DNA from: Rhizobium sp. BK602
Lineage (GTDB): Bacteria > Pseudomonadota > Alphaproteobacteria > Rhizobiales > Rhizobiaceae
Assembly (NCBI RefSeq): GCF_014195095.1
Contig: NZ_JACIBC010000005.1
Coordinates: forward strand, 124,001-188,000
Length of the DNA: 64,000 nt
Reading direction: 5' to 3'
Part shown: positions 1-64,000 of the stretch, one piece after another
Position numbering within the stretch: the stretch's first letter is position 1
Layout: every line of letters begins with the position of its first letter
The notes under the pieces: model-generated
Seen by the model: only the letters and a program-made list of their open reading frames with translations
Database searches by the model: none
What the model was told of the DNA's origin: nothing
Translations under genes and position numbers: made by a program

Positions 1-228
1 GGCCCGTGGACCCTGGGCGTCGGCGGCTATTTTTACCAGCAGTTGACGGACGACAAGGGGCCTGGCGTGACCGACGGCAACCGCGCCCGCGTCATGGCGC
101 TCGGCCCGGCAATCAGCTTTTTCGATCCCGGCAAGCCGATCGTGACGCTGCACGCCTACAAGGAATTCGCGGCCGAAAACCGGGCGGAAGGCATCAACGT
201 CGCCTTGCGCATCGGCATGTCGTTTTGA
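1..228 (+). CDS. C-terminal end of MetA-pathway-type outer-membrane protein (partial)
   Basis: The open frame enters from the left edge and ends at TGA 226-228, so only about 75 C-terminal residues are seen. They alternate polar and hydrophobic residues as beta strands do (GVGGYFYQQLTDD, ARVMALGPAISFF) and finish with a terminal Phe (RIGMSF), the usual last residue of outer-membrane beta-barrels. The pattern matches the end of the 'MetA pathway of phenol degradation' barrel family, thought to help uptake of hydrophobic substrates. Family assignment is by eye from a short tail. The MFS gene starts 11 bp downstream, which suggests one operon. Confidence 0.6.
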   Translation, partial: GPWTLGVGGYFYQQLTDDKGPGVTDGNRARVMALGPAISFFDPGKPIVTLHAYKEFAAENRAEGINVALRIGMSF

Positions 229-239
229 GGGAGGCTGGG

Positions 240-1475
240 ATGCAACAAGCAAACATCGCGCAACCCCTTCCCCGCCAGGCCGGTCCGGCTCAAGGCTTCG
301 TCATCCAGATCGCAAGCAGCCTCACGATCATGGGCGCCGTCATGGTCGCGCCGATGCTGCCCAAGATCGGCGCCGAGTTTGGGGCGGCCGCCCCGCAGGC
401 GGCGGAAATTGTGCCGCTCGTCGCCACCGGGCCGGCGCTCGCTATCGCCCTCTTTGCACCGATCGCCGGCCTGCTGGCCGACCGGTTCGGCCGCAAAGCC
501 ATGCTCGTTCTGGGCACGATCCTCTACGGCATTTTCGGTTTCCTGCCGGCGACGCTGCACGACCTCAGTTCGATCCTGCTTGCACGCTTCCTTTTCGGCT
601 GCTCGGAGGCGATCATCATAACCTGCTGCACGACCTTGATCGCCGACTACTGGATCGGAGAAGAGCGCTCGAAATACATCAACAGGCAGGTGGTGACGAT
701 CGGTATTGTCGGCTCGATCTTTTTCGTCATCGGCGGCGCAGCGGGCGAAACGTCCTGGCGCTACCCCTTCTATCTTTACCTGCTGCCTTTGCTGCTCCTG
801 CCCTTGTTGATCAGAACGCTGTGGGAACCGGCACGGCGCCTGGAACAGACGACACAGGCGCATGAGTTTACGCGCGGGGAAATCTGGCGCACGGTTCTTT
901 CCTGCTATTTCATGATTTTCGTGGGCATGATTGCCTCATTCGTGGTGCCGGTCATGGCACCGGGCATCCTGGTCTCGCTCGGCGTTACCTCAACCTCGCT
1001 GATCGGGCTTTGCACGGGGCTCGGCCTTCTTGCCACGCTTGCCGGCTCCATTGCCTGGCCGACGACCCGCAACCGCCTCGGCATCGCCGGCACCAACGCT
1101 CTCATGCTGACGCTGATCGCGCTTGGCCTGTGGCTGCTCACATGTGCCGAGAGCTATCAGGCGGCCCTTGCCGCCGTCGCCATCCATGGTCTGGGCGCGG
1201 GGTATCTTGTGCCAAACCTGATGCTGCCGCTGCTGACGAAACTTCCGGCGCGATACCGCGCCAAAGGCGTGGGCGGCTTCACCTCCTGCCTCTATCTGGG
1301 CCAGTTTGCGAGCCCGCTCATCATCATCGCCATTGCCCAAAGCTTTGGTGGAATGCCGCGGGGACTGACGAGCGCGATCAGCGTCTGGGCCGGCTTCATG
1401 CTGGTGTTGGCGGCGCTATGGGGCGTCCTCAGTCTGGTTGCCGGCAGCCGTCGGCGGCAGCCTGCCGCATCCTGA
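240..1475 (+). CDS. MFS transporter
   Basis: A 411-residue inner-membrane protein with about 12 hydrophobic segments. The loop after the second segment carries the major-facilitator motif A (GLLADRFGRKAM, about residues 78-88). The start is the ATG at 240, preceded by GGGAGG at 229-234. A longer frame upstream would run through the barrel gene and is not credible. The gene lies between a MetA-type barrel protein and an amidase, so the three may take up and hydrolyse an amide or aromatic compound. Substrate and direction cannot be read from the sequence. Confidence 0.88.
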   Translation: MQQANIAQPLPRQAGPAQGFVIQIASSLTIMGAVMVAPMLPKIGAEFGAAAPQAAEIVPLVATGPALAIALFAPIAGLLADRFGRKAMLVLGTILYGIFGFLPATLHDLSSILLARFLFGCSEAIIITCCTTLIADYWIGEERSKYINRQVVTIGIVGSIFFVIGGAAGETSWRYPFYLYLLPLLLLPLLIRTLWEPARRLEQTTQAHEFTRGEIWRTVLSCYFMIFVGMIASFVVPVMAPGILVSLGVTSTSLIGLCTGLGLLATLAGSIAWPTTRNRLGIAGTNALMLTLIALGLWLLTCAESYQAALAAVAIHGLGAGYLVPNLMLPLLTKLPARYRAKGVGGFTSCLYLGQFASPLIIIAIAQSFGGMPRGLTSAISVWAGFMLVLAALWGVLSLVAGSRRRQPAAS

Positions 1476-1546
1476 AATCAACATCTTCGTCGCAGCCATC
1501 CCCTGGCTGCGGGTTGCCTCTTTATCATTCGCAATGGAACAGAGCG

Positions 1547-2989
1547 ATGAACATCACTTCGAACGCACAGACCCAGCCGGACGGATTGGCTACCGCGGAT
1601 GCCATCCGGCAAGGCCATTACACTGCGGCGGAAGCCGCTGCCCAGGCGCTGGAGCGCATGCGGCGCATCAACCCGCAGCTGAACGCATTGGTGGACGATC
1701 TCGGCGAAGAGGCCATGCGGTCCATTCCCGCGCAGCCCGCCGGCGTGTTCGGCGGCGTCCCGACCCTCGTCAAGGACCTTTTCATGCCGGTCAAGGGCGC
1801 CCGCATGACCAACGGGTCTCTGGTCACGAAGACCGCGATCGCGCCTTTCGATGCCGAAGTCGTCGCCCGCGGACGGGCGACCGGCATCACGATACTGGGA
1901 ACGACGACATCGCCGGAATTCGGCAACTCCTACACGACCGAATCCCGCCTTCTCGGCGCCACCGCCAATCCCTGGTCGCCGGCCCATACCGCCGGCGGGT
2001 CGAGCGGGGGCTCGGCGGCGATGGTCGCGGCGCGCGTCGTGCCCTTCGCCTTCGGCAACGATGGCGGCGGATCGCTGCGCGTGCCGGCATCCTGTTGCGG
2101 CGTGTTCGGATTGAAGCCGACCCGTGGGCGCGTGCCGATGGGACCGATGATCGGCGAGGGTTGGGCCGGCATGGGCTGCAATCATGTCATATCCCTCTCG
2201 GTCCGCGACAGTGCCGCGATGCTGGATGCCATCGGCGGCATGGAGATTGGCGCGCCCTACGCGGCCCCGCACGACGCGGCGAGCCTCCTGTCAAGCGTCG
2301 ACCACCCGCCGGAGAGATTGCGCATCGGCTTAATTCGGGAACTCGCGCCGTTCAAAGCCGAGGCCGAATGCATCGCGGCTGTCGAGGATGCGGCACGTCT
2401 TTGTATCGATCTCGGCCATGAGGTGGAGGAGACGCAGTTTCCGGTCGAGGGGATGGAGTTCTACGACACGGTGTTCACGATTATCGGCGCCCAGACGAGA
2501 AACTACGTCGACATGCTGGGAGAGATGATGGGCGTGCCTGTCGATCCGATGGAATTGGAGCCCCGCACCCGTATCATTCTTCGGGAGAAAGGCAACGTTT
2601 CCGGCGCCACCTACGCGGCGGCCGTGGACTGGATACATGCGTTCGGCCGCCGCATGGCCCATCTGACCGCAACCTATGACGTCCTCCTGTCACCGACGCT
2701 GGCAAAGACACCGCAGCCGCTCGGAAGTTTTGCCCTGACGGATAGCGACAGTTTCGAACAGCTGATCATGCTCTTCCACAGTTTCTCGCCCATAACGGCA
2801 CTCTTCAATGCCAGTGGCCAGCCGGCCATGTCGGTTCCGCTCTATTGGTCGCCACAGGCATTGCCCATCGGCAGCCATTTTGCCGCCGGCTTCGGCAGGG
2901 AACATGTGCTGTTTGCCCTAGCCGCCCGGCTCGAGGCCGCCAGACCTTGGGCACATCGCCTGCCGCCGGTAAATGCCCTTGGCTTCTAA
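1547..2989 (+). CDS. Amidase signature family hydrolase
   Basis: A 480-residue amidase-signature enzyme. The Ser-cisSer-Lys triad is visible: Lys76 in LVKDLF, cis-Ser152 in GGSSGGS and nucleophile Ser176 in GGGSLRVPAS, with the normal 24-residue spacing between the serines. The family cleaves carboxylic amides to acid and ammonia in the cytoplasm. No signal peptide is present. The ATG at 1547 is chosen because residues upstream in frame belong to the MFS shadow. It follows the MFS gene by 71 bp. The second amidase-type enzyme of the window (604 aa, end of the guanidine operon) is longer by a C-terminal domain that this one lacks. Substrate unknown. Confidence 0.88.
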   Translation: MNITSNAQTQPDGLATADAIRQGHYTAAEAAAQALERMRRINPQLNALVDDLGEEAMRSIPAQPAGVFGGVPTLVKDLFMPVKGARMTNGSLVTKTAIAPFDAEVVARGRATGITILGTTTSPEFGNSYTTESRLLGATANPWSPAHTAGGSSGGSAAMVAARVVPFAFGNDGGGSLRVPASCCGVFGLKPTRGRVPMGPMIGEGWAGMGCNHVISLSVRDSAAMLDAIGGMEIGAPYAAPHDAASLLSSVDHPPERLRIGLIRELAPFKAEAECIAAVEDAARLCIDLGHEVEETQFPVEGMEFYDTVFTIIGAQTRNYVDMLGEMMGVPVDPMELEPRTRIILREKGNVSGATYAAAVDWIHAFGRRMAHLTATYDVLLSPTLAKTPQPLGSFALTDSDSFEQLIMLFHSFSPITALFNASGQPAMSVPLYWSPQALPIGSHFAAGFGREHVLFALAARLEAARPWAHRLPPVNALGF

Positions 2990-3191
2990 CGGTCGTCGAT
3001 CAAAGGTTATGACGATCGCTGGTTGGGACATTGATCCCCGGCGGCTTCGGAAGCTTTCGTGCATCGAGGATCACATTCACCCCAGCTGGAGCCGAGCCAC
3101 GGCCGCTCAAATATTGGGCAATCGCGATCGAACATGAGCAACCAGAACGTCGCTCCTGATTGAAGTCGAGACAAATCAATAGCTTAAAAAC

Positions 3192-3207
3192 TGGCACGCG
3201 CCTTGCT
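3192..3207 (+). promoter_or_regulatory. Sigma54 (RpoN) promoter of the guanidine operon
   Basis: TGGCACGCGCCTTGCT matches the -24/-12 consensus TGGCACG-N4-TTGC[AT]. GG is at 3193-3194 and GC at 3205-3206 with exactly ten bases between. Transcription would start near 3218, immediately before the riboswitch. Sigma54 promoters need an enhancer-binding protein; NtrC would be the natural candidate for nitrogen scavenging, but I see no convincing NtrC palindrome in 2990-3190, which otherwise holds nothing I can identify. Confidence 0.85.
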
Positions 3208-3218
3208 TCTTAGAGATC

Positions 3219-3332
3219 GAGTTGGTGGCTAGGGTTCCGGCGCTTGAAAAAGCGTGCTGGTCCGAGAGCTGCCGTCGGTGGGGGAGAAATCCCCACCGTA
3301 TGCACGGCGGGATAAAAGCCCGGGAGACCTCG
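3219..3332 (+). promoter_or_regulatory. Guanidine-I (ykkC) riboswitch
   Basis: The three conserved blocks of the ykkC class appear in order: CTAGGGTTCCG (3229-3239), GGTCCGAGAG (3259-3268) and the 3' block from ACGGCGGGATAAAAGCCCGG to GAGACC (3304-3329). A variable GC-rich hairpin (gtggggg/ccccac, about 3278-3298) lies between them. CGAG at 3218-3221 can pair with CTCG at 3329-3332 to close the aptamer. This class binds guanidinium and switches genes on. The match to the operon behind it, which encodes guanidine use, makes the call very secure. Confidence 0.95.
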
Positions 3333-3340
3333 TAAGCCAA

Positions 3341-3378
3341 GGGATTGGCGGCGCGATGGTCTTTGCCGATCCCTTTTT
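3341..3378 (+). terminator. Riboswitch-controlled intrinsic terminator
   Basis: GGGATTGGC (3341-3349) pairs with GCCGATCCC (3365-3373), one G-U pair, followed by five T (3374-3378). It lies between the aptamer and the first gene, where an expression platform belongs. GCCAA (3336-3340) could instead pair with TTGGC (3345-3349) and break the terminator, which would be a simple antiterminator. That alternative is my inference; the terminator itself is plain in the sequence. Confidence 0.85.
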
Positions 3379-3402
3379 GAAAAAAGCAAAAGGGGAATTT
3401 CT

Positions 3403-4476
3403 ATGCAGACTTTTTCGAAACTTCTTTCCATCACCGCCCTGACCGCCTCGCTGATGCTGGGCGCCGGCTTTTCGGCGGAAGCCGCGCAGAAGACCGAATT
3501 CAAGGTCGCCTGGTCGATCTATGTCGGCTGGATGCCCTGGGGCTATGCGAGCGATCACGGCATCGTCAAGAAATGGGCGGACAAATATGGCATCAAGATC
3601 GATGTCACCCAGTTCAACGACTACGTCGAGTCGATGAACCAATATACGGCCGGCGCCTTCGATGCGGTAACGCTCACCAACATGGACGGCCTGTCGATCC
3701 CCGCCGCCGGCGGCGTCGATACGACGGCCGTCATCGTCGGCGACTTTTCGAACGGCAATGACGCCGTCATCCTCAAGGACAAGGCAAGCCTTGCCGACAT
3801 CAAGGGCCAGAACGTCAATCTGGTCGAATATTCCGTCTCGCACTATCTGCTCGCCCGCGCGCTCGACAGCATCAAGCTCAGCGAACGCGACGTGAAGGTG
3901 GTCAACACCTCCGACGCCGACATGGTCGCCGCCTACAAGACGCCCGACGTCTCCGCCGTCGTCACCTGGAATCCGCTGGTCTCGACCATTCTCGAGGAGC
4001 CCTCTGCCAAGAAGGTTTTCGACAGCTCGCAGGTGCCCGGCGAAATCATCGACCTGATGGTCGCCAATTCCAACGTGCTGAAGGACAATCCGAATTTCGG
4101 CAAGGCGCTGGCCGGCATCTGGTATGAGACGGCGGCGCTGCTGAGGGCGGATACGCCCGAAGGCAAGGCGGCCCGCGAGGCGATGGGCGCAGCCTCGGGC
4201 ACGGACCTGAAAGGCTTCGAGGCGCAACTTGCCGCAACCAAGCTCTTCGACAAGCCCGCCGACGCGGTTGCCTTCACCGCCTCACCGAACCTGCCGAAGA
4301 CGATGGATCTGGTGCGCGGCTTCCTGTTCCAGAAGGGGCTGCTCGGCAATGGCGCGCCATCGGCCGATGTCATCGGCATCGAAATGCCCGATGGCAAGGT
4401 CCTTGGCGACAGCGCCAACGTCAAGCTGCGCTTCACCGAGACCTATATGAAGGCCGCCGCCGACGCTGCACTCTGA
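3403..4476 (+). CDS. Guanidine/urea-type ABC transporter substrate-binding protein
   Basis: A 357-residue periplasmic binding protein of the nitrate/taurine/SsuA-like class, of the subgroup found next to 'urea carboxylase' operons. Residues 1-27 are a Sec signal peptide (basic start, hydrophobic core LSITALTASLMLGAGF, cleavage after AEA). The mature protein begins with KVAWSIYVGWMPWGYA. AGGGGAATTTCT before the ATG gives a ribosome site. It is the first gene after the riboswitch and shares the operon with permease and ATPase, so the ligand is probably guanidine itself. That is inferred from the riboswitch and not from the binding pocket. Confidence 0.88.
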   Translation: MQTFSKLLSITALTASLMLGAGFSAEAAQKTEFKVAWSIYVGWMPWGYASDHGIVKKWADKYGIKIDVTQFNDYVESMNQYTAGAFDAVTLTNMDGLSIPAAGGVDTTAVIVGDFSNGNDAVILKDKASLADIKGQNVNLVEYSVSHYLLARALDSIKLSERDVKVVNTSDADMVAAYKTPDVSAVVTWNPLVSTILEEPSAKKVFDSSQVPGEIIDLMVANSNVLKDNPNFGKALAGIWYETAALLRADTPEGKAAREAMGAASGTDLKGFEAQLAATKLFDKPADAVAFTASPNLPKTMDLVRGFLFQKGLLGNGAPSADVIGIEMPDGKVLGDSANVKLRFTETYMKAAADAAL

Positions 4477-4536
4477 GCGATGTCTTTACCGGCGGCGCCA
4501 GCGCGCCGCCCGATCCCTTCATCCGCGGAGATTCCG

Positions 4537-5355
4537 ATGCGTTGGATCAATACCAGACCCAGCCCCGGCGCGCAGCTTGCCCTGACGCTCTTGCCGTTTG
4601 CACTGCTGATCGTCGCCTACGGCGCCGGTTCGGCGGCACGGCTTGCCGAAAACGCCAATGACAAGCTGCTGCCCAATCTTGCCGGCTTTGCCGACGCCAT
4701 CAACCGCATGGCCTTCATCGCCGATCCGCGCACGGGAGACTATCTACTGTGGTCGGACACCGGGGCGAGCCTGATCCGGCTGTTTGCCGGGCTCGGCATC
4801 TCCACTGTAACAGCGCTGCTGATCGGCATGCTCATCGGTATGCTGCCTTATCTGAGAGCGCTGCTCTCTCCCTTCGTTGCCGTCATCTCGATGGTGCCGC
4901 CGCTGGCGCTGCTGCCGATCCTCTTCATCGTCATGGGCCTTGGCGAGACCTCGAAGATCGCCCTCATCGTCATCGGCGTGGCGCCGACAATGATCCGCGA
5001 CCTGGCGCTGAAGGCGCTGGAATTGCCGCGCGAGCAGATCGTCAAGGCCGAGACGCTCGGCGGCTCCTCCTGGCAGATCGCGCTGCGCGTCGTGCTGCCG
5101 CAGATCTTGCCGCGACTGATCACCTGTCTCAGGCTTCAGCTCGGGCCGGCCTGGCTTTTCCTGATCGCGGCGGAAGCGATCTCGTCCGATTCCGGTCTCG
5201 GCTACCGCATCTTTCTCGTTCGCCGCTATCTGTCGATGGACGTGATCTTTCCCTATGTCGTCTGGATCACGCTGCTTGCCGTGCTCATGAACTATCTTCT
5301 CGATCGCCTTCGCATCGCCGTCTTCCCTTGGTCCGAACTGGAGAAGCAGGCATGA
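4537..5355 (+). CDS. ABC transporter permease (guanidine/urea importer)
   Basis: A 272-residue inner-membrane permease of the SsuC/TauC type, with about six hydrophobic segments and the EAA-like cytoplasmic loop (ALELPREQIVKAETLGG) that contacts the ATPase. I prefer ATG 4537, which has GGAG at 4527-4530, over ATG 4480, which has no ribosome site and would add a Pro-rich tail. Its stop overlaps the ATPase start (ATGA, 5352-5355), so the two are translationally coupled. Confidence 0.88.
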   Translation: MRWINTRPSPGAQLALTLLPFALLIVAYGAGSAARLAENANDKLLPNLAGFADAINRMAFIADPRTGDYLLWSDTGASLIRLFAGLGISTVTALLIGMLIGMLPYLRALLSPFVAVISMVPPLALLPILFIVMGLGETSKIALIVIGVAPTMIRDLALKALELPREQIVKAETLGGSSWQIALRVVLPQILPRLITCLRLQLGPAWLFLIAAEAISSDSGLGYRIFLVRRYLSMDVIFPYVVWITLLAVLMNYLLDRLRIAVFPWSELEKQA

Positions 5356-6179
5356 GCGAGCTCAGGATCGACAAGATCTGGAAGGAATATGGCGACCAGA
5401 TCGTGCTCGAAGACGTGTCGCTGACGGTCGCCTCCCGTGCCTTCGTCGCCCTGGTCGGCCCCTCCGGCTGCGGCAAGTCGACTTTCCTGCGCATGCTGCT
5501 GGGACAGGAACAGCCGACCCGCGGCACGATCTTTCTCGATGGCGCCGCATTACCTTCCGAACCGGGAGCGGACCGTGGCGTGGTCTTCCAACGCTATTCG
5601 GTCTTTCCGCATCTGACCGCGCTCGGCAACGTGCTGCTCGGCAAGGAACTCTCGGCCTCGCGCTACAAGGCCAAGCTCTTCGGCGCCGCGCGCCGCAACG
5701 CGATCGACGAGGCGCATCAGCTCATCGCCGAGGTCGGCCTTGCCGGCGCCGAGGACAAGTATCCGGCCCAGCTTTCCGGCGGCATGCAGCAGCGTCTGGC
5801 GTTGGCGCAGGCACTCATCATGCGGCCCAAGGTGCTGCTGCTCGACGAACCATTCGGCGCGCTTGATCCCGGCATCCGCGCCGAGATCCACACGCTCATG
5901 AAACGGCTGTGGCATGAAACGCAGATGACCGTCGTCATGGTGACCCATGACATGCGCGAAGCATTCACGCTCGCCACCCGCGTCGTCGCCTTCGAGCGCC
6001 GCCGCGACCGGCCGGAAGAGAAAGAGCGCTACGGCGCGACCATCACCAAGGACATTTCCATCTGGCCGCCGCGCATCGCCGGCACGCCATCGATCTTCAG
6101 CCCCGACCGGGACGGCCCGGTCCTTTCCCCGGGGCACCGCCGGGACGACCTGGCTTCGTCGGGAGAAATCCAGCCATGA
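5352..6179 (+). CDS. ABC transporter ATP-binding protein (guanidine/urea importer)
   Basis: A 275-residue importer ATPase. Walker A is GPSGCGKST, the signature loop LSGGMQQRLALAQA, Walker B VLLLDEPFGALD and the switch His VMVTHD. The C-terminal extension after the fold (FERRRDRPEEKERYGATITKD) is usual for the copies attached to urea/guanidine carboxylase operons. It overlaps the permease upstream and the next gene downstream (ATGA at 6176-6179), so importer and catabolic enzymes are made together. Confidence 0.9.
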   Translation: MSELRIDKIWKEYGDQIVLEDVSLTVASRAFVALVGPSGCGKSTFLRMLLGQEQPTRGTIFLDGAALPSEPGADRGVVFQRYSVFPHLTALGNVLLGKELSASRYKAKLFGAARRNAIDEAHQLIAEVGLAGAEDKYPAQLSGGMQQRLALAQALIMRPKVLLLDEPFGALDPGIRAEIHTLMKRLWHETQMTVVMVTHDMREAFTLATRVVAFERRRDRPEEKERYGATITKDISIWPPRIAGTPSIFSPDRDGPVLSPGHRRDDLASSGEIQP

Positions 6180-6994
6180 CACATGTCAGACGTTCGCCGG
6201 AAGACATAGCCGCCAACCGCGCGCGCTATGAGGAGCATCAAAGGAAGGGCCTGGAATTCGCGCCCAAGGCCCTGCCCGGAGCAAGCCCGCTACCGGCACC
6301 CGAAATCGCGGCTGACAGGATCGTCCACCGCGAAGTCATTCCGGGCGGCTGGTACTGGTCGACCCATATCAAAAGGAACGAAACGTTCCGCGTCAGCCTC
6401 GATCATGGCTTCTCGACGGTCTCCCTTGTCGCCTGGAGCGCTGCCGACACCAGCGAGCGGCTGAACCTGCCCGATACCGTGAAGATGCAGTGGACCACCG
6501 CGCTCGGCAAAGGCCGGGTGATCTTCTCCGACATGGGCCGGGTGATGTTTTCGGTGACGGAAGATAGCTCGGGCGCCCATGATGGCCTCATGGGCGGCTC
6601 CACCTTTGCGTCGAACGCGGCGAAATACGGGGAAGGCAAGCGCAACACCCGCGACAACCTGATCCTGCTTGCGACCAAGGCTGGGCTCGACAAACGCGAT
6701 ATCCCTTCTGTGTTGGCCCTCTTTGCCCCTGTCCGCGTCGACCGGGACGGCGCGTTCCAGTGGAAGCCGGGACTGCTGCGCGGCGGCGATTATGTCGAGC
6801 TGCGCGCCGAGATGGACATGATCGTCGGCTTTTCCAACTGCCCGCATCCGCTCGATCCAGCCCCCGTTTACCAGCCAAACCCGGTGACCGTCACCCGCAT
6901 CGCGACGGCAGAGCCACCGGCCGACGACCTTTGCCGGACCGCGACCGCCGAGGCCATGCGCGGTTTTGAAAACAACATACTGGCGACGAGCTGA
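6176..6994 (+). CDS. cgdA: Carboxyguanidine deiminase subunit A (urea carboxylase-associated protein 1)
   Basis: A 272-residue DUF1989-family protein, long annotated as 'urea amidolyase associated protein 1'. Biochemical work on riboswitch-linked homologues showed that the two DUF1989 proteins together convert carboxyguanidine to allophanate and ammonia. Features seen: WYWSTHIKRNETFRVS, the block DSSGAHDGLMGGSTF and the C-terminal YVELRAEMDMIVGFSNCPHP shared with its partner. Where the partner has DSCGRHD plus a Cys cluster, this subunit has DSSGAHD and no Cys cluster, so the two are probably not equivalent. Function is assigned by family and operon. Confidence 0.85.
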   Translation: MTHVRRSPEDIAANRARYEEHQRKGLEFAPKALPGASPLPAPEIAADRIVHREVIPGGWYWSTHIKRNETFRVSLDHGFSTVSLVAWSAADTSERLNLPDTVKMQWTTALGKGRVIFSDMGRVMFSVTEDSSGAHDGLMGGSTFASNAAKYGEGKRNTRDNLILLATKAGLDKRDIPSVLALFAPVRVDRDGAFQWKPGLLRGGDYVELRAEMDMIVGFSNCPHPLDPAPVYQPNPVTVTRIATAEPPADDLCRTATAEAMRGFENNILATS

Positions 6995-7008
6995 GGAGGA
7001 GCGAGACC

Positions 7009-7659
7009 ATGAGCGATTTCATCCAGACAGCGCCGGGCCGCACGCTCGAAAACGCCGTGCAGGATCATTTCATCCCGGCCGAAGCGCCGTTTTCGACGGT
7101 GGTCCGGAAAGGCCAAACGTTGCGCATCGAGGACAGCTATGGCCAGCAGGCGATCGACACGCTGTTCTACAATGCCACGGATTTTTCCGAGCGCTATTCC
7201 AACCAGGATACGATGCGCGAACAGGGCGCGGCCTATATCTCCACGGATACGAAGATCATCTCCAATGAAGGCCGGGTGATGCTGACGATGACGGCCGACA
7301 GCTGCGGCCGTCACGATACCTCGGCCGGCGCCTGCTCCTGCGAGAGCAACACGGTGCGCTTCGGCCACGGCACCAAGTATCTCCATGCCTGCCGCGACAA
7401 TTTCGTCCTCGAAGTCTCCAAGCACGGCATGAGCAAGCGCGATGTCGTGCCCAATATCAATTTCTTCATGAACGTGCCGATCGAGCCGAGCGGCGAGATG
7501 ACGATCGTCGACGGGATCTCCGCACCGGGCGACTATGTCGAGCTGAAGGCGGAGATGGACGTGCTGCTCGTCATCTCCAATTGCCCGCAGATCAACAATC
7601 CCTGCAACGGTTTCGATCCGACACCGATCCGGGTGCTGGTCTGGGACAGCGAGGCCTGA
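7009..7659 (+). CDS. cgdB: Carboxyguanidine deiminase subunit B (urea carboxylase-associated protein 2)
   Basis: A 216-residue DUF1989 paralogue of the preceding gene, 14 bp after it with GAGGAGGAGCGAG as ribosome site. It keeps a cysteine-rich stretch DSCGRHDTSAGACSCESN and the tail YVELKAEMDVLLVISNCPQ. The Cys/His residues could bind metal. With subunit A it is expected to deiminate carboxyguanidine to allophanate. Its stop is one base before the carboxylase start. The pairing of both subunits with riboswitch and carboxylase is the hallmark of guanidine use as opposed to plain urea use. Confidence 0.86.
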   Translation: MSDFIQTAPGRTLENAVQDHFIPAEAPFSTVVRKGQTLRIEDSYGQQAIDTLFYNATDFSERYSNQDTMREQGAAYISTDTKIISNEGRVMLTMTADSCGRHDTSAGACSCESNTVRFGHGTKYLHACRDNFVLEVSKHGMSKRDVVPNINFFMNVPIEPSGEMTIVDGISAPGDYVELKAEMDVLLVISNCPQINNPCNGFDPTPIRVLVWDSEA

Positions 7660-7660
7660 C

Positions 7661-10600
7661 ATGTTCAACAAGGTTCTGATCGCAAACCGGGGCGAGATCG
7701 CCGTCCGGATCATCAAGACATTGCAGCGCATGGGCATCGCCTCCGTCGCCGTCTATTCGGATGCCGATCGCTTTTCGAAAGCGGTGCTGATGGCCGACGA
7801 AGCGGTAAGGCTCGGCCCAGCGCCGGCCTCCGAAAGCTATCTCGACGTCGATGCCGTCATCGCCGCCTGCAAGGCGACCGGTGCCGAGGCCGTACATCCG
7901 GGCTACGGCTTCCTTTCGGAAAACATCGGCTTTGCCGAGCGACTGGCGAAAGAGGGCATCGCCTTCATCGGCCCGACACCCGACAATATCGCCGCCTTCG
8001 GGCTGAAGCACACCGCCCGCGAGCTGGCGCACGAAAGCGGCGTGCCATTGCTGCCCGGCAGCGGACTGCTGGCGACGAGCGACGACGCGCTGAAGGCCGC
8101 GACCGACATCGGCTATCCGGTGATGTTGAAATCGACCGCCGGCGGCGGCGGTATCGGCATGCAGCTTTGCGACGATCCGGAGAGCCTGAGCGCGGCCTTC
8201 GAGAGCGTGCAGCGCACCGCGCGCGCAAGCTTCGGCGATGCGCGCGTCTATATCGAGCGTTTCGTCGCCAAGGCCCGCCATGTCGAAGTGCAGATCTTCG
8301 GCGATGGCAATGGCCGGGTGATCGCGCTTGGCGAGCGTGACTGCTCGCTGCAACGCCGGAACCAGAAGGTGATCGAGGAAACGCCGGCACCGGGATTGTC
8401 GGATGCTGTTCGCGGCCGCCTGCATGCGGCAGCCGTCGCGCTCGGCATCTCCGCCCGCTATCGGTCGGCGGGGACGGTCGAATTCATCTATGATCCGGCA
8501 CGCGAGGAATTCTACTTCCTCGAGGTCAACACCCGCCTGCAGGTCGAGCATCCGGTCACCGAAGCGGTCTTCGGCATCGACCTGGTCGAATGGATGATCC
8601 GCCAGGCAGCTGATGAAGATGTGCTCACGGGCAACGAGGCCCTCGTACCCAAGGGTGCTGCCATCGAGGCGCGCATCTATGCGGAAATGCCGCATGCCGG
8701 CTTCAGGCCGAGCGCGGGACTGCTGACCGAGGTCGTCTTTCCGGAAAACGTGCGTGTCGACGGCTGGATCGAGACGGGCACGGAGGTCAGCCCCTATTAT
8801 GACCCCATGCTCGCCAAGGTGATCGTTAGGGCTGAAGACCGCGCAAGCTCGATCGACGCGCTCGGCAAGGCGCTCGAAGGCAGCACCATTTCCGGCATCG
8901 AAACCAATCTCGATTATCTGAAGGCGATTACGGCTTCCGATCTTCTGGCGAGCGGTCAAGTCGCGACGACAGCACTCAAGGATTTCGTCTTCGTGCCCGA
9001 CGTCGTCGAAGTGATCGCGCCGGGCGCCCAATCGAGCCTGCAGGAACTGCCGGGACGGTTGGGTCTCTGGCATGTCGGCGTGCCGCCAAGCGGCCCGATG
9101 GATGAGCGGTCCTTCCGCCACGCCAACCGGCTGGTCGGAAATGCTGACGAGACGGCGGCGCTGGAGCTGACCGTCTCCGGCCCGGTGCTGAAATTCTTCT
9201 CGGATGTCACGGTCGCGCTTGCCGGCGCGAACATGCCGATGACGCTCGATGGTACGCCGGTTGCGCATGATACGGCAATCCCGATCAAGGCGGGGCAGAC
9301 GCTGGCGGTCGGCGCAATCGCCGGTGCCGGCCAGCGTGCCTATCTCGCCGTCACAGGTGGGTTCGAAGCCCCGGAAGTGCTCGGTTCGCGCGCGACGTTC
9401 GGCCTGGGCCAGTTCGGCGGCCATGCGACCGGAACACTTCGCGCCGGCCATGTGCTGCGGCTTGCCCGCGCGCCGCAGCCGGCATCGAAGCCGGCCAAAG
9501 AACCGGCCGAACTCGCGCGCGACTGGAAGGTCGGCGTGCTCTATGGTCCGCATGGCGCCCCCGATTTCTTCCTGGAGGAGGATATCGAAACGCTGTTTGC
9601 AACCGAGTACGAGGTTCATTTCAACAGCGCCCGCACCGGCGTGCGTCTCATCGGCCCCGCGCCGAAATGGGCGCGCACCGATGGCGGTGAGGCCGGGCTT
9701 CATCCTTCCAACCTGCACGACAATGCCTATGCGGTCGGCGCGATCGACTTCACCGGCGATATGCCGATCATTCTGGGTCCCGACGGTCCGAGCCTCGGCG
9801 GCTTCGTCTGCCCGGCGGTGATCGCCCGCGACGAGCAATGGAAGGTGGGCCAGTTCAAACCGGGTGATAAGATCCGCTTTCATGCGCTGAAGCGCGTCGA
9901 GGACCCGATCGCCGGGCCAGTCGTAAAGCGCATCGGCGAGGAGGCGGGTGCCGCGATCGTCGGAAGCAGCGAGGCAGGACCGGTTCCCGTGGTCTATCGT
10001 CGCCAGGGGGACGACAATCTGCTGGTCGAATACGGCCCGATGCAGCTCGATATCGCGCTGCGCCTGCGCGTGCATCTTCTGATGCAGGCGGTCAAGGAGG
10101 CGAAGCTTCCGGGGCTTGTCGATCTCACGCCCGGCATACGGTCGCTGCAGATCCATTATGACGGAACCGGCCTGACCCGCACGCGCCTTCTCGGCCTCCT
10201 GAGCGAGATAGAAGCCTCCCTGCCCCCGGCGCAGGCGGTGAAAGTCCCGAGCCGGATCGTGCATCTGCCGCTCTCCTGGAACGATCCCGATGCCGAACTT
10301 GCGATGCGCAAATATCAGGAACTCGTCCGCCCGAATGCGCCCTGGTGCCCGTCGAATATCGAGTTCATCCGCCGCATCAACGGCCTTGCCGACGAACAGG
10401 CGGTGCGCGACATCGTCTTTGACGCCCGCTATCTCGTTCTCGGGCTCGGCGACGTCTATCTCGGCGCGCCGGTCGCGACCCCGATGGACCCGCGCCATCG
10501 GCTTGTAACGACGAAGTACAATCCCGCCCGGACATGGACGCCGGAAAACGCCGTCGGCATCGGCGGCGCCTATATGTGCATCTACGGCATGGAAGGCCCT

Positions 10601-11197
10601 GGCGGCTATCAGCTCTTCGGCCGCACCATCCAGGTCTGGAACACCTGGCGCCAGACGCCGGTCTTTTCCAAGGAAAAGCCGTGGCTGCTCGATTTCTTCG
10701 ACCAGATTCGCTTCTTCCCGGTGAGCCACGAGGAGCTGACCGAAGCGCGCGCAGCGTTCCCGCATGGCGGCTATCCGATCCGTATCGAGGAGAGCGAATT
10801 CTCCTATGCCGCCTACGAGGCGGAGCTTGCCGCCAATGCGGAGGCCATCGGCGCCTTCAAGGCTCGGCAACAATCGGCTTTCGAGGCCGAACGGCAGCGC
10901 TGGAAGGATCTCGGCCTCGACAGCTTCTCCGTCGACGAAGGCACCGGTCCCGGTCTCGGCGGCGATATTCCCGACGGCTGCTTCGGCATCGAAAGCGCCG
11001 TGCCCGGCAACGTCTGGAAGATCCTCGTCGAGGAGGGTCAGCCGGTTGCCGCCGGCGAGACGCTCGCCATCATCGAATCCATGAAAATGGAAATCAATGT
11101 GACCGCCCATGCCGCCGGCCGTGTCCGCGATCTGCGCGCTGGCCCCGGCCGCAACATAAAAGCCGGCGATGTCCTCGTCGTGCTGGAGGAAATCTGA
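7661..11197 (+). CDS. Biotin-dependent guanidine carboxylase (urea carboxylase family)
   Basis: A 1178-residue multidomain enzyme. Biotin carboxylase occupies about residues 1-450 (FNKVLIANRGEIAVRI, ATP-grasp loop AGGGGIGMQL, catalytic EVNTRLQVEHPVTE). The carboxyltransferase, made of KipA/KipI-like halves, follows to about 1090 (SGPMDERSFRHANRLVGN; GIGGAYMCIYGMEGPGGYQ). The biotin carrier ends the protein with ESMKME, biotin on Lys1142. Family members carboxylate urea or guanidine with ATP and bicarbonate. The riboswitch and both deiminase subunits argue for guanidine as the true substrate; activity on urea cannot be excluded from sequence. It overlaps the hydrolase start by one base. Confidence 0.92.
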   Translation: MFNKVLIANRGEIAVRIIKTLQRMGIASVAVYSDADRFSKAVLMADEAVRLGPAPASESYLDVDAVIAACKATGAEAVHPGYGFLSENIGFAERLAKEGIAFIGPTPDNIAAFGLKHTARELAHESGVPLLPGSGLLATSDDALKAATDIGYPVMLKSTAGGGGIGMQLCDDPESLSAAFESVQRTARASFGDARVYIERFVAKARHVEVQIFGDGNGRVIALGERDCSLQRRNQKVIEETPAPGLSDAVRGRLHAAAVALGISARYRSAGTVEFIYDPAREEFYFLEVNTRLQVEHPVTEAVFGIDLVEWMIRQAADEDVLTGNEALVPKGAAIEARIYAEMPHAGFRPSAGLLTEVVFPENVRVDGWIETGTEVSPYYDPMLAKVIVRAEDRASSIDALGKALEGSTISGIETNLDYLKAITASDLLASGQVATTALKDFVFVPDVVEVIAPGAQSSLQELPGRLGLWHVGVPPSGPMDERSFRHANRLVGNADETAALELTVSGPVLKFFSDVTVALAGANMPMTLDGTPVAHDTAIPIKAGQTLAVGAIAGAGQRAYLAVTGGFEAPEVLGSRATFGLGQFGGHATGTLRAGHVLRLARAPQPASKPAKEPAELARDWKVGVLYGPHGAPDFFLEEDIETLFATEYEVHFNSARTGVRLIGPAPKWARTDGGEAGLHPSNLHDNAYAVGAIDFTGDMPIILGPDGPSLGGFVCPAVIARDEQWKVGQFKPGDKIRFHALKRVEDPIAGPVVKRIGEEAGAAIVGSSEAGPVPVVYRRQGDDNLLVEYGPMQLDIALRLRVHLLMQAVKEAKLPGLVDLTPGIRSLQIHYDGTGLTRTRLLGLLSEIEASLPPAQAVKVPSRIVHLPLSWNDPDAELAMRKYQELVRPNAPWCPSNIEFIRRINGLADEQAVRDIVFDARYLVLGLGDVYLGAPVATPMDPRHRLVTTKYNPARTWTPENAVGIGGAYMCIYGMEGPGGYQLFGRTIQVWNTWRQTPVFSKEKPWLLDFFDQIRFFPVSHEELTEARAAFPHGGYPIRIEESEFSYAAYEAELAANAEAIGAFKARQQSAFEAERQRWKDLGLDSFSVDEGTGPGLGGDIPDGCFGIESAVPGNVWKILVEEGQPVAAGETLAIIESMKMEINVTAHAAGRVRDLRAGPGRNIKAGDVLVVLEEI

Positions 11198-13011
11198 TGC
11201 TCCCTGCCATTCTCGATCTCGCTTCGCTCCAATCCGCCTATGCATCCGGATTGTCTCCCCTCGATCTCGTCGAGGAGGTGATCCGCCGCCGCAAGGCTTC
11301 CGACGATCCGGCGATCTTCATCACACCGACGCCGGACGATGATTTGCGCGCCGCCGCCAAGGCGCTGATGGCGCGCGCGCCCGATCCCAACAGCCTGCCG
11401 CTCTGGGGCATTCCCTTCGCGGTCAAGGACAACATCGATGTCGTGGGTCTTCCGACTACGGCCGCCTGCCCGGCCTTTGCCTATCACCCCGGCGAGGATG
11501 CAACGGTGGTGGCACGGCTCAGAGCCGCCGGCGCACTGGTGATCGGCAAGACCAATCTCGACCAGTTCGCCACCGGCCTCAACGGCACGCGCTCGCCGCA
11601 TGGCGCGCCGCGCTCGGTCTTCGACCGGGATTATGTCTCTGGCGGCTCAAGCTCCGGCTCGGCGGTTGCCGTCGCCTCGGGACTGGCGAGTTTCGCGCTC
11701 GGCACCGACACAGCCGGCTCCGGCCGCGTGCCGGCCGCCTTCAACAATCTCGTCGGCATCAAGCCGACGCCGGGGCTGGTGCCGAATGTCGGCGTCGTGC
11801 CCGCCTGCCGCAGCGTCGACGTCGTCACCATCTTTGCCGCAACCGTCGGCGACGGCATTGCGATCCGCAAGGTGATGGAGGGCTATGACGCTGCCGATCC
11901 CTTCTCGCGCAAGGCGGCTCCCGCCCACCTGCCCGCCTCGGGCCTCCGGATCGGCGTGCTCGACGGGGCCGAGCGGGAATTCTTCGGTAACCGGCAGGTC
12001 GAAGCCCTTTACGATGCCGCGATCGAAAGGGCGCGCACCCTCGGCGCCACCATCGTTCCCTTCGACTATGCGCCGTTCCGGCAGGCGGCCGAACTGCTCT
12101 ACAACGGTCCCTGGGTCGCCGAGCGGTTGGCGGCGGTGAAGGATTTTCTCGCCACCAATGCGGGGGACTTCGATCCGACGGTGCGCACCATCATCGAAGG
12201 CGCGAAAGCCTATGACGCGGTCGCCGCCTTCGAGGGGCGGTACAAGCTCGAAGCGCTGCGCCAGACGACCAAGCAAGAGTGGGAGAAGGTGGATATCCTG
12301 ATGCTGCCGACCTCGCCGACCACCTATACGGTCGAGGAGATGATGGCGGACCCGATCGTCAAGAACGGCCATTTCGGCCGCTACACCAACTTCGTCAATC
12401 TTCTCGATTGCGCGGCGATCGCCATTCCCGCCGGCTTCGACGCCAACGGCCACCTGCCGGCCGGCGTGACGCTGATCGGTCCGGCCTTCACCGACGAAGC
12501 GCTGGCCCCCTTCGCCGACGCCATGCATCGAACCTTGAAGGCGGGGATGGGCAAGGATCGCTCGGCACAAATCCCTGAGGCAAGCCGTGTATCGCTGGCC
12601 GATGACGGCTCGGTGCCGATCGTCGTCGTCGGGGCACATCTGAGCGGCATGCCGCTCAACCACGAACTTACCTCCTCGGGCGGGCATCGGCTGAAGACCT
12701 GCCGGACGGCAGGCGACTACCGTCTCTTCGCATTGCCGGGAACCGTCCCGCCCAAGCCGGGCCTGGTGCGCGACCCCGGCTTTTCCGGCAAGGGCATGGA
12801 GGTCGAAGTCTGGGCGGTGTCACCGGAAGCCTTCGGCCGTTTCGTCCAGAAAATCCCCGCGCCGCTCGGCATTGGCAAGGTCACGCTCGATGACGGCAGC
12901 GCGGTTTCGGGCTTCCTCTGCGAAGCCCATGCGGTTGCCGGCGCGCTCGACATCACCGACTACGGCGGCTGGCGGCACTTTATCCAGGCCAAGACCGAGA
13001 CCGCTTCCTGA
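11197..13011 (+). CDS. atzF: Allophanate hydrolase
   Basis: A 604-residue amidase-signature enzyme with the C-terminal domain typical of AtzF/DUR1-type hydrolases. Triad: Lys77 (FAVKDN), cis-Ser151 (GGSSSGSA) and nucleophile Ser175 (DTAGSGRVPA). It splits allophanate to two ammonia and two carbon dioxide, the last step of guanidine breakdown. The C-terminal domain (from about 430, VVVGAHLSGMPLNHEL) is the decarboxylating half. Start is the ATG that shares its A with the carboxylase stop (TGATG), so the two proteins are coupled. Confidence 0.9.
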   Translation: MLPAILDLASLQSAYASGLSPLDLVEEVIRRRKASDDPAIFITPTPDDDLRAAAKALMARAPDPNSLPLWGIPFAVKDNIDVVGLPTTAACPAFAYHPGEDATVVARLRAAGALVIGKTNLDQFATGLNGTRSPHGAPRSVFDRDYVSGGSSSGSAVAVASGLASFALGTDTAGSGRVPAAFNNLVGIKPTPGLVPNVGVVPACRSVDVVTIFAATVGDGIAIRKVMEGYDAADPFSRKAAPAHLPASGLRIGVLDGAEREFFGNRQVEALYDAAIERARTLGATIVPFDYAPFRQAAELLYNGPWVAERLAAVKDFLATNAGDFDPTVRTIIEGAKAYDAVAAFEGRYKLEALRQTTKQEWEKVDILMLPTSPTTYTVEEMMADPIVKNGHFGRYTNFVNLLDCAAIAIPAGFDANGHLPAGVTLIGPAFTDEALAPFADAMHRTLKAGMGKDRSAQIPEASRVSLADDGSVPIVVVGAHLSGMPLNHELTSSGGHRLKTCRTAGDYRLFALPGTVPPKPGLVRDPGFSGKGMEVEVWAVSPEAFGRFVQKIPAPLGIGKVTLDDGSAVSGFLCEAHAVAGALDITDYGGWRHFIQAKTETAS

Positions 13012-13026
13012 GAAAGGAACCGCAGG

Positions 13027-13137
13027 ATGAAGGCATTTTTACGGAAGGCCGTGCGCCTGCTTCTAGACGGGATTGCTGCCCGCGCCTTCGCGATCGGGCG
13101 GCCCCACCCAGCGTCGAGCGGCGCTCCGGAGGAATGA
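13027..13137 (+). CDS. Possible 36-residue peptide at operon end
   Basis: ATG at 13027 follows GAAAGGAACCGCAGG, an acceptable ribosome site 15 bp after the hydrolase stop, and reads 36 codons to TGA at 13135-13137. The product starts MKAFLRKAVRLLLDGIAARA, basic and amphipathic, with a polar tail. I do not recognise it. Spacing and ribosome site favour a real last cistron; short length and lack of any comparison argue for caution. Confidence 0.3.
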   Translation: MKAFLRKAVRLLLDGIAARAFAIGRPHPASSGAPEE

Positions 13138-13199
13138 CCATTTCACGAAAGACCGTGGCCGCCGCAGCGAAAGCTCCGGCGACCGGCCTGTTTGAAAAC

Positions 13200-13448
13200 T
13201 TACTTCATCGCATCGCAAGCCTTCATCATCTCGGCCTTCTTCATTGCGTTCTTTTCCATGCCGGCCTTGTGCATGCAGGTCGTCTTGGTCTTCCCCATCT
13301 TCATGCTATCGGTTTTCATGGTGTCCTTCGACATGGTGCCATTGTGCATCATGTCCTTTTTCATCGTCTCTTGAGCCGAGGCGATGCCGGCGAACGAAAG
13401 GCCGGCTATGAAGGTGCAGGCAGCGAGGACGGAAAAAAGCTTGGTCAT
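13200..13448 (-). CDS. Secreted Met/Lys-rich pentapeptide-repeat (MXKDX) protein
   Basis: An 82-residue protein with a clear Sec signal peptide (MTKLFSVLAACTFIAGLSFA, cleavage after ASAQ region near residue 26). The mature part is irregular repeats of Met, Lys, Asp and Thr (MKKDMMHNG, MSKDTMK, MKMGKTK). It keeps two Cys (TTCMHKAG and KACDAMK) and two His. Thioether-rich secreted peptides of this kind could bind Cu(I) or scavenge oxidants; neither is proved. Start has AGGAG upstream. A promoter matching that of the adjacent sigma-factor gene lies about 60 bp upstream, so it is a likely member of that sigma regulon. Confidence 0.8.
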   Translation of the reverse strand: MTKLFSVLAACTFIAGLSFAGIASAQETMKKDMMHNGTMSKDTMKTDSMKMGKTKTTCMHKAGMEKNAMKKAEMMKACDAMK

Positions 13449-13510
13449 GGGGCTCTCCTGAAAAAGCGTTATCGTGTCCGTCGGCCAAATGCCGATGGCT
13501 CACATCTGCC

Positions 13511-13538
13511 CATTCGAGAGAGCGTGGAAATGCGTTAC
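13511..13538 (-). promoter_or_regulatory. ECF sigma promoter of the Met-rich protein gene
   Basis: On the minus strand GTAAC (13538-13534) is followed after 17 bases by CGAATG (13516-13511). The same two boxes stand in front of the sigma gene. It resembles the GTAACC/CGAA promoters described for NrsF-controlled SigF of Caulobacter. Confidence 0.7.
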
Positions 13539-13593
13539 AACTTCACATGCATTTGATAGAACTGTCGTGCCGGCATTATTTTTGATCTCACCT

Positions 13594-13620
13594 GTAACCG
13601 ATCGGCTGTTTGTTCGAATG
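13594..13620 (+). promoter_or_regulatory. ECF sigma autoregulatory promoter
   Basis: GTAAC (13594-13598), 16 bases, CGAATG (13615-13620), only 14 bp before the sigma gene start at 13635. The very short leader implies little room for a ribosome site, and no AGGAG is visible, so translation may start almost at the 5' end. Confidence 0.7.
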
Positions 13621-13634
13621 AACCTCCTGACAGC

Positions 13635-14183
13635 ATGATGACCACTCATTCGGAAGAGGCCCTGAAAGCATTGATGCTTCTGTCCCTTGACGGGGACGAG
13701 GCAGCCTATCGGCGTTTGCTGACGGCTTTGCGCATGCTGCTGGTCGGTTATTACAGCCGCAGGATGGCGGCGGCGGCGAAAGCGGACATGGAAGATCTGG
13801 TCCAGGAGACATTGCTGGCACTGCATTCCCACCGATCGACCTATGACCCGGCAAGACCGTTCACGGCCTGGTTCTTCTCGATCGCCCGCTACAAGCTGAT
13901 CGATCATCATCGCGGCCGCGGCCGGCGCAGGCTCTCTGAAACGGAGCTTCGCGAGGAGATCGAAAGCGATTTCAGCGACGAGGCATTGACGGCCCGCATG
14001 GATGTCGAGCGGCTGCTCGATGGGTTGCCGCCGAAACAGCAGGAGCTGATCCGGCAGGTCAAGCTGGAGGGGCAATCGGTCGCCGACACCGCAAGCCGCA
14101 CCGGACAGTCGGAATCGGCGGTGAAAGTCAGCATCCATCGGGCACTCAAGGCGCTGGGAGAAAGATTGCGAGGCTCATCGTGA
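13635..14183 (+). CDS. ECF-family RNA polymerase sigma factor
   Basis: A 182-residue sigma factor with only regions 2 and 4. Region 2 contains DMEDLVQETLLALHSH and the -10 recognition helix FTAWFFSIARYKLIDHHR. Region 4 ends in the helix-turn-helix VADTASRTGQSESAVKVSIHRALKAL. It is coupled to the following gene by a GTGA overlap. That gene encodes an NrsF-type membrane anti-sigma, so this belongs to the SigF/NrsF type that in Caulobacter responds to heavy metal or oxidative stress. Two consecutive ATG codons (13635, 13638) are possible starts. Confidence 0.9.
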   Translation: MMTTHSEEALKALMLLSLDGDEAAYRRLLTALRMLLVGYYSRRMAAAAKADMEDLVQETLLALHSHRSTYDPARPFTAWFFSIARYKLIDHHRGRGRRRLSETELREEIESDFSDEALTARMDVERLLDGLPPKQQELIRQVKLEGQSVADTASRTGQSESAVKVSIHRALKALGERLRGSS

Positions 14184-14824
14184 AGAGGACGGACGACATC
14201 ATCGAAAGCCTGGTGAGCGACCTGAAGCCGATCCCGCGCCACGCGCTGCTGCGACGCTTCGCATTCGGCATCGCGCCAGCCCTCGGGCTTTCGCTGTTGT
14301 TGATGCTGGCTGTTCTTGGCTTGCGGGTGGACATGCCCGGCGTGCTGATGCTGCCCGTCTTCTGGATCAAATCGGCCTACAATGCCCTGATCGCCATCGT
14401 GGCCTTCCTCGCAGTCTATCGGCTTTCCCGCCCCGACGGTTCCAGGGGGCGCTTCTTCATCTTGCTCATGGCGACCTTCGCCGCCATGGCCGCGATCGCG
14501 GCCATCCAGCTGATGATGGCCCCTCCCGAGACGTATCGGCTGCTGATCCTCGGCTCCTCGGCGCTCCATTGCCCGCTGCTCATCCTCGGCTTCGCGCTGC
14601 CCGTCTATGCCGGCACGATCTGGGCGCTGCGCCGCGGGGCACCCACGGACCTGCCGCTGACGGGGTTTGCCGCCGGCATCGCAGCGGGAGCCGCCGGCGC
14701 CTGGGTCTATTCCTGGTTCTGCACCGAGAACGGCATGCCCTTCGTGCTGATCTGGTATTCCCTCGGCATCCTGCTCACCGGCGCGCTCGGCATCGTCACC
14801 GGCCCTCGCCTGCTTCGCTGGTAA
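14180..14824 (+). CDS. NrsF-family (DUF1109) membrane anti-sigma factor
   Basis: A 214-residue membrane protein starting at GTG 14180 within the sigma stop (GTGA). A short cytoplasmic start (KRTDDIIESLVSDLKPIPR) precedes six hydrophobic segments, the layout of NrsF/DUF1109. Such proteins hold the cognate ECF sigma at the membrane until a stress signal. Cys in the sixth region (WFCTENG) is a candidate sensor residue. Stop is at 14824; no terminator is visible before the convergent SyrB-like gene. Confidence 0.87.
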   Translation: MKRTDDIIESLVSDLKPIPRHALLRRFAFGIAPALGLSLLLMLAVLGLRVDMPGVLMLPVFWIKSAYNALIAIVAFLAVYRLSRPDGSRGRFFILLMATFAAMAAIAAIQLMMAPPETYRLLILGSSALHCPLLILGFALPVYAGTIWALRRGAPTDLPLTGFAAGIAAGAAGAWVYSWFCTENGMPFVLIWYSLGILLTGALGIVTGPRLLRW

Positions 14825-14867
14825 GCCCCCCGCCCGGACGCGGCGGCCAATTCGACACGCCGTCTGC

Positions 14868-15476
14868 TTACTTGGCTTCAAACCGCTCCAGCATCTTGAT
14901 GAGCTGAAGGTTCTGCAAACGCAGCTTTTGCGCCAATTGGCTTCGCAGTTGTCCGATCTCCCCCTCAAGCCTTGCCACTTCATCGAAGAAGCTGTCCTGA
15001 GGAGATGGAGATGGTCGGTTTTGATCGGCGTTCGCGGCGGCAATGTTCCCCGAAGCCTTATCGGTCCTGGTTCGCTTTGCCCGCTCCGGCGGCCTGGCTG
15101 GCGATACTCTCTTGGACCTTTTTGCCGTCCGGCTTTCCGGCGCTGGCGGCTGCGCATCGGCGCCGGATCGGGCCGTTTCATCGCCTGCCGGCGTTGGAGC
15201 TTTTTCATCGGCAACTGACGGCAAGTCCGCTTGGGAGACATAGGAAGTGCCGTTGCTTTCATCGGCAGTCGTCGTCGCAGCAAGCTCGACAGCGGGGGTC
15301 TCGGCGCCATGACGATGACCGGAGACTTCCGTCGCATTTGACGAAGGCGGTGACACTCGCCGCGCGTCGCTTTCGCTGGCCTCAACCGCGACGTCATCCG
15401 CAATCGAGCTCTCTTGTGTTTCCGCCGGTCGCCTTCGCGACGTCAGTTCAGCAAGGAATTTCCATGGTGATTTCAT
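14868..15476 (-). CDS. SyrB-like coiled-coil protein, long paralogue
   Basis: A 202-residue, mostly low-complexity protein rich in Ala, Glu, Ser and Arg, with a basic middle (RTAKRSKRVSPARPPERAKR). Its C-terminal 45 residues form a short coiled coil, DEVARLEGEIGQLRSQLAQK onward. This end aligns with the end of the neighbouring 139-residue SyrB protein (DE-A-L--LE-E---LR--LA-KLR--N--L). SyrB of Sinorhizobium represses syrM and affects polysaccharide and nodulation regulation; I infer only family membership. Start ATG has GAGG ten bases upstream. The low-complexity part evolves fast, so database matches may be limited to the tail. Confidence 0.6.
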   Translation of the reverse strand: MKSPWKFLAELTSRRRPAETQESSIADDVAVEASESDARRVSPPSSNATEVSGHRHGAETPAVELAATTTADESNGTSYVSQADLPSVADEKAPTPAGDETARSGADAQPPAPESRTAKRSKRVSPARPPERAKRTRTDKASGNIAAANADQNRPSPSPQDSFFDEVARLEGEIGQLRSQLAQKLRLQNLQLIKMLERFEAK

Positions 15477-15614
15477 AGGATTTCAACCTCGGGCAATCCG
15501 CACCGCGACGCTGCCGCTCTATATCCGGGCTCGTAACGAACCCGGCGATTTTCTATGACCGAATATGCAGCGGCCGAGGCCGATCTCGCAATCGCCCTTG
15601 CTATTGCTGGCCGA

Positions 15615-16034
15615 TCAATCGAGGCCGAGCCGCTTGCGCAGATCGGCATTCTCGGCGCGAAGCTTATCCGCCAGGGTTTTGCGAAGCTTTTTATTTTCCT
15701 GCTCGAGCTGAATGAGATCCGCCATCTCGTCCGCAGCCGAAGCAGGCGCCTTGGCCGTTTGCTTCGGCGTCTTTTTGGGTCCGACGTTCTTCCTCGTGCG
15801 CTTGCTGGCGACGGCTGCCGTTTCCGGCGCGAGCTTCGCTTCCGCGGCCTGTGCGACGCTCTTCCTGCGGCCACGCGGCAACTTCTCCGTCTTCGCAGGC
15901 GAGGCAATGACCGTTTCTTCGGTAGCGGCCTTGCGGCGGCGTGGAGCGCGCTGCTTTTTGGGCGCCGGCGCTTTTACCGCGGCATCTGTGGCAGCAACTT
16001 CGGCAATAGGGCTAGCACTGTTCTCGTCAGCCAT
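15615..16034 (-). CDS. SyrB family regulator
   Basis: A 139-residue protein of the rhizobial SyrB type. The first 85 residues are Ala/Lys/Arg-rich and histone-H1-like (KKQRAPRRRKAATEE, RTRKNVGPKKTPK). The end is a heptad-like helix (LIQLEQENKKLRKTLADKLR, ending RKRLGLD). The start is the ATG at 16034 with AGGGAG upstream; an earlier in-frame ATG would add residues with no ribosome site. It lies 138 bp upstream of its longer paralogue on the same strand. DNA binding through the basic part is likely but untested. Confidence 0.75.
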   Translation of the reverse strand: MADENSASPIAEVAATDAAVKAPAPKKQRAPRRRKAATEETVIASPAKTEKLPRGRRKSVAQAAEAKLAPETAAVASKRTRKNVGPKKTPKQTAKAPASAADEMADLIQLEQENKKLRKTLADKLRAENADLRKRLGLD

Positions 16035-16212
16035 CGGTAATCTCCCTCTATAGCAAAGTGTTCTTTTCGGCTGAGTGAAAGAGGGAGTCAACCTGAGCGT
16101 TATAAATGGCTCATCGTTTTCAAGCGCGTCACCATTGCCCCGGCGTAAAGACACGGACCAATTCCGCGGCCGCCCCTCTGTTCACGCGATCTGCTTCTTA
16201 TCCCTCATCAAC

Positions 16213-17715
16213 TTACTCTTTCCATTGCATGCGGTTCAAGAAGAAGCTTTCGTTGGGAGTGGGCTGGAAATCGAGAGCTTTTGCCGCCCCATAAATCGCC
16301 ACCATCTGATAGAGCGGCACGGTCGGTATGTCCGTCGCGATGAAGTCGCCGACCTTTTCGTAATCGGCAAGACGCCTCTTCTCATCCAGCGACGATGCCG
16401 CCTCGTCCAGCAGCGCGTCGATCTCCGGCCTGGCGACGATGGTCCAGCTGCTGCCGGAATGAAAGAGCGAGTAGAGAGCGCCATCGGCATCCTGGCAGGC
16501 ACAGGAAGAGGTACTGATGGCGAGGGTGGGACCATCCGCCGGCCCCTTCTGGATCAGTTGCAGGAAGGTCGGGGTGTCGACCTTGGCGATCTCGACATCG
16601 AAGCCGACATCCTGCAGCTCCTGCTGTATGGCTTCAGCGACCCTCTGGTCGAAAAAGGCGCCGATCGTAAACTGAAACTTCGGTGGTTTGCCGGCGGCGG
16701 CAATCAGCGATTTCGCCTTGTCGGGATCGTATGGCAACGGCTTGATATTGTCGCTCCAGCCGAAATGCGCCGGCGTCAGCATCTGTCCGAGCGGCTTGTC
16801 CAGACCGCCAAGAAGCCCCTGGGTGATGCCTTCCTTGTCGATGGCATGGGCAAGCGCCTGGCGAAGCTGCGGATTGTCGAATGGAGGCTTGTTGGGATTG
16901 ATGCGAACATAGGCAAGCCGTTCGGTCAGAACCGGCAGGGCCTTGGCATTTGGCGAACCCTGCAATTGCGCCGCCTGATCGGAGGTCAATGCCCTGGCCA
17001 CGTCCACGGCGCCGGACTGAACGTCGGCAAGCCGCGTCGACGCATCCGGCACGGTGCGGAAAACCGCCGTCGCAAACGGCCCCTTCGTCCCCCAGTAATT
17101 GTCATTGCGTGCAAGCCTCACGGAAACACCCTTGTCCCACGTCAGGAAACGATAGGGGCCGCTACCGACCGGCTGAAGGTTGAAGGCCGCATTGCCGACC
17201 TTTTCGACGACATGCTCCGGCACGATGGACAGGTTCGCCAAGGCGGCAAGCAGCGCGGGAGAGGCCGCCTTCAGCGTAAGCGTCACCTCATGGTCGCCCG
17301 TCACCGCAGCCTTGACGATCTTGCCGAATTGCGTGCGTTGCGGACTGGCGAATTTCGGATCGATGATGCGATTGATGCTGAAAGCAACATCTGCGGCCGT
17401 CAGCGGGCTACCATCATGAAAACGGACATCGTCGCGCAGGGTGAAGACGATCTCGGTATCCGAGAGATTTTTCCACGCGATGGCGATCTGAGGGACAATC
17501 TTGCCGTCGTTGTCGCGCGTCACGAGATTGTCGAAGATATTGCGATAAACGAAGTAGCTGTCGGGGTTCCATTGCAGCTGCGGATCGAGCGTCGACGGCT
17601 CGTTGACGAGATCAACGACGACCTCCTGCTTTTCGGCCGCTCGGGCGAGAGTCGCAAGGCACAGCATCGACAGGCCGATGCCCGCACTCAACACAAGAAG
17701 CTTGTGCAATTTCAT
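16213..17715 (-). CDS. Peptide-type ABC transporter substrate-binding protein (second of two)
   Basis: A 500-residue family 5 (DppA/OppA-like) binding protein. Signal peptide MKLHKLLVLSAGIGLSMLCL ends at ARA-AEK; this start (17715) has GAGGAG seven bases upstream, so earlier ATGs at 17748 and 17742 are rejected. It is roughly half identical by eye to the binding protein at the other end of the operon, sharing EPS-LDP--QWNPDSYFVYRN and the odd SCACQDADG. It follows the DppF-type ATPase by 64 bp and closes the operon. Two cysteines in SCAC suggest a disulphide. Confidence 0.88.
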   Translation of the reverse strand: MKLHKLLVLSAGIGLSMLCLATLARAAEKQEVVVDLVNEPSTLDPQLQWNPDSYFVYRNIFDNLVTRDNDGKIVPQIAIAWKNLSDTEIVFTLRDDVRFHDGSPLTAADVAFSINRIIDPKFASPQRTQFGKIVKAAVTGDHEVTLTLKAASPALLAALANLSIVPEHVVEKVGNAAFNLQPVGSGPYRFLTWDKGVSVRLARNDNYWGTKGPFATAVFRTVPDASTRLADVQSGAVDVARALTSDQAAQLQGSPNAKALPVLTERLAYVRINPNKPPFDNPQLRQALAHAIDKEGITQGLLGGLDKPLGQMLTPAHFGWSDNIKPLPYDPDKAKSLIAAAGKPPKFQFTIGAFFDQRVAEAIQQELQDVGFDVEIAKVDTPTFLQLIQKGPADGPTLAISTSSCACQDADGALYSLFHSGSSWTIVARPEIDALLDEAASSLDEKRRLADYEKVGDFIATDIPTVPLYQMVAIYGAAKALDFQPTPNESFFLNRMQWKE

Positions 17716-17779
17716 TTTCCGGCTCCTCAGATGATCGATCATTGACAATTTCAGTCAGAACTTTCTGGTCACGGCGCAG

Positions 17780-18790
17780 TCACCCGCTGTGCGTCCTGGC
17801 CTCGGTCCCGGGCTCGGGAACCCGCAGATGGCAGGCAGCCCGATGGCCCTGCGCCAGGAGTTGCAAAGATGGCGACACGTCACGGCAGATGTCCGCGGCG
17901 ATCGGACACCGCGTCGAAAAACGGCAACCGGCGGGCGGGGCGGCGGGACTGGGCAAATCGCCTTCGAGAAGGATACGTTGCCGCCGGCGCTGCGCGACCG
18001 GATCGGGCAGCGGCACCGCGCTCAGCAATGCCTCGGTATAGGGATGAGCCGGCCGGGCGAAGACATCGGCCGTCGCTCCGATCTCGGCAATGCGGCCGAG
18101 ATACATCACCGCCACCCTGTCGGCGAAATGACGAACCACCGACAGGTCATGCGAGATGAAGAGATAGGAGAGACCGAAACGACGCTGCAATTCGAAGAGC
18201 AGGTTGAGGATCTGCGAGCGGATCGACACGTCGAGCGCCGACACCGGCTCATCCAGGATCAACAGCTTCGGCTGAAGCGCGATCGCCCGCGCAATGACGA
18301 TGCGCTGGCGCTGTCCGCCTGAGAAGGCATTGGGCTTGCGGTCGGCATGTGCCGGATTGAGCCCGACAAGCTCCAGAAGCTCGGCAACCCGTCGGCGGCG
18401 CTCCTGCCCGGTTCCGACGCCGTGGATGGCAAGCGGCTCGGCGATGCTGTCGCCGATATCCATGCGCGGATTGAGCGCCGAGACCGGGTCCTGAAACACG
18501 ATCTGAATATCCCGCAGCCGCGCGCCCTGGCCGTGCGAATCCTTGGCTGCGATATCGCTGCCCTCGAAGAATATCTGCCCCGCGGTCGGCTTCTGCATGC
18601 CGAGGATCGCAGCACCGAGCGTCGATTTGCCCGATCCGGATTCGCCGACCAGCGCCAGGCTCTGCCCGGCTTCGATATCCAGATCGACGCCATCGACCGC
18701 CTTCAGCATACCGGCCGTCTGCCCGAAGAAACCACGGCGGACGGGAAAGTGAACATGCAAATCGCGAACCGAGAGCAAGGGTGCTGTCAT
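17780..18790 (-). CDS. Peptide-type ABC transporter ATP-binding protein (DppF-like)
   Basis: A 336-residue ATPase of the oligopeptide/dipeptide importer class. Walker A GESGSGKST, signature FSGGQRQRIVIARA, Walker B LLILDEPVSALD, H-loop FISHDLSVV. The C-terminal [14 protein letters not shown] is the cysteine-containing oligopeptide-transporter tail. This half normally pairs with a DppD-like ATPase, which is encoded just upstream with a four-base overlap (18787-18790). Confidence 0.9.
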   Translation of the reverse strand: MTAPLLSVRDLHVHFPVRRGFFGQTAGMLKAVDGVDLDIEAGQSLALVGESGSGKSTLGAAILGMQKPTAGQIFFEGSDIAAKDSHGQGARLRDIQIVFQDPVSALNPRMDIGDSIAEPLAIHGVGTGQERRRRVAELLELVGLNPAHADRKPNAFSGGQRQRIVIARAIALQPKLLILDEPVSALDVSIRSQILNLLFELQRRFGLSYLFISHDLSVVRHFADRVAVMYLGRIAEIGATADVFARPAHPYTEALLSAVPLPDPVAQRRRQRILLEGDLPSPAAPPAGCRFSTRCPIAADICRDVSPSLQLLAQGHRAACHLRVPEPGTEARTHSG

Positions 18791-19761
18791 GCCAGCCTCC
18801 CGATACGATCCTGATGCCAGCAGGCAGCACTCCGGTCCTGGCCCGCGGCCTCCAGCAATGGCACCTGCCGACAGTCCTCATCCGCCAGCGGACAGCGCGT
18901 GGAGAACCGGCATCCCGGCGGCCAGCTGCCGGCATCGGGAACCATGCCCCTGATCGTGGGCAGAAGCTGCCCGACGTCGCTGCCGTCAAGACGCGGAATG
19001 GTCGACAGCAGCAATCGCGTATAGGGATGCTTCTGCTCCTGGAAGATCGCCTCGACCCCGCCATCCTCGACGATGCGGCCGCCATACATGACCGCGACGC
19101 GATCGGCGATATCGGCGACGACCCCCATGTCATGGGTGATCAGCAGGATTGCTGTTCCGGTTTCGCTGCGCAGCCGCTTCATCAGTTCCAGGATCTGCGC
19201 CTGAATGGTGACATCGAGCGCCGTCGTCGGTTCGTCGGCGATCAAGAGGCGCGGCCGCGTGATCAGCGCCATGGCGATCATCACACGCTGGCACATGCCG
19301 CCCGACAGCTCGAACGGATATTGCCTCGCGCGCATTGCCGGCTCCGGAATGCCAACATCCTCGAGCATGGCAATCGCCTGATGCCAGGCCTGCTTGCGGC
19401 CGAGCCTGCGATGGACGAGCAGGCTTTCGGCAATCTGCCGCCCGACCGGCATCAGCGGGTTCAGCGACGCAACGGGCTCCTGGAAGATCATCGACATCTC
19501 GCTGCCGCGCAGTCCCATGAGGGCACCTCTGCCGAGCCGGGAGAGATCGCGTCCGTTCAGCAGGACCGAACCACCGGCCACGGATGCGGCGGGCGGCAAA
19601 AGTCCCATGACGGCAAAGGCCGTCATCGACTTGCCGCATCCCGACTCGCCGACAAGGCTGACGATCTTGCCGGCATCGACCGACAGGCTGACATCATCGA
19701 CGACGGCCTTGCCGTTGATGGCGACCCGCAGCCCGTCGACGCTTAAGACCGGCGCTGCCAT
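18787..19761 (-). CDS. Peptide-type ABC transporter ATP-binding protein (DppD-like)
   Basis: A 324-residue ATPase. Walker [11 protein letters not shown], signature [15 protein letters not shown], Walker [14 protein letters not shown]-loop [10 protein letters not shown]-terminal [14 protein letters not shown]. The signature loop reads GGMCQR where most have GGMRQR or GGQRQR. The ATG at 19761 shares its A with the gamma-glutamyltransferase stop (TGATG), which fixes the start; the ten residues upstream in frame are not needed. Confidence 0.9.
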
Positions 19762-21302
19762 CAGACCGACGCCTCGCGAACGGCCGCCCAAGGATTGCGC
19801 GGATGAACCATTCCGACATTGACGCCATCGTGCCGCATCACGGCCGACGGCACCGCGAAATTGACCGGATAAAGCGCGTCGTCGATCACCTGGACGTCGA
19901 AGGCAGCTGCGACCGCCGCCGCCACATCTGCTCCCGCGGCACGGTTGACCCGGATCGTCGTGCCGCTCGCATCGATGCGCGGACTGAACAGAGCCTGCTC
20001 CAACGTCATTCCGAAAGCCGTGACATAGGAGAGGATCTGCGTGATCGCCGGAACGATCTGCCTGCCGCCGGCAGCGCCCAGCGCCAGTTCGGGCAGGCCG
20101 TCACGCGTTGCGATGATCGGGCACATATTGGCGAGCGGCTGCCGGCCCGGCGCGATCGAATTGGGATGACCGGGCCTCGGATCGAACCACATCAGACCGT
20201 TGTTCAAGGCAAATCCCAATTCGGGCACGACGACCTTCGAGCCGAAGCGGGACAGCAGCGTATTGGTGAGGGAAACCATGGTCCCCTGCGCATCGACCAC
20301 GCTGATATGGCTCGTACAGCTTTCGCCGGCGGCGTGTCCGATATGTTTGAGGCGATATTCACTGGCACGGCGCAACGCCCGCGCGAAGGCGAGTGCGGTC
20401 GCGCCCGACAGGGGATCGGCATCCGACGGAAGGCTCTCCAGATCGGCGAGCGCCGCAAGCAGCGTCGGGCCGCCGGAAAGGCCGGGAACCGTATGCACCC
20501 GCCGTCCCCTGTAGTCGCCGACCGCTGGCTGTCGCCATTTCGGCGTGTAGGATGCGAGGTCCGATTTTGAAAGGACCGAGCCGCCTCTCGCGAGATCGGC
20601 AACCAGGAGATCGGCGGTTCGGCCCTCGTAGAAATCTCTCGCTCCCTCGGATGCCAGCCTCTCCAGCGTGGCAGCCTTGGCCGTCATCGGCAGGAACAGC
20701 GACCGCCCGCCCTCCGGAACCCTCGGCGCCCTGCCATCGCGAAGAAAGAGGTCGGCCGCGCCCTTGAACTGCGCCAGATTGTGGCCGTCGATGGCAAGCG
20801 CCAGCGCGGCATACCAATCGACCTGCAGGCCGCGACGGGCGTGCTCGATGGCCGGCGCGATCGCATCGGCCCAGGAAATCGTGCCGAACCGGGCAAGCGC
20901 CTCGGCAAAGCCGGCGACGGCGCCGGGAACGCATATGGAGCCGTAGCCGATCAGGTTGCTATCGCCCTGCACCGAAGGCCACTCGAACCAGTCGCCGTCC
21001 TTGCCCTCGACCAAAGGGTAGTCATCCGGATCGAGCGCACCGGGCGAAACGACATTGAAATCGAGCACATCGACCACACCGGAACTGCCGTCCGCGCGCA
21101 GCATGAAGCCACCGCCGCCGATGCCGGAAAGCCATGGCTCGACGACGCTGAGGACCAGCGCCGTCGTGATCGCCGCATCGACGGCATTGCCGCCCGCCGA
21201 AAGCACGCGGGCACCGGCCTCGGCCGCCAGCCAGTTCTGGCACGCCACCAGGCCGTGTTCGCTCAGCGTCTCATGCTTGGCGATGGACCATGTTTCGTTC
21301 AT
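19761..21302 (-). CDS. Gamma-glutamyltransferase family protein
   Basis: A 513-residue Ntn-hydrolase. The autoprocessing site and nucleophile are visible at Thr330 in ESCTSHISVVD; chain cleavage before this Thr gives the two subunits. GGGGF and the C-terminal NSIAPGRQPLANMCP and LGAAGGRQI are family blocks. The family removes gamma-glutamyl groups from glutathione or other gamma-glutamyl peptides. Unlike the classical periplasmic enzyme it has no signal peptide, so it should act in the cytoplasm on what the importer brings in. It overlaps the upstream deacetylase-like gene (ATGA). Confidence 0.87.
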   Translation of the reverse strand: MNETWSIAKHETLSEHGLVACQNWLAAEAGARVLSAGGNAVDAAITTALVLSVVEPWLSGIGGGGFMLRADGSSGVVDVLDFNVVSPGALDPDDYPLVEGKDGDWFEWPSVQGDSNLIGYGSICVPGAVAGFAEALARFGTISWADAIAPAIEHARRGLQVDWYAALALAIDGHNLAQFKGAADLFLRDGRAPRVPEGGRSLFLPMTAKAATLERLASEGARDFYEGRTADLLVADLARGGSVLSKSDLASYTPKWRQPAVGDYRGRRVHTVPGLSGGPTLLAALADLESLPSDADPLSGATALAFARALRRASEYRLKHIGHAAGESCTSHISVVDAQGTMVSLTNTLLSRFGSKVVVPELGFALNNGLMWFDPRPGHPNSIAPGRQPLANMCPIIATRDGLPELALGAAGGRQIVPAITQILSYVTAFGMTLEQALFSPRIDASGTTIRVNRAAGADVAAAVAAAFDVQVIDDALYPVNFAVPSAVMRHDGVNVGMVHPRNPWAAVREASV

Positions 21303-22216
21303 GGTCTTGTCCCGAAACGCCGCGCGCCGATCGCGGCGGGAACGGCCGAGGCGACGGCAAACCGGCCGGAATTGACGGAAGAGGCATGATGGCCGGCGAT
21401 CTCGGCCGCGGTCGCGACCCAGGTTCCGGCCTCGGCGGTGATGACATCCAGCAGCTTTTCGAGCACGGCGATGCGCTGTCCCCTACCCGATATCCAGTCA
21501 TGGACGGTCAGGGTGAACAACCCGCCGAACCGGTGGAGCGTCCGCCATTCGGCGAGCCAATCCTCCAGCACGGCACTGCCGGAAACCGGCGCCCAGCGCT
21601 CGTTGCCGCTACCCTCGAACTTGTAGAAAATTGCATCGTCCAAGGCCCATTGCACCGGGATTTCGACGACGCCGTCGATCTCGTAGGGATGGTCGAAGCC
21701 CATCAGCGAGCTATCATAGGCAAGGCCTCGCGCCTTGATCTCGGCCAGCATATGCGGCGTCATCTCCCAGGCGGGCGAACGGAAGCCAATTGGCGCCTTG
21801 CCGGTCTGCCTAACGAACAGGTCCAGGCTGGCATCGAGGGCAGCGTCGAATTCGGCATCGCCGATGTCACGGACCAGTTCGTGGAAATAGCCGTGCAGCC
21901 CGATCTCGTGACCGGCCGACAGGAGGGAAGGAAGCAGATCCGGATCGAACTCGGCGACGACGGCCGGCACGTAGAAACTCGCCTTCACGCCGTAGCGATC
22001 GAACAGATCAAGAAGGCGCGCAAGGCCGGACCGCAAGCCGAAACGGCGGACCTCCAGCCGGGCGATACGATCCGGCAGATGATCGCGATGCTCCCACAAG
22101 AAAGGCGCGATGGCGTCGACATCGACGCTCAAGAGGACGCCACTTTGTTTTCCCTCCGGCCATTCATAAGCGGGAAAGGGCGAATAGGTTCTTGCAGCAG
22201 CCCGATGTTCGACCAT
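21299..22216 (-). CDS. Polysaccharide deacetylase-family amidohydrolase
   Basis: A 305-residue NodB-homology-domain protein without signal peptide. The metal site can be read: Asp32 and Asp34 in LSVDVDA, His108 and His112 in GLHGYFHE, then FRSPAWEMTP and late TVHDW. Cytoplasmic members of this branch (PuuE allantoinase type, HpPgdA type) cleave small amides or cyclic ureides as well as sugars. In an operon with a transporter and gamma-glutamyltransferase a small imported amide is more likely than cell wall. Exact substrate unknown. Confidence 0.85.
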   Translation of the reverse strand: MVEHRAAARTYSPFPAYEWPEGKQSGVLLSVDVDAIAPFLWEHRDHLPDRIARLEVRRFGLRSGLARLLDLFDRYGVKASFYVPAVVAEFDPDLLPSLLSAGHEIGLHGYFHELVRDIGDAEFDAALDASLDLFVRQTGKAPIGFRSPAWEMTPHMLAEIKARGLAYDSSLMGFDHPYEIDGVVEIPVQWALDDAIFYKFEGSGNERWAPVSGSAVLEDWLAEWRTLHRFGGLFTLTVHDWISGRGQRIAVLEKLLDVITAEAGTWVATAAEIAGHHASSVNSGRFAVASAVPAAIGARRFGTRP

Positions 22217-22237
22217 TGTTTCTCCTCCTGCCCTGCC

Positions 22238-23026
22238 TCAAAGCGCGGTTTTCTTGGCCTGGAAGACGGCGAGCGAACCGATCGAATTGCCGCCATCGAC
22301 GGTCAGCGTCGCGCCCGTCACATAGGCGGCAGCATCCGATGCCAGATAGAGCACCGCGGTCGCCGCATCCTCCGGCGCCGATATCCGGCCAAGCGGAATA
22401 CTGCCGACGACACTGTCGATATGCTCCTGCGTCAGATGGCTGACGTCGCTGCCCGGCGCGAAGCCCGGCTCGACGATATTGACCCGGATGCCGAACTCGG
22501 CGAGCTCCAGGGCCAACCCCTTGTTCAAGCGGTCGAGCGCCGTCTTCGAGGTGCAGTAAGGCACCACGGTGCGGCGCATCTTGCGCGCGGCACCGGAGGA
22601 AATATTGACGATCGAGCCCTTCACGCCCTTGTCGATCATCTGGCGGGCAACGCCCTGCGACAGCAGGAACGGCGCGCGCAGATTGATATCGAAGATGCGG
22701 TCCCAATCCTCGGCGGTCAGGTCGAGCAGGAAGCCCGAGGGATAGATGCCGGCATTGTTGACGAGAACATCCGCCGCTCCCCAGTGCTCGGCGATGACGG
22801 AGAGGAGCGATTTGATATCGGCATCGGAGGTCAGGTCCGCCACATGCTGCCGATGGCTCACGCCGATCTCCCGCGCCGCTGAAGCAAGGCGAGCCGGGTC
22901 GGCATCGGTCAGCAAAAGCTCGGCGCCGGCCTTGGCAAAGGCCTTGGCGATCCAGCCGCCGAAAATACCGGCCGCACCGGTCACGACCACGCGCTTCCCT
23001 TTGAAATCTTGCGAGAAATCGACCAT
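22238..23026 (-). CDS. SDR family oxidoreductase
   Basis: A 262-residue short-chain dehydrogenase. Nucleotide site TGAAGIFGG (residue 16 onward), NNAG, and Ser...YCTSK catalytic residues (NISSGAARKMRR, VPYCTSKTALDRL) are present. Start ATG 23026 has AGGAG eight bases upstream; the longer reading overlaps the permease and is rejected. It starts two bases after the permease stop, so it belongs to the operon. It may oxidise or reduce part of the imported compound. Confidence 0.88.
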   Translation of the reverse strand: MVDFSQDFKGKRVVVTGAAGIFGGWIAKAFAKAGAELLLTDADPARLASAAREIGVSHRQHVADLTSDADIKSLLSVIAEHWGAADVLVNNAGIYPSGFLLDLTAEDWDRIFDINLRAPFLLSQGVARQMIDKGVKGSIVNISSGAARKMRRTVVPYCTSKTALDRLNKGLALELAEFGIRVNIVEPGFAPGSDVSHLTQEHIDSVVGSIPLGRISAPEDAATAVLYLASDAAAYVTGATLTVDGGNSIGSLAVFQAKKTAL

Positions 23027-23027
23027 T

Positions 23028-23885
23028 TTACGCACTCCTTGGGTCGAGGCGATCCCGCAGGAAGTCGCCCAGAACATTGACGGACAAAACGAGAAGGAAA
23101 AGCGCCAGCCCCGGCATGACCGAGAGCCACCAGGCATTGGCGACATAGTTTCTGCCGACCGACAGCATCGCCCCCCAGCTTGCGGTCGGCGGCTGAACGC
23201 CGAGGCCGAGAAAGGACAATCCCGCCTCGAACAGCACCATCAGCCCGAATTCGAGGGTGGCGACGACCACGAGCGCTCCGGCGATATTCGGCAGGACATG
23301 GTGGCGCAGCACGCGCAGCCATCCCGCACCCATGGCACGCGACAGTCTCAGATAGGACATGTTGGCGACGATCAGCGTCTGCGCATAGGCCACGCGCGCA
23401 TAGCGCGGCCAGCGCGTCAGGGCGAGAACGAGGACGACGTTCTGCAGACCAGGCCCGAGCGTTGCAACGGTGATGATGGCGAGCAGGATCGCGGGGATGG
23501 AGAGCACGATGTCGACCAGACGCATGATCACGGTTTCGACCCAGCCGCGATAAAAGGCCGCCAGCATCCCGAAGATGCAGCCGGCAATGCCCGACAGCAG
23601 CACCGAGGCGAAGGCGACGAGAAGCGAAACGCGGGCGCCGTAGATCAGGCGGCTGAGCGTATCCCGCCCCAATTCGTCCGAGCCCAGCAGGAAATGCGTC
23701 GCGCGGATGGTGAAGCCCGGCGGCTTCAGGCGTCCGAGCAGGTTCTGCGCATTCGGATCGTAGGGAGCGATCAACGGGGCGACTATGGCCGCCAGCACGA
23801 TGACGGTTAGGACAACAACCGACAGAACCACGGTCAGAGGCGGTTTTCCGGCCAGCCTGCTTGCCTTGGCAAGGACCGCGCTCAT
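23028..23885 (-). CDS. Peptide-type ABC transporter permease (DppC-like)
   Basis: A 285-residue inner-membrane permease with an N-terminal segment LTVVLSVVVLTVIVLAAIVA followed by the conserved GTDELGRD-like GSDELGRDTLSRLIYG and five more segments. The EAA loop (RAMGAGWLRVLRHHVLPN) is near residues 165-185. Overlaps the DppB-like gene by four bases. This order DppB-DppC is standard. Confidence 0.9.
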   Translation of the reverse strand: MSAVLAKASRLAGKPPLTVVLSVVVLTVIVLAAIVAPLIAPYDPNAQNLLGRLKPPGFTIRATHFLLGSDELGRDTLSRLIYGARVSLLVAFASVLLSGIAGCIFGMLAAFYRGWVETVIMRLVDIVLSIPAILLAIITVATLGPGLQNVVLVLALTRWPRYARVAYAQTLIVANMSYLRLSRAMGAGWLRVLRHHVLPNIAGALVVVATLEFGLMVLFEAGLSFLGLGVQPPTASWGAMLSVGRNYVANAWWLSVMPGLALFLLVLSVNVLGDFLRDRLDPRSA

Positions 23886-24811
23886 GCCGGCCTCCCGCCA
23901 AGACGGATGCGAGGATCGATGAGACTGTAGAGCAGATCGGCGACGAGATTGAGCAGGATCGCCGCCGCCGCGCCGATCAGCACGATACCCTGAACGATGG
24001 CGAAATCGCGAGCGCTGATCGCCTGTATGGTCAGCTGACCGAGGCCCGGCCAGGCGAAGACCGTCTCTATGATGATCGCCCCGGTCAGGAGGTTGGCGAT
24101 CTCCAGGGCGGAGATCGTTACGATCGGAACTGCGGCATTGCGCAGGAGATGATGGAAGACGAGCCTAGATGTCGACAGCCCCTTGGAATGGGCCGTTCGA
24201 ACATAATCCTTGCTCAGCTCGTCGAGTACCGATGTGCGCGTCACACGCGCAAACGTCGCCATCGACAGAAAACCGAGCGCAAAGGATGGCATGAGCAGGC
24301 TCGCCAGCCCGCTGGCGCCCGACGGCGGCAGCCAGCGCAGGAAGACCCCGAAGAACATGATGAGCAGGACCGAGGTCCAGAATGTCGGCATGGACTGCCC
24401 GATCAAAACGAGACTTATCAGCCAGCGGGCCTCCCAGCGATTGCGGCGCACGGCAAGCACGACGCCAATCGGCACGCCGAACCCCACGGCAACCAGCAGG
24501 GCGCCTGCCGCAAGTTCGAGCGTATAAGGTATGCGGCTGGCTATGATCTCCACCACCGGCAGGTTCTGCACATAGGAGCGCCCGAGGTCGAACTGCACCA
24601 GACTGGCCAGGAAGTGGAAATATTGGACGTAGAGTGGCCGGTCGAAGCCGAGAGCGGTCCGCATGACCTCGATATCAGCCTGTGTTGCCCCCTGCGGCAC
24701 CAGCAGCAGCACCGGATCGCCGGTCAGGCGCTGGAGAAAGAAGACGAGCGTTATGACCCCGAACAAGGCGATGAAGGCCTGGATCAAGCGTCTGGCGATA
24801 AAGGCGGCCAT
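23882..24811 (-). CDS. Peptide-type ABC transporter permease (DppB-like)
   Basis: A 309-residue permease with about six segments. It begins AFIARRLIQAFIALFGVITL and has the DppB hallmarks FDRPLYVQYFHFL, LGRSYVQNLPV, the EAA loop AHSKGLSTSRLVFHHLLRNA and ETVFAWPGLG near the end. It stands 62 bp after the first binding protein, and GGAGAAAGGAGAAGGGG before the ATG is a strong ribosome site. Confidence 0.9.
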   Translation of the reverse strand: MAAFIARRLIQAFIALFGVITLVFFLQRLTGDPVLLLVPQGATQADIEVMRTALGFDRPLYVQYFHFLASLVQFDLGRSYVQNLPVVEIIASRIPYTLELAAGALLVAVGFGVPIGVVLAVRRNRWEARWLISLVLIGQSMPTFWTSVLLIMFFGVFLRWLPPSGASGLASLLMPSFALGFLSMATFARVTRTSVLDELSKDYVRTAHSKGLSTSRLVFHHLLRNAAVPIVTISALEIANLLTGAIIIETVFAWPGLGQLTIQAISARDFAIVQGIVLIGAAAAILLNLVADLLYSLIDPRIRLGGRPA

Positions 24812-24873
24812 CCCCTTCTCCTTTCTCCGGCGATCCCTCCCTTCGGAAAGGCGCCGGTGGCGCTAGGCTGGCA

Positions 24874-26373
24874 CTATTCGTGCCAGCTCGCCCGGTTGAG
24901 GAAGAAGCTCTCATTGGCCGTCGGCTTCCATTCCAGCCTGTCGGCGACACCGTAAATGACGGCGGCCTGATAGAGAGGCAGGATCGGAACGTCCTTGGCG
25001 ACGGTCGTTGCGACCTCCTTGTAGGCTTCCAGCCGCTTCTTTTCGTCGAGCGTGTTGCGCGCGCTATTCAGGAGCGTGTCAATGCCTGGGTCCGACACCG
25101 CGGAAAACGAGCTGCTGCTCTGCAGAAGCGGAAAGGAGATACCGTCCGCGTCCTGGCAGGCACAGGACCACCGACCGAAGGAAATGACCGGCTGCTTGGT
25201 CTTTTCGCTCTGGATGCGCTGCAGATAAGTGGCAAAATCCACCGTCTCGACATTCACCTTGAAACCGACATCGTTGAGCTGCTGCACCAGGGCCTGAACG
25301 ATGCGTTGATCGAAGGTCGGCGAAGTCAGGAAGGCGATCGGCTGCGCTGCGGCGCTGCCAGCTTTTTCGATGAGCTGCCGCGCCTGCGCCGGATCGAAGG
25401 CAAGTCCCTCCACGCCCTCGACATAGCCGGTGTAGTCCGGCGAGGCGAGCTGCGAGACGGGCTTGTCGTAGCCGCCGAGCAGACCATCGACGATCGATTG
25501 CTTGTCGACGGCATAGGCGACGGCGCGGCGCAGATTGACATCGTCGAAGGGAGGCTTGGAGGGGTTGAGCTTCAGATAGGCGATGCGTTCCGTCACCGCG
25601 GTCAGCACTTTGGTGCCGGCCGCTCCCTGGAGCTGAGCCGCCAGATCCGGATCAAGGGTGACGGCGACATCCGCGCTGCCGGCCTTCAAATCGGCGACCC
25701 GGGTGGCGGCGTCCGGCACGGCGCGAAATTCAGCGCTTCGGAAATAGCCCTTCCTGCCCCAATAGGCATCGTTGCGCACGAGAGAAACGGCAACACCGCG
25801 CTGCCATTTTTCGAACTTGTACGGACCCGAGCCGACCGGCGACAGATTGAAGGCATCGTCGCCGACAGCCTCGACCACATGTTTCGGCACGATGGAGAGC
25901 TTGACGAGCTGCGCCAGCAGAACCGGATAGGGTCCATTGGTGCGAATGGTCACCTCATGCGGTCCGGTCACGGCGGCGGATGCGATCTTATTGAACTGGC
26001 TGAGCTGCGGGCTTGCGAATTTCTTGTCGATGATGCGATTGACGCTGAAGACGACATCCTCGGGCGTCAGCTTCTGCCCGTCATGGAAGGTCGCGTCGTC
26101 GCGCAATGTGAAGGCGATTTCCGTATCCGACTTATAGGCCCAGGCGGTGGCGATCGCGGGCACGACCTTGCCGTCGTCATCGCGCGTGACGAGCTGATCG
26201 AAGATGTTGCGATAGACGAAATAGCTGTCGGGATTCCACTGCTTTTGCGGATCCAGCGACGACGGCTCGCTGACGAGGTCGACGACGATCTTGTCCTTCG
26301 CGGCGGCAAAGCCGGAGACCGGCATCATTGCGCCGACCACGACGGCAAGCGCCAAAGCCTTGATTGCTTTCAT
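24874..26373 (-). CDS. Peptide-type ABC transporter substrate-binding protein (first of two)
   Basis: A 499-residue family 5 binding protein. Signal peptide MKAIKALALAVVVGAMMPVS, cleaved near GFAAA. It shares most conserved blocks with the second binding protein of the operon (QWNPDSYFVYRNIFD, GSGPYKF, SCACQDADG, NESFFLNR). Its ATG abuts the GntR stop (TAG-ATG), so regulator and binding protein are co-translated. The two copies bracket the operon at 24.9-26.4 and 16.2-17.7 kb. Confidence 0.9.
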   Translation of the reverse strand: MKAIKALALAVVVGAMMPVSGFAAAKDKIVVDLVSEPSSLDPQKQWNPDSYFVYRNIFDQLVTRDDDGKVVPAIATAWAYKSDTEIAFTLRDDATFHDGQKLTPEDVVFSVNRIIDKKFASPQLSQFNKIASAAVTGPHEVTIRTNGPYPVLLAQLVKLSIVPKHVVEAVGDDAFNLSPVGSGPYKFEKWQRGVAVSLVRNDAYWGRKGYFRSAEFRAVPDAATRVADLKAGSADVAVTLDPDLAAQLQGAAGTKVLTAVTERIAYLKLNPSKPPFDDVNLRRAVAYAVDKQSIVDGLLGGYDKPVSQLASPDYTGYVEGVEGLAFDPAQARQLIEKAGSAAAQPIAFLTSPTFDQRIVQALVQQLNDVGFKVNVETVDFATYLQRIQSEKTKQPVISFGRWSCACQDADGISFPLLQSSSSFSAVSDPGIDTLLNSARNTLDEKKRLEAYKEVATTVAKDVPILPLYQAAVIYGVADRLEWKPTANESFFLNRASWHE

Positions 26374-27159
26374 CTACAGATCCTTTTTCAAAGACGGCCG
26401 CTCGCGATCGGAGCGCGCCAAAGGAATTTCGTCATTGGAAGTCGTTTTAAGTTTCTTCTTGCCGCCTCCTGGGGAGGCGAGTTCCGATTTAAGCAGGCAG
26501 GCCTGGGTAAAGGCGGCAAAGGCGTCGCAGGCCCCGCTCACCAGACGGGCCGCATCCTTGTTCCGCCCGCCCCTCTTGGCCGAAATGAAAACGGTCCAAT
26601 CCGTCGGCTTCAGCTGCGTGCCCGCCGATGCCTCGAGGAAATTGAGGTAGTAGTCGGACCTGTCCCAGAGAATTTCCAACCATCCGGCGATCAATGGCGC
26701 CTTCAGCCGTGACGCCAGCAAATCCCGTATCTGGCGCTCATAATTCCTTGTGAGCTCAAGCTGCTCACCATACGGCCCGGCGCCGGACGACAGCGCTGCC
26801 TGCATGTCGCATAACGCCTCCAGCCGTCCGAAATCATCGGGCAACAGATCGACATCCGCCAAGAGCGGCTCAAGCTGGGCCTTACCTAGCGTAATTTCCC
26901 GCAGGCCAATTGCCGTGATCGAAGCCACTCTCCAGCCGCTTCGAGGTTGCGATGAAACGAAACCCTTATGCGACAAGCGGCTCAAGGCGGCGCGAACGAT
27001 CCCGCGCCCAAGCTTGTAGCTCTTGCAGAGGGCCTGCTCGGACAACCTTTCCCCGGGCGAAAAGCCGCCGGCCTTGATTTCATGCCGAATCTTTTCCTCG
27101 GCGATCGCCACCAGATCGGTTGGGCCTTGCGACAGAAATGGGCTTTGACGGTCAAACAT
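26374..27159 (-). CDS. GntR-family transcriptional regulator
   Basis: A 261-residue regulator heading the importer operon. The N-terminal winged helix is typical of GntR (LSEQALCKSYKLGRGIVRAALSRLSHKGFV, about residues 38-70). The C-terminal two thirds are helical and resemble an FCD-type ligand domain, though metal-binding His residues are not obvious. It probably senses the imported compound and controls its own operon. A small palindrome, AGTTT-ATA-AAACT, stands 20 bp upstream of its start. Confidence 0.85.
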   Translation of the reverse strand: MFDRQSPFLSQGPTDLVAIAEEKIRHEIKAGGFSPGERLSEQALCKSYKLGRGIVRAALSRLSHKGFVSSQPRSGWRVASITAIGLREITLGKAQLEPLLADVDLLPDDFGRLEALCDMQAALSSGAGPYGEQLELTRNYERQIRDLLASRLKAPLIAGWLEILWDRSDYYLNFLEASAGTQLKPTDWTVFISAKRGGRNKDAARLVSGACDAFAAFTQACLLKSELASPGGGKKKLKTTSNDEIPLARSDRERPSLKKDL

Positions 27160-27178
27160 AATGTGAAACTAACATCTC

Positions 27179-27191
27179 AGTTTATAAAACT
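27179..27191. promoter_or_regulatory. Candidate GntR operator in AT-rich promoter
   Basis: AGTTT/AAACT with a three-base centre, inside an AT-rich stretch (27160-27235) that contrasts with its GC-rich surroundings. This is the promoter region of the importer operon. The site is short and unsupported by a second copy, so confidence is low. The rest of 27192-27438 shows nothing else I can name. Confidence 0.35.
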
Positions 27192-27438
27192 AAAGTGTCA
27201 ATTTTACTATTGTTGATCTTTTTTATAGAGAATTTTTGCGCAACGATCGGTCCTGGCCGATTCAAAATTCCGATATCGTGATTGCCGGGCGCCATGCCGC
27301 AAGCCTGTTCGCGAGCAGCAACGGGCGCTACCATCCGTTGGGAAAGGCGCGTACGTGCTATGCTGCCGCTGGCAATTGCGGTGAAGGCGCCATTCGTTAT
27401 AGCCATTTCAATGGCTTGATTTCTCGAGGAGACCCAGC

Positions 27439-27831
27439 ATGGACCGGTTTACGGGAAGCTGTCTGTGCGGCAGCGTCAGGATTGTGGCATCAGGACCCCC
27501 ATACCGGGTCGGCCTTTGTCACTGTATGGATTGCCGCAAGCATCACGGCGCTCTTTTTCACGCTTCCGCAATATTCCCGCAGGATGCGGTGACGATCGAC
27601 GGCGAAACACGCGACTATGCCGGGCGGTTTTTCTGCCCCCGCTGCGGCTCGCCGGTTTTCGCACGCAGTGCGGACGAGATCGAGGTCAACCTCGGCTCCC
27701 TAGATTCCCCCGACCAGTTAAAGCCTACCTACGAACTCTGGACCATTCGCCGCGAGGCCTGGTTGCCGCCTTTTCCGCTCGCGAGGCGATATGAGCGCGA
27801 TCGTGACGCCACGAGCCGCTTTGAGGAATAG
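27439..27831 (+). CDS. GFA (CENP-V) family zinc protein
   Basis: A 130-residue protein with the zinc ligands of the glutathione-dependent formaldehyde-activating fold: CLCG at 8-11, CHCMDC at about 27-32 and CPRCGSP at about 66-72. AGGAGACCCAGC precedes the ATG. Biochemical function of this family is mostly unsettled; several were named after Gfa, which binds S-hydroxymethylglutathione. It is convergent with the MarR gene and alone on its strand. Confidence 0.85.
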   Translation: MDRFTGSCLCGSVRIVASGPPYRVGLCHCMDCRKHHGALFHASAIFPQDAVTIDGETRDYAGRFFCPRCGSPVFARSADEIEVNLGSLDSPDQLKPTYELWTIRREAWLPPFPLARRYERDRDATSRFEE

Positions 27832-27863
27832 ATCGCGCAAACCAATGGAATCCAGGGCCTCGT

Positions 27864-28346
27864 TCAAACCTGACGCAACGGCGCGCGGCTCAGTTCGTTG
27901 CCGGCGGCGATCGCCTTGCGAAGAAGCCGCATCAATTCTTCCGTCTCATCGTCCGTGAGGCCGCGGACCATAAGCTGCTGCGCAGCCGTCACGGCGGGCG
28001 TGATGCCTTCCAGCGTCTTTTTGCCTTCCGGGGTCATCGTCAGCTCGCGGGCGCGGCGATCGCGGCTGCTCGCCTGCCGTTCGATCAGCCCCTTCTGCGC
28101 CAGCCTGTCCACCACGCCGGTGATCGTGGTGCGGTCATAGGCGATCAGCCCTGCAAGCGTCACCTGATCGATGCCCGGACTGGTGCTGATCGCCGCGAGC
28201 GCCGCATATTGCACCGGCGTCAGGTCATAGCCCGCCGCTTCCGCTTCGGAATGAAACACCGCCACGGCGATCTGCTGGAGCCGGCGGATCAGATGCCCCG
28301 GCATGTCATTATTGTCTCTCACCCAAGTCTCCACGCTCGCCGTCAT
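27864..28346 (-). CDS. MarR-family regulator, MobR-like
   Basis: A 160-residue MarR protein. The winged helix spans about residues 55-100 (VTLAGLIAYDRTTITGVVDRLAQKGLIERQ, then the wing SSRDRRARELTMTPEG). It is divergent from the 3-hydroxybenzoate 4-monooxygenase gene, the arrangement known for mobR/mobA in Comamonas, where MobR represses mobA until 3-hydroxybenzoate binds. A strong inverted repeat lies just before its start. Confidence 0.82.
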   Translation of the reverse strand: MTASVETWVRDNNDMPGHLIRRLQQIAVAVFHSEAEAAGYDLTPVQYAALAAISTSPGIDQVTLAGLIAYDRTTITGVVDRLAQKGLIERQASSRDRRARELTMTPEGKKTLEGITPAVTAAQQLMVRGLTDDETEELMRLLRKAIAAGNELSRAPLRQV

Positions 28347-28353
28347 TATTGAC

Positions 28354-28376
28354 AGTATACTGATGATCAGTGTACT
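28354..28376. promoter_or_regulatory. MarR/MobR operator palindrome
   Basis: AGTATACTGA (28354-28363) and TCAGTGTACT (28367-28376), a ten-base inverted repeat with one mismatch and a three-base centre. It begins eight bases upstream of the MarR start and lies in the only promoter space shared with the monooxygenase, so it fits a MarR dimer controlling both. Confidence 0.75.
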
Positions 28377-28493
28377 GACTAATTACGGCAACTGAAAAAT
28401 CTGCATTTTCGCATCAGTTTAGACACCGGTTATGCCCGCGTCGAGATGCCCCGCCATCGGCATCGACCCGACCGGTATGGGAGGAGACCATTC

Positions 28494-30431
28494 ATGCAAT
28501 TTCATCTCAATGGCTTCAGAACCGGCGACCCCGATCTGTCGGAGCCCACATCCGAAGCCGCGTCGCGCACGGACACGCTGCCATCGGAAGTCGACGTGCT
28601 GATCGTCGGATGCGGCCCCGCCGGGCTGACGCTCGCAGCCCAGCTTTCCGCCTTTCCGGCCATCAGAACCGCGATCATCGACCAGAAGCACGGCCCGCTC
28701 GAGCTCGGACAGGCCGACGGCATTGCCTGTCGCACGCTTGAAATGTTCGAGGCATTCGGCTTCGCGGACAAGGTGCTCAAGGAATCCTACTGGGTCAACG
28801 AGACCTCTTTCTGGAAGCCGGGCGATATGAACCGCGAAAGCATCGTCCGCCACGGCCGCATTTTCGATGTCGAGGAAGGGCTGTCGGAAATGCCGCATGT
28901 CATCCTCAACCAGGCACGGATACACGACTTCTATCTCGACCTCATGCGCCGCTCGCCGAACCGGCTGGAGCCGCATTACTCCCGCCGCCTCGCCGATCTG
29001 CGGATCGATACCGGTGCTTCGGCCGGCAGCCACCCGGTCACCGTCAGACTGGAGCGGACGGACGACGCGCATGAAGGCTTGGTCGAGACCGTGAAAGCCC
29101 GTTACGTCGTCGGCTGCGACGGCGCCCGCAGCGCCGTGCGCAAAGCGATCGGCCGGGAACTCCGTGGCGATTCCGCCAATCAGGCCTGGGGCGTCATGGA
29201 CGTGCTGGCCGTAACCGATTTTCCGGACATCCGCCTCAAGGCGCTGATCCAGTCGGCGAAAGAGGGCAGCATCGTGCTCATTCCGCGCGAAGGCGGCTAT
29301 CTCGTCCGCATCTATGTCGAACTCGACAAGCTGGCGGCAAATGAGCGCGTCGCCAGCAAGGCCATCACCGTCGACCATCTGATCACCGCGGCACAGCGCG
29401 TTCTAAAGCCATACAGCTTCGACGTGAAGCAAGTTGCCTGGTGGTCGGTCTACGAGATCGGCCAGCGGCTCTGCGACAAGTTCGACGACGTGTCGGAAGA
29501 GGGTATCGCGACGCGCCTGCCGCATGTCTTCATTGCCGGCGACGCCTGCCACACCCACAGCCCGAAGGCGGGCCAGGGCATGAATGTTTCCATGCAGGAC
29601 GCCTTCAACCTCGGCTGGAAGCTCGCCGCCGTGCTGGAGGGTCGAGCGCCCGCATCCCTGCTGCACAGCTATTCCGCCGAGCGCCAATCGATCGCCAAGG
29701 AGCTGATCGATTTCGACCGAGAATGGGCAAAGATGCTCAGCGCACCCCTCAGATCCGACGCCAATCCGGGCGGCGTCGATCCGACGGAGGTCCAGACCTA
29801 TTTCATTCGATCCGGGCACTACACCGCCGGCACGGCAACGCGCTACACCCCATCGGCCCTCATCGGCGATGCAGACCATCAGCATCTTGCCACGGGTTTT
29901 TCAATCGGCACGCGTTTCCATTCCGCGCCCGTCATCCGCCTTGGCGATGCCAAGACGATGGAACTCGGCCACGCCGCCAGGGCCGACGGACGCTGGCGTC
30001 TCTACGCATTTGCCGGAAAAGACGATCGCGCACAATCGGGCTCGCCGCTCTCGGGACTGTGCGACTTCCTGACGAGCGCTGCCTCACCCCTGAGGAAGTT
30101 CACCCCCGAGGGCGCAGATATCGACTCCGTCATCGACGTGCGCGCGATCTTCCAGCAGGCCTATCGCGATCTTGCGATGGAGGCGATGCCGGCATTCCTC
30201 CTGCCCGCCAAGGGTCGCCTCGGCCTGCGCGATTATGAAAAGATGTTCTGCGCCGACCTCAGGCCCGGCCGGGATATCTTCGACCTGCGTGGCATCGACC
30301 GCAGTCAGGGCTGCATGATCATCGTGCGGCCCGACCAATATGTCGCACATATATTGCCCCTCGATGCTCACGCGAGGCTCGCAGCCTTCTTCGACGGCTT
30401 CATGATCGCGCAAAACGGGCCGGCGGTTTGA
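28494..30431 (+). CDS. mobA: 3-hydroxybenzoate 4-monooxygenase
   Basis: A 645-residue FAD-dependent aromatic hydroxylase. The start MQFHLNGFRTGDPDL is very like the Comamonas enzyme as I remember it; ATG 28494 has GGAGGAG upstream. FAD site VGCGPAGLTLA (about residue 39), LGQADGIACRTLEMFEAFGF, VVGCDGARSAVRKAIG and GDACHTHSPKAGQGMN follow in the normal order, then the C-terminal thioredoxin-like domain. It should convert 3-hydroxybenzoate to protocatechuate with NADPH and oxygen. No protocatechuate ring-cleavage genes are in the window. Confidence 0.88.
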   Translation: MQFHLNGFRTGDPDLSEPTSEAASRTDTLPSEVDVLIVGCGPAGLTLAAQLSAFPAIRTAIIDQKHGPLELGQADGIACRTLEMFEAFGFADKVLKESYWVNETSFWKPGDMNRESIVRHGRIFDVEEGLSEMPHVILNQARIHDFYLDLMRRSPNRLEPHYSRRLADLRIDTGASAGSHPVTVRLERTDDAHEGLVETVKARYVVGCDGARSAVRKAIGRELRGDSANQAWGVMDVLAVTDFPDIRLKALIQSAKEGSIVLIPREGGYLVRIYVELDKLAANERVASKAITVDHLITAAQRVLKPYSFDVKQVAWWSVYEIGQRLCDKFDDVSEEGIATRLPHVFIAGDACHTHSPKAGQGMNVSMQDAFNLGWKLAAVLEGRAPASLLHSYSAERQSIAKELIDFDREWAKMLSAPLRSDANPGGVDPTEVQTYFIRSGHYTAGTATRYTPSALIGDADHQHLATGFSIGTRFHSAPVIRLGDAKTMELGHAARADGRWRLYAFAGKDDRAQSGSPLSGLCDFLTSAASPLRKFTPEGADIDSVIDVRAIFQQAYRDLAMEAMPAFLLPAKGRLGLRDYEKMFCADLRPGRDIFDLRGIDRSQGCMIIVRPDQYVAHILPLDAHARLAAFFDGFMIAQNGPAV

Positions 30432-30452
30432 TTTGGCGACATTGCCCTTCCG

Positions 30453-31163
30453 CTACTTTGGCAAGCCATGGCCCTCAAAGACGCCCTTCGCGACTACGGC
30501 CGCCGAGAGAGCCGCGGGCCAACCGATATAGAAGGCGAGATGGGTGATGAGCTCCGAGATCTCGGCTTTCGTCACACCCACGGCGGCCGCCTTGGCAAGA
30601 TACATGCCGAGGAATTCGGTCTGTCCGGTGGCGATCAGCGCGGTCACCGTCGCCAGATTGCGGTCGTGGACGGACAGGTTCGGACGAAGCCAGACTTCGC
30701 CATACAGCAGATCGTTGGTGATCTCCACGAGACCGGGAACGATCGCGCCGAAGGTCTCCTGAAGAATGCTCACACGGGCATCGTCGCCGGGCAGCGCCTG
30801 TTGCGGCGTCAAGAGTTCCGGCGCGACAGGCGGCAGCTGATCGGCAGCAATGCCGCGCTGCGCGAAGATGTCCTTGAGCACGGCGACTGCGGAGAAGGCA
30901 GTCGACCAGCCGGCATAAAAGGCGACCTGCGTGACGATCTCCGAGAGTTCCGCCGGCGTCACGCCAGTGGCAAGGGCGGTGTTGAAATAATGGGCAAAGC
31001 CGATCGTGCGTTCGCCTGCAACCAGAGCCGAGACGGTGATGATGCTACGGTCCCGCGCGGAGAGTGCTGACCGCTTCCACAATCCGTTGACAATGGCGTC
31101 TTCGGTATATTTCGCAAGCGCGGGCGCAACGGCACGCACGTCATCGATCGTAATCGCTTCCAT
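30453..31163 (-). CDS. Carboxymuconolactone decarboxylase-family protein, duplicated domain
   Basis: A 236-residue all-helical protein made of two CMD/AhpD-like domains. Repeated blocks are visible: SARDRSIITVSALVAGE with FYAGWSTAF, and SVHDRNLATVTALIATGQ with FYIGWPAAL. The Cys-x-x-Cys of AhpD peroxidase is absent, so it is nearer decarboxylases or unknown members. ATG 31163 has GGAG six bases upstream and is preferred over 31175. It follows the flavodoxin-like gene by 21 bp and is probably co-transcribed with it. Confidence 0.82.
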   Translation of the reverse strand: MEAITIDDVRAVAPALAKYTEDAIVNGLWKRSALSARDRSIITVSALVAGERTIGFAHYFNTALATGVTPAELSEIVTQVAFYAGWSTAFSAVAVLKDIFAQRGIAADQLPPVAPELLTPQQALPGDDARVSILQETFGAIVPGLVEITNDLLYGEVWLRPNLSVHDRNLATVTALIATGQTEFLGMYLAKAAAVGVTKAEISELITHLAFYIGWPAALSAAVVAKGVFEGHGLPK

Positions 31164-31184
31164 ATCGGTCTCCATCGGTCGAGG

Positions 31185-31760
31185 TTAGGCTGCCGCAGGC
31201 CGAAAGCGCAGCGCGATCTCGGCAACGCGCTGGCCGAGATAGGCGGCGGTCTTCAGATCGCTTTGGTTCGGGGTCTGATCCGCACCCTGATCGTTGTTGG
31301 ACTGCGCCATGGCGCCGAGCCAGCTTCCGTGCCGGTTCAAGTCCTCGACGCTGCCGGTGCTGCTGCTGTTGCCGGGCATGAGGTCGAGACCGACCCAGAT
31401 CATGCCCTGCTGGGCGGCAAACAGCGCCATGGAGATCAGGGAATTGAGCTTGTCGCCGTGCTGGGCACCGGAATTGGTGAAGCCGGCCGCCAGTTTGTTA
31501 CGCCACTTCTGTTCGAACCAGGCGGTCCGGGTCGAGGCTTCCATGAATTGCTTGAAGCGGGCGCTGATGAGGCCATTGTAGGTCGGCGCCCCGAAGATGA
31601 TCGCGTCGCTGGCTTCCAGCGTTGCCCATGGAATGTCGCCATCGGCGACGGCAACGAGCCTGACATCGGCACCCGGTACACGTCCTGCTCCCTCGGCAAC
31701 GAGTTGAGCAACCTTGGCGGTATGGCCGTAGCCACTGTCGTAAACGATGGAAATCAGCAT
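31185..31760 (-). CDS. Flavodoxin-fold NAD(P)H-dependent oxidoreductase
   Basis: A 191-residue flavodoxin-like protein (WrbA/NQO type). FMN phosphate loop SGYGHTAKVAQ at residues 8-18 and FGAPTYNGLISARFKQFME around 70 are seen. Start ATG 31760 is chosen because the fold begins there (LISIVYDS). Such proteins reduce quinones by two electrons. It is divergent from a LysR gene that may control it. Confidence 0.84.
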   Translation of the reverse strand: MLISIVYDSGYGHTAKVAQLVAEGAGRVPGADVRLVAVADGDIPWATLEASDAIIFGAPTYNGLISARFKQFMEASTRTAWFEQKWRNKLAAGFTNSGAQHGDKLNSLISMALFAAQQGMIWVGLDLMPGNSSSTGSVEDLNRHGSWLGAMAQSNNDQGADQTPNQSDLKTAAYLGQRVAEIALRFRPAAA

Positions 31761-31970
31761 GTCTGACAATCCTGCTGCGCCAGTATCAGGCGCCTGAAGG
31801 TGAAAAGGGGGCCGCGTCGAGGCGACCACTTCGATTGCCCCGCAGCGGCGCTTCCGGCGGCTTGGCTCCAGGAGACTTGCAAAGCAGGCTTCATATACTG
31901 TAGAATTTCATGCGTTAGTGATGATATTATTTCCCATGACTTGAGCGTCTGGCGCTACAATAGGATGATC

Positions 31971-32876
31971 ATGCGTGACAGGCTGGAAGGGGTTGCGGTC
32001 TTTGTCGAAACGGTGGAGGCCGGTGGCTTTTCGCGGGCCGCGGAGCGTCTGGCGCTCTCCCGTTCCGCCGTCGGCAAGGCGGTCGCCCGATTGGAAACGC
32101 GGCTTGGGGTGCGGCTTTTTCATCGAACCACCCGTGTCCAGACGCTGACCGAGGAGGGGCAGGCCTATTATGAGCGGTGCCAGCGCGCGCTCGAGGAGCT
32201 ACGGGCGGGGGAAAACCTCCTGGAAGCCGGACGCACGGACGTCGTCGGCCAGCTGCGCATCTCCATGCCCGTCTTGTTTGGCCATCATTGCGTCGCGCCC
32301 CTCCTGCTCGACCTCGCAAAGCAGCATCCCAGACTCGAGCTCGATCTTCGCTTCAGCGATCTGGTCGTCGACGTGATTGGCGAAGGCTTCGATCTTGCCA
32401 TTCGCAACGGGCCGACGCCGGAGGGCAGCGGCCTGCGCATGCGCAAACTTCTCAGCCAGAAGAAAGTCGTCTGCGCCGCCCCCGCCTACCTCGCCGAACG
32501 AGGACGGCCGGACAGCATTGCCGATCTTGCCGCACATGACGCATTGGTCTACTGGCGCAACAACCAGCTATATCCCTGGCAATTGCGCGACGCGGAAGGA
32601 CGACAGCGGGATTGCGTCCTGAAATGGCGCCTGCGGTTCGACAATCTCGAAACCATCGTCGACGCCGCTGTCGCGGGCATGGGGATCGCCTGGCTGCCCG
32701 ACTGGCTGGTGCGCGAGCATCTGCGCGATGGACGCCTCGTCACTTTGCTCGACGAATATCCCTCGACATCGCTGGACACGTTCGCCGTCTGGCCGGACAC
32801 ACAGCATTTGCCGAAACGCCTGCGCCTGACCATCGATACGCTGGTGTCAAACCTTCCGAGCGCCGTTCACCTCTGA
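31971..32876 (+). CDS. LysR-family transcriptional regulator
   Basis: A 301-residue regulator with the N-terminal helix-turn-helix GFSRAAERLALSRSAVGKAVARLE (about residues 19-42) and the co-inducer domain to the end. It belongs to the CrgA-like branch. AGGA sits before ATG 31971 (ATG 31965 is also possible). The 210-bp divergent space to the flavodoxin gene is the likely control region. It differs clearly from the two near-duplicate LysR proteins at 35.9 and 40.0 kb. Confidence 0.87.
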   Translation: MRDRLEGVAVFVETVEAGGFSRAAERLALSRSAVGKAVARLETRLGVRLFHRTTRVQTLTEEGQAYYERCQRALEELRAGENLLEAGRTDVVGQLRISMPVLFGHHCVAPLLLDLAKQHPRLELDLRFSDLVVDVIGEGFDLAIRNGPTPEGSGLRMRKLLSQKKVVCAAPAYLAERGRPDSIADLAAHDALVYWRNNQLYPWQLRDAEGRQRDCVLKWRLRFDNLETIVDAAVAGMGIAWLPDWLVREHLRDGRLVTLLDEYPSTSLDTFAVWPDTQHLPKRLRLTIDTLVSNLPSAVHL

Positions 32877-33178
32877 TTGCGAGATGGGCTGGCAAGCGGG
32901 TTCCGATCGGGCATTATCGCCGATTGATGAATATCCCTCATAATTACATGCGGATTTACATGGCTAGTTGGCCATGGACAGCCGATCTATATCTCCTCTC
33001 GACGGATCGACGCGAAGTCCCATTGGCGAAATAGCCGCCTGATGAAGGCTCCCGCCGCGGTGAAACGGTCCGGGGCGCACAAATCGCCGTCCACGCAAAA
33101 TTTCAATTCCATCGACATGCCGGGACGCCGTCGCCACGGCCGGCATCCCGGCATGAGACATCACGAGGTAATATCCAG
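32877..33178. other. Intergenic region before MFS gene
   Basis: 302 bp without a credible gene. It contains one ATGA-N7-TCAT palindrome (listed separately) and an AT-rich patch (32921-32960) that probably holds the MFS promoter. Nothing else recognised. Confidence 0.6.
32927..32941. promoter_or_regulatory. LysR-type box 1 (ATGA-N7-TCAT)
   Basis: ATGAATATCCCTCAT, 238 bp upstream of the MFS gene. It contains the T-N11-A core of LysR sites and is one of nine copies between 32.9 and 49.4 kb. Confidence 0.65.
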
Positions 33179-34378
33179 ATGCTGCTAGAATTCTCTTCGG
33201 CAAGCGATACCGATGCCGATCGCGCACCGGCCTGGGGTGGCGTCTTTGCGCTGTCGCTGGGCGCCTTCGCATTGATCGCCTCCGAATTCATGCCGGTCAG
33301 CCTGCTGACGCCGATCGCATCCGACCTGCAGATCACCGAGGGTCAGGCCGGCCAGGCGATCTCGGTGTCCGGCGCGTTCGCGGTTCTGACGAGCCTGTTC
33401 ATATCCGCCGTTGCCGGCCAGCTCGATCGCAAGCTGCTGTTGCTGATGCTGACCGGCCTGATGATCGTCTCCGGAACGATCGTGGCGCTTGCTCCCAACT
33501 ATGAAATCTTCATGCTCGGCCGCGCATTGATCGGCGTCGTCATCGGCGGCTTCTGGTCGATGTCGGCCGCGATCGCAATGCGGCTCGTGCGGGACGATCA
33601 GGTGCCGCGGGCTCTGGCGATCCTGAACGGCGGCAATGCGCTTGCCACCGTGGTTGCCGCACCGCTCGGAAGCCTGCTCGGCGGTCTCATCGGATGGCGC
33701 GGCGCCTTCTTCTTCGTGGTTCCCGTCGCAGCCATCGTTTTCGCCTGGCAGCTGATCAGCCTTCCATCGCTGAAAACCGCAACTCGCACAAGCGGAGCCG
33801 GCGTCTTCAAGGTGTTGGCGCGACCCGTCGTCGCCTTGGGCATGGCGGCCGTCAGCATATTCTTCATGGGTCAGTTCGCGCTGTTCACCTATTTGCGGCC
33901 GTTTCTCGAGACGGTGGAGCATGTCGACGTCTCCACGCTGTCGCTCCTGCTGCTGATGATGGGCGTGACCGGCTTCATCGGCACGTCGCTCATCGGACGC
34001 TTCGTGCAGGGCGGTCTCTACCGCACGCTGATCATCATCCCGGCGCTGATGGCGCTTATCGCGGCGGCGCTCATTCTGTTGGGCGGCGGTATCGCAATGA
34101 CCGCGATATTGCTCGGCCTCTGGGGACTGTTCGCCACCTCGGCGCCGGTCGGCTGGTGGACCTGGGTGGCCAGAACATTGCCTGACGATGCCGAGGCAGG
34201 CGGCGGCCTGATGGTCGCGGTCGTCCAGCTCGCCATCACCTTCGGCGCGATCGTCGGCGGCCTGCTGTTCGACACGAGCGGATACGTCGCGACCTTCGGC
34301 GTCAGCGCGGTACTGTTGCTCGTCGCAGCCTTGCTGGCGCTCCTGACGGCACGCAGCCGGCAACCGCAGACCGCTTGA
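33179..34378 (+). CDS. MFS transporter (AraJ/sugar-efflux-like)
   Basis: A 399-residue inner-membrane protein with about 12 segments. It begins WGGVFALSLGAFALIASEFMP, the typical first helix of the DHA1/AraJ group (GAFALIASEFMPV), and has AGQLDRKLLLL as motif A. The group exports drugs, sugars or small metabolites. An upstream LysR box links it to the local regulon. Confidence 0.87.
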   Translation: MLLEFSSASDTDADRAPAWGGVFALSLGAFALIASEFMPVSLLTPIASDLQITEGQAGQAISVSGAFAVLTSLFISAVAGQLDRKLLLLMLTGLMIVSGTIVALAPNYEIFMLGRALIGVVIGGFWSMSAAIAMRLVRDDQVPRALAILNGGNALATVVAAPLGSLLGGLIGWRGAFFFVVPVAAIVFAWQLISLPSLKTATRTSGAGVFKVLARPVVALGMAAVSIFFMGQFALFTYLRPFLETVEHVDVSTLSLLLLMMGVTGFIGTSLIGRFVQGGLYRTLIIIPALMALIAAALILLGGGIAMTAILLGLWGLFATSAPVGWWTWVARTLPDDAEAGGGLMVAVVQLAITFGAIVGGLLFDTSGYVATFGVSAVLLLVAALLALLTARSRQPQTA

Positions 34379-34410
34379 GGTGCCGTGCCGGAAGTGCCGC
34401 CAGCCTATTC

Positions 34411-34425
34411 ATGAGCAGCCCTCAT
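34411..34425. promoter_or_regulatory. LysR-type box 2 (ATGA-N7-TCAT)
   Basis: ATGAGCAGCCCTCAT, 86 bp upstream of the secreted hydrolase gene. It matches box 1 in its right half including the spacer end CCC. Confidence 0.65.
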
Positions 34426-34510
34426 AACGACGAGCGAAATCAGCGGTCTAATTCCCCCGGCCCGGTCGAATTACATGAGCAACTCAACGAACCAGATATG
34501 GAGACGGATG

Positions 34511-35629
34511 ATGAACGACACCCAAAAGCCTGTCGAAGCGAACGACGAAAACAACGTCGATATCGATCGGCGCAACCTCCTGAAACTGACCGGCGCCAGT
34601 GTTGCCGCGCTGGGCGCGATGTCCATCCTCGACCTTCCCTTTGCAAAGGCACAAGACATGTCCAATGGTGCAGATAATTTCTACACGAGCGACCGGGTGA
34701 CGCTCGAAAAGGTCACCTTCAAAAATCAGTACCAGCAAAATGTCGCAGGCAATCTCTTCCTGCCCAAAAACCTCGACCGGAATGCTCGCAACGCGGCGAT
34801 CGTCGTCGGTCACCCGATGGGTGCCGTGAAGGAGCAGAGCGCCAACCTCTACGCCACGAAAATGGCCGAGCAAGGCTTCGCCGCCATGTCGATCGATCTC
34901 CCCTTCTGGGGCGAAAGCGAAGGCGAGCCGCGCAACATGGTCTCGCCCGAACACTACGCCGAGGCCTTCAGCGCCGCCGTCGATTTTCTCGGCACCCGCC
35001 CCTTCATCGATCGCGAGCGCATCGGCGGCATCGGTGTGTGCGGCAGCGGCAGCTTCATCATCAGCGCCGCCAAGATCGATCCGCGGCTCAAGGCGATCGC
35101 GACGGTCAGCATGTACGACATGGGCGCCGCCAACCGCGATGCGCTCAACAAGTCGCTATCGGTCGAACAGCGCAAGCAGATCATCGCCGCGGCGGCGCAG
35201 AAGCGCTATGCCGAGTTCGAAGGAGGCCCGATCGACGTTGCCGGCGGCACGGATCTCGTCCTGACGGCGGATACCAATCCGATCCAGCGCGAGTTCTTCG
35301 ATTTCTACCGCACGCCGCGCGGTGAGGTCACGCCGGCAGGCGCCTCCGACCAGAGGACGACGAAGCCGACGGTCACCAGCAATGTCAAGTTCATGAACTT
35401 CTACCCGTTCAACGACATCGAAACGATCTCTCCGCGTCCGATGCTGTTCATCTCCGGCGACAAGGCCCACTCGCGCGAATTCAGCGAAGATGCCTACAAG
35501 CGCGCAGCCGAGCCGAAGGAACTTGTCTGGGTCGCGGGTGCCGGTCACGTCGATCTTTATGATCGTGTCGATCTGATCCCCTTCGACAAGCTGACCAACT
35601 TCTTCAGCCAGCATCTCGCATCCGCATAA
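34511..35629 (+). CDS. Tat-exported alpha/beta hydrolase (dienelactone hydrolase-like)
   Basis: A 372-residue protein. The N-terminus carries a twin-arginine signal: DRRNLLKLTG followed by a hydrophobic stretch and cleavage after AKA. The hydrolase fold shows the nucleophile elbow GVCGSG, with Cys in the usual Ser position as in dienelactone hydrolase, then ISGDKAHS (acid) and GAGHVDLYD (His). GGAG lies seven bases before ATG 34511; ATG 34508 is an alternative. Tat export implies a folded protein in the periplasm. Substrate unknown. Confidence 0.82.
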   Translation: MNDTQKPVEANDENNVDIDRRNLLKLTGASVAALGAMSILDLPFAKAQDMSNGADNFYTSDRVTLEKVTFKNQYQQNVAGNLFLPKNLDRNARNAAIVVGHPMGAVKEQSANLYATKMAEQGFAAMSIDLPFWGESEGEPRNMVSPEHYAEAFSAAVDFLGTRPFIDRERIGGIGVCGSGSFIISAAKIDPRLKAIATVSMYDMGAANRDALNKSLSVEQRKQIIAAAAQKRYAEFEGGPIDVAGGTDLVLTADTNPIQREFFDFYRTPRGEVTPAGASDQRTTKPTVTSNVKFMNFYPFNDIETISPRPMLFISGDKAHSREFSEDAYKRAAEPKELVWVAGAGHVDLYDRVDLIPFDKLTNFFSQHLASA

Positions 35630-35667
35630 GCTTCCCGGCGACGGGTCGCCTGTGACATGAAAACGAC

Positions 35668-35693
35668 CTGGAGAGCCCTTCTGGGCTCTCCAG
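35668..35693 (+). terminator. Hairpin after hydrolase gene
   Basis: CTGGAGAGCCC pairs perfectly with GGGCTCTCCAG around a TTCT loop, 39 bp after the stop. No T-run follows, so it is either a weak terminator or an RNA-stabilising stem. Confidence 0.5.
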
Positions 35694-35892
35694 CAGAATG
35701 CAGCGATCGCACCTGGTCTCGCCCACTCGCCATTGCCGCAGCCACGCATGGTTTTTTCCGCCCAGATGAGGGCGCGGGCTTGTAATGGTCTGACCTTCGC
35801 AAATGTGATCTCGTCGTGATGATGTCGTGAGCGGACGCCGCCTCCCGTCACTATTCCAATCATCGACTTTCCAGTATAACGACCGGCATAGC

Positions 35893-35907
35893 ATGAGAAG
35901 GATTCAT
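35893..35907. promoter_or_regulatory. LysR-type box 3, over the start of LysR gene A
   Basis: ATGAGAAGGATTCAT, ending three bases before the GTG start of the LysR gene. Binding here would block transcription or translation start, so it suggests autorepression. Confidence 0.65.
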
Positions 35908-35909
35908 GA

Positions 35910-36803
35910 GTGCCGCGCGAGAACATTAACGACCTGTTGGCTTTTGTGGCCGTGGCACGCGAACGCAGCTTCACGAGAGCCGCCGCCAAGTTGGGCGTAT
36001 CGCAATCCGCCCTGAGCCATACAATTCGCCAGCTCGAGGCGCGGCTGGGCGTACGGCTGCTGAGCCGCACGACGCGAGCCGTCACGCCCACCGAACCCGG
36101 CGAGCGCCTGCTGGAGGGCATCGCGCCGCATTTCGACGAGATCGAGGTTCAGGTTGACGCGCTCAACGCCCTGCGCGACAAGCCGGCCGGGACCATCCGC
36201 ATCACGGCCGCCGACTATGCCATCAAATATGTGCTATGGCCCAAGCTGCGGAAATTCCTCCCTCAGTATCCCGATATCAAAGTCGAACTCGTCCTCGACA
36301 ACGGGCTCACGGATATCGTGACCGAGCGCTACGACGCGGGTGTGCGAATGGGCGAGCATCTCGCCAAGGACATGATATCCGCCCGGATCGGTCCCGACTT
36401 TTGCCTCGCCGTGGTCGGTTCGCCGTCCTACTTTGCGAGCCGCCCGGAACCACACCACCCCAAGGATCTTGTCGGCCACGCCTGCATCAACTTCCGCTTT
36501 CCAAGTTCCGGCGGCCTCTATGTCTGGGAATTCGAAGAGGATGGCCGCGAGCTCCGGATTCGCGTCGACGGCCAGGTTAACTTCAACAACAGCTTCGACA
36601 TCTTACAAGCCGCACTGGACGGCTTCGGTCTCGCCTATATTCCGGAAGAGATCATCTTGCCCTATGTCAAGGAAGGGCGCCTGGTGCGGACGCTGCGGAA
36701 ATTTTCACCCCACTGGGACGGCTATCACCTTTACTATCCGAGCCGCCGGCAGTCCTCACCCGCCTTTATTGCGGTGCTCGACGCATTGCGTCATCGCGAA
36801 TAG
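35910..36803 (+). CDS. LysR-family regulator, copy A
   Basis: A 297-residue CrgA-type regulator. Helix-turn-helix: SFTRAAAKLGVSQSALSHTI (about residues 20-39). It begins at GTG 35910; the alignment with copy B (40031) starts at the same codon and runs without gaps to the end at roughly two-thirds identity by eye. Both end PSRRQSSPAF-A--DALRHR. The two genes appear to be a duplication or parallel acquisition. Its own gene overlaps an ATGA-N7-TCAT box. Confidence 0.88.
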   Translation: MPRENINDLLAFVAVARERSFTRAAAKLGVSQSALSHTIRQLEARLGVRLLSRTTRAVTPTEPGERLLEGIAPHFDEIEVQVDALNALRDKPAGTIRITAADYAIKYVLWPKLRKFLPQYPDIKVELVLDNGLTDIVTERYDAGVRMGEHLAKDMISARIGPDFCLAVVGSPSYFASRPEPHHPKDLVGHACINFRFPSSGGLYVWEFEEDGRELRIRVDGQVNFNNSFDILQAALDGFGLAYIPEEIILPYVKEGRLVRTLRKFSPHWDGYHLYYPSRRQSSPAFIAVLDALRHRE

Positions 36804-36822
36804 AGGGCGCCCTCTGGGCGAA

Positions 36823-37566
36823 CTATGCACGCTTTGCCTTCTTCAATGCGTCTTGTTCCGCGATGGCGCCATCCTGTTTCGCCGCCGGCGAGGCTGTCGA
36901 GCGCCGCTTGCGCCACGACACCATGCCATAATGCGTGACGATGGCGGGAAGACTGACAACGCCAGCCCAATGCCCGAAGAAGGGTGTTACCGACGCGGTG
37001 AAATCCCAAAAATCGAGACTGTAACTGAAGGTAAGTTTTGCCCACACGCCGAGCACTGCAAAACTCCGGATGCCGAAGCCGGCAACGGCAAGGGTAAGGA
37101 TGCGAAGCAACAGCGTTCGCATCGCATTTTCCGGGGCAAGCCCCAGGGCCGAACGAACCAAAGCCATCACGCGGCTCCAATGCAGGCCCAGATGGACCCC
37201 GACGATCATCATCACCCAATAGGCCGCGAACCAATGAATGTCGCGCAGATAAATACTGTCCGGAATCGGAAGAGCTGCAAACACCGATCTTGAGATCACG
37301 ATGCTCGTCAGCAACAGGACAAGCATGTTGGCGATCAGCAGCAGATGGAGCACGACCGTGATCGCGCGGCGCATGTCGTAGCGCCCCTTCAGCAGGTTCT
37401 TGAACCAGAACCGGTTCACGGCAATGTGCCAGGCGAGCAAGATAAACAGGGCTGTCCCGAATATCTCATGCGGGAGGTTGTCGAGCCACCAGTAGGCGAG
37501 CGAGAACAGCAGCAGCAGTGCCATGGCTGCGGGCAGCGCAAGGCGGGTCGCGAAGGCGGACCTCAC
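36823..37566 (-). CDS. DUF4405-like cytochrome b-type membrane protein
   Basis: A 247-residue membrane protein with about five hydrophobic segments. Histidines sit in or next to segments (LLAWHIAVNRFW, VLHLLLIANM, RDIHWFAAYW, VGVHLGLHW), spaced as in di-heme cytochrome b domains. Start is the GTG at 37566, inside the stop of the P460 gene (GTGA), so the two proteins are coupled. It probably passes electrons to or from the periplasmic P460 protein. Confidence 0.75.
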   Translation of the reverse strand: MRSAFATRLALPAAMALLLLFSLAYWWLDNLPHEIFGTALFILLAWHIAVNRFWFKNLLKGRYDMRRAITVVLHLLLIANMLVLLLTSIVISRSVFAALPIPDSIYLRDIHWFAAYWVMMIVGVHLGLHWSRVMALVRSALGLAPENAMRTLLLRILTLAVAGFGIRSFAVLGVWAKLTFSYSLDFWDFTASVTPFFGHWAGVVSLPAIVTHYGMVSWRKRRSTASPAAKQDGAIAEQDALKKAKRA

Positions 37567-38057
37567 GTCGGCGGGCTCCCGTCGAAGCTGAGCGCATCGC
37601 CGAAGGTGAACATGAACTGCCGCTCGCGGCGCGATCGCTGGTGGCACGCATAGCATTGGGCGATGTTCTCGTCGGCCTTGATCGACTGATCCGGCCAGAA
37701 CCACTGGTATTGCCAGTCGTCGATGCCCTCTCCCATCTTTTGGGCAACGAGATAGCGGGTCAGAACATCGCTCTGATAATCGACGAGGACCACATGCGTG
37801 CCGACCGGAACCGGCCGACCGGCCTTGATGGCGTCGAGCGCGGCCCGGCTGGTGAGCATGTGCTCCCTCGTCACCCCGCGGCGAACCGTTGTGTAATGTT
37901 CCAGCTGGCCAAGCGGCGGGAACGTCACCCCGTTTGCCGCGGCAATAGCGGGCGTCGGTCCAGTTCCTTCGGGCGACAATAGATAGCCGGCGGCGAACAC
38001 GGCCACCCCCATCGACAACACCAACCCGAACCGCCGAACAAACCTTGTCGCTTCCAT
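37563..38057 (-). CDS. Cytochrome P460-family c-type protein
   Basis: A 164-residue protein with an N-terminal membrane anchor or signal (RRFGLVLSMGVAVFAAGYLL). The single heme motif CYACH lies near residue 140. HYTTVRRGVTREHMLTS and VGTHVVLVDYQ are P460-family blocks. P460 enzymes oxidise hydroxylamine, but many homologues have no known role. ATG 38057 has AAGGA seven bases upstream; the longer start at 38111 lacks one. Divergent from the RibD-like gene. Confidence 0.78.
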   Translation of the reverse strand: MEATRFVRRFGLVLSMGVAVFAAGYLLSPEGTGPTPAIAAANGVTFPPLGQLEHYTTVRRGVTREHMLTSRAALDAIKAGRPVPVGTHVVLVDYQSDVLTRYLVAQKMGEGIDDWQYQWFWPDQSIKADENIAQCYACHQRSRRERQFMFTFGDALSFDGSPPT

Positions 38058-38279
38058 GCGTATCCTTTCAGCACGACCGTCTCGAAAGGCTCGATCGGAC
38101 AGCCTGTTCATCCTCTTTGTGTTCCGCCTCGCTATTCATCGAGAAATTGCGCTGCGCGACCGGCGGGGTTTGGCGCCAACGGCCTTGCAAACCCTGCTCT
38201 ATCCACTTCGAGCGGAGACAGGACACAGGCATAGCAGATCACCCAATGGGCAATTAGTAGGGTTTGCGCGCTTGCCGCT

Positions 38280-38294
38280 ATGAAACGGATTCAT
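38280..38294. promoter_or_regulatory. LysR-type box 4 (ATGA-N7-TCAT)
   Basis: ATGAAACGGATTCAT in the P460/RibD-like divergent space, 223 bp upstream of the P460 start. Confidence 0.65.
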
Positions 38295-38387
38295 CAATCC
38301 GAACTTGGAGGCGTGGCCAGTGACGAAACCCAACCGGACACATCGCGTCGCGATTTGCGCGGCTTCCACAACGGCCACCATGTTTTT

Positions 38388-38402
38388 ATGAGCTATGCTC
38401 AT
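38388..38402. promoter_or_regulatory. LysR-type box 5 (ATGA-N7-TCAT)
   Basis: ATGAGCTATGCTCAT, the most symmetric copy (the spacer GCTATGC also pairs in part), 101 bp upstream of the RibD-like gene. Confidence 0.7.
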
Positions 38403-38502
38403 GAAAGCATGCTTGAATTGCCATCTAAACAGGACGTCGGAAAGCTGAGATAAACGAGGATGCGAAGCTTGTCCTGCCCCTGCAACGAAAGGGTTATTCG
38501 CC

Positions 38503-39225
38503 ATGCGCCCCTACATCATCTGCCATATGATCACCTCGATTGACGGCCGGCTTCATCCGAGCCGGTTTACCGCGGCTGCCGCGGGCATTTCCACCGACGC
38601 CTTGCGGGGGCACTATGAGACGGTGGCCGATCAGTTCGAGGCGGAGGGCTGGATCGTTGGCCGGATGACGATGAGCGAAATGGCCAAAGGACAGGAACGG
38701 ACCGTAAGCGCGGTCACACCGATAGAACGCACTCCCTATGTCGCCAATCGCAATGGCCGCAATCTCGCGATTGCGATCGATCCATCCGGGCGCCTGCATT
38801 ACGGGCGAGACAATATCGGCGGTGATCACATCGTCGCCGTTCTCGGCGAGCAGGTCTCGGACGCCTATCTGTCGGAGCTGTGGGAGGATGGTGTTTCCTA
38901 TGTTTTCGCCGGACCAAAGGGAGACGACCTCTCCTTGGCCATGGCGCAGCTCGCATCCGTCTTCGGCGTCAAGAAACTGCTGCTGGAGGGAGGCGGCAGG
39001 ATCAATGGTTCCTTTCTTCGCCAGCGGCTGATCGATGAATTCAGCACCTTGATCTATCCCGGTATCGATGGCCTTGCCGGGACGCCGAGCATCGTCGACT
39101 GGGATGGTGGCGATGACGATCAGCGCCCCGGCGCCGGCCAGGCGCTTCGCCTTATTGCCTGTGAAACTCTGGAAGGCGGAATGGTCTGGCTACGGCATGC
39201 GGTCGAGCCTGCTCCAGCGGTGTAG
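38503..39225 (+). CDS. RibD C-terminal-domain / dihydrofolate reductase-fold protein
   Basis: A 240-residue reductase-fold protein. MRPYIICHMITSIDGRL is the usual RibD-C start; VKKLLLEGGGRINGSFL near residue 165 is the NADPH-binding block. It lacks the RibD deaminase domain, so riboflavin synthesis is unlikely; stand-alone members are often stress-related NADPH reductases. It follows two LysR boxes. Confidence 0.82.
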   Translation: MRPYIICHMITSIDGRLHPSRFTAAAAGISTDALRGHYETVADQFEAEGWIVGRMTMSEMAKGQERTVSAVTPIERTPYVANRNGRNLAIAIDPSGRLHYGRDNIGGDHIVAVLGEQVSDAYLSELWEDGVSYVFAGPKGDDLSLAMAQLASVFGVKKLLLEGGGRINGSFLRQRLIDEFSTLIYPGIDGLAGTPSIVDWDGGDDDQRPGAGQALRLIACETLEGGMVWLRHAVEPAPAV

Positions 39226-39248
39226 CGGTCTCCGGCTACGCCGTACCA

Positions 39249-39728
39249 CTATGCTCTCTCGCTCAAAAGCCTCGCCTTTAGCGGGAACTTGCCACGAGTG
39301 AGCAACGGTTCGATACCGTTGTCGAGGCGGCCGAGCCGGATCAGTCCTGGCGAATAGCGATAGCGCGCATAATAGAAAACAAGATTGCCCCATGGAGCGT
39401 AGTAGCAAAGGTCACCAATCGCCTCATTGTCGAACGCGATGCTGTTTTGCCCGGTGAGCTTTCTCGGCAAATAAGCGATCTTCTCATTGTTGGAATAGTC
39501 TTCGATGGTGAAATTAAGAGGCATCATCGAGACGAGGTCTTGGGCTGACGGATTGTCATGGAGGCTTGCCGCAAAGACAAAATCAGCAAAGGAAAATTCA
39601 ATTCTCATCTTCGAACTCCGAACTTTCGGCGCTATCGGCTGCGTCTGAGCCTGAACAGGTCCCGGCACGACGCTCGTCAACGCCATCGCAATCAGGCTCC
39701 GGCGTGTCGGATTGCTTCCGGCTTTCAT
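39249..39728 (-). CDS. Exported cyclophilin-like-fold protein
   Basis: A 159-residue protein with a twin-arginine-like signal (NPTRRSLIAMALTSVVPG, cleavage after VQA). The mature part matches the bacterial cyclophilin-like family: FAASLHDNPSAQDLVSMMPL, IAYLPRKLT, GDLCYYAPWGNLVFYY, LIRLGRLDNG. These proteins often travel with oxidoreductases and LysR genes; function is unknown. One LysR box lies 118 bp upstream. Confidence 0.8.
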   Translation of the reverse strand: MKAGSNPTRRSLIAMALTSVVPGPVQAQTQPIAPKVRSSKMRIEFSFADFVFAASLHDNPSAQDLVSMMPLNFTIEDYSNNEKIAYLPRKLTGQNSIAFDNEAIGDLCYYAPWGNLVFYYARYRYSPGLIRLGRLDNGIEPLLTRGKFPLKARLLSERA

Positions 39729-39845
39729 CGCGCCCCCTCATATTGATTGCGGACCGCAAGCGAGCGGCATCGCGGCCTGTCTTCAGCTGCGAGACCATAA
39801 CAGGATGAACCGGACTGCATTAGGTCGCCGAGACCGCATGCAGTC

Positions 39846-39860
39846 ATGAGGGGACCTCAT
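39846..39860. promoter_or_regulatory. LysR-type box 6 (ATGA-N7-TCAT)
   Basis: ATGAGGGGACCTCAT, an almost full palindrome, in the 302-bp divergent space between the cyclophilin-like gene and LysR copy B. That space (39729-40030) holds this box and box 7 and nothing else I recognise. Confidence 0.68.
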
Positions 39861-40014
39861 CAATATTTCCTGTCAGACTGCAAATTTCAGCGGCACGGCG
39901 CTTGCTCAGATCGACATCACCACGGAAGGAGAATGCGTGGGCGCACATCGAATACGCCAGCATGTCATGCCGGCTTTCATTGGTACGTTTTGCCGTTACT
40001 ATCGGCAGCTCAAT

Positions 40015-40028
40015 ATGAGAAGGTTCAT
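40015..40028. promoter_or_regulatory. LysR-type box 7, over the start of LysR gene B (N6 variant)
   Basis: ATGAGAAGGTTCAT with a six-base spacer, ending three bases before the ATG of copy B, the same distance as box 3 before copy A. The shorter spacer may weaken binding. Confidence 0.6.
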
Positions 40029-40030
40029 GA

Positions 40031-40924
40031 ATGTCGCGGGAAAATGTCAATGACCTGGTCGCGTTCCTCGCGGTCGCGCGGGAGCGCAGTTTCACCAGGG
40101 CGGCTGCGAAAATCGGCATATCCCAGTCCGCACTCAGTCACACCCTTCGACAGCTGGAAGCTAGGCTCGGTGTCCGCCTCCTGACACGCACGACGCGCGC
40201 GGTGTCGCCGACGGAGGCAGGCGAACGCTTGCTAGAGGGCGTGGGACCGCTCTTTGACGAGATCGAGATACAGGTCGACGCCCTGAGCGCACTACGCGAC
40301 AAGCCGGCGGGAACGATCCGCATCACGACGTCCGACCATCCCCTCAGATGCATCCTTTGGCCAAAGCTCACATCCTTCCTGCGACAATACCCGGATGTGA
40401 ATGTCGAGATGATTTTCGACAACAGCCTCAAAGACATCGTTCAGGATCGCCTGGATGCCGGCATCCGATTGGGCGAGCAGGTCGCAAAAGACATGATCTC
40501 AGTGCGGATCAGTCCAGACATCCGTTTCGCTGTCGTGGGAGCCCCTTCATATTTTATCGGCAGGACCGAACCCCAGCGCCCCGAAGACCTGGTGCAGCAT
40601 TGCTGCATCAACCTGCGGCTTCCGACTTATGGCGGCCTCTGGGCATGGGAGTTTGAGGAGGATGGTCGCGAGATCAAAGTCCGCGTCGAAGGCCAGGTCA
40701 CGTTTAACAACATCTACGATATCCGCGATGCCGCGATTGACGGATTTGGCCTTGCCTATGTTCCCGAAGACATCGCCGCGCCCGACATCACCGATGGAAG
40801 GTTGAAGCGGGTGCTCGAACCATTCTGCCCCTATTGGGAAGGATATCACATCTACTACCCAAGCCGCAGGCAGTCGTCGCCAGCCTTTGTGGCGTTGATC
40901 GACGCACTGCGCCATCGCCACTAG
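40031..40924 (+). CDS. LysR-family regulator, copy B
   Basis: A 297-residue CrgA-type regulator, gapless homologue of copy A. Helix-turn-helix SFTRAAAKIGISQSALSHTL. Differences concentrate in the effector domain (for example SDHPLRCILWPKL against ADYAIKYVLWPKL), so the two may sense different compounds at similar sites. Divergent from the cyclophilin-like gene and convergent with an SDR. Confidence 0.88.
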   Translation: MSRENVNDLVAFLAVARERSFTRAAAKIGISQSALSHTLRQLEARLGVRLLTRTTRAVSPTEAGERLLEGVGPLFDEIEIQVDALSALRDKPAGTIRITTSDHPLRCILWPKLTSFLRQYPDVNVEMIFDNSLKDIVQDRLDAGIRLGEQVAKDMISVRISPDIRFAVVGAPSYFIGRTEPQRPEDLVQHCCINLRLPTYGGLWAWEFEEDGREIKVRVEGQVTFNNIYDIRDAAIDGFGLAYVPEDIAAPDITDGRLKRVLEPFCPYWEGYHIYYPSRRQSSPAFVALIDALRHRH

Positions 40925-40986
40925 ATTCCGGCGCCGTCGCCTCCTCCATGCACGGAGCGGAAGAGACAACGGCAATCGATGCGACC

Positions 40987-41733
40987 CTACTCGGTCTGGG
41001 CCGTCGGCCGGAACAGGATCTCGCTCACGTCGACATCATCGGGCTGCGAGATCGCGAAGGAAACCATCCGCGCGAAGGAGTCGTCTGAGATGGCAACCCT
41101 ATCGACGAAATCCTTGACATTGTTGAAGACGTCCTTCTCGCTGATCTGATGCAGCAGTTCAGTGGCGACGGCGCCTGGAGAGATGACGGTCGTTCGCAGA
41201 TTGTACGGCTTTACCTCCTGGCGCAGCCCTTCGGAAATAGCGCGCACCGCCCATTTGGTGGCGCAATAGACGCTGGCTCCGGGCGACACTATGTGTCCAT
41301 AAACGGAAGAAACATTGATGATGTGGCCTGACTTTCTGGCCTGCATGTGCGGGAGAACGGCGGCGATCCCATAGAGCACACCCTTGATGTTGACGTCGAT
41401 CATCTTGTCCCATTCATCGACCTTGAGACGCTCATAAGGCGCAAGCGGCATCAGGCCGGCATTGTTGAGCATCACGTCGATACGACCGAACAGATCAATC
41501 GCGCTGTCGGCCAATTTCCTCAGATCGTCGCGCTTCGTGACGTCGGTGGCGACGGCGAGAGCCTTGCCTCCCGCGCTCCGAATGTCTTCGGCGAGCGCCT
41601 CAAGCCGGTCCGCACGGCGGGCGCCGAGCACCACTTTCGCTCCCTCGCTGGCGAGACGGCGAGCTGCCGCAGCCCCAAGTCCCGAACTCGCCCCGGTGAT
41701 CACCACGACCTTGTTTTCAATACCCTGCGTCAT
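40987..41733 (-). CDS. SDR family oxidoreductase
   Basis: A 248-residue classical short-chain dehydrogenase: [12 protein letters not shown] ([11 protein letters not shown]), [11 protein letters not shown] and YCATKWAV carry the cofactor site and the Ser-Tyr-Lys residues. Arg in GARRADRL after strand 2 suggests NADP. Its upstream region holds LysR box 8. Family members of this subgroup are often YdfG-like with broad substrate range. Confidence 0.88.
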
Positions 41734-42102
41734 GTTTCAGTCCTATGCTTGTGAATCAGATTTGCGGCTCGGCGAACCAGGTGCCGATGCGTGACCATGT
41801 CGCGATCAGGCGGCGACCCCGAGCGGAGGAGCTTTCGCCATTCGCGGCCAGAAACGCCGTTTTCCCGGAGATTCAAAGTCAGGCGGCCAGCACCCGTCCC
41901 GTCTCCATGCCGAGTTCGAACAGGTTAGCAGCGGTCTCGACCTATGATTAGATAGGTCAGTCGGCAAAACGTTATGAGGATGATTCATGAATGGGACTAT
42001 GGACGTCCGGATCACGTCATGCCGGAGCGGCGCGAGGGAGCGCAAGTCGAAAGACCGTCGGGCGACCAGGAGCCGATCTGCACAGGCATGGGCGTGCAGC
42101 GT
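41734..42102. other. Intergenic region between HxlR and SDR genes
   Basis: 369 bp. No credible gene; small open frames here are composition noise. Contains LysR box 8 and otherwise nothing recognised. Confidence 0.6.
41974..41988. promoter_or_regulatory. LysR-type box 8 (ATGA-N7-TCAT)
   Basis: ATGAGGATGATTCAT, 241 bp upstream of the SDR start. The flanks TT...GAATG resemble boxes 3 and 7. Confidence 0.62.
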
Positions 42103-42489
42103 TTAACCCTTTCGCGATTTACGCCCGCGTGTGGCCTTGGGTGCGACGCTGCTTCCATATGTCTGCCACCATAGGGTCAGTGCCTCCATTGTCGGCCCGA
42201 GCCCGCGTGCCTTTGGCGTGATCTCATATTCGACCCGAGGCGGAACCTCCGCAAAGACGGTGCGTGACACCAGACCGTCCGCCTCCAGCTCGCGAAGCTG
42301 CGCGGTCAGCATGTGCTGCGTGATGCCGGGGATCGCCTTTCGCAGCTCGCCGAAGCGATAGACCCGCTGATTGAGCAACCACATGATTTCCAGCTTCCAC
42401 TTGCCCGAGAGTAGCGCGAATGCACGGCGCATCTCCTCATGCATGTTGATCGCTTCATCGGCCATGGTCTGGTTTTCCATACTAACCAC
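42103..42489 (-). CDS. HxlR-family transcriptional regulator
   Basis: A 128-residue winged-helix protein: FALLSGKWKLEIMWLLNQRVYRF, GITQHMLTAQLRELEADGLV and the wing PPRVEYEITPKARGL are the HxlR pattern. Start may be GTG 42489 (AGGA ten bases upstream) or ATG 42480. These regulators often sense aldehydes or quinones. It is divergent from the DoxX/SDR pair, which it may control. Confidence 0.86.
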   Translation of the reverse strand: MVSMENQTMADEAINMHEEMRRAFALLSGKWKLEIMWLLNQRVYRFGELRKAIPGITQHMLTAQLRELEADGLVSRTVFAEVPPRVEYEITPKARGLGPTMEALTLWWQTYGSSVAPKATRGRKSRKG

Positions 42490-42633
42490 GAGTTTTTCAT
42501 CCTACTTGTTAATATCGATCTTAGTGGACATTTTCAATGCAGACTGCAGGCCGGCAGATGAAAACCGCCCCTCGGTCCTAACGACAAGATTGATCAAAGA
42601 GGGTTGCCGCCGATGCGGCAACAGGAAGACCAT

Positions 42634-43047
42634 ATGGCCACGATATACACATACTGGATCAGCACGATGCTGCTGTGCCTGCTTTATCTGACCTCCGCCT
42701 ATATCTACGCAACAAAAGGAACCTGGACCCGTCAGGCCCTCGCCGATCTCGGCTATCCGGCCTATCTCGTCCCTGTAATGATCGCCGTGAAAATCCTGGG
42801 CGTGGCGGCAATCCTGTCACGCTTCAAGGTGGCCGCGAGTGATCTCGCCTATGCCGGCATCTTCTATCACCTGCTGCTATCCGGCCTGGCGCATCTCGGT
42901 GTGCGCAAGCCGAGAAGCGCCCTGCCAGCAGTCGTGGGGCTGACATTGCTGACCGCCTCTTTCCTCACGCAAAACGCCGCTCGCGAAACGCCATCGCCCT
43001 ATGTGCCGGCGATGACGTTTCAGCCCGGCCAAGCCTCAAAACTCTGA
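42634..43047 (+). CDS. DoxX-like membrane protein
   Basis: A 137-residue protein with four hydrophobic segments (WISTMLLCLLYLTSAYIY, LVPVMIAVKILGVAAIL, YAGIFYHLLLSGLAHL, ALPAVVGLTLLTASF), the DoxX/DUF417-like size and layout. LADLGYPAYLVP is the conserved loop. AGGA precedes ATG 42634. Immediately followed by an SDR gene, probably one operon. Confidence 0.82.
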   Translation: MATIYTYWISTMLLCLLYLTSAYIYATKGTWTRQALADLGYPAYLVPVMIAVKILGVAAILSRFKVAASDLAYAGIFYHLLLSGLAHLGVRKPRSALPAVVGLTLLTASFLTQNAARETPSPYVPAMTFQPGQASKL

Positions 43048-43063
43048 CAGCATGGAGATGAAC

Positions 43064-43801
43064 ATGGGTAGACTCGACGGAAAAGTTGCCATTGTAACCG
43101 GTGCTGGCCGCGGTATCGGCCGCGCCACCGCCAAACTATTCGCATCGGAAGGAGCGAAGGTCGCCGTGGTTTCGCTGACGGCTGCGAATGTGGACAAGGT
43201 CGTTGCCGATATCATCGCTGACGGCGGCACCGCGCTTGGTATCGTCTGCGATGTTTCCGATCCCGATCAGATCAAGGATGCAGTGGCGAAAGTGGTGGCT
43301 GCCTATGGCGGGATCGATATCCTTGTCAACAATGCCTTCGACCCGTCCGTGGTCCAGTCGTCGATCAACGATCTTTCGGTCGAGCAATTGCAACGCAATT
43401 TCGACATGGGGCCCATCGCTTACCTGCGGACGATGCAGGCATGCTATCCCAGCCTCAAGGCAAGCGGGAACGGACGCGTCATCAATTTCGCCTCGCTGGC
43501 CGGCGTTCTCGGCATGGTGCCCTATGGTCCCTACGACATGGCGAAGGAGGCGGTGCGCGCTTTGACAAGGGTAGCCGCCCGCGAATGGGGCGCCGACAAG
43601 ATCACCGTGAACAACGTCCTGCCGGTTGCCAACACCTGGGGTGGAGACGCTCCCCCGGCAACAAATGCTTTGGGCCGGCACGGATCGGCGGAAGACGACG
43701 TGGCGCCCGTCGTCCTGTTTCTGGCCAGCAAGGATGCCCAGTATATGACCGGTTACAGCCTCACCCCCGACGGCGGTTCGATCATCGATAGCGCACGGTA
43801 G
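43064..43801 (+). CDS. SDR family oxidoreductase
   Basis: A 245-residue short-chain dehydrogenase. TGAGRGIG cofactor loop, NNAF where NNAG is usual, FASLAGVLGMVPYGPYDMAKEAV with the catalytic Ser, Tyr and Lys. GGAG six bases before ATG 43064 selects this start over 43052. It is followed by a strong terminator. Confidence 0.88.
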   Translation: MGRLDGKVAIVTGAGRGIGRATAKLFASEGAKVAVVSLTAANVDKVVADIIADGGTALGIVCDVSDPDQIKDAVAKVVAAYGGIDILVNNAFDPSVVQSSINDLSVEQLQRNFDMGPIAYLRTMQACYPSLKASGNGRVINFASLAGVLGMVPYGPYDMAKEAVRALTRVAAREWGADKITVNNVLPVANTWGGDAPPATNALGRHGSAEDDVAPVVLFLASKDAQYMTGYSLTPDGGSIIDSAR

Positions 43802-43809
43802 AGTATCAT

Positions 43810-43840
43810 GGCGGCGGAAGCGATCTTCCGCCGCCTCTTT
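43810..43840 (+). terminator. Intrinsic terminator of DoxX-SDR operon
   Basis: GGCGGCGGAAG and CTTCCGCCGCC form a perfect 11-bp stem around CGAT, followed by TCTTT. It lies between convergent genes. Confidence 0.75.
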
Positions 43841-43843
43841 CGA

Positions 43844-45199
43844 TTACCGCATCTGCAGGATGATAGGGCTGCTGCTTGCGGGATCGGTATGGTCGCGCAG
43901 AGCCCGAACCTCTTCAGAGCCGACGGGTCCGCCGTGGTTTCCCCATGTCGTTCGGACATAGGAAAGGACATCGGCGATCTGTTCGTCGGAAAGCTGCTCG
44001 CGGAAGGGCGGCATGCGGTAGGCATCGGGGATTCCCGCCGTGACGACGCGGCCAGATCCGTTCAGCGTCACATTGATCTGCGAGGCGTTTTCCTTTGCCA
44101 ATGACGAGGCGGCGCCGGCCAGCGGCGGTATCCACTGGTTGCGGCCCTTCCCGTCATTGCCATGACAGAAGCTGCATTTGGCCGCAAAGGTCTGCGCGCC
44201 GGCCGCGTTGGCACGATCGGCAGACGACGCGCTGACCAATGTCGCCGGCTGATATTGCCATGGCGTGCCATCGCTTGCGGGGTCTCCCGGCAGCGATTTC
44301 AGATAATGGCTGATGGCGCGCAGATCGTCATCCGTCATGAACTGCGTGGAATTGTTGTAGGCCTCGGTCATCGAGCCGAAGACGACGGCGTGCTGGTTGC
44401 GGCCGCTCTTCAGGAACTGATAGATATCCTCCTCGCTCCAGCGGCCAAGCCCGGTATTGTGATCCTGGCGAAGGCTCGGCGCATACCAGCCATCGAGGAG
44501 CGCGCCGGCGAGATAGAGCGGACTGCTTTCGTCCAGGGCCTTTTCGTTCATGGTCAGGCTGCGCGGGGTGTGACAGCTGCCACAGTGCCCCGCTGCCTGC
44601 ACGAGGTAGGCACCGCGGTTCCACACCGCATCTTGCGATGCCTTCTCGACATAGGTGCCCTTGTCGGTGAAGACTACATTCCACAGGGCCAGCGGCCACC
44701 GCATGTTCAGCGGCCATCTTATGTCGGAATCCCTGTTCGCTTGATTGACGGGCGCCACCCCGGCCGTGAAGAAGGCATAGAGCGCGCGAATGTCATCATC
44801 ATTCATCTTCACGTAGGAGGGATATGGCATGGCCGGATAGAGCCGGCGTCCGTCGGGCGCGACGCCATGGCGAACCGCGCGGTCGAAATCGGCCAGGGTA
44901 TAATTGCCGATACCGGTCTGCTTGTCGGGCGTTATGTTCGTCGCGAAGATCGAGCCCAGCGGCGTTCCCATTTCCAGACCGCCAGCAAAGGGCTTGCCGT
45001 TCGGCACGCTATGACAGGCAACGCAGTCAGCCTGGCGCGCGACATATTCGCCGCGCTGCACAAGCTCGGACGACGGCGCTTGCGCAGCGCCTGTCTGGTC
45101 GAAGGGAGAAGACGGCTTGTGCGTGACAAACCACGTCAAGCCGCCGGCGACGACGATGACGATCAGGAGCAGAACCAGGAGCGCTTTCTTCAAGGACAA
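43844..45199 (-). CDS. Membrane-anchored tri-heme cytochrome c (aldehyde/alcohol dehydrogenase subunit)
   Basis: A 451-residue protein with an N-terminal anchor (ALLVLLLIVIVVAGGLTWFV) and three c-type heme motifs: CVACH (59-63), CGSCH near 205 and CSFCH near 340. This is the cytochrome subunit that carries electrons from periplasmic molybdenum or quinoprotein dehydrogenases to the respiratory chain. It lies 123 bp downstream of the molybdopterin subunit on the same strand, so it is the probable electron acceptor of that enzyme. Confidence 0.88.
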   Translation of the reverse strand: MSLKKALLVLLLIVIVVAGGLTWFVTHKPSSPFDQTGAAQAPSSELVQRGEYVARQADCVACHSVPNGKPFAGGLEMGTPLGSIFATNITPDKQTGIGNYTLADFDRAVRHGVAPDGRRLYPAMPYPSYVKMNDDDIRALYAFFTAGVAPVNQANRDSDIRWPLNMRWPLALWNVVFTDKGTYVEKASQDAVWNRGAYLVQAAGHCGSCHTPRSLTMNEKALDESSPLYLAGALLDGWYAPSLRQDHNTGLGRWSEEDIYQFLKSGRNQHAVVFGSMTEAYNNSTQFMTDDDLRAISHYLKSLPGDPASDGTPWQYQPATLVSASSADRANAAGAQTFAAKCSFCHGNDGKGRNQWIPPLAGAASSLAKENASQINVTLNGSGRVVTAGIPDAYRMPPFREQLSDEQIADVLSYVRTTWGNHGGPVGSEEVRALRDHTDPASSSPIILQMR

Positions 45200-45322
45200 T
45201 CCATCCCGTTTGTTCGGTGTCTTTTGGCTTTGATACGCATAGCGTCATGGACGCCCTGCCTCATTCGGCTCCCAACGCCTCTCGCGGTTCGAGGCGATGG
45301 GAAGCGGGCGAAGCAGGACGGC

Positions 45323-47587
45323 CTAGCTTTCAAAGGTGTATTGCGAAAGCGGCATGCTGCGGATTCGCTGTCCCGTCAGGGTAGAGACCGCATTGGCAAC
45401 GGCAGGAGGAATGGCGGGAAGTCCCGGCTCCCCGATGCCGCCCATCTGCGCGCCGCTTTCGACGATACGCGTATGCACGCGCGCCATTCGATCGGGCGGC
45501 AGGATGGGGTAGAGATCGTAATTGCGCGCGACCGGCTCGCCATTCTTGTAAACGGCCTCCTCCATCAGCACCTGGGAGAGACCGAGCGCCGTCGCCGAAT
45601 TGATCTGGGCCTCGATGATCGCCGGATTGACGATGCTGCCGGGATCGATCGCTTCCCAGACATCGTGAACCACGACCTCACCCTTTCGGATCGAGACCTC
45701 GGCGATGGCGGCCGTGTGGCTGCCGAAGGGGGACGCCATCGCCACGCCCCGCGCCCGGCGCGAACCGTCGTCGGCCGTGAACGGCCCCCGCTTCCAGCCG
45801 CCGGAAAGATCCGCGACCGCCTTGAGCAGATTGGTGAGCCGCTCATTGCCCTCAAGGAGCCGCAGGCGCAGTTCGTACGGGTCCTGTTTTCCCTTGTCCG
45901 CCAACTCGTCAAGGAAGGACTCGTAGAGGAAATCGTTCATGGAATTGCCGACGGATCGCCAGTAGGCCAGCATTGTCGGGTTTTCCACGTAGATCTGTGC
46001 GATGCGGCGGTTGGGAATGGCATAGGCCTTGCCCGTCAGCCCCTCGACCGCCGTATCGTCGATTTTCTCGGCGTTATGGCCGGAAATCCCTTCGGTCGGC
46101 CCTTCACAAACAGTGATCGCCTCAAGCGCGATCGGCATGCCCTTGTCGTCGAGCGCCCCCCGGAAGCGAACCGCCGCCATCGGGCGCAGCGGATCACGCA
46201 GGAATTCCTCTTCGCGGGTCCAGATCACCTTGACCGGCCGGCCGACATCCTTGGCGAGCTGGATGGCCTGGGGAAAGGGATTGGCTGCCGCATAGAGGAA
46301 ATGGCGGCCGAAGAAGCCACCCAGCAACGGGCTGTGAATATTGACCTTCGAGGGGTCGAGGCCGGCAAGCTTGGCGATCACGGCCTGGAACATTTCCGGT
46401 GCCTGGTTGGGCATCCACAGATCAAGCGTCCCGTCATCGTTGAACCGCGCCAGCGTCGATGGCGGCTCCAGCTGCGCGTGATGCACATATTGGCTGTGAT
46501 AGGTGGCGGACACGATGGTCTTGGCGCTCGCCAGAACGCCCGCCGCATCGCCTTCCTTCTCCGCATCCTTGCCTTCCCCAGCCTCGGTGGCGAGGCGCTG
46601 GCTGAAGGCGGCGGTGGAAAAATCGGCGGGCATGTTGCGCGCACCCGGTATGAGCGGTTGCGCACCCGGTTCGGCCCAATCGACCTGAAGCGCCTCGACC
46701 GCGCGCTTGGCATTCCACCATCTCTCCGCGACAACCGCGACAGCGCCGGGCAACCGGTGGACCGAATGCACGCCGGTCATGGCCTTCACTTCGGCTTCGT
46801 TGCGAATATTGCCGACGGACAGCCCCAGGCGCGGCGCATGCTGAACGGCGGCGTGCAGCATGCCGTCGACCTTGCAATCGATGGCATAGACGGCCCTGCC
46901 GGTCGACTTGTCGAGAACATCGAGCCGCTTCACCGGCTTGCCGATCCAGCGGAACTGGCTGCGATCCTTCAGCGAAACGCTTTCTGGAGCCGGCACGGGA
47001 AGGCCCATCGCAATCGTGGCGACATCGCCATAGGCCAGCTTGCGGCCGGATGCGGCATGGATGACCTCGCCCGGTTCGGTGGTCAGCTCGCCAACCGGAA
47101 CGTTCAGGCGCGTTGCCGCCGCCTCCAGGATCATCGCCCGCGCCAGCGCCCCCAGCCGGCGCATCGTCTCATAGCTCATGCGCACGGACATGCTGCCGCC
47201 GGTGATGCGCATCTTGCCGCCGATGACCAGATAGTCCGGGCCCGTCGGCGCGTTTTCGACGATGAACGAAGCGGGGTCCATGTCGAGCTCTTCGCCGACG
47301 ATCTGCGCCATGGCCGTAAAGACGCCCTGCCCGCCTTCGACGAAGGGGCTCATGAAGCGCACGGTGTTGTCGGGCCGAATCTCGAGAAACGCGGGAACCC
47401 GCGTGCCCGGCGCCATGGCGGCCGCCTGTTGGGCGCGCGCCGAGCCGACTGGTATGCCGAAACCAAGCACCAGGGCGCCCGCCGTCGTTCCCACAGCGCC
47501 GAGGAGAAAGCCCCGGCGGGAAATGTTGACTGGCGCGCCGTTGGGAAATTCGCCTTCCAAAGCGAGTTTGCGGTCGATCTCGTTCAT
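45323..47587 (-). CDS. Molybdopterin-binding subunit of periplasmic aldehyde oxidoreductase (xanthine dehydrogenase family)
   Basis: A 754-residue large subunit. The twin-arginine signal is clear: NISRRGFLLGAVGTTAGA, so the folded cofactor-loaded enzyme is exported. The domain order is that of isoquinoline-1-oxidoreductase type enzymes: PFVEGGQGVFTAMAQIVGEE early, GGFFGRHF in the middle and GGIGEPGLPAIPPAVANA near the end, whose Glu is the likely base. It forms a complex with the [2Fe-2S] subunit (start overlaps its stop by four bases) and the cytochrome. Likely oxidises aldehydes or N-heterocycles. Confidence 0.88.
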   Translation of the reverse strand: MNEIDRKLALEGEFPNGAPVNISRRGFLLGAVGTTAGALVLGFGIPVGSARAQQAAAMAPGTRVPAFLEIRPDNTVRFMSPFVEGGQGVFTAMAQIVGEELDMDPASFIVENAPTGPDYLVIGGKMRITGGSMSVRMSYETMRRLGALARAMILEAAATRLNVPVGELTTEPGEVIHAASGRKLAYGDVATIAMGLPVPAPESVSLKDRSQFRWIGKPVKRLDVLDKSTGRAVYAIDCKVDGMLHAAVQHAPRLGLSVGNIRNEAEVKAMTGVHSVHRLPGAVAVVAERWWNAKRAVEALQVDWAEPGAQPLIPGARNMPADFSTAAFSQRLATEAGEGKDAEKEGDAAGVLASAKTIVSATYHSQYVHHAQLEPPSTLARFNDDGTLDLWMPNQAPEMFQAVIAKLAGLDPSKVNIHSPLLGGFFGRHFLYAAANPFPQAIQLAKDVGRPVKVIWTREEEFLRDPLRPMAAVRFRGALDDKGMPIALEAITVCEGPTEGISGHNAEKIDDTAVEGLTGKAYAIPNRRIAQIYVENPTMLAYWRSVGNSMNDFLYESFLDELADKGKQDPYELRLRLLEGNERLTNLLKAVADLSGGWKRGPFTADDGSRRARGVAMASPFGSHTAAIAEVSIRKGEVVVHDVWEAIDPGSIVNPAIIEAQINSATALGLSQVLMEEAVYKNGEPVARNYDLYPILPPDRMARVHTRIVESGAQMGGIGEPGLPAIPPAVANAVSTLTGQRIRSMPLSQYTFES

Positions 47588-48045
47588 AGCGTTTGTACCT
47601 TCTGGCCAGAGAGGTCCTGGACGGCGGCCTTGATCGAATTATACGTCCCGCAACGACAGAGGTTGATCATCGCCGCCGCGATATCCTCTTCGGACGGTTT
47701 GGCCGTCTGCTTGAGCAGCGCCGTCGCCGCCATGACCTGGCCCGACTGGCAGTAACCACATTGGGGAACCTGGTGCTCCACCCAGGCGGCAACCACCTTT
47801 TTGCCGATCGGGTCATCCTCGATGGCTTCGATCGTGGTGATATGTCGGCCCACCACGCTCTCCACCGGCGTCACGCAGGATCGCACGATCTCACCATCGA
47901 CAAGCACGGAACAGGCGCCGCATTGCGCCAGACCGCAGCCATATTTGGTACCGGTCAGCCCGAGTTCATCCCGGATCACCCATAGAAGCGGCGTGTCGTC
48001 CCCGGACTCGACCTGATAGGTTTGATTGTTGATTTGAAGTTTCAT
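47584..48045 (-). CDS. [2Fe-2S] subunit of periplasmic aldehyde oxidoreductase
   Basis: A 153-residue iron-sulfur subunit. Plant-type ferredoxin ligands GCGLAQCGACSVLVDG with a further Cys (RSCVTPV), then the second cluster QCGYCQSGQVM and NLCRCGTYN. No signal peptide, so it is exported with the Tat-tagged large subunit. Start ATG has GGAAGGGCC upstream. The 204 bp before it (48046-48249) hold the promoter; nothing more specific is recognised. Confidence 0.9.
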   Translation of the reverse strand: MKLQINNQTYQVESGDDTPLLWVIRDELGLTGTKYGCGLAQCGACSVLVDGEIVRSCVTPVESVVGRHITTIEAIEDDPIGKKVVAAWVEHQVPQCGYCQSGQVMAATALLKQTAKPSEEDIAAAMINLCRCGTYNSIKAAVQDLSGQKVQTL

Positions 48046-48249
48046 GGCCCTTCCTCGAGATTGGACACGACGGTGAACGCAAACGTTATATTAGCAGCAG
48101 CGATCCAATTTATGTGATCAATTATCGGTCACCACGAAAGCTCACCCGAACTGGGCCGGGCGAGCTCATCGCACGCGTTGATCGTCCCATGGTTAGGTCA
48201 CGCCTCTTTGCTGCGGGCCCGCCCTGATCTTGCGCGACCGGCAGAGGGA

Positions 48250-49275
48250 TCAGACGCGCAACAACACCTTGATCGCGCGACGATCGTCCATGGCCTTGTA
48301 GCCTTCGGCGACATCGCTCAGTGGCAAGGCCAGATCGAAGACCTTGCCTGGCTGTATCTTGCGCTCCAGAACCAGGTCCATCAAATAAGGCAGAAAACGC
48401 CGAACCGGAGCTGGACCGCCGAGCAGGCTCTTCTGCGCAAAGAACAGACCCTGCCCGTCAAGCTGGACGCCATGCGGGACACCGACAAAGCCGATCGATC
48501 CGCCTGGGCGCGCGCAATTGATGGCCTGCATCATGGATTCCTGCGTGCCGACGCATTCGAGGACCGATTCCGCGCCGACGCCGCCGGTCAACTCCTTGAT
48601 GCGTGCGACGCCGGCTTCGCCTCTTTCCGAGACGATATCGGTTGCGCCGAATTCCAGGGCGAGATCCTGACGCGTCTTGTGGCGGCTCATCGCGATGATT
48701 CTCTCGGCCCCCATCTGTTTGGCCGAAAGAATGCCCATGAGGCCGACCGCGCCATCGCCGACGACGACCGCCGTCGAGCCAGGCTGAACCCGCGCCGCAT
48801 CCGCTGCATACCAGCCGGTTCCCAGAACGTCCGACGTTGCCAGGAGGCTGGGGATCAGATCGTCGGCGGGCAATTCCGCCGTCGCCACCAGCGTGCCGTC
48901 GGCAAGCGGAACACGAGCCAGCGGCGCCTGGGCGCCCGACATGAATTCCCGCTGTTCGCAGGAGGATTGAAAGCCGAAGCGACAGTGCGGGCAGGTATTG
49001 TCCGAAATACAGAAGGAACCGACCACGAACTGGCCGGGCCTGACCGTGGTCACGGCGCTGCCGACTTCCTCGACGATGCCGCAATATTCATGCCCCATCG
49101 CCATCGGCGCCTTGATATCGTTCAGCCCGCGAAAGGGCCAAAGATCGGAGCCGCAGATGCAGCTGGCCGAGAGCCGGATGATGGCATCGGTCGGATGAAG
49201 GATTTTCGGCTCGGAGACGTCTTCGCAGCGGACATCTCCGGGGGCATAGAGCATTGTTGCCAGCATGGTATTCAC
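48250..49275 (-). CDS. Zinc-dependent alcohol dehydrogenase
   Basis: A 341-residue MDR-family enzyme. Catalytic zinc site: CGSD (Cys41) and GHEYCG; structural zinc cysteines CPHCRFGFQSSC; NAD-binding VVVGDGAVGLMG near 170. Start is GTG 49275 with AGGAAA just upstream; ATG 49266 is possible. A LysR-type box lies 113 bp upstream, tying it to the redox regulon further left. Confidence 0.87.
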   Translation of the reverse strand: MNTMLATMLYAPGDVRCEDVSEPKILHPTDAIIRLSASCICGSDLWPFRGLNDIKAPMAMGHEYCGIVEEVGSAVTTVRPGQFVVGSFCISDNTCPHCRFGFQSSCEQREFMSGAQAPLARVPLADGTLVATAELPADDLIPSLLATSDVLGTGWYAADAARVQPGSTAVVVGDGAVGLMGILSAKQMGAERIIAMSRHKTRQDLALEFGATDIVSERGEAGVARIKELTGGVGAESVLECVGTQESMMQAINCARPGGSIGFVGVPHGVQLDGQGLFFAQKSLLGGPAPVRRFLPYLMDLVLERKIQPGKVFDLALPLSDVAEGYKAMDDRRAIKVLLRV

Positions 49276-49387
49276 TCACTTTCCTATTTCAGCCGCCAGC
49301 CATCGCGCGTGACCCTCGCCACGGCTGCAACGGGTATTGTAAAGGAGTGCGGCCGCTTTCATTAATACCGGAAAGTTGCATACGCTT

Positions 49388-49402
49388 ATGAATCCGATTC
49401 AT
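49388..49402. promoter_or_regulatory. LysR-type box 9 (ATGA-N7-TCAT)
   Basis: TTATGAATCCGATTCATAA in full: a seven-base inverted repeat, the longest arms of the nine. In the space between the alcohol dehydrogenase and the end of the FUSC gene. Confidence 0.72.
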
Positions 49403-49433
49403 AAGTTCGACGGCCGGTCCGCCGAGAGCGTCT

Positions 49434-50531
49434 TCAAGCGATCTGGCTTTCCCGAATACGGTCGGCGAGGTCGAGAAAATTCTGGCGCATGCGGCGCAGC
49501 GTGAAATCGAGCCCGAAGAGACGCCCGGTCTCGCGAAAGCCGATCGACTGGGCAGCCTGTGAATGTTGCAGGGTATCGAACGCGGTTTCAAAGGCCTCGT
49601 CTGCTTGCGAGATCAACTTGGAATCGATCTCTCCACCGACGCGAAGCGCACGAGCGCATGCCTCGGCGAAATTCGCCTGAGCCTCCAGGACCCGTGCCGC
49701 CTGAGGTCCGATGGCCTCGACGATACTTGCCGGAAAAGGCGCTTCGAGCAAATGGCTGACATAGGTCAGGTCATTGCGGATTCGCCAAAGGGAGCGGGGA
49801 ATGGCCTCTGAAATACCCTGCCTCGTCAACCAAAAGGCCCGCTCGCGCTGCGCATCCGTCAACAGAGTTTCCGTTGCCATCAGTGATTGCCGAAGCGCGA
49901 TATTGGCCTCCGACGCGGATATGGCCTCTCCCTTTTCGGCGGCGGCCGCCAGGTTTCGCAATATTTGCGCGATGACGCCGAGTGCCGACCCGAAGCGGTC
50001 AAGCACCATCGTCCGCGAGCGGGTCGGCAGGATGAAGAGGCTGGCGAGAACACCAACGACGCCGCCCAGGGTAATCTCGGCAATTCGGTCGACCACGAAT
50101 ATCCCCACCGGGATCGCCGGAGAATGCGTGAGCATGACGATCGCAGCCGTCAGCCCGGCATTGCGCAAACGAGGCGCGCGAGCCGCCGCGAAGCTGGCGA
50201 TGCCCACCACGATGATGAGGGCGATCCCGATGGCCAGCGGTTCGTGCGGCGTCACGACAACGGCGATACCGCCAAGCACGGCGCCCGCGACCGTCGCCAC
50301 CAGCCGGTCGACGGCGGCTCCGGCCGTCGCGCCTACCGAGGCCTGCATGACGATGAGCACCGTGAAGACGGCCCAATAGCCCTGCTGAAGATTGAGAAGC
50401 TGGGAAAGAGCGTAAGTAACCGTGCAGGCGATCATCACCCGCAGCGCCTGCACCGCGGCCCGCTTGGTCTGGATCAGTGACGCCTTCGGCGGCTGCGGAG
50501 ACTGGTTTTGGCGAGATGCGAGATCGGTCAT
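49434..50531 (-). CDS. FUSC-family membrane protein
   Basis: A 365-residue protein. An N-terminal half with about six segments (ALRVMIACTVTYALSQLL, GYWAVFTVLIVMQASVGAT, LRNAGLTAAIVMLTHSP) precedes a helical cytoplasmic half. This is the FUSC/aromatic-acid-efflux (AaeB-like) layout, here half-size. RAPRLRNAGL is a family loop. ATG 50531 begins just before the conserved part. Substrate unknown; such proteins often export aromatic acids. Confidence 0.8.
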   Translation of the reverse strand: MTDLASRQNQSPQPPKASLIQTKRAAVQALRVMIACTVTYALSQLLNLQQGYWAVFTVLIVMQASVGATAGAAVDRLVATVAGAVLGGIAVVVTPHEPLAIGIALIIVVGIASFAAARAPRLRNAGLTAAIVMLTHSPAIPVGIFVVDRIAEITLGGVVGVLASLFILPTRSRTMVLDRFGSALGVIAQILRNLAAAAEKGEAISASEANIALRQSLMATETLLTDAQRERAFWLTRQGISEAIPRSLWRIRNDLTYVSHLLEAPFPASIVEAIGPQAARVLEAQANFAEACARALRVGGEIDSKLISQADEAFETAFDTLQHSQAAQSIGFRETGRLFGLDFTLRRMRQNFLDLADRIRESQIA

Positions 50532-50713
50532 CGCCCAACTTTCCGCATAGAACCATATGCTGACAATGGCCGTAGGGTCTTGCCCCTCCCCGTCCCGCAA
50601 TGTCGCCGCCATGAATTGCAGCTCAAACCCACAATGGCAGTATTCTTCCCGATATGGAAGGAGCGTGCGAAATGGTATCCGATCAAGTGCGACATCCGAG
50701 GGAGACGAAACGG

Positions 50714-51133
50714 TCAGCCTTGCCAGGGATCGACGACGACCACGCCGGTGCCCTCGAAATCCCTGATATTGCGCGTCACGACGACCATATCGTGGACCAA
50801 AGCGGTCGCGGCAATCAGCGCGTCGGCCTCATTGCGTCGGTCTGGGATGTGCAGGTGGGCGCAGCGGGTCGCAACTGCGTCGTCAACGGGCAGGATACGG
50901 TCGGCGAATTCCGGGCGCACATGACTATCGAGCCAGGAGCGCAACCGGGCGCCCTGTGCGGCGTCCCGCCGCTGCACCCCGAGCACGCCCCGCTCCAATT
51001 CAAGAATCGTGATGGCCGACATGAAGAAGCGCGCTGCATCTTCGGCTCCGATCCACGCTATCACATTGGCATCGGCCTTGCCGTCACCGATCTTGCGCAG
51101 CTCGGAAACGACGTTGGTGTCCAGCAGATACAT
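50714..51133 (-). CDS. VapC/FitB-type PIN-domain toxin
   Basis: A 139-residue PIN ribonuclease. Acidic active site: Asp6 (LLDTNVVSE), Glu near 46 (ITILELERG), Asp near 102 (RNEADALIAAT) and Asp near 120 (TRNIRDFEG). ATG 51133 shares its A with the antitoxin stop (TGATG), so they are translationally coupled in the usual antitoxin-toxin order. All four catalytic acids are present, so the toxin should be active. Confidence 0.9.
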   Translation of the reverse strand: MYLLDTNVVSELRKIGDGKADANVIAWIGAEDAARFFMSAITILELERGVLGVQRRDAAQGARLRSWLDSHVRPEFADRILPVDDAVATRCAHLHIPDRRNEADALIAATALVHDMVVVTRNIRDFEGTGVVVVDPWQG

Positions 51134-51387
51134 CAAGACAAATCCACTTCACGCGGCTTGATGTCAACGCGCTGTGGCTCGAAATCGATTGCCGAGAGGC
51201 CAGGCATGGCGAGAGCGTCGATCAGGCTGCGGCGTTTGCCGCTCAAGCGTTCGAATTCATCATAGGTCATGAGAACATGGGAAGGCCTGCCGCGATCCGT
51301 AATGATAACCGGACCGCTGTTCGCTGCCTTCTTGGCGCGGCTGACGTCATGGTTCAGCTCGCGGCTGGATAGGGTCGTGATGCTCAT
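51133..51387 (-). CDS. Phd/YefM-type antitoxin
   Basis: An 84-residue antitoxin. N-terminal Phd fold (SSRELNHDVSRAKKAANSGPV, ITDRGRPSHVLMTYDEFERL) binds DNA; the tail (RRSLIDALAMPGLSAIDFEP) neutralises the toxin. An 18-bp perfect palindrome lies 13 bp upstream of its start. Confidence 0.9.
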   Translation of the reverse strand: MSITTLSSRELNHDVSRAKKAANSGPVIITDRGRPSHVLMTYDEFERLSGKRRSLIDALAMPGLSAIDFEPQRVDIKPREVDLS

Positions 51388-51400
51388 GGCGACACCTCAG

Positions 51401-51418
51401 TGTAGGTAATTACCTACA
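51401..51418. promoter_or_regulatory. Toxin-antitoxin autoregulatory operator
   Basis: TGTAGGTAATTACCTACA is a perfect 18-bp palindrome with no spacer, placed right before the antitoxin gene. Such elements are bound by the Phd-type antitoxin/toxin complex. Confidence 0.82.
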
Positions 51419-51519
51419 TATAACGCCAGAGGCGGAAATAACAAGCCGAGCGGATGTTTGAAGGGCCATGTCGACCTCCAATATACAATTGGCCAAGCCA
51501 CAGACGATACCGATAAAGA

Positions 51520-53373
51520 CTAATCGATTTCCTCGGGAATAAAGCCGCCGGTCTGGCGCTTCCAGAGACGGGCGAACAGCCCATCCTGCTCGACCAGTTC
51601 ATCCGGCCTGCCTTCCTCCAGGATACGCCCCTGATCGAGCACGATGATGCGGTCCATGCTGGCAATGGTCGAGAGGCGGTGTGCGATGGCAATCACCGTC
51701 TTTCCCTCCATCACCACATTGAGCTTTTCCTGGATGGCGGCCTCGGATTCGCTGTCGAGCGCGGAGGTTGCCTCGTCCAGAACCAGGATCGGCGCATCCT
51801 TCAAAAGGACGCGCGCTATCGCAACACGCTGCCGCTGGCCGCCGGAGAGCTTGATGCCACGGTCGCCGACGAAAGCCTCATAGCCCTTGCGGCCCTCGCC
51901 ATCGGCGAGGTCGGCGATGAAGGCATCGGCCTTTGCGGTTTTCGCAGCCTGCTCGATCTCGCCCTGCGTTGCTTCCGGCCGGCCGTAGCGGATATTGTCG
52001 CCCACCGAACGGTGCAGCAGCGCGACATCCTGCGCGATGACCCCGATATTGCGGCGAAGGCTTGCCTGCGTGACCGCGCGAAGATCCTGCCCGTCGATCC
52101 GGATCGCACCCTCGCCTATGTCATAGAAGCGCAGCAGCAGGCTCACCAGCGTGGTCTTGCCGGCACCGGAGAGGCCGACCAGCCCCACCTTTTCGCCGGG
52201 CCGCACCGTCAGCGACAGCTTGTCGATGACAGGCTTGCCGGATTTATAGGCGAACCGGACATTGTCGAAACGGATTTCGCCGCTCGTAACCATCAGGTCG
52301 GTCGCATCCGGCCGGTCGACGATGGTCGGCGGCGTCGTCATGACGGGCATGGCGTCCTTGATGGTGCCGATCGCCTGGAAGATCTGCTGGCCCATCTGCA
52401 GGAAGACGAAGATCTGCGTCGACAGCCTGTTGAGGATGTAGACCGCGCCAACGAACTCTCCGACCGTGAGGAAACCCTTGACGAGGCCGGAAAATCCGAT
52501 CGACAGCATGGTCAGCCATAGCAGCGTGTTCAACACCACGACCGTCACTTCCGACGAGCGATAGATGCGCTGTTCGTTGTGCTGCGTCTGCACGGCCTTC
52601 TCGATGGTGCGGCGGATTGCGCCGGCCTCGCTGTCTTCGGCCGCGAACTGCTTGATCATCTGCATATTGGTATAGAGATCGGTGATGGCGCCGGCGACGA
52701 GGCTGCGCTGTTTGGCGGTACGGCGCGAGCGTTCGACAAAGATCGGCACGATCCTGACGGTGAACGCCACGTTGAGCGCGACCCAGACGACGACAGGCAC
52801 GGCAAGTTGCCAGGCCAGAGCGCTCAGTAATATTACGGAGCCCACCAACTGCATCAGAAAACGCGGGATGGACTGGAAGGCGGCGAGGATCTGTTGCTGA
52901 ACGGCGGAGGAGACCTGTTGCAGCCGCGAGGAAACCTGACCGGCAAAAAGATCATGAAAGAAGGCGAGATCCTGCCGCTCCACCGCCTTGTGGCCCTGCC
53001 ACTGGATGGCGGCCGGCATGCCGATACCGAGCGTATGCGACATAAGCGTGTTGAGCAGGAACGAGGCGATCGGCATGATCGGAAAGATCAGCAGGCCGAG
53101 AAAAGTCAGCAGCGGCCACTTGCTCTCCAGAAAGACGGAAGCGCCCTGTTGCGTGACGCCATCGACGATGACCGAAAGCCCCCAGACGATCGTCAGATTG
53201 ATCACCTCCATCGCCATGGAGCAAAGGGCAAGCGTAATCAGCACACCGCGAAACATCGAGATGAAGTGCAGAAGGACCGCAACAGGGCCCTTGGAGGGCA
53301 ACGGCCGGTAGGGGATGTCGAGCGGCCGGATCAGCGTCTCGAAGGGACGGTAGATCATATCTGAAATCGACAT
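51520..53373 (-). CDS. ABC exporter, fused permease and ATPase
   Basis: A 617-residue half-transporter. The membrane domain (about residues 30-350, six segments) begins LLHFISMFRGVLITLALCSMA. ATPase: Walker A GLSGAGKTTL, Q-loop NIGVIAQDVALL, signature LSGGQRQRVAIARVL, Walker B ILVLDEATSALD, H-loop IAHRLSTIAS. It resembles Atm1/MsbA-type exporters. ATG 53373 starts the conserved part. It is divergent from the siderophore receptor and could export the siderophore, but an MFS exporter in the siderophore operon is the more direct candidate. Confidence 0.85.
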   Translation of the reverse strand: MSISDMIYRPFETLIRPLDIPYRPLPSKGPVAVLLHFISMFRGVLITLALCSMAMEVINLTIVWGLSVIVDGVTQQGASVFLESKWPLLTFLGLLIFPIMPIASFLLNTLMSHTLGIGMPAAIQWQGHKAVERQDLAFFHDLFAGQVSSRLQQVSSAVQQQILAAFQSIPRFLMQLVGSVILLSALAWQLAVPVVVWVALNVAFTVRIVPIFVERSRRTAKQRSLVAGAITDLYTNMQMIKQFAAEDSEAGAIRRTIEKAVQTQHNEQRIYRSSEVTVVVLNTLLWLTMLSIGFSGLVKGFLTVGEFVGAVYILNRLSTQIFVFLQMGQQIFQAIGTIKDAMPVMTTPPTIVDRPDATDLMVTSGEIRFDNVRFAYKSGKPVIDKLSLTVRPGEKVGLVGLSGAGKTTLVSLLLRFYDIGEGAIRIDGQDLRAVTQASLRRNIGVIAQDVALLHRSVGDNIRYGRPEATQGEIEQAAKTAKADAFIADLADGEGRKGYEAFVGDRGIKLSGGQRQRVAIARVLLKDAPILVLDEATSALDSESEAAIQEKLNVVMEGKTVIAIAHRLSTIASMDRIIVLDQGRILEEGRPDELVEQDGLFARLWKRQTGGFIPEEID

Positions 53374-53734
53374 GGGCCGCTCGGGTCGAAAATCGGGAGA
53401 AGGACACGGAGACTCAGCTGGACAGGCTGCATAGGACCATCTTCCGGCTGCAATCTCAATTGGAGAATATTGGCAGCCCTTCCGAAAAGGGAAGATCTCA
53501 TCGGAACCGGCTCCGATATCGAAGGCGGCGGCGGCCGAACGGAGCATAGCCGAATAGTTCCGAACATCCGCTATACGTCTGATATCACTAATATTAATTC
53601 ACTTCATCGTTATGGGTACGAGCCCGTTTTCCCATCCCATTTATCTTGACTCAATCCATCATGTTATATAGCTCCCTATTGCCGCGTGTGGGGATCAAAA
53701 ACTCGCGTCCGCAGCGAATTTAAGGGGGCAAAGT
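53374..53734. other. Divergent promoter region, exporter / siderophore receptor
   Basis: 361 bp without a gene, AT-rich from 53570 to 53700. It contains a candidate iron-responsive box (listed next) and a TGATATCA palindrome near 53578. Promoters for the receptor are expected here. Confidence 0.55.
53647..53661. promoter_or_regulatory. Candidate RirA iron-responsive (IRO) box
   Basis: TGACTCAATCCATCA fits TGA-N9-TCA, the core of the rhizobial RirA box, 74 bp before the TonB receptor. The pattern is short and common, so position is the main support. Confidence 0.45.
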
Positions 53735-55867
53735 GTGAATAAGCGTATTGGACTTCTGTCTGCGCTGCTGGCGGGAGTGTGCACTCCTGCGATGGCGCAG
53801 AATGCAACCGAGTTGCAACCCATCGTCGTCAAGGCATCGGAAAACCCGACTGCCCTGCCGGAGGAATATCCGGGCGGGCAGATTGCGAAGGGCGGCCGCG
53901 TCGGGATGCTCGGCAACCGTGACGTGATGGATACACCCTTCAGCACGACGAGCTACACGGCCAAGATGATCGAGGACAAGGGGGCAAGCACCATCGCCGA
54001 CGTGGTTGCGAGCGATCCCTCCGTCAGGAACACCCATGCCTCCGGCGGCATGCTCGACTCCTTCTATATTCGTGGCTTCCCCGTCAATGAAGGTAATTTC
54101 GGGGAAGTGGCCTTCGACGGTATCTATGGCATCGCGCCGACCTATCGCGTCTTCACCGATTATGTCGAACGGGTCGAAGTGCTCAAGGGTCCGAGCGCCC
54201 TGCTTTACGGCATTTCGCCGAACAGCAGCGTCGGCGGGGCGATCAATATCGTGCCCAAACGCGCCCCGGACGAAGATCTGACGCGGGTGACCACCGAGTA
54301 TACCTCCGACCTGCAGGGCGGCACGCATCTCGATTTCGCCCGCCGTTTCGGCGAAGAACGGCAGTTCGGCATGCGCTTCAATGGCAGCCTGCAGGGCGGA
54401 AACACTCCGATCGACGATCAGACCCAGGAAGCCTATGTCGGCTCGCTCGGCCTTGACTATCAGGGGGAAAACTTCCGCGCGAGCCTCGACGTCATCGGTC
54501 AGAAGCAGCATTTCGAAGCGCCGCAGCGCCCCTTCTTTCCCGTGGCGGGGATCAGTCTTCCCGACGCGCCCGACGGCCGGCTGAATATCCAGGAGCCCTG
54601 GGAGTGGTCGACGAGCCGGGATCTGTCCTGGCTCAGCCGCGCCGAATATGACGTCAGCGATTCCGTTACGATCTTCGGCGCGGTCGGCGGCGGCAATTCG
54701 CATGTGGCTCGACTGTTCGGCACGCCAACCCTTCTGAACTCGAACGGCGATGTCAGCGTTACGCCGCAGAACTTCGTGTTCGACGTCGACAGGACGACGG
54801 CGGAAACCGGTGTGCGCGCGAAGTTCGACACCGGGCCGGTCTCGCACTCCGTCACGCTGCAAGCCAGCTATTTGCGGCAGACATTGGATCGTGGATCCAA
54901 TTCGGGCACGGCGCAACGCACCAACATCTACGATCCGGTGCTACGCCCCGAGCAGAACGTTCCGGCGCCGCGAAACGTGGGACGAGCCTCGAAAAGCGAC
55001 CTCTCCGGCGTTGCCTTGTCCGATACGCTCTCGATTCTCGACGAGCGCATCCAGCTGACGGTCGGCGGCCGCTGGCAGTCGATCGACTCGAAGAATTACT
55101 CCGCAACGACGGGCGCGGTCACCTCGTCGTCCGATGAGACGGCCGTCACCCCGCTCGTCGGTCTCGTGGTCAAGCCATGGGAAAACGTATCGCTCTACGC
55201 CAACTATATCGAGGGCCTGAGTGTCGGCGATACGGCGCCCGCCACCGCGGTCAACGCCGGCGAAACACTGGCGCCCTATCGGACCAAGCAATATGAAATC
55301 GGCGCGAAATTCGACCTCGGTCGGGTCATGCTGAGCGCTGCGCTCTTCCAGATCGAAAAGCCGTTCGGACAGCTTGAAAGCCAGGGCTCCAGTCTGGTCT
55401 TCGTGAAGGGCGGCGAGCAGCGCAATCGCGGCCTCGAGATCAATGTCGCCGGCGAGGTCACCTCGGATCTGCGGCTGCTGGGTGGGGTAACCCTCATCGA
55501 CGGCGAACTTACCAAGACCAACAGTGCCGCAACCGTCGGCAACAGGCCGATCGGCGTTCCCACCATCCAGGCCAATCTCGGCGCCGAATGGGACACGCCC
55601 TTCGTGGAGGGCCTGACGCTGGCCGCGAACGTCATCTTCACGGACGAACAATTCGCTGACACCGCCAACAAGCAGGAGCTTCCGTCCTGGACGAGGCTCG
55701 ATCTCGGGGCGCGCTATGCGACCAAGATCCAGGATCGGCCGGTGACCTTCCGCGCGTCCGTCGAGAACGTCTTCAACACCGATTACTGGTCGGGCGTTGC
55801 AAGCTTCGGCACGATTTCGCAGGGTGCGCCCCTGACCGTCAAGGTGTCGATGACCACCGATTTCTAA
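53735..55867 (+). CDS. TonB-dependent siderophore receptor
   Basis: A 710-residue outer-membrane receptor starting at GTG. Signal peptide MNKRIGLLSALLAGVCTPAM, cleaved at AQN. TonB box-like ELQPIVVKA, plug domain with IADVVASDPSVRN, FYIRGFPVNEG and VEVLKGPSALLYG, then a 22-strand barrel ending in Phe. The plug's SxFxIRGF block is typical of hydroxamate/carboxylate siderophore receptors. It should import the ferric form of the siderophore made by the opposite-strand operon. Confidence 0.92.
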   Translation: MNKRIGLLSALLAGVCTPAMAQNATELQPIVVKASENPTALPEEYPGGQIAKGGRVGMLGNRDVMDTPFSTTSYTAKMIEDKGASTIADVVASDPSVRNTHASGGMLDSFYIRGFPVNEGNFGEVAFDGIYGIAPTYRVFTDYVERVEVLKGPSALLYGISPNSSVGGAINIVPKRAPDEDLTRVTTEYTSDLQGGTHLDFARRFGEERQFGMRFNGSLQGGNTPIDDQTQEAYVGSLGLDYQGENFRASLDVIGQKQHFEAPQRPFFPVAGISLPDAPDGRLNIQEPWEWSTSRDLSWLSRAEYDVSDSVTIFGAVGGGNSHVARLFGTPTLLNSNGDVSVTPQNFVFDVDRTTAETGVRAKFDTGPVSHSVTLQASYLRQTLDRGSNSGTAQRTNIYDPVLRPEQNVPAPRNVGRASKSDLSGVALSDTLSILDERIQLTVGGRWQSIDSKNYSATTGAVTSSSDETAVTPLVGLVVKPWENVSLYANYIEGLSVGDTAPATAVNAGETLAPYRTKQYEIGAKFDLGRVMLSAALFQIEKPFGQLESQGSSLVFVKGGEQRNRGLEINVAGEVTSDLRLLGGVTLIDGELTKTNSAATVGNRPIGVPTIQANLGAEWDTPFVEGLTLAANVIFTDEQFADTANKQELPSWTRLDLGARYATKIQDRPVTFRASVENVFNTDYWSGVASFGTISQGAPLTVKVSMTTDF

Positions 55868-55900
55868 GGATGAGGCGTCCCAAATCGCAGCTGTAAGATC

Positions 55901-55936
55901 GGCGCGCCTGCTCATTGATGGCAGGCGCGCCTTTTT
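55901..55936 (+). terminator. Intrinsic terminator of receptor gene
   Basis: GGCGCGCCTGC and GCAGGCGCGCC make a perfect 11-bp stem around TCATTGATG, followed by TTTTTGTTTTT. Strong and placed 33 bp after the stop. Confidence 0.92.
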
Positions 55937-56021
55937 GTTTTTGGGTTGGGTCCGACAAAACAAGAAGGCCGACGCGGTAATGAAACCCCGTCGGCCGTGA
56001 CATCGTCTGAAAAGCAGCTTG

Positions 56022-57179
56022 TTAAGGCGCCTTTGCCGTCAGGCTGACGCTATAGCCCGGCTTGTAGGCGATCGGCAGGAAACGCCGGTGATATTCCGCG
56101 AAGGTCGCATCGGGGTCGAGATCGGCGAAGAGATCGGGGTGGAACCATTTCGCCAGCTGCTGAATGGCCACGAACTCATAGGGGCTATTGTAGAACTGGT
56201 GCCAGATACCGTGGAAACTGCGCGTCTTCTGGGCTTGCGTCCCGGCATAGGCATTCCGCGTCAGATACCATTCCAGCTTTTGCCGCAGGATCGCGGGATC
56301 GGCGCCGGGGCCGAGCGGAATCCAGTGGCCGCCGGGAGCATAAGCCTGCCAGTCGGAACTGGTGACGACCACATGCTGCGGGTCGGAAACAATGACCTGC
56401 TCCGGATTGAGCTGACCGAAGGTCGTCGGGATGATGTCGCTGCCGATATTGTGGCCACCCGCCACCTCGACATATCTGCCGAAGTTTTCCGCGCCAAAGG
56501 TCAGGCAGCAATCGTCCGAGTAGCCGCCGATACGCTCGACGAAAACGCGCGGGCGGTCGGGCTTCGCCTTGTCGAGCACGTCCGTGACGCGTGCGACCGC
56601 CTGCCGGCGGAAGGCGATGATCTCCTCGGCGCGTTCCTTGCGATCCATGATTTCCCCGAGCAGGCGAATGGTCCGCTCCGTGTTTTCCAGCGGATGGTGC
56701 CGGAAATCGACGTAGAGCACCGGGATACCCAGGGAGGCGAGCTTGTCGACATATCTGGCATCCTCATTGGCACGCATCGCCTCGATGTTGAGGAGCACCA
56801 CATCGGGTTTGCGAATGATAGCCGACTCGATGTCTATCAGGCTGCCCTCCTGCCCCGAAAAGGTCGGCAGTTTCGCAAGGTCGGGAAAAGCCTCCAGATA
56901 TTGCGCATAGGTTCCCGGATCGGCCTGGATGAGGTCATTGCGCCAGGCGACGATACGCGACAGCGGATCCTTGGGCTCCAGCGAGGCGATCAGATACAGT
57001 TGCCGGCCTTCGCCGAGCAGGATGCGCTTGACCGGCGCATTGATCGTCACCGTGCGATTGGCGACGTCGGTCACGGTGATCGGAGACTGTCCTTCCTGCG
57101 CCATGGCCGGGGCGTGCCAAAACATGAGCATCGCCAGCACCGCCATTACAGCCTGATATATCGAGCACCGTCTTCTCAC
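56022..57179 (-). CDS. Ferric-siderophore ABC transporter substrate-binding protein
   Basis: A 385-residue periplasmic protein of the FepB/BtuF class. Signal peptide ends APAMAQ near residue 28. [22 protein letters not shown] is the typical start of the fold; [14 protein letters not shown] and [11 protein letters not shown] are the family lobes. It is the last gene of the siderophore operon, overlapping the exporter gene by four bases. No cognate permease or ATPase is in the window. Confidence 0.85.
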
Positions 57180-58405
57180 GAATAAACCTCTTCTTCGAAT
57201 GTCCTGCGCGACTTAAGCCATAGAGCCAGCGCAAGGAAAAGCGACAATGTGTAAAGGATCGCAACCAACGGAAATGCGGCTTCCAGACCGAGCAGCTGGG
57301 TCGCGCCGACACCGGCGGCGATGCCGGCGATGGACGCCACCTGCTGGCAAGTCTGGGCAAGGCCGAGAACGGAGCCTTGCCGGTCCGTCGGCGTCGAGGC
57401 TGATATCTGCGCGAGCAGCATGGGGGTGGTGCCGCCCAGGAGCGCGCCCCAGAGCAGGTACATGACGGCGAACAGAACGATCGATGTCGTCAGGCCCGCC
57501 AGCGTCGACACCAGGGCGCAGCCCGCTGATATTGCGATCATCCAGCCGAGAACCATCGTCCTCGGACTGCCTTTCAACAGCCTGGCCCAGAGCGGCGCGC
57601 CGATCACGAAACCGAGGGCGAGCAGTCCGTAGCTCAAGCCTGCCATCCAGTGACGGGCGCCGAAGACCTGCGTCATGTACAGGGAGAACGGCACCTGCAG
57701 CACCATGCGGCTGGCAAGCAGCAGACCGATCAGCCAGAGGAGCCCGGTGACCGAGGGATCCTTGGCAGGTACGGATTTCTGGGTTTGCGCCTGGGCGGCA
57801 GCAGAGGGCGCCGCCCGGCTGGACGGCACGGGAAGCGTTGCCCAGGCGACGATCGCGCATAGCGCACAGACGGCCCCGGCCGTGAGATTGATGTCCGAAA
57901 AAGAAGCGGCGTCCAGGATAAGGCCGCCGAAGAACGCACCGCCGAGCGAGCCGACATTGGTCGCGACCTGCAGCCAGGCGAACAGCCCTGCCCGGTCACG
58001 ACCGCCGGTGATCTCCACGCCATAGGCCTGCGCCGGCGCGATATAGCCGGCGAAGGCGCCCTGCAGGAAGCGCAGAGCGAGGATGGTCCAGACGTCCTGC
58101 GCGAAGGCGACGAACAGTTGCGTGACGGCAAGCCCGGCAAGTGCGCGCACCATCATCAGCCGGTTGCCATAGCGATCGCCCATCCGGCCCCAAAAGGCGC
58201 TGGTAAGCGAGATGCCGATCATCGGGCAGACATAGACGCCGATGCTGGCAAGGGAAAAGACGCTCTCCGAGGTGCTGAGCGTCTCGATCTGAATCGGCCA
58301 GAACGGGCCGCTCATCTCCATGGCGCCCATGGAGATGAACTGCAATCCGAACAGAAGCAGGAAGACGGGTCCGAAACTGCGGACGACGGCGGCGGCTTGC
58401 TTCAT
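57176..58405 (-). CDS. MFS transporter, probable siderophore exporter
   Basis: A 409-residue protein with about 12 segments; motif [18 protein letters not shown] and [15 protein letters not shown] near the start. Within the operon it sits between the synthetase and the binding protein, the place SbnD-type exporters hold in carboxylate siderophore clusters. Export of the finished siderophore is inferred from context. Overlaps both neighbours by four bases. Confidence 0.87.
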
Positions 58406-60279
58406 TGCGTTGCCGCCAACGGGTTGTCGAGGCCATGCTCGACCCGGTAGTCGCGATACCGCTCGAGATGCATCCGCAACACCGAGCGCGTCGGCCAGGG
58501 CTTTTCAAGAAAGGCCTGCCGCTCCTCCACCCAGAAAGCATCGGAGAGCATTCGTGGCCTCAGGGCCTCGAAAGCCGCCTCCGTTTCCTCGTGCAGGATC
58601 CGCCAGGGATTGTCGAGCCCGCAATGCTCGGCAAGGCACAGGGCCAGCTCGTGAAGATGGCAGACGAAGCAGGCATCAATCACGAAGGAGCGCACGAGGC
58701 TGATGTCGTCGTTGAAGGTCGTCGGCAGGATACCCTTGCGGCTGAACGGCGCGAGCCGATAGCCACGCTCCTCGAAAAGCGGCGCGAAACTGCGCCCGTC
58801 GCCGAAGTCACGAATGAGCAGCTTTTGCGGATTGCCCGAGACGTCGAAGAGGATCGTGCTGTTCTGCTGGTGCGCCTCGAAGGCGATGCCGTAAAGCAGA
58901 TACATGGCAAGCGCCGGCCGAACGACCGTGCGGGCATAGGCCCTGAAGAAGACGGCCGCCTTCTCCTCTTCGGCCGCCGGAATGCGGTCGATCAACTCGC
59001 AGACAAGCGGCCGATGCGCCAGCGGGCTTTCGGCGAGAAGCGACGCAACCGTCACGGGGATAAGGCCGTCCTTGCGGGCCAGCGCATTCACCTCGCGATA
59101 GACGACCGACAGGAACCGGCCGGGATGCTCGTCGCCGGTCTCGGGATCGTGCAGGATCGCGCCAAGCTCCTCCGTGAAAATCTCGAGGGACGCCTTGAGC
59201 TCATCTTCCTTCGCGAGGATATCGCTGATCAAGGTGCTGAGACGCGGCCCCATGTGGATCGATTTCGCCTGCAAGGTCCTCTGCTCGCTGGTCATCCAGA
59301 TGGCGACCGGCAGCTTGATGAACGGCTGCGGCTCCTGGGTATCCGGCAGCATGGTGCGGAAGGACATGGCGGGAAGCGTGACGATATCCGGACCCTCTAC
59401 ATCGAGAATGTCCGAGGCGATCAGGGAGGCGAACTCGCGACGAACGAAGTTTTCCAGATGCCATGCATGGATCGGCAAGGGAAGCCAGTCGCCCGCCTCC
59501 TTCCCCCGACCGCGAAGGCCGTCGCTCCACTGTTCCCACAGGTCCGGATAGGCATTCGCGAACCATTCGGAATAGTCGGCGACATGCGGCATCGTCTCGA
59601 CATAGGCCCAATCCCTGCGCAAGGCGGCGATCCGCAGCGGGACGCGGGCGCCGAACTCCGGCGAAAGAGCGCTGATTTCCGCCGCAGACAATCCCGGCTT
59701 GGCCTTCCAGGTGGGATAGAAGGGATGCCCCTCCAGCGAACCCCATTGGTCGAGCGTCATCGCCGTCAGATGCGTCGGCAGGCTTTTTTCGAGGTGGTCG
59801 ATGAAGCCGGTCGCGCCAGTCGCCGCTATCGATTGGCGCAGCTCGTCGCTCCACCTCTCGCGATGCCCACGCGCCAGCACGTCGTTTTTCATGCTGTCTT
59901 CGATATCCCGCAAGAGAACCTCGAAACCGTCGGATGCGGCCGAGACGTCAAGGACGGGAGCGATCTCCTTGAGGAGAGCGGCGGGATCGTCCAGCCTGCG
60001 GCGCACGCCGCCGTCCTCGATCACCTCGATGGCGCCACGATTGAGCAAGGTGTCGGCCGGCGCCCGCCTGAGGCTGGTGAAATGCAGGACCCGGCGTGTC
60101 GCCCAAAGCGGCAACCAGGCCTGTTCGCCGTTTTCCGCCCATAGCAGGGCCTTGGCGTCGAGCATTTTTTCGGCAAAGGCGCAGCGAACCAGACGCCGGA
60201 TCGCATTCCGCGCGGCGGCCTCCCAAAGCCGCTTTTCGGCCGAGATGTCCTGGCTTCTTTCAAAAATGATTTCGGTCAT
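58402..60279 (-). CDS. IucA/IucC-family NRPS-independent siderophore synthetase
   Basis: A 625-residue ATP-dependent synthetase. [16 protein letters not shown] is the HP..K ATP-binding block of the family, [13 protein letters not shown] the second, then [19 protein letters not shown] and [11 protein letters not shown]. Such enzymes join citrate or another carboxylate to an amine. With SbnA-like and SbnH-like partners the amine may be diaminopropionate or its decarboxylation product ethylenediamine, as in staphyloferrin B. Type A, B or C cannot be decided by eye. Confidence 0.9.
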
Positions 60280-61418
60280 CAGGCAACCCCCGGCCAGTTG
60301 GTGGGAATATGGGCATGCGAGGGCTGCGGCAATGCGCCGTGATACTCCCGCGCCCAGGAATAGGTTTTCGCAATCGCCGGGATCGGGACGCGCAGCCGGG
60401 AGGCCACCTCGACGAGGAGTGCGAGCCCGAAGGCGATATCCTCGTGAAAGGCTCTGCTGTCGCGATCGATCAGGTAGCCGGCGCCGTGGGGATTGGCTAT
60501 GAGCGGCGCCTGGATTCCGGCATAGGCGCGATTGGTGCGCAGCAGGGAATACATGGTGCGGTCATCCTCGATCTGATCGCCATAGGCTTCGATAAGCTCC
60601 TGGCGCAACGGCTTGACCGAACTCAGGTCGATGTCGAGGCGCTCCTGCGCCGCATTGCGGATCGCCTGGTTTTCGGCATCGCAGGCTTCCAGCAACTCTG
60701 CTCCTTCGCGCGGGCAATCGCTCCACCAGCATATTGGCGTTTCGAACGGCTTGTCGCGCCATGGTGCATCGGGACCGAGAAGGCCATACAGCACGGCTGG
60801 ATGCATGAGCGCGTTGCCTGGCGTCAAGGTGATCTCGAGATAGTTGTCGAGCATGGTTACTGGTGCTTCGAAGAGCTGTCCGAGGAAGCCGCCGAGCCTG
60901 TCGCGGTCGACGGCGCTTTCACGCGCATGCAAGGCGGCAAACAGCTCCGCCTTTGCGCCGCCCATGCGGACCTGCTTGCCGGCGACCAGCTCGAAAGCGG
61001 TATGCGGCACATCTTTCATGCCCCAGATCACCACATTCTCCCGCCCGGCAAATGCCCCCGCGGCCAGCCAGTCGAAGCCGCAGAAGCCGGGAATGGCGCC
61101 GACATAGACGGCCTTGCCACGCGGCAGATGCGGCGCAATCCTTGCCAGCAGTTCGGGGCGGACATGAGCCGGCTGCGTGACCACGACGATATCCGCATCT
61201 TCGAGAGCCCGGCCAGGGTCGGTGCCGACATAGTCGGGCCGTCCGGAGAGCACATGGCCCTCCGGAGTCAGCGCCTGCCACATACCGTCTCCGGCCGCCC
61301 ACTGCTCGGCCACGGAAGCGGAGCTCGTGAGCACGGAGACCACCGTCTCCGGCCGCTGCTTGAAGAGAACGGCGTTCAGATGGCCGGTGCGACCGGCCCC
61401 GCAGATCGTGACCTTCAT
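60279..61418 (-). CDS. Opine (octopine/nopaline) dehydrogenase-family enzyme
   Basis: A 379-residue NAD(P)-dependent dehydrogenase. Rossmann start MKVTICGAGRTGHLNAVLF; the C-terminal half shows the octopine-dehydrogenase fold (LDNYLEITLTPGNALMHPAVLYG, whose His and Asn are typical). ATG 61418 is fixed by ATGA overlap with the SbnA-like stop. In staphyloferrin B clusters this slot is filled by SbnB, of the unrelated ornithine cyclodeaminase fold, which oxidatively splits N-(1-amino-1-carboxyethyl)-glutamate. Opine dehydrogenases act on exactly that kind of secondary amine, so it may replace SbnB. That is inference. Confidence 0.8.
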   Translation of the reverse strand: MKVTICGAGRTGHLNAVLFKQRPETVVSVLTSSASVAEQWAAGDGMWQALTPEGHVLSGRPDYVGTDPGRALEDADIVVVTQPAHVRPELLARIAPHLPRGKAVYVGAIPGFCGFDWLAAGAFAGRENVVIWGMKDVPHTAFELVAGKQVRMGGAKAELFAALHARESAVDRDRLGGFLGQLFEAPVTMLDNYLEITLTPGNALMHPAVLYGLLGPDAPWRDKPFETPICWWSDCPREGAELLEACDAENQAIRNAAQERLDIDLSSVKPLRQELIEAYGDQIEDDRTMYSLLRTNRAYAGIQAPLIANPHGAGYLIDRDSRAFHEDIAFGLALLVEVASRLRVPIPAIAKTYSWAREYHGALPQPSHAHIPTNWPGVA

Positions 61419-62425
61419 GCCGCGCGCGCCCTGTTCGTCAGCCAGCTGTCGAGCTGGTCGGCGATCGAAGGATCGAGAAGGCTGCGCTTCTCCATCCACT
61501 CGTCGTCGAAGATGGAGCCGAGATATTTCTCGCCGCCGTCGGCGACGGTCGTCACCACATTGCCGCTGAGCTTGCCGGAGACGATGAATTCCAGTGCCTT
61601 GTAGATGGCGCCGCCCGTGGAGCCGCCGACCAGCAGCCCCTTGTGCCGGGCAATGTAACGGGCCGTTTCGAAAGCCTGGGTGTCGGTGACCTGCACACCT
61701 TCGTCGATGCAGGCATAGTCGAGAACCTTGCCGACCTCGTCGCCGGCAGGCGTTCCCGTTCCCGACTGGTAATAGGGATAGCCTGGCTTTCCGAAGACGA
61801 TCGATCCCGCGGGCTCGACGGCAATCGTCTTGATGCGGGCATCATGCCTCTTGAGGCGTTGGGAAATGCCGGTCATCGAGCCGCCGGTGCCCACGCAACC
61901 GACGAAGGCGTCAATGCCGTCAGGCAGTTGGGTCAAGAGTTCCTCGACGAAACCGGCATAGCCTTCGGGATTGGCAGGATTGTCGGACTGGTTCATGAAC
62001 AGCGCGCCCGGAAGCTGGGCGCCGAGCTGCGCGGCAAGGCGCTGGCGTTCGACCACGGCAACCTCATCCTCGCGATAGGTGCCCTCGACATAGCGGATCT
62101 CTGCCCCGAATGCGCGCATCGTGCGGATCTTGTCGGGAGCGGCGTGATGGTCGACCACGGCGATGAAACGCAGGCCGAATTCGAGAGCGGCGAGCGCGAG
62201 ACCGATGCCGGTATTGCCGGAGGAGGATTCGACGATCGTGCCGCCCGGCTTCAGGCGTCCGTCCGCCAGCGCGGCAACGACCATGCTGCGCGCCATGCGA
62301 TCCTTCATCGAGCCACCCGGATTGTTCTTCTCGATCTTCAGAAACAGGGTCGTGTCCCGTTCCGGCAGCTTGATCGACATCAGCGGCGTCTGGCCGATAA
62401 GCTGGGTTATCGTCGTGTAGGTCAT
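61415..62425 (-). CDS. SbnA-like PLP synthase for diaminopropionate precursor
   Basis: A 336-residue fold-type II PLP enzyme of the cysteine synthase family. PLP Lys41 in NNPGGSMKDR; phosphate loop SSSGNTGIG; GCVGTGGSMTGISQ. SbnA condenses O-phosphoserine with glutamate to N-(1-amino-1-carboxyethyl)-glutamate. The second-shell sequence fits SbnA better than CysK in NNPGGS and gene context; a real CysK role is unlikely inside this operon. Confidence 0.85.
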   Translation of the reverse strand: MTYTTITQLIGQTPLMSIKLPERDTTLFLKIEKNNPGGSMKDRMARSMVVAALADGRLKPGGTIVESSSGNTGIGLALAALEFGLRFIAVVDHHAAPDKIRTMRAFGAEIRYVEGTYREDEVAVVERQRLAAQLGAQLPGALFMNQSDNPANPEGYAGFVEELLTQLPDGIDAFVGCVGTGGSMTGISQRLKRHDARIKTIAVEPAGSIVFGKPGYPYYQSGTGTPAGDEVGKVLDYACIDEGVQVTDTQAFETARYIARHKGLLVGGSTGGAIYKALEFIVSGKLSGNVVTTVADGGEKYLGSIFDDEWMEKRSLLDPSIADQLDSWLTNRARAA

Positions 62426-63798
62426 AGATACATCTCCAAATCGTCGGTGGTGAGAAAAGGCGCGCCGCCGACAGCGTGATGCAGGCGGAAGCGCTTTGGC
62501 ATTGGGTGGCGATGGAATTCGTTTTCGAGCAGATCCATCTGGTAGCCGGCGGTATTGGCATAGACCAGGAGATCGCCGGCGCGGGGCGCGGTCGGAAAAT
62601 CCAGCCAGCGGTTGGTCAGCACGTCCTCGTCGAGGCAGCTATGGCCCGCAAGATAGGCCTTGAACGGCTGTGCGGCGGCCGGCATCGCGACTGCGGGAAC
62701 GACGATCGGATCCAGGAGGAACTCCGATGCGAACCAGGTCTCGCAGGCGCTGAAGCTGCTGCCTTCCACGAAGATGACGGCGGTGTCCGGTCCCAGTGTC
62801 TTGACGCGGATGATCCTGAAGACGGAGATGGCCGTCTGGTCGGCCAGGGCACGTCCGGGCTCGAGCGCGATCGCGAGTTTCTCGTCCCTGAAATAGTCGG
62901 CGATGCTTCGCCTGGCGTCCATCGGCGCGGCAAGGAGGCTTTGCAGCCAATCGGCGGCGGAAATGTCGCCGCCATAGGGATAGAAGGAAGACGGCAGCTT
63001 CCCGTTGCGATAGTCCGCCGCGCTCTGCCCCTCGATATGTTTCCGATAGGCGACCGTGTCGACATAACGGATCGGTAGCCCGCCGCCGATGTCGATCATT
63101 CTCGGAGCAAGGCCGATGGCGCGCGCCTCGCGGATCAGGCGCGAAGCCTCGCGAATGGCGGCGGCGCGCGTTTCCCAGCGATAACCGGAAAGATGGAAAT
63201 GCAGGCCGTCGAAGCGGAACCGCTTGTCGGCGGCGATGACGGACAGGCAGACCAACACCTGATCCGCATCCATGCCGAAACGGCTGCCCGCCTGATCGCT
63301 GGGACGCAGGCGCAACAGCACGGGCTGCGGCTCGCCATCATCCGGCAGGCGGTCCGACAGGTCCTCCAGCTCTTCCGGCGAATCGACGGAAATCAGCGCC
63401 CTGCAGGCAACGAGCGCGTCGTGAAAAGCTGGCGTCTTTGCCGGACCGGTCGCGACGATGCGCTCTCCGATGGCGCCGAGCGCCAGCGCGTCCCGCAGCT
63501 CATAGAAGCTGGAGACGTCGAGGCCGATCCCGGCTTCGAGCGCGGCGTGCATCAGGCCCGGCGACTTGTTGACCTTCACGCCATAATAGATCGTGTGATC
63601 GACGCCATTTTGCGCCAGCACCGCGGTCAATCCCCGCACATTCTCGCCGAGAGCCTCGGGGCTTACCAGATGCAGCGGGGAACCATGCGTCTCCACCCAT
63701 TCGAGCAGCAGCTTGCCATTCTGGCTAAGAAGATCGGTTGTTCCCGGCCTCAAAATGGGAGAGAGGCCGGCATCGGAATTCTGCCGATATAGCGTCAT
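62422..63798 (-). CDS. Fold-type III PLP decarboxylase (SbnH-like)
   Basis: A 458-residue decarboxylase of the DapDC/ornithine-decarboxylase family. PLP Lys75 in YYGVKVNK, HFHLSGYRW, GGGLPIRYVD, EPGRALADQT and the partner-site Cys in GHSCLDEDVL. SbnH decarboxylates a diaminopropionyl-citrate intermediate in staphyloferrin B synthesis. ATG 63798 overlaps the upstream stop (ATGA); the longer reading is rejected for that reason. Confidence 0.87.
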   Translation of the reverse strand: MTLYRQNSDAGLSPILRPGTTDLLSQNGKLLLEWVETHGSPLHLVSPEALGENVRGLTAVLAQNGVDHTIYYGVKVNKSPGLMHAALEAGIGLDVSSFYELRDALALGAIGERIVATGPAKTPAFHDALVACRALISVDSPEELEDLSDRLPDDGEPQPVLLRLRPSDQAGSRFGMDADQVLVCLSVIAADKRFRFDGLHFHLSGYRWETRAAAIREASRLIREARAIGLAPRMIDIGGGLPIRYVDTVAYRKHIEGQSAADYRNGKLPSSFYPYGGDISAADWLQSLLAAPMDARRSIADYFRDEKLAIALEPGRALADQTAISVFRIIRVKTLGPDTAVIFVEGSSFSACETWFASEFLLDPIVVPAVAMPAAAQPFKAYLAGHSCLDEDVLTNRWLDFPTAPRAGDLLVYANTAGYQMDLLENEFHRHPMPKRFRLHHAVGGAPFLTTDDLEMYL

Positions 63799-64000
63799 AG
63801 CGATGCCCCTGCCCCGGAGGCCACGCAGGAGGCATGTCCTGCTGGCCACTCGGGGCGTAAATGCTCGAGCGGCACCATGCAGGATGGGAGAGGCTCATCG
63901 ACGATATGGCGCGTGGTCTTGAACGGAAACTTGCCGCCGCTTCGAGCCATGGCAAAAATCGTCTCGGGCGTGATGATCTCGCCGCTGCGCCAGCCTTCGA
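63795..64000 (-). CDS. C-terminal end of a siderophore-operon gene (partial)
   Basis: An open frame enters from the right edge and ends at TGA 63797-63795, overlapping the decarboxylase start. About 67 residues are seen: SGEIITPETIFAMARSGG, KFPFKTTRHIV, PSCMVPLEHLRPEW. Four-base overlap marks it as the same operon. The KFPFKT block with following hydrophobic turn resembles the tail of IucA/IucC synthetases, but too little is visible to be sure. Confidence 0.6.
   Translation of the reverse strand, partial: EGWRSGEIITPETIFAMARSGGKFPFKTTRHIVDEPLPSCMVPLEHLRPEWPAGHASCVASGAGASL

Follow-up and report, generated by a model that had tools for sequence, protein, structure and literature searches.

The locus described here raises the question of what a siderophore operon produces when an enzyme of the octopine-dehydrogenase family occupies the place in which SbnB is expected. 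The window is the whole stretch of DNA that was analysed, 64 000 nucleotides of Rhizobium sp. BK602 (contig NZ_JACIBC010000005.1, positions 124 001 to 188 000). A preliminary description of its genes at 60279–63798 had offered two readings: that the dehydrogenase replaces SbnB in a new route to diaminopropionate, or that it builds an opine-type group into a new metallophore. Our analysis favours, with a probability of about 80%, an operon for the synthesis of rhizobactin, which has been known as a siderophore since the mid-1980s, or of a very similar molecule. This reading rests on gene content, conservation of the operon, the failure to find SbnB, the catalytic residues, a proven producer in which the cluster holds the only NIS locus found, and mass balance.

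The gene positions and families given in the preliminary description were confirmed by coordinates and Pfam scores (Table 1). The SbnI-like, SbnH-like, SbnA-like, octopine dehydrogenase, IucA/IucC, MFS and binding-protein genes form a tightly coupled operon, in which the dehydrogenase and SbnA-like genes overlap by 4 bases, and the TonB receptor gene is located on the other strand. The end of the SbnH-like gene at 63798 corresponds to an ATG start; an alternative GTG start extends the frame to 63849. The top NCBIfam match of the exporter is the rhizoferrin exporter FslB (2e-39, under the cut-off). A single IRO-box-like match (TGA-N9-TCA) at 53647 is not counted as evidence.

Table 1. Genes of the operon and the associated receptor gene (window numbering).
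Feature	Position	Strand	Support
SbnI/SerK-like free serine kinase, 145 aa	63795–64232 (63795..64000 inside window)	-	NCBIfam SerK, PDB match
SbnH-like (Y4yA family) PLP decarboxylase	62422..63798	-	Orn_Arg_deC_N 1.3e-25 (Pfam)
SbnA-like (Y4xP family) beta-substituting PLP enzyme	61415..62425	-	PALP 6.5e-67 (Pfam)
Octopine/nopaline dehydrogenase-family enzyme (Y4xO family)	60279..61418	-	Octopine_DH 1.1e-28 (Pfam)
IucA/IucC (NIS) siderophore synthetase (Y4xN family)	58402..60279	-	IucA_IucC 2.3e-45, FhuF 2.9e-31 (Pfam)
MFS exporter (Y4xM family)	57176..58405	-	MFS_1 4.1e-45 (Pfam)
Periplasmic ferric-siderophore binding protein	56022..57179	-	Peripla_BP_2 2.1e-9 (Pfam)
TonB-dependent siderophore receptor	53735..55867	+	TIGR01783 365 bits, cut-off 223.5

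By the TIGR03945 model the SbnA-like protein is SbnA-like and not SbnA, because it scores 242 bits against a cut-off of 350; its counterpart in Pseudomonas sp. FEN scores 227.5 bits. Two positions that we take to be functional in SbnA were compared (numbering from PDB entry 5d84): the Arg132 position is arginine in 81 of 81 sequences, and at the Tyr152 position the tyrosine is replaced by serine in all 81. The SbnH-like protein is named from its fold family and context. The lysine of VKVN and the EPGR motif are present in 81/81 aligned sequences and the cysteine of HSCLDED in 79/81 (two gaps); we take these elements to have functional roles in the decarboxylase. The SbnI/SerK-like protein is short and falls under all family cut-offs (NCBIfam SerK 1.5e-8, 34 bits, cut-off 380; PDB free serine kinase 5x0b, 4.6e-4). 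Its alignment retains DG(N/H)HR (73–75 of 75 per column) and KTTRH (72–74 of 75), the N/H position excepted, and has glutamate in 74/75 sequences where 5x0j has glutamine. This kinase probably supplies O-phosphoserine, judging from these similarities.

SbnB, whose absence from the window had been noted and whose presence upstream had been set as counter-evidence, was looked for past the window edge, in the genome and in related loci, and was not found. The gene met at the right edge is the SerK/ParB-like kinase gene of Table 1 (145 aa; L004:12796–13233), not SbnB. In a whole-genome search of the window genome with TIGR03944 no protein exceeded the cut-off of 326.9, the top score being 131 bits. 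SbnB was likewise over the cut-off in none of 27 sequence sets (23 genomes and four plasmid records). A search of 89 loci, of which 88 carry the cluster and one is an outlier, also found none; its control E-values refer to a two-sequence database. As a control, true SbnA occurred in two of 299 genomes, and true SbnB in exactly these two, the genes being adjacent. An ornithine-cyclodeaminase-like gene of Thalassospira (L034/G458) was rejected as SbnB: it scores 153.6 bits against 326.9 and is found some 10 kb downstream of the NIS gene, and inspection by eye shows intervening genes between it and the cluster, an opposite-strand catalase-peroxidase-like gene among them.

The dehydrogenase belongs to PF02317 (100.6 bits, cut-off 30) and matches the octopine dehydrogenase of P. 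maximus (PDB entry 3c7a) at 4.2e-31. Its residues H206, R322 and D327 align with His212, Arg324 and Asp329, which we take to be the catalytic residues of octopine dehydrogenase, and are invariant in 44 of 44 aligned sequences. The predicted structure (pLDDT 92.9) has octopine dehydrogenase as its top PDB fold (Foldseek, 2.9e-31 to 3iqd). The Y4xO-family enzyme probably catalyses pyruvate-dependent reductive N-carboxyethylation. In staphylopine, pseudopaline and yersinopine an opine-type secondary amine is also built by a dehydrogenase, but those enzymes are only 12–14% identical to the window dehydrogenase, compared with 27% for 3iqd/3c7a, and unlike them it adjoins an NIS synthetase gene. In Rhizobium sp. 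007 (L015) a dehydrogenase with 39% identity lies in a phosphonate-type cluster. It is not part of the 80 loci discussed below but was counted among the 43 plasmid matches and among the 89 loci of the SbnB search.

By homology, the window operon shares with the staphyloferrin B (sbn) system of Staphylococcus aureus the use of O-phosphoserine, SbnA- and SbnH-type chemistry, an SbnI-like helper and NIS synthesis. Staphyloferrin B, however, involves SbnB, diaminopropionate and three NIS synthetases (the condensing enzymes SbnC, SbnE and SbnF), whereas one NIS synthetase and no SbnB were found in the window.

The chemistry of a known producer accounts for this gene set better. Rhizobactin and rhizobactin B are made by the soil isolate Pseudomonas sp. 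FEN; the former consists of ethylenediamine, alanine, lysine and malate, and the latter has citramalate instead, with published m/z values of 378.1866 and 392.2020, respectively (passages of PMC7676072). Each of these building blocks has a putative counterpart among the enzymes of the window operon. When the published parts were joined by the predicted reactions with one amide, the calculated m/z values were 378.1871 (C15H27N3O8) and 392.2027 (C16H29N3O8). The FEN draft genome contains the same cluster (L081), with the only IucA/IucC gene found there. The four main enzymes of the window and FEN are 51–70% identical, and the window receptor is 57% identical to that of the FEN cluster, against 29–32% for the three other FEN matches. 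The link between cluster and product in FEN is correlational: the dehydrogenase also occurs in 17 of 297 further genomes sampled from the same genus, and at this frequency chance would account for a dehydrogenase in FEN in about 6% of cases.

The pathway of rhizobactin 1021 (rhb) uses two IucA/IucC synthetases, RhbC and RhbF; only one was found in each of the window genome and FEN. The authors of the FEN study ascribe the siderophore to rhbAB-like genes, that is, to genes of the unrelated rhizobactin 1021 (passages of PMC7676072). A gene assignment for rhizobactin was not found in the open-licence literature searched, although subscription literature could already contain one; passages of PMC3323832, PMC7438024, PMC9694258, PMC6950998 and PMC12815270 on rhizobactin or opine enzymes do not make the link either, and a further paper mentions both in unrelated contexts.

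These comparisons bear directly on the replacement of SbnB. A staphyloferrin-B-like pathway in which the dehydrogenase oxidizes the glutamate-linked SbnA product to diaminopropionate and 2-oxoglutarate would agree with SbnA-like, SbnH-like and NIS genes occurring without SbnB, and with a dehydrogenase whose conserved catalytic residues are those of enzymes that work reversibly. It is nevertheless very unlikely, and was rejected as the main reading on the basis of the family search, the residue comparison, the NIS count and the producer genome. IucA/IucC occurs once per genome in 11/11 genomes counted, the window genome and FEN included, against three for staphyloferrin B; the SbnA-like protein is under the SbnA cut-off and changed at the Tyr152 position; and no enzyme would remain to form the N-carboxyethyl group of rhizobactin. 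The proposed new route to diaminopropionate thus gives way to a diaminopropionate-free molecule, which the gene set fits and which is made by FEN, a proven producer that carries this cluster. The other proposal stands in part: the opine-type group is strongly supported, while the metallophore is most likely rhizobactin rather than a new one.

The rhizobactin reading leaves some latitude in the hydroxy acid. The FEN cluster encodes an HpcH/HpaI lyase whose top NCBIfam match is the citramalyl-CoA lyase RipC (4.4e-47, 160.8 bits, cut-off 375), a putative assignment matching the citramalate of rhizobactin B. A RipC-like lyase was not found beside the window cluster, so the hydroxy acid there could be malate, citrate or another. 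Relatives of the lyase are present in 33 of the 80 loci, including 21/21 from Pseudomonas, but in only 1/47 outside Pseudomonas and Enterobacterales, which leaves room for variation in the acyl part. The top NCBIfam match of the NIS protein, under the cut-off, is the rhizoferrin synthetase FslA, which presumably uses citrate. Together with the 51–70% identity of the four main enzymes to those of FEN, these observations make it possible, although on the whole unlikely, that in Rhizobiales the product is of rhizobactin type but differs from that of Pseudomonas in its hydroxy acid (e.g. citrate), keto acid or amino acid. Against this, the receptor is conserved, four S. meliloti records have the dehydrogenase plasmid-borne, at 72% identity (with the entire operon in the one examined, L012), and the first source of rhizobactin was itself a rhizobium, Ensifer meliloti DM4 (passages of PMC7676072).

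Conservation was assessed in 80 loci, the best of 94 confirmed among 210 candidate stretches, with cluster dehydrogenases as the query. The SbnH-like, SbnA-like, dehydrogenase and NIS genes occur together in all 80; since the loci were picked by the cluster dehydrogenase, this co-occurrence is uninformative on other octopine dehydrogenases. The MFS exporter is present in 79, the TonB receptor in 76, the SbnI-like protein in 74 and the binding protein in 68. Components were called by phmmer, mostly with window proteins as queries (1e-6, open frames of at least 80 aa), so a missing component may be diverged, broken or past a contig end. Pairwise distances of the SbnH-like, SbnA-like, dehydrogenase and NIS proteins correlate (r 0.75–0.98, with no ancestry correction).

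Two published gene groups resemble this operon. In Sinorhizobium fredii, y4yB-y4yA-y4xP-y4xO-y4xN-y4xM, between nopX and nopL, is of the same operon type, with the gene order of the window at 58–86% identity; the receptor and binding protein were not found in the stretch examined, and NGR234 carries a second copy. The group has been called curious and of enigmatic role, and y4xP expression is reported to be flavonoid-dependent (passages of PMC3973906). Cysteine synthase activity has been reported for Y4xP, without which strain USDA191 nodulated one soybean cultivar better (Lorio 2006, as summarized in PMC3973906); Nop secretion was unaffected in y4yA, y4yB and y4xP mutants (passages of PMC3973906). 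The cysteine synthase report counts against rhizobactin synthesis; together with the unaffected secretion it could suggest that the product is no siderophore but a metabolite related to cysteine or opines, with the NIS gene as a bystander. We consider this extremely improbable, as the NIS, exporter, receptor and binding-protein genes travel with the operon and as the second gene group, proteobactin (pbt, PMI0229–0239) of Proteus mirabilis, is iron-repressed, a strain without nrp and pbt being unable to chelate iron (passages of PMC11026637).

The pbt group contains the same gene types as the window operon: an ABC import pair, an opposite-strand citrate-lyase-beta-like gene, NIS, TonB receptor, decarboxylase, PLP enzyme, octopine/opine dehydrogenase, MFS, binding protein and a small hypothetical; its product is predicted to be a hydroxy-carboxylate (passages of PMC11026637). 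It differs from the window in gene order and in the presence of the lyase. The pbt gene types were observed in loci L014 and L020, the four main enzymes of L020 being 44–67% identical to those of the window. The pbt group thus fits the operon type of the window, as judged by species and gene types with strain HI4320 itself left out.

For the proposed rhizobactin pathway we infer every substrate and the order of steps from the building blocks, not from active sites. The SbnI/SerK-like kinase would provide O-phosphoserine, from which the SbnA-like enzyme would displace phosphate with the alpha-amine of lysine (glutamate in the case of SbnA), giving N2-(2-amino-2-carboxyethyl)lysine. Decarboxylation of this adduct by the SbnH-like enzyme would create the ethylenediamine unit, and the octopine-dehydrogenase-family enzyme would use pyruvate, the free amine and NAD(P)H to form the N-(1-carboxyethyl) 'alanine' end. 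The single NIS synthetase would make one amide, placing malate on the side-chain amine of lysine, or citramalate in clusters with a RipC-like lyase. Export would proceed through the MFS protein and import through the TonB receptor and binding protein.

Our judgement leans towards a wider reading in which the y4 genes of the rhizobial type III locus and pbt of Proteus form one operon family that is the long-missing rhizobactin pathway. The SbnA-type enzyme would have switched from glutamate to lysine, the octopine dehydrogenase would finish the chelating arm, and a cluster would yield rhizobactin B, with citramalate, where the RipC-like lyase is present and rhizobactin, with malate, where it is absent. 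If so, genes would be assigned to a siderophore known for decades, the structure class of proteobactin would be predicted, and the published guess of rhb-like genes behind rhizobactin B would be corrected. Genome mining would gain a pathway logic of SbnA-type lysine coupling, an opine dehydrogenase and one NIS step. The enigmatic y4 genes in the type III secretion locus of S. fredii would be explained, and S. fredii-like rhizobia would express a siderophore alongside the injection system under plant signals.

The operon of Rhizobium sp. BK602 lies on the minus strand at the right end of the window, with neighbouring genes overlapping by 1–4 bases. Its coordinates and gene calls in the preliminary description were correct, and the observation was confirmed. 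Divergent from the receptor gene is an MsbA-like ABC exporter gene, for which only weak matches occur near the cluster elsewhere (best 199 bits, locus L067). A further open reading frame, judged by eye, reads like a PIN-domain (VapC-type) toxin.

Features at the right end of the window
Feature	Position	Strand
SbnI/SerK-like gene	64232-63795 (window-equivalent; start beyond edge)	minus
SbnH-like gene	63798-62422	minus
SbnA-like gene	62425-61415	minus
Octopine-dehydrogenase-family gene	61418-60279	minus
IucA/IucC gene	60279-58402	minus
MFS gene	58405-57176	minus
Binding protein gene	57179-56022	minus
TonB siderophore receptor gene	53735-55867	opposite to operon
MsbA-like ABC exporter gene	51520-53547	divergent from receptor
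PIN-domain-like ORF	50714-51136	minus

It had been proposed that the dehydrogenase replaces SbnB or, alternatively, that it installs an opine-type group into a metallophore. An SbnB homologue was sought just past the right window edge; the adjoining gene is something else. TIGR03944 exceeded its cut-off in none of 27 cluster bearers (23 genomes, including the window's own, and four plasmid records); weaker relatives occurred in 23 of them, with a top score of 153.6 bits against a cut-off of 326.9. Among 299 control genomes of the phylum, true SbnA was present in two and true SbnB in the same two, in adjacent genes. Relatives of these two SbnB proteins were absent from the stretches fetched for 88 cluster loci and one outlier (89 in all), and as a positive control each query recovered the other. 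On both searches, clusters of this type appear to function without SbnB. The nearest solved structure to the dehydrogenase is scallop octopine dehydrogenase (4.2e-31), whose His212, Arg324 and Asp329, which we take to be catalytic, align with H206, R322 and D327; these were invariant in 44/44 aligned relatives. The predicted model (pLDDT 92.9, confident) adopts the octopine dehydrogenase fold and is closer to it than to the staphylopine group. Replacement of SbnB was left unsupported, and installation of an opine-type group was supported.

The SbnA-like protein scored 242 bits, under the SbnA cut-off of 350. At the positions of SbnA Arg132 and Tyr152, presumably important for O-phosphoserine use and conformational change, all 81 SbnA-like proteins have Arg and Ser, respectively; a Phe variant at position 152 is visible in structure 5d86. 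This pattern would fit, without proving, a retained phosphoserine donor and an altered second substrate. Of the residues that we assume to be functional in the SbnH-like enzyme, the lysine of the VKVN motif was kept in 81/81 and the cysteine of HSCLDED in 79/81, the other two being gaps. The small SerK/ParB-like protein has Glu at the position mutated in 5x0j (74/75) and mostly retains the DG(N/H)HR and KTTRH motifs.

The operon is sporadic among the sampled relatives: strong dehydrogenase matches (at least 70% identity) were found in three of 61, one being the window's own genome, and only weak matches in three more. Three of 398 genomes of the phylum gave matches, two of them shared with the sample of relatives. 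Scanning the dehydrogenase alignment against 84,980 species genomes confirmed 94 loci, of which the best 80 were kept. In these 80, SbnH-like, SbnA-like and NIS (IucA/IucC) genes lay within 10 kb in every case, the MFS gene was present in 79 (all but L048, which sits at the end of a contig), the receptor in 76, the SbnI-like gene in 74 and the binding protein in 68. Pairwise distances of the components correlate (r 0.75 to 0.98, to which shared ancestry adds). Hosts include Rhizobium, Sinorhizobium, Bradyrhizobium, Bosea, Thalassospira, Paraburkholderia, Pectobacterium, Proteus, Providencia and Pseudomonas. The plasmid collection gave 43 matching records, including four of S. meliloti, one phosphonate-type outlier and two chromosome-sized Proteus records. 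Seven plasmid regions were examined in full, as was S. meliloti USDA1021; six of the seven carried the cluster, as judged from annotation or open reading frames, and the seventh was the outlier. The 4.08-Mb Proteus mirabilis record filed as a plasmid (L014, NZ_OL790811.1) has glycolytic genes beside the cluster and, from these and its size, appears to be a chromosome. In Serratia marcescens plasmid pE28_003 (L013), an IS903B element (6094-7062) separates the receptor from the SbnH-like gene. A six-frame scan found the receptor in several open pieces in an Arsenophonus endosymbiont, Pectobacterium and Providencia stuartii (L022, L024 and L089), and several other Arsenophonus cluster genes likewise, which suggests decay or sequencing errors.

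Pseudomonas sp. FEN, a published producer of rhizobactin and rhizobactin B, carries the cluster (L081), with SbnI-like, lyase, SbnH-like, SbnA-like, dehydrogenase, NIS and MFS genes, a sigma/FecR pair, a receptor, a binding protein and a class-V aminotransferase/cysteine-desulfurase-like gene (13852-15516). Aminotransferase-type genes occur in 23/80 loci (Pseudomonas 19/21, Arsenophonus two, Paraburkholderia one, Ralstonia one) and also in Serratia L013. Because 17 of 297 other genomes from the genus have the dehydrogenase, presence of the cluster in FEN is by itself suggestive; the link is strong through the single NIS gene, the complete building-block set and the lyase. No NIS gene besides that of the cluster was found in the FEN draft genome, and likewise a single NIS gene was found in 11/11 cluster genomes tested. 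The window receptor shares 57% identity with the FEN cluster receptor, against 29-32% for three other FEN matches. The lyase, with relatives in 33 of the best 80 of 94 loci (Pseudomonas 21/21, Enterobacterales 11/12, Bosea one), is closest to RipC (160.8 bits, cut-off 375), a family named from itaconate degradation. RipC acts on citramalyl-CoA, from which we infer a supply of citramalate by the FEN lyase.

An rhbAB-like origin of the FEN siderophore is unlikely, since the genome has one NIS gene and the rhizobactin 1021 pathway has two. That origin is the one to which the FEN authors point; in their description, rhizobactin, from E. meliloti DM4, consists of ethylenediamine joined to alanine, lysine and malate, the last replaced by citramalate in rhizobactin B (PMC7676072). 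The operon has a candidate enzyme for every one of these parts. In the proposed route, phosphoserine would be supplied, the SbnA-type enzyme would carry out the coupling to lysine, SbnH-type decarboxylation would yield the ethylenediamine unit, the opine dehydrogenase would couple pyruvate to form the N-carboxyethyl (alanine) end, and the one NIS synthetase would form the one amide. Its mass balance gives 378.1871 and 392.2027, and the published masses are 378.1866 and 392.2020 (PMC7676072); as the formula derives from published parts, this tests the chemistry of the route and not the genes. We put at roughly four in five the probability that the operon makes rhizobactin or a closely related compound, the substrates and the order of steps being predictions.

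On pNGR234a (L016, 6189-13234) the same operon, the y4 cluster, sits within the type III secretion locus of S. fredii, between nopX and nopL; a receptor and binding protein were not found in the fetched stretch, and NGR234 has a second dehydrogenase copy on NC_012586.1. In print, the cluster is termed curious and its role enigmatic, Y4xP is described as a cysteine synthase, which speaks against the rhizobactin assignment, y4xP expression depends on flavonoids and three y4 mutants lack a Nop-secretion phenotype (PMC3973906); expression data for NGR234 list y4 genes beside nopX with similarly strong ratios (PMC10970691). The relevant part of a 2024 review of Proteus metallophores gives the P. 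mirabilis pbt cluster with the same gene types and without a structure, and assigns both PbtA and Y4xN to the type B synthetases, proposing oxaloacetate as the likely substrate (PMC11026637); this counts against the rhizobactin route, which would use malate or citramalate. Among the open-licence papers searched, none was found that combines rhizobactin with octopine or an opine dehydrogenase with a NIS synthetase, and none among the matches listed combines rhizobactin with proteobactin. Our finding is that an orphan siderophore probably has its genes in this operon type, and that the orphan operons y4 and pbt probably share one identity.
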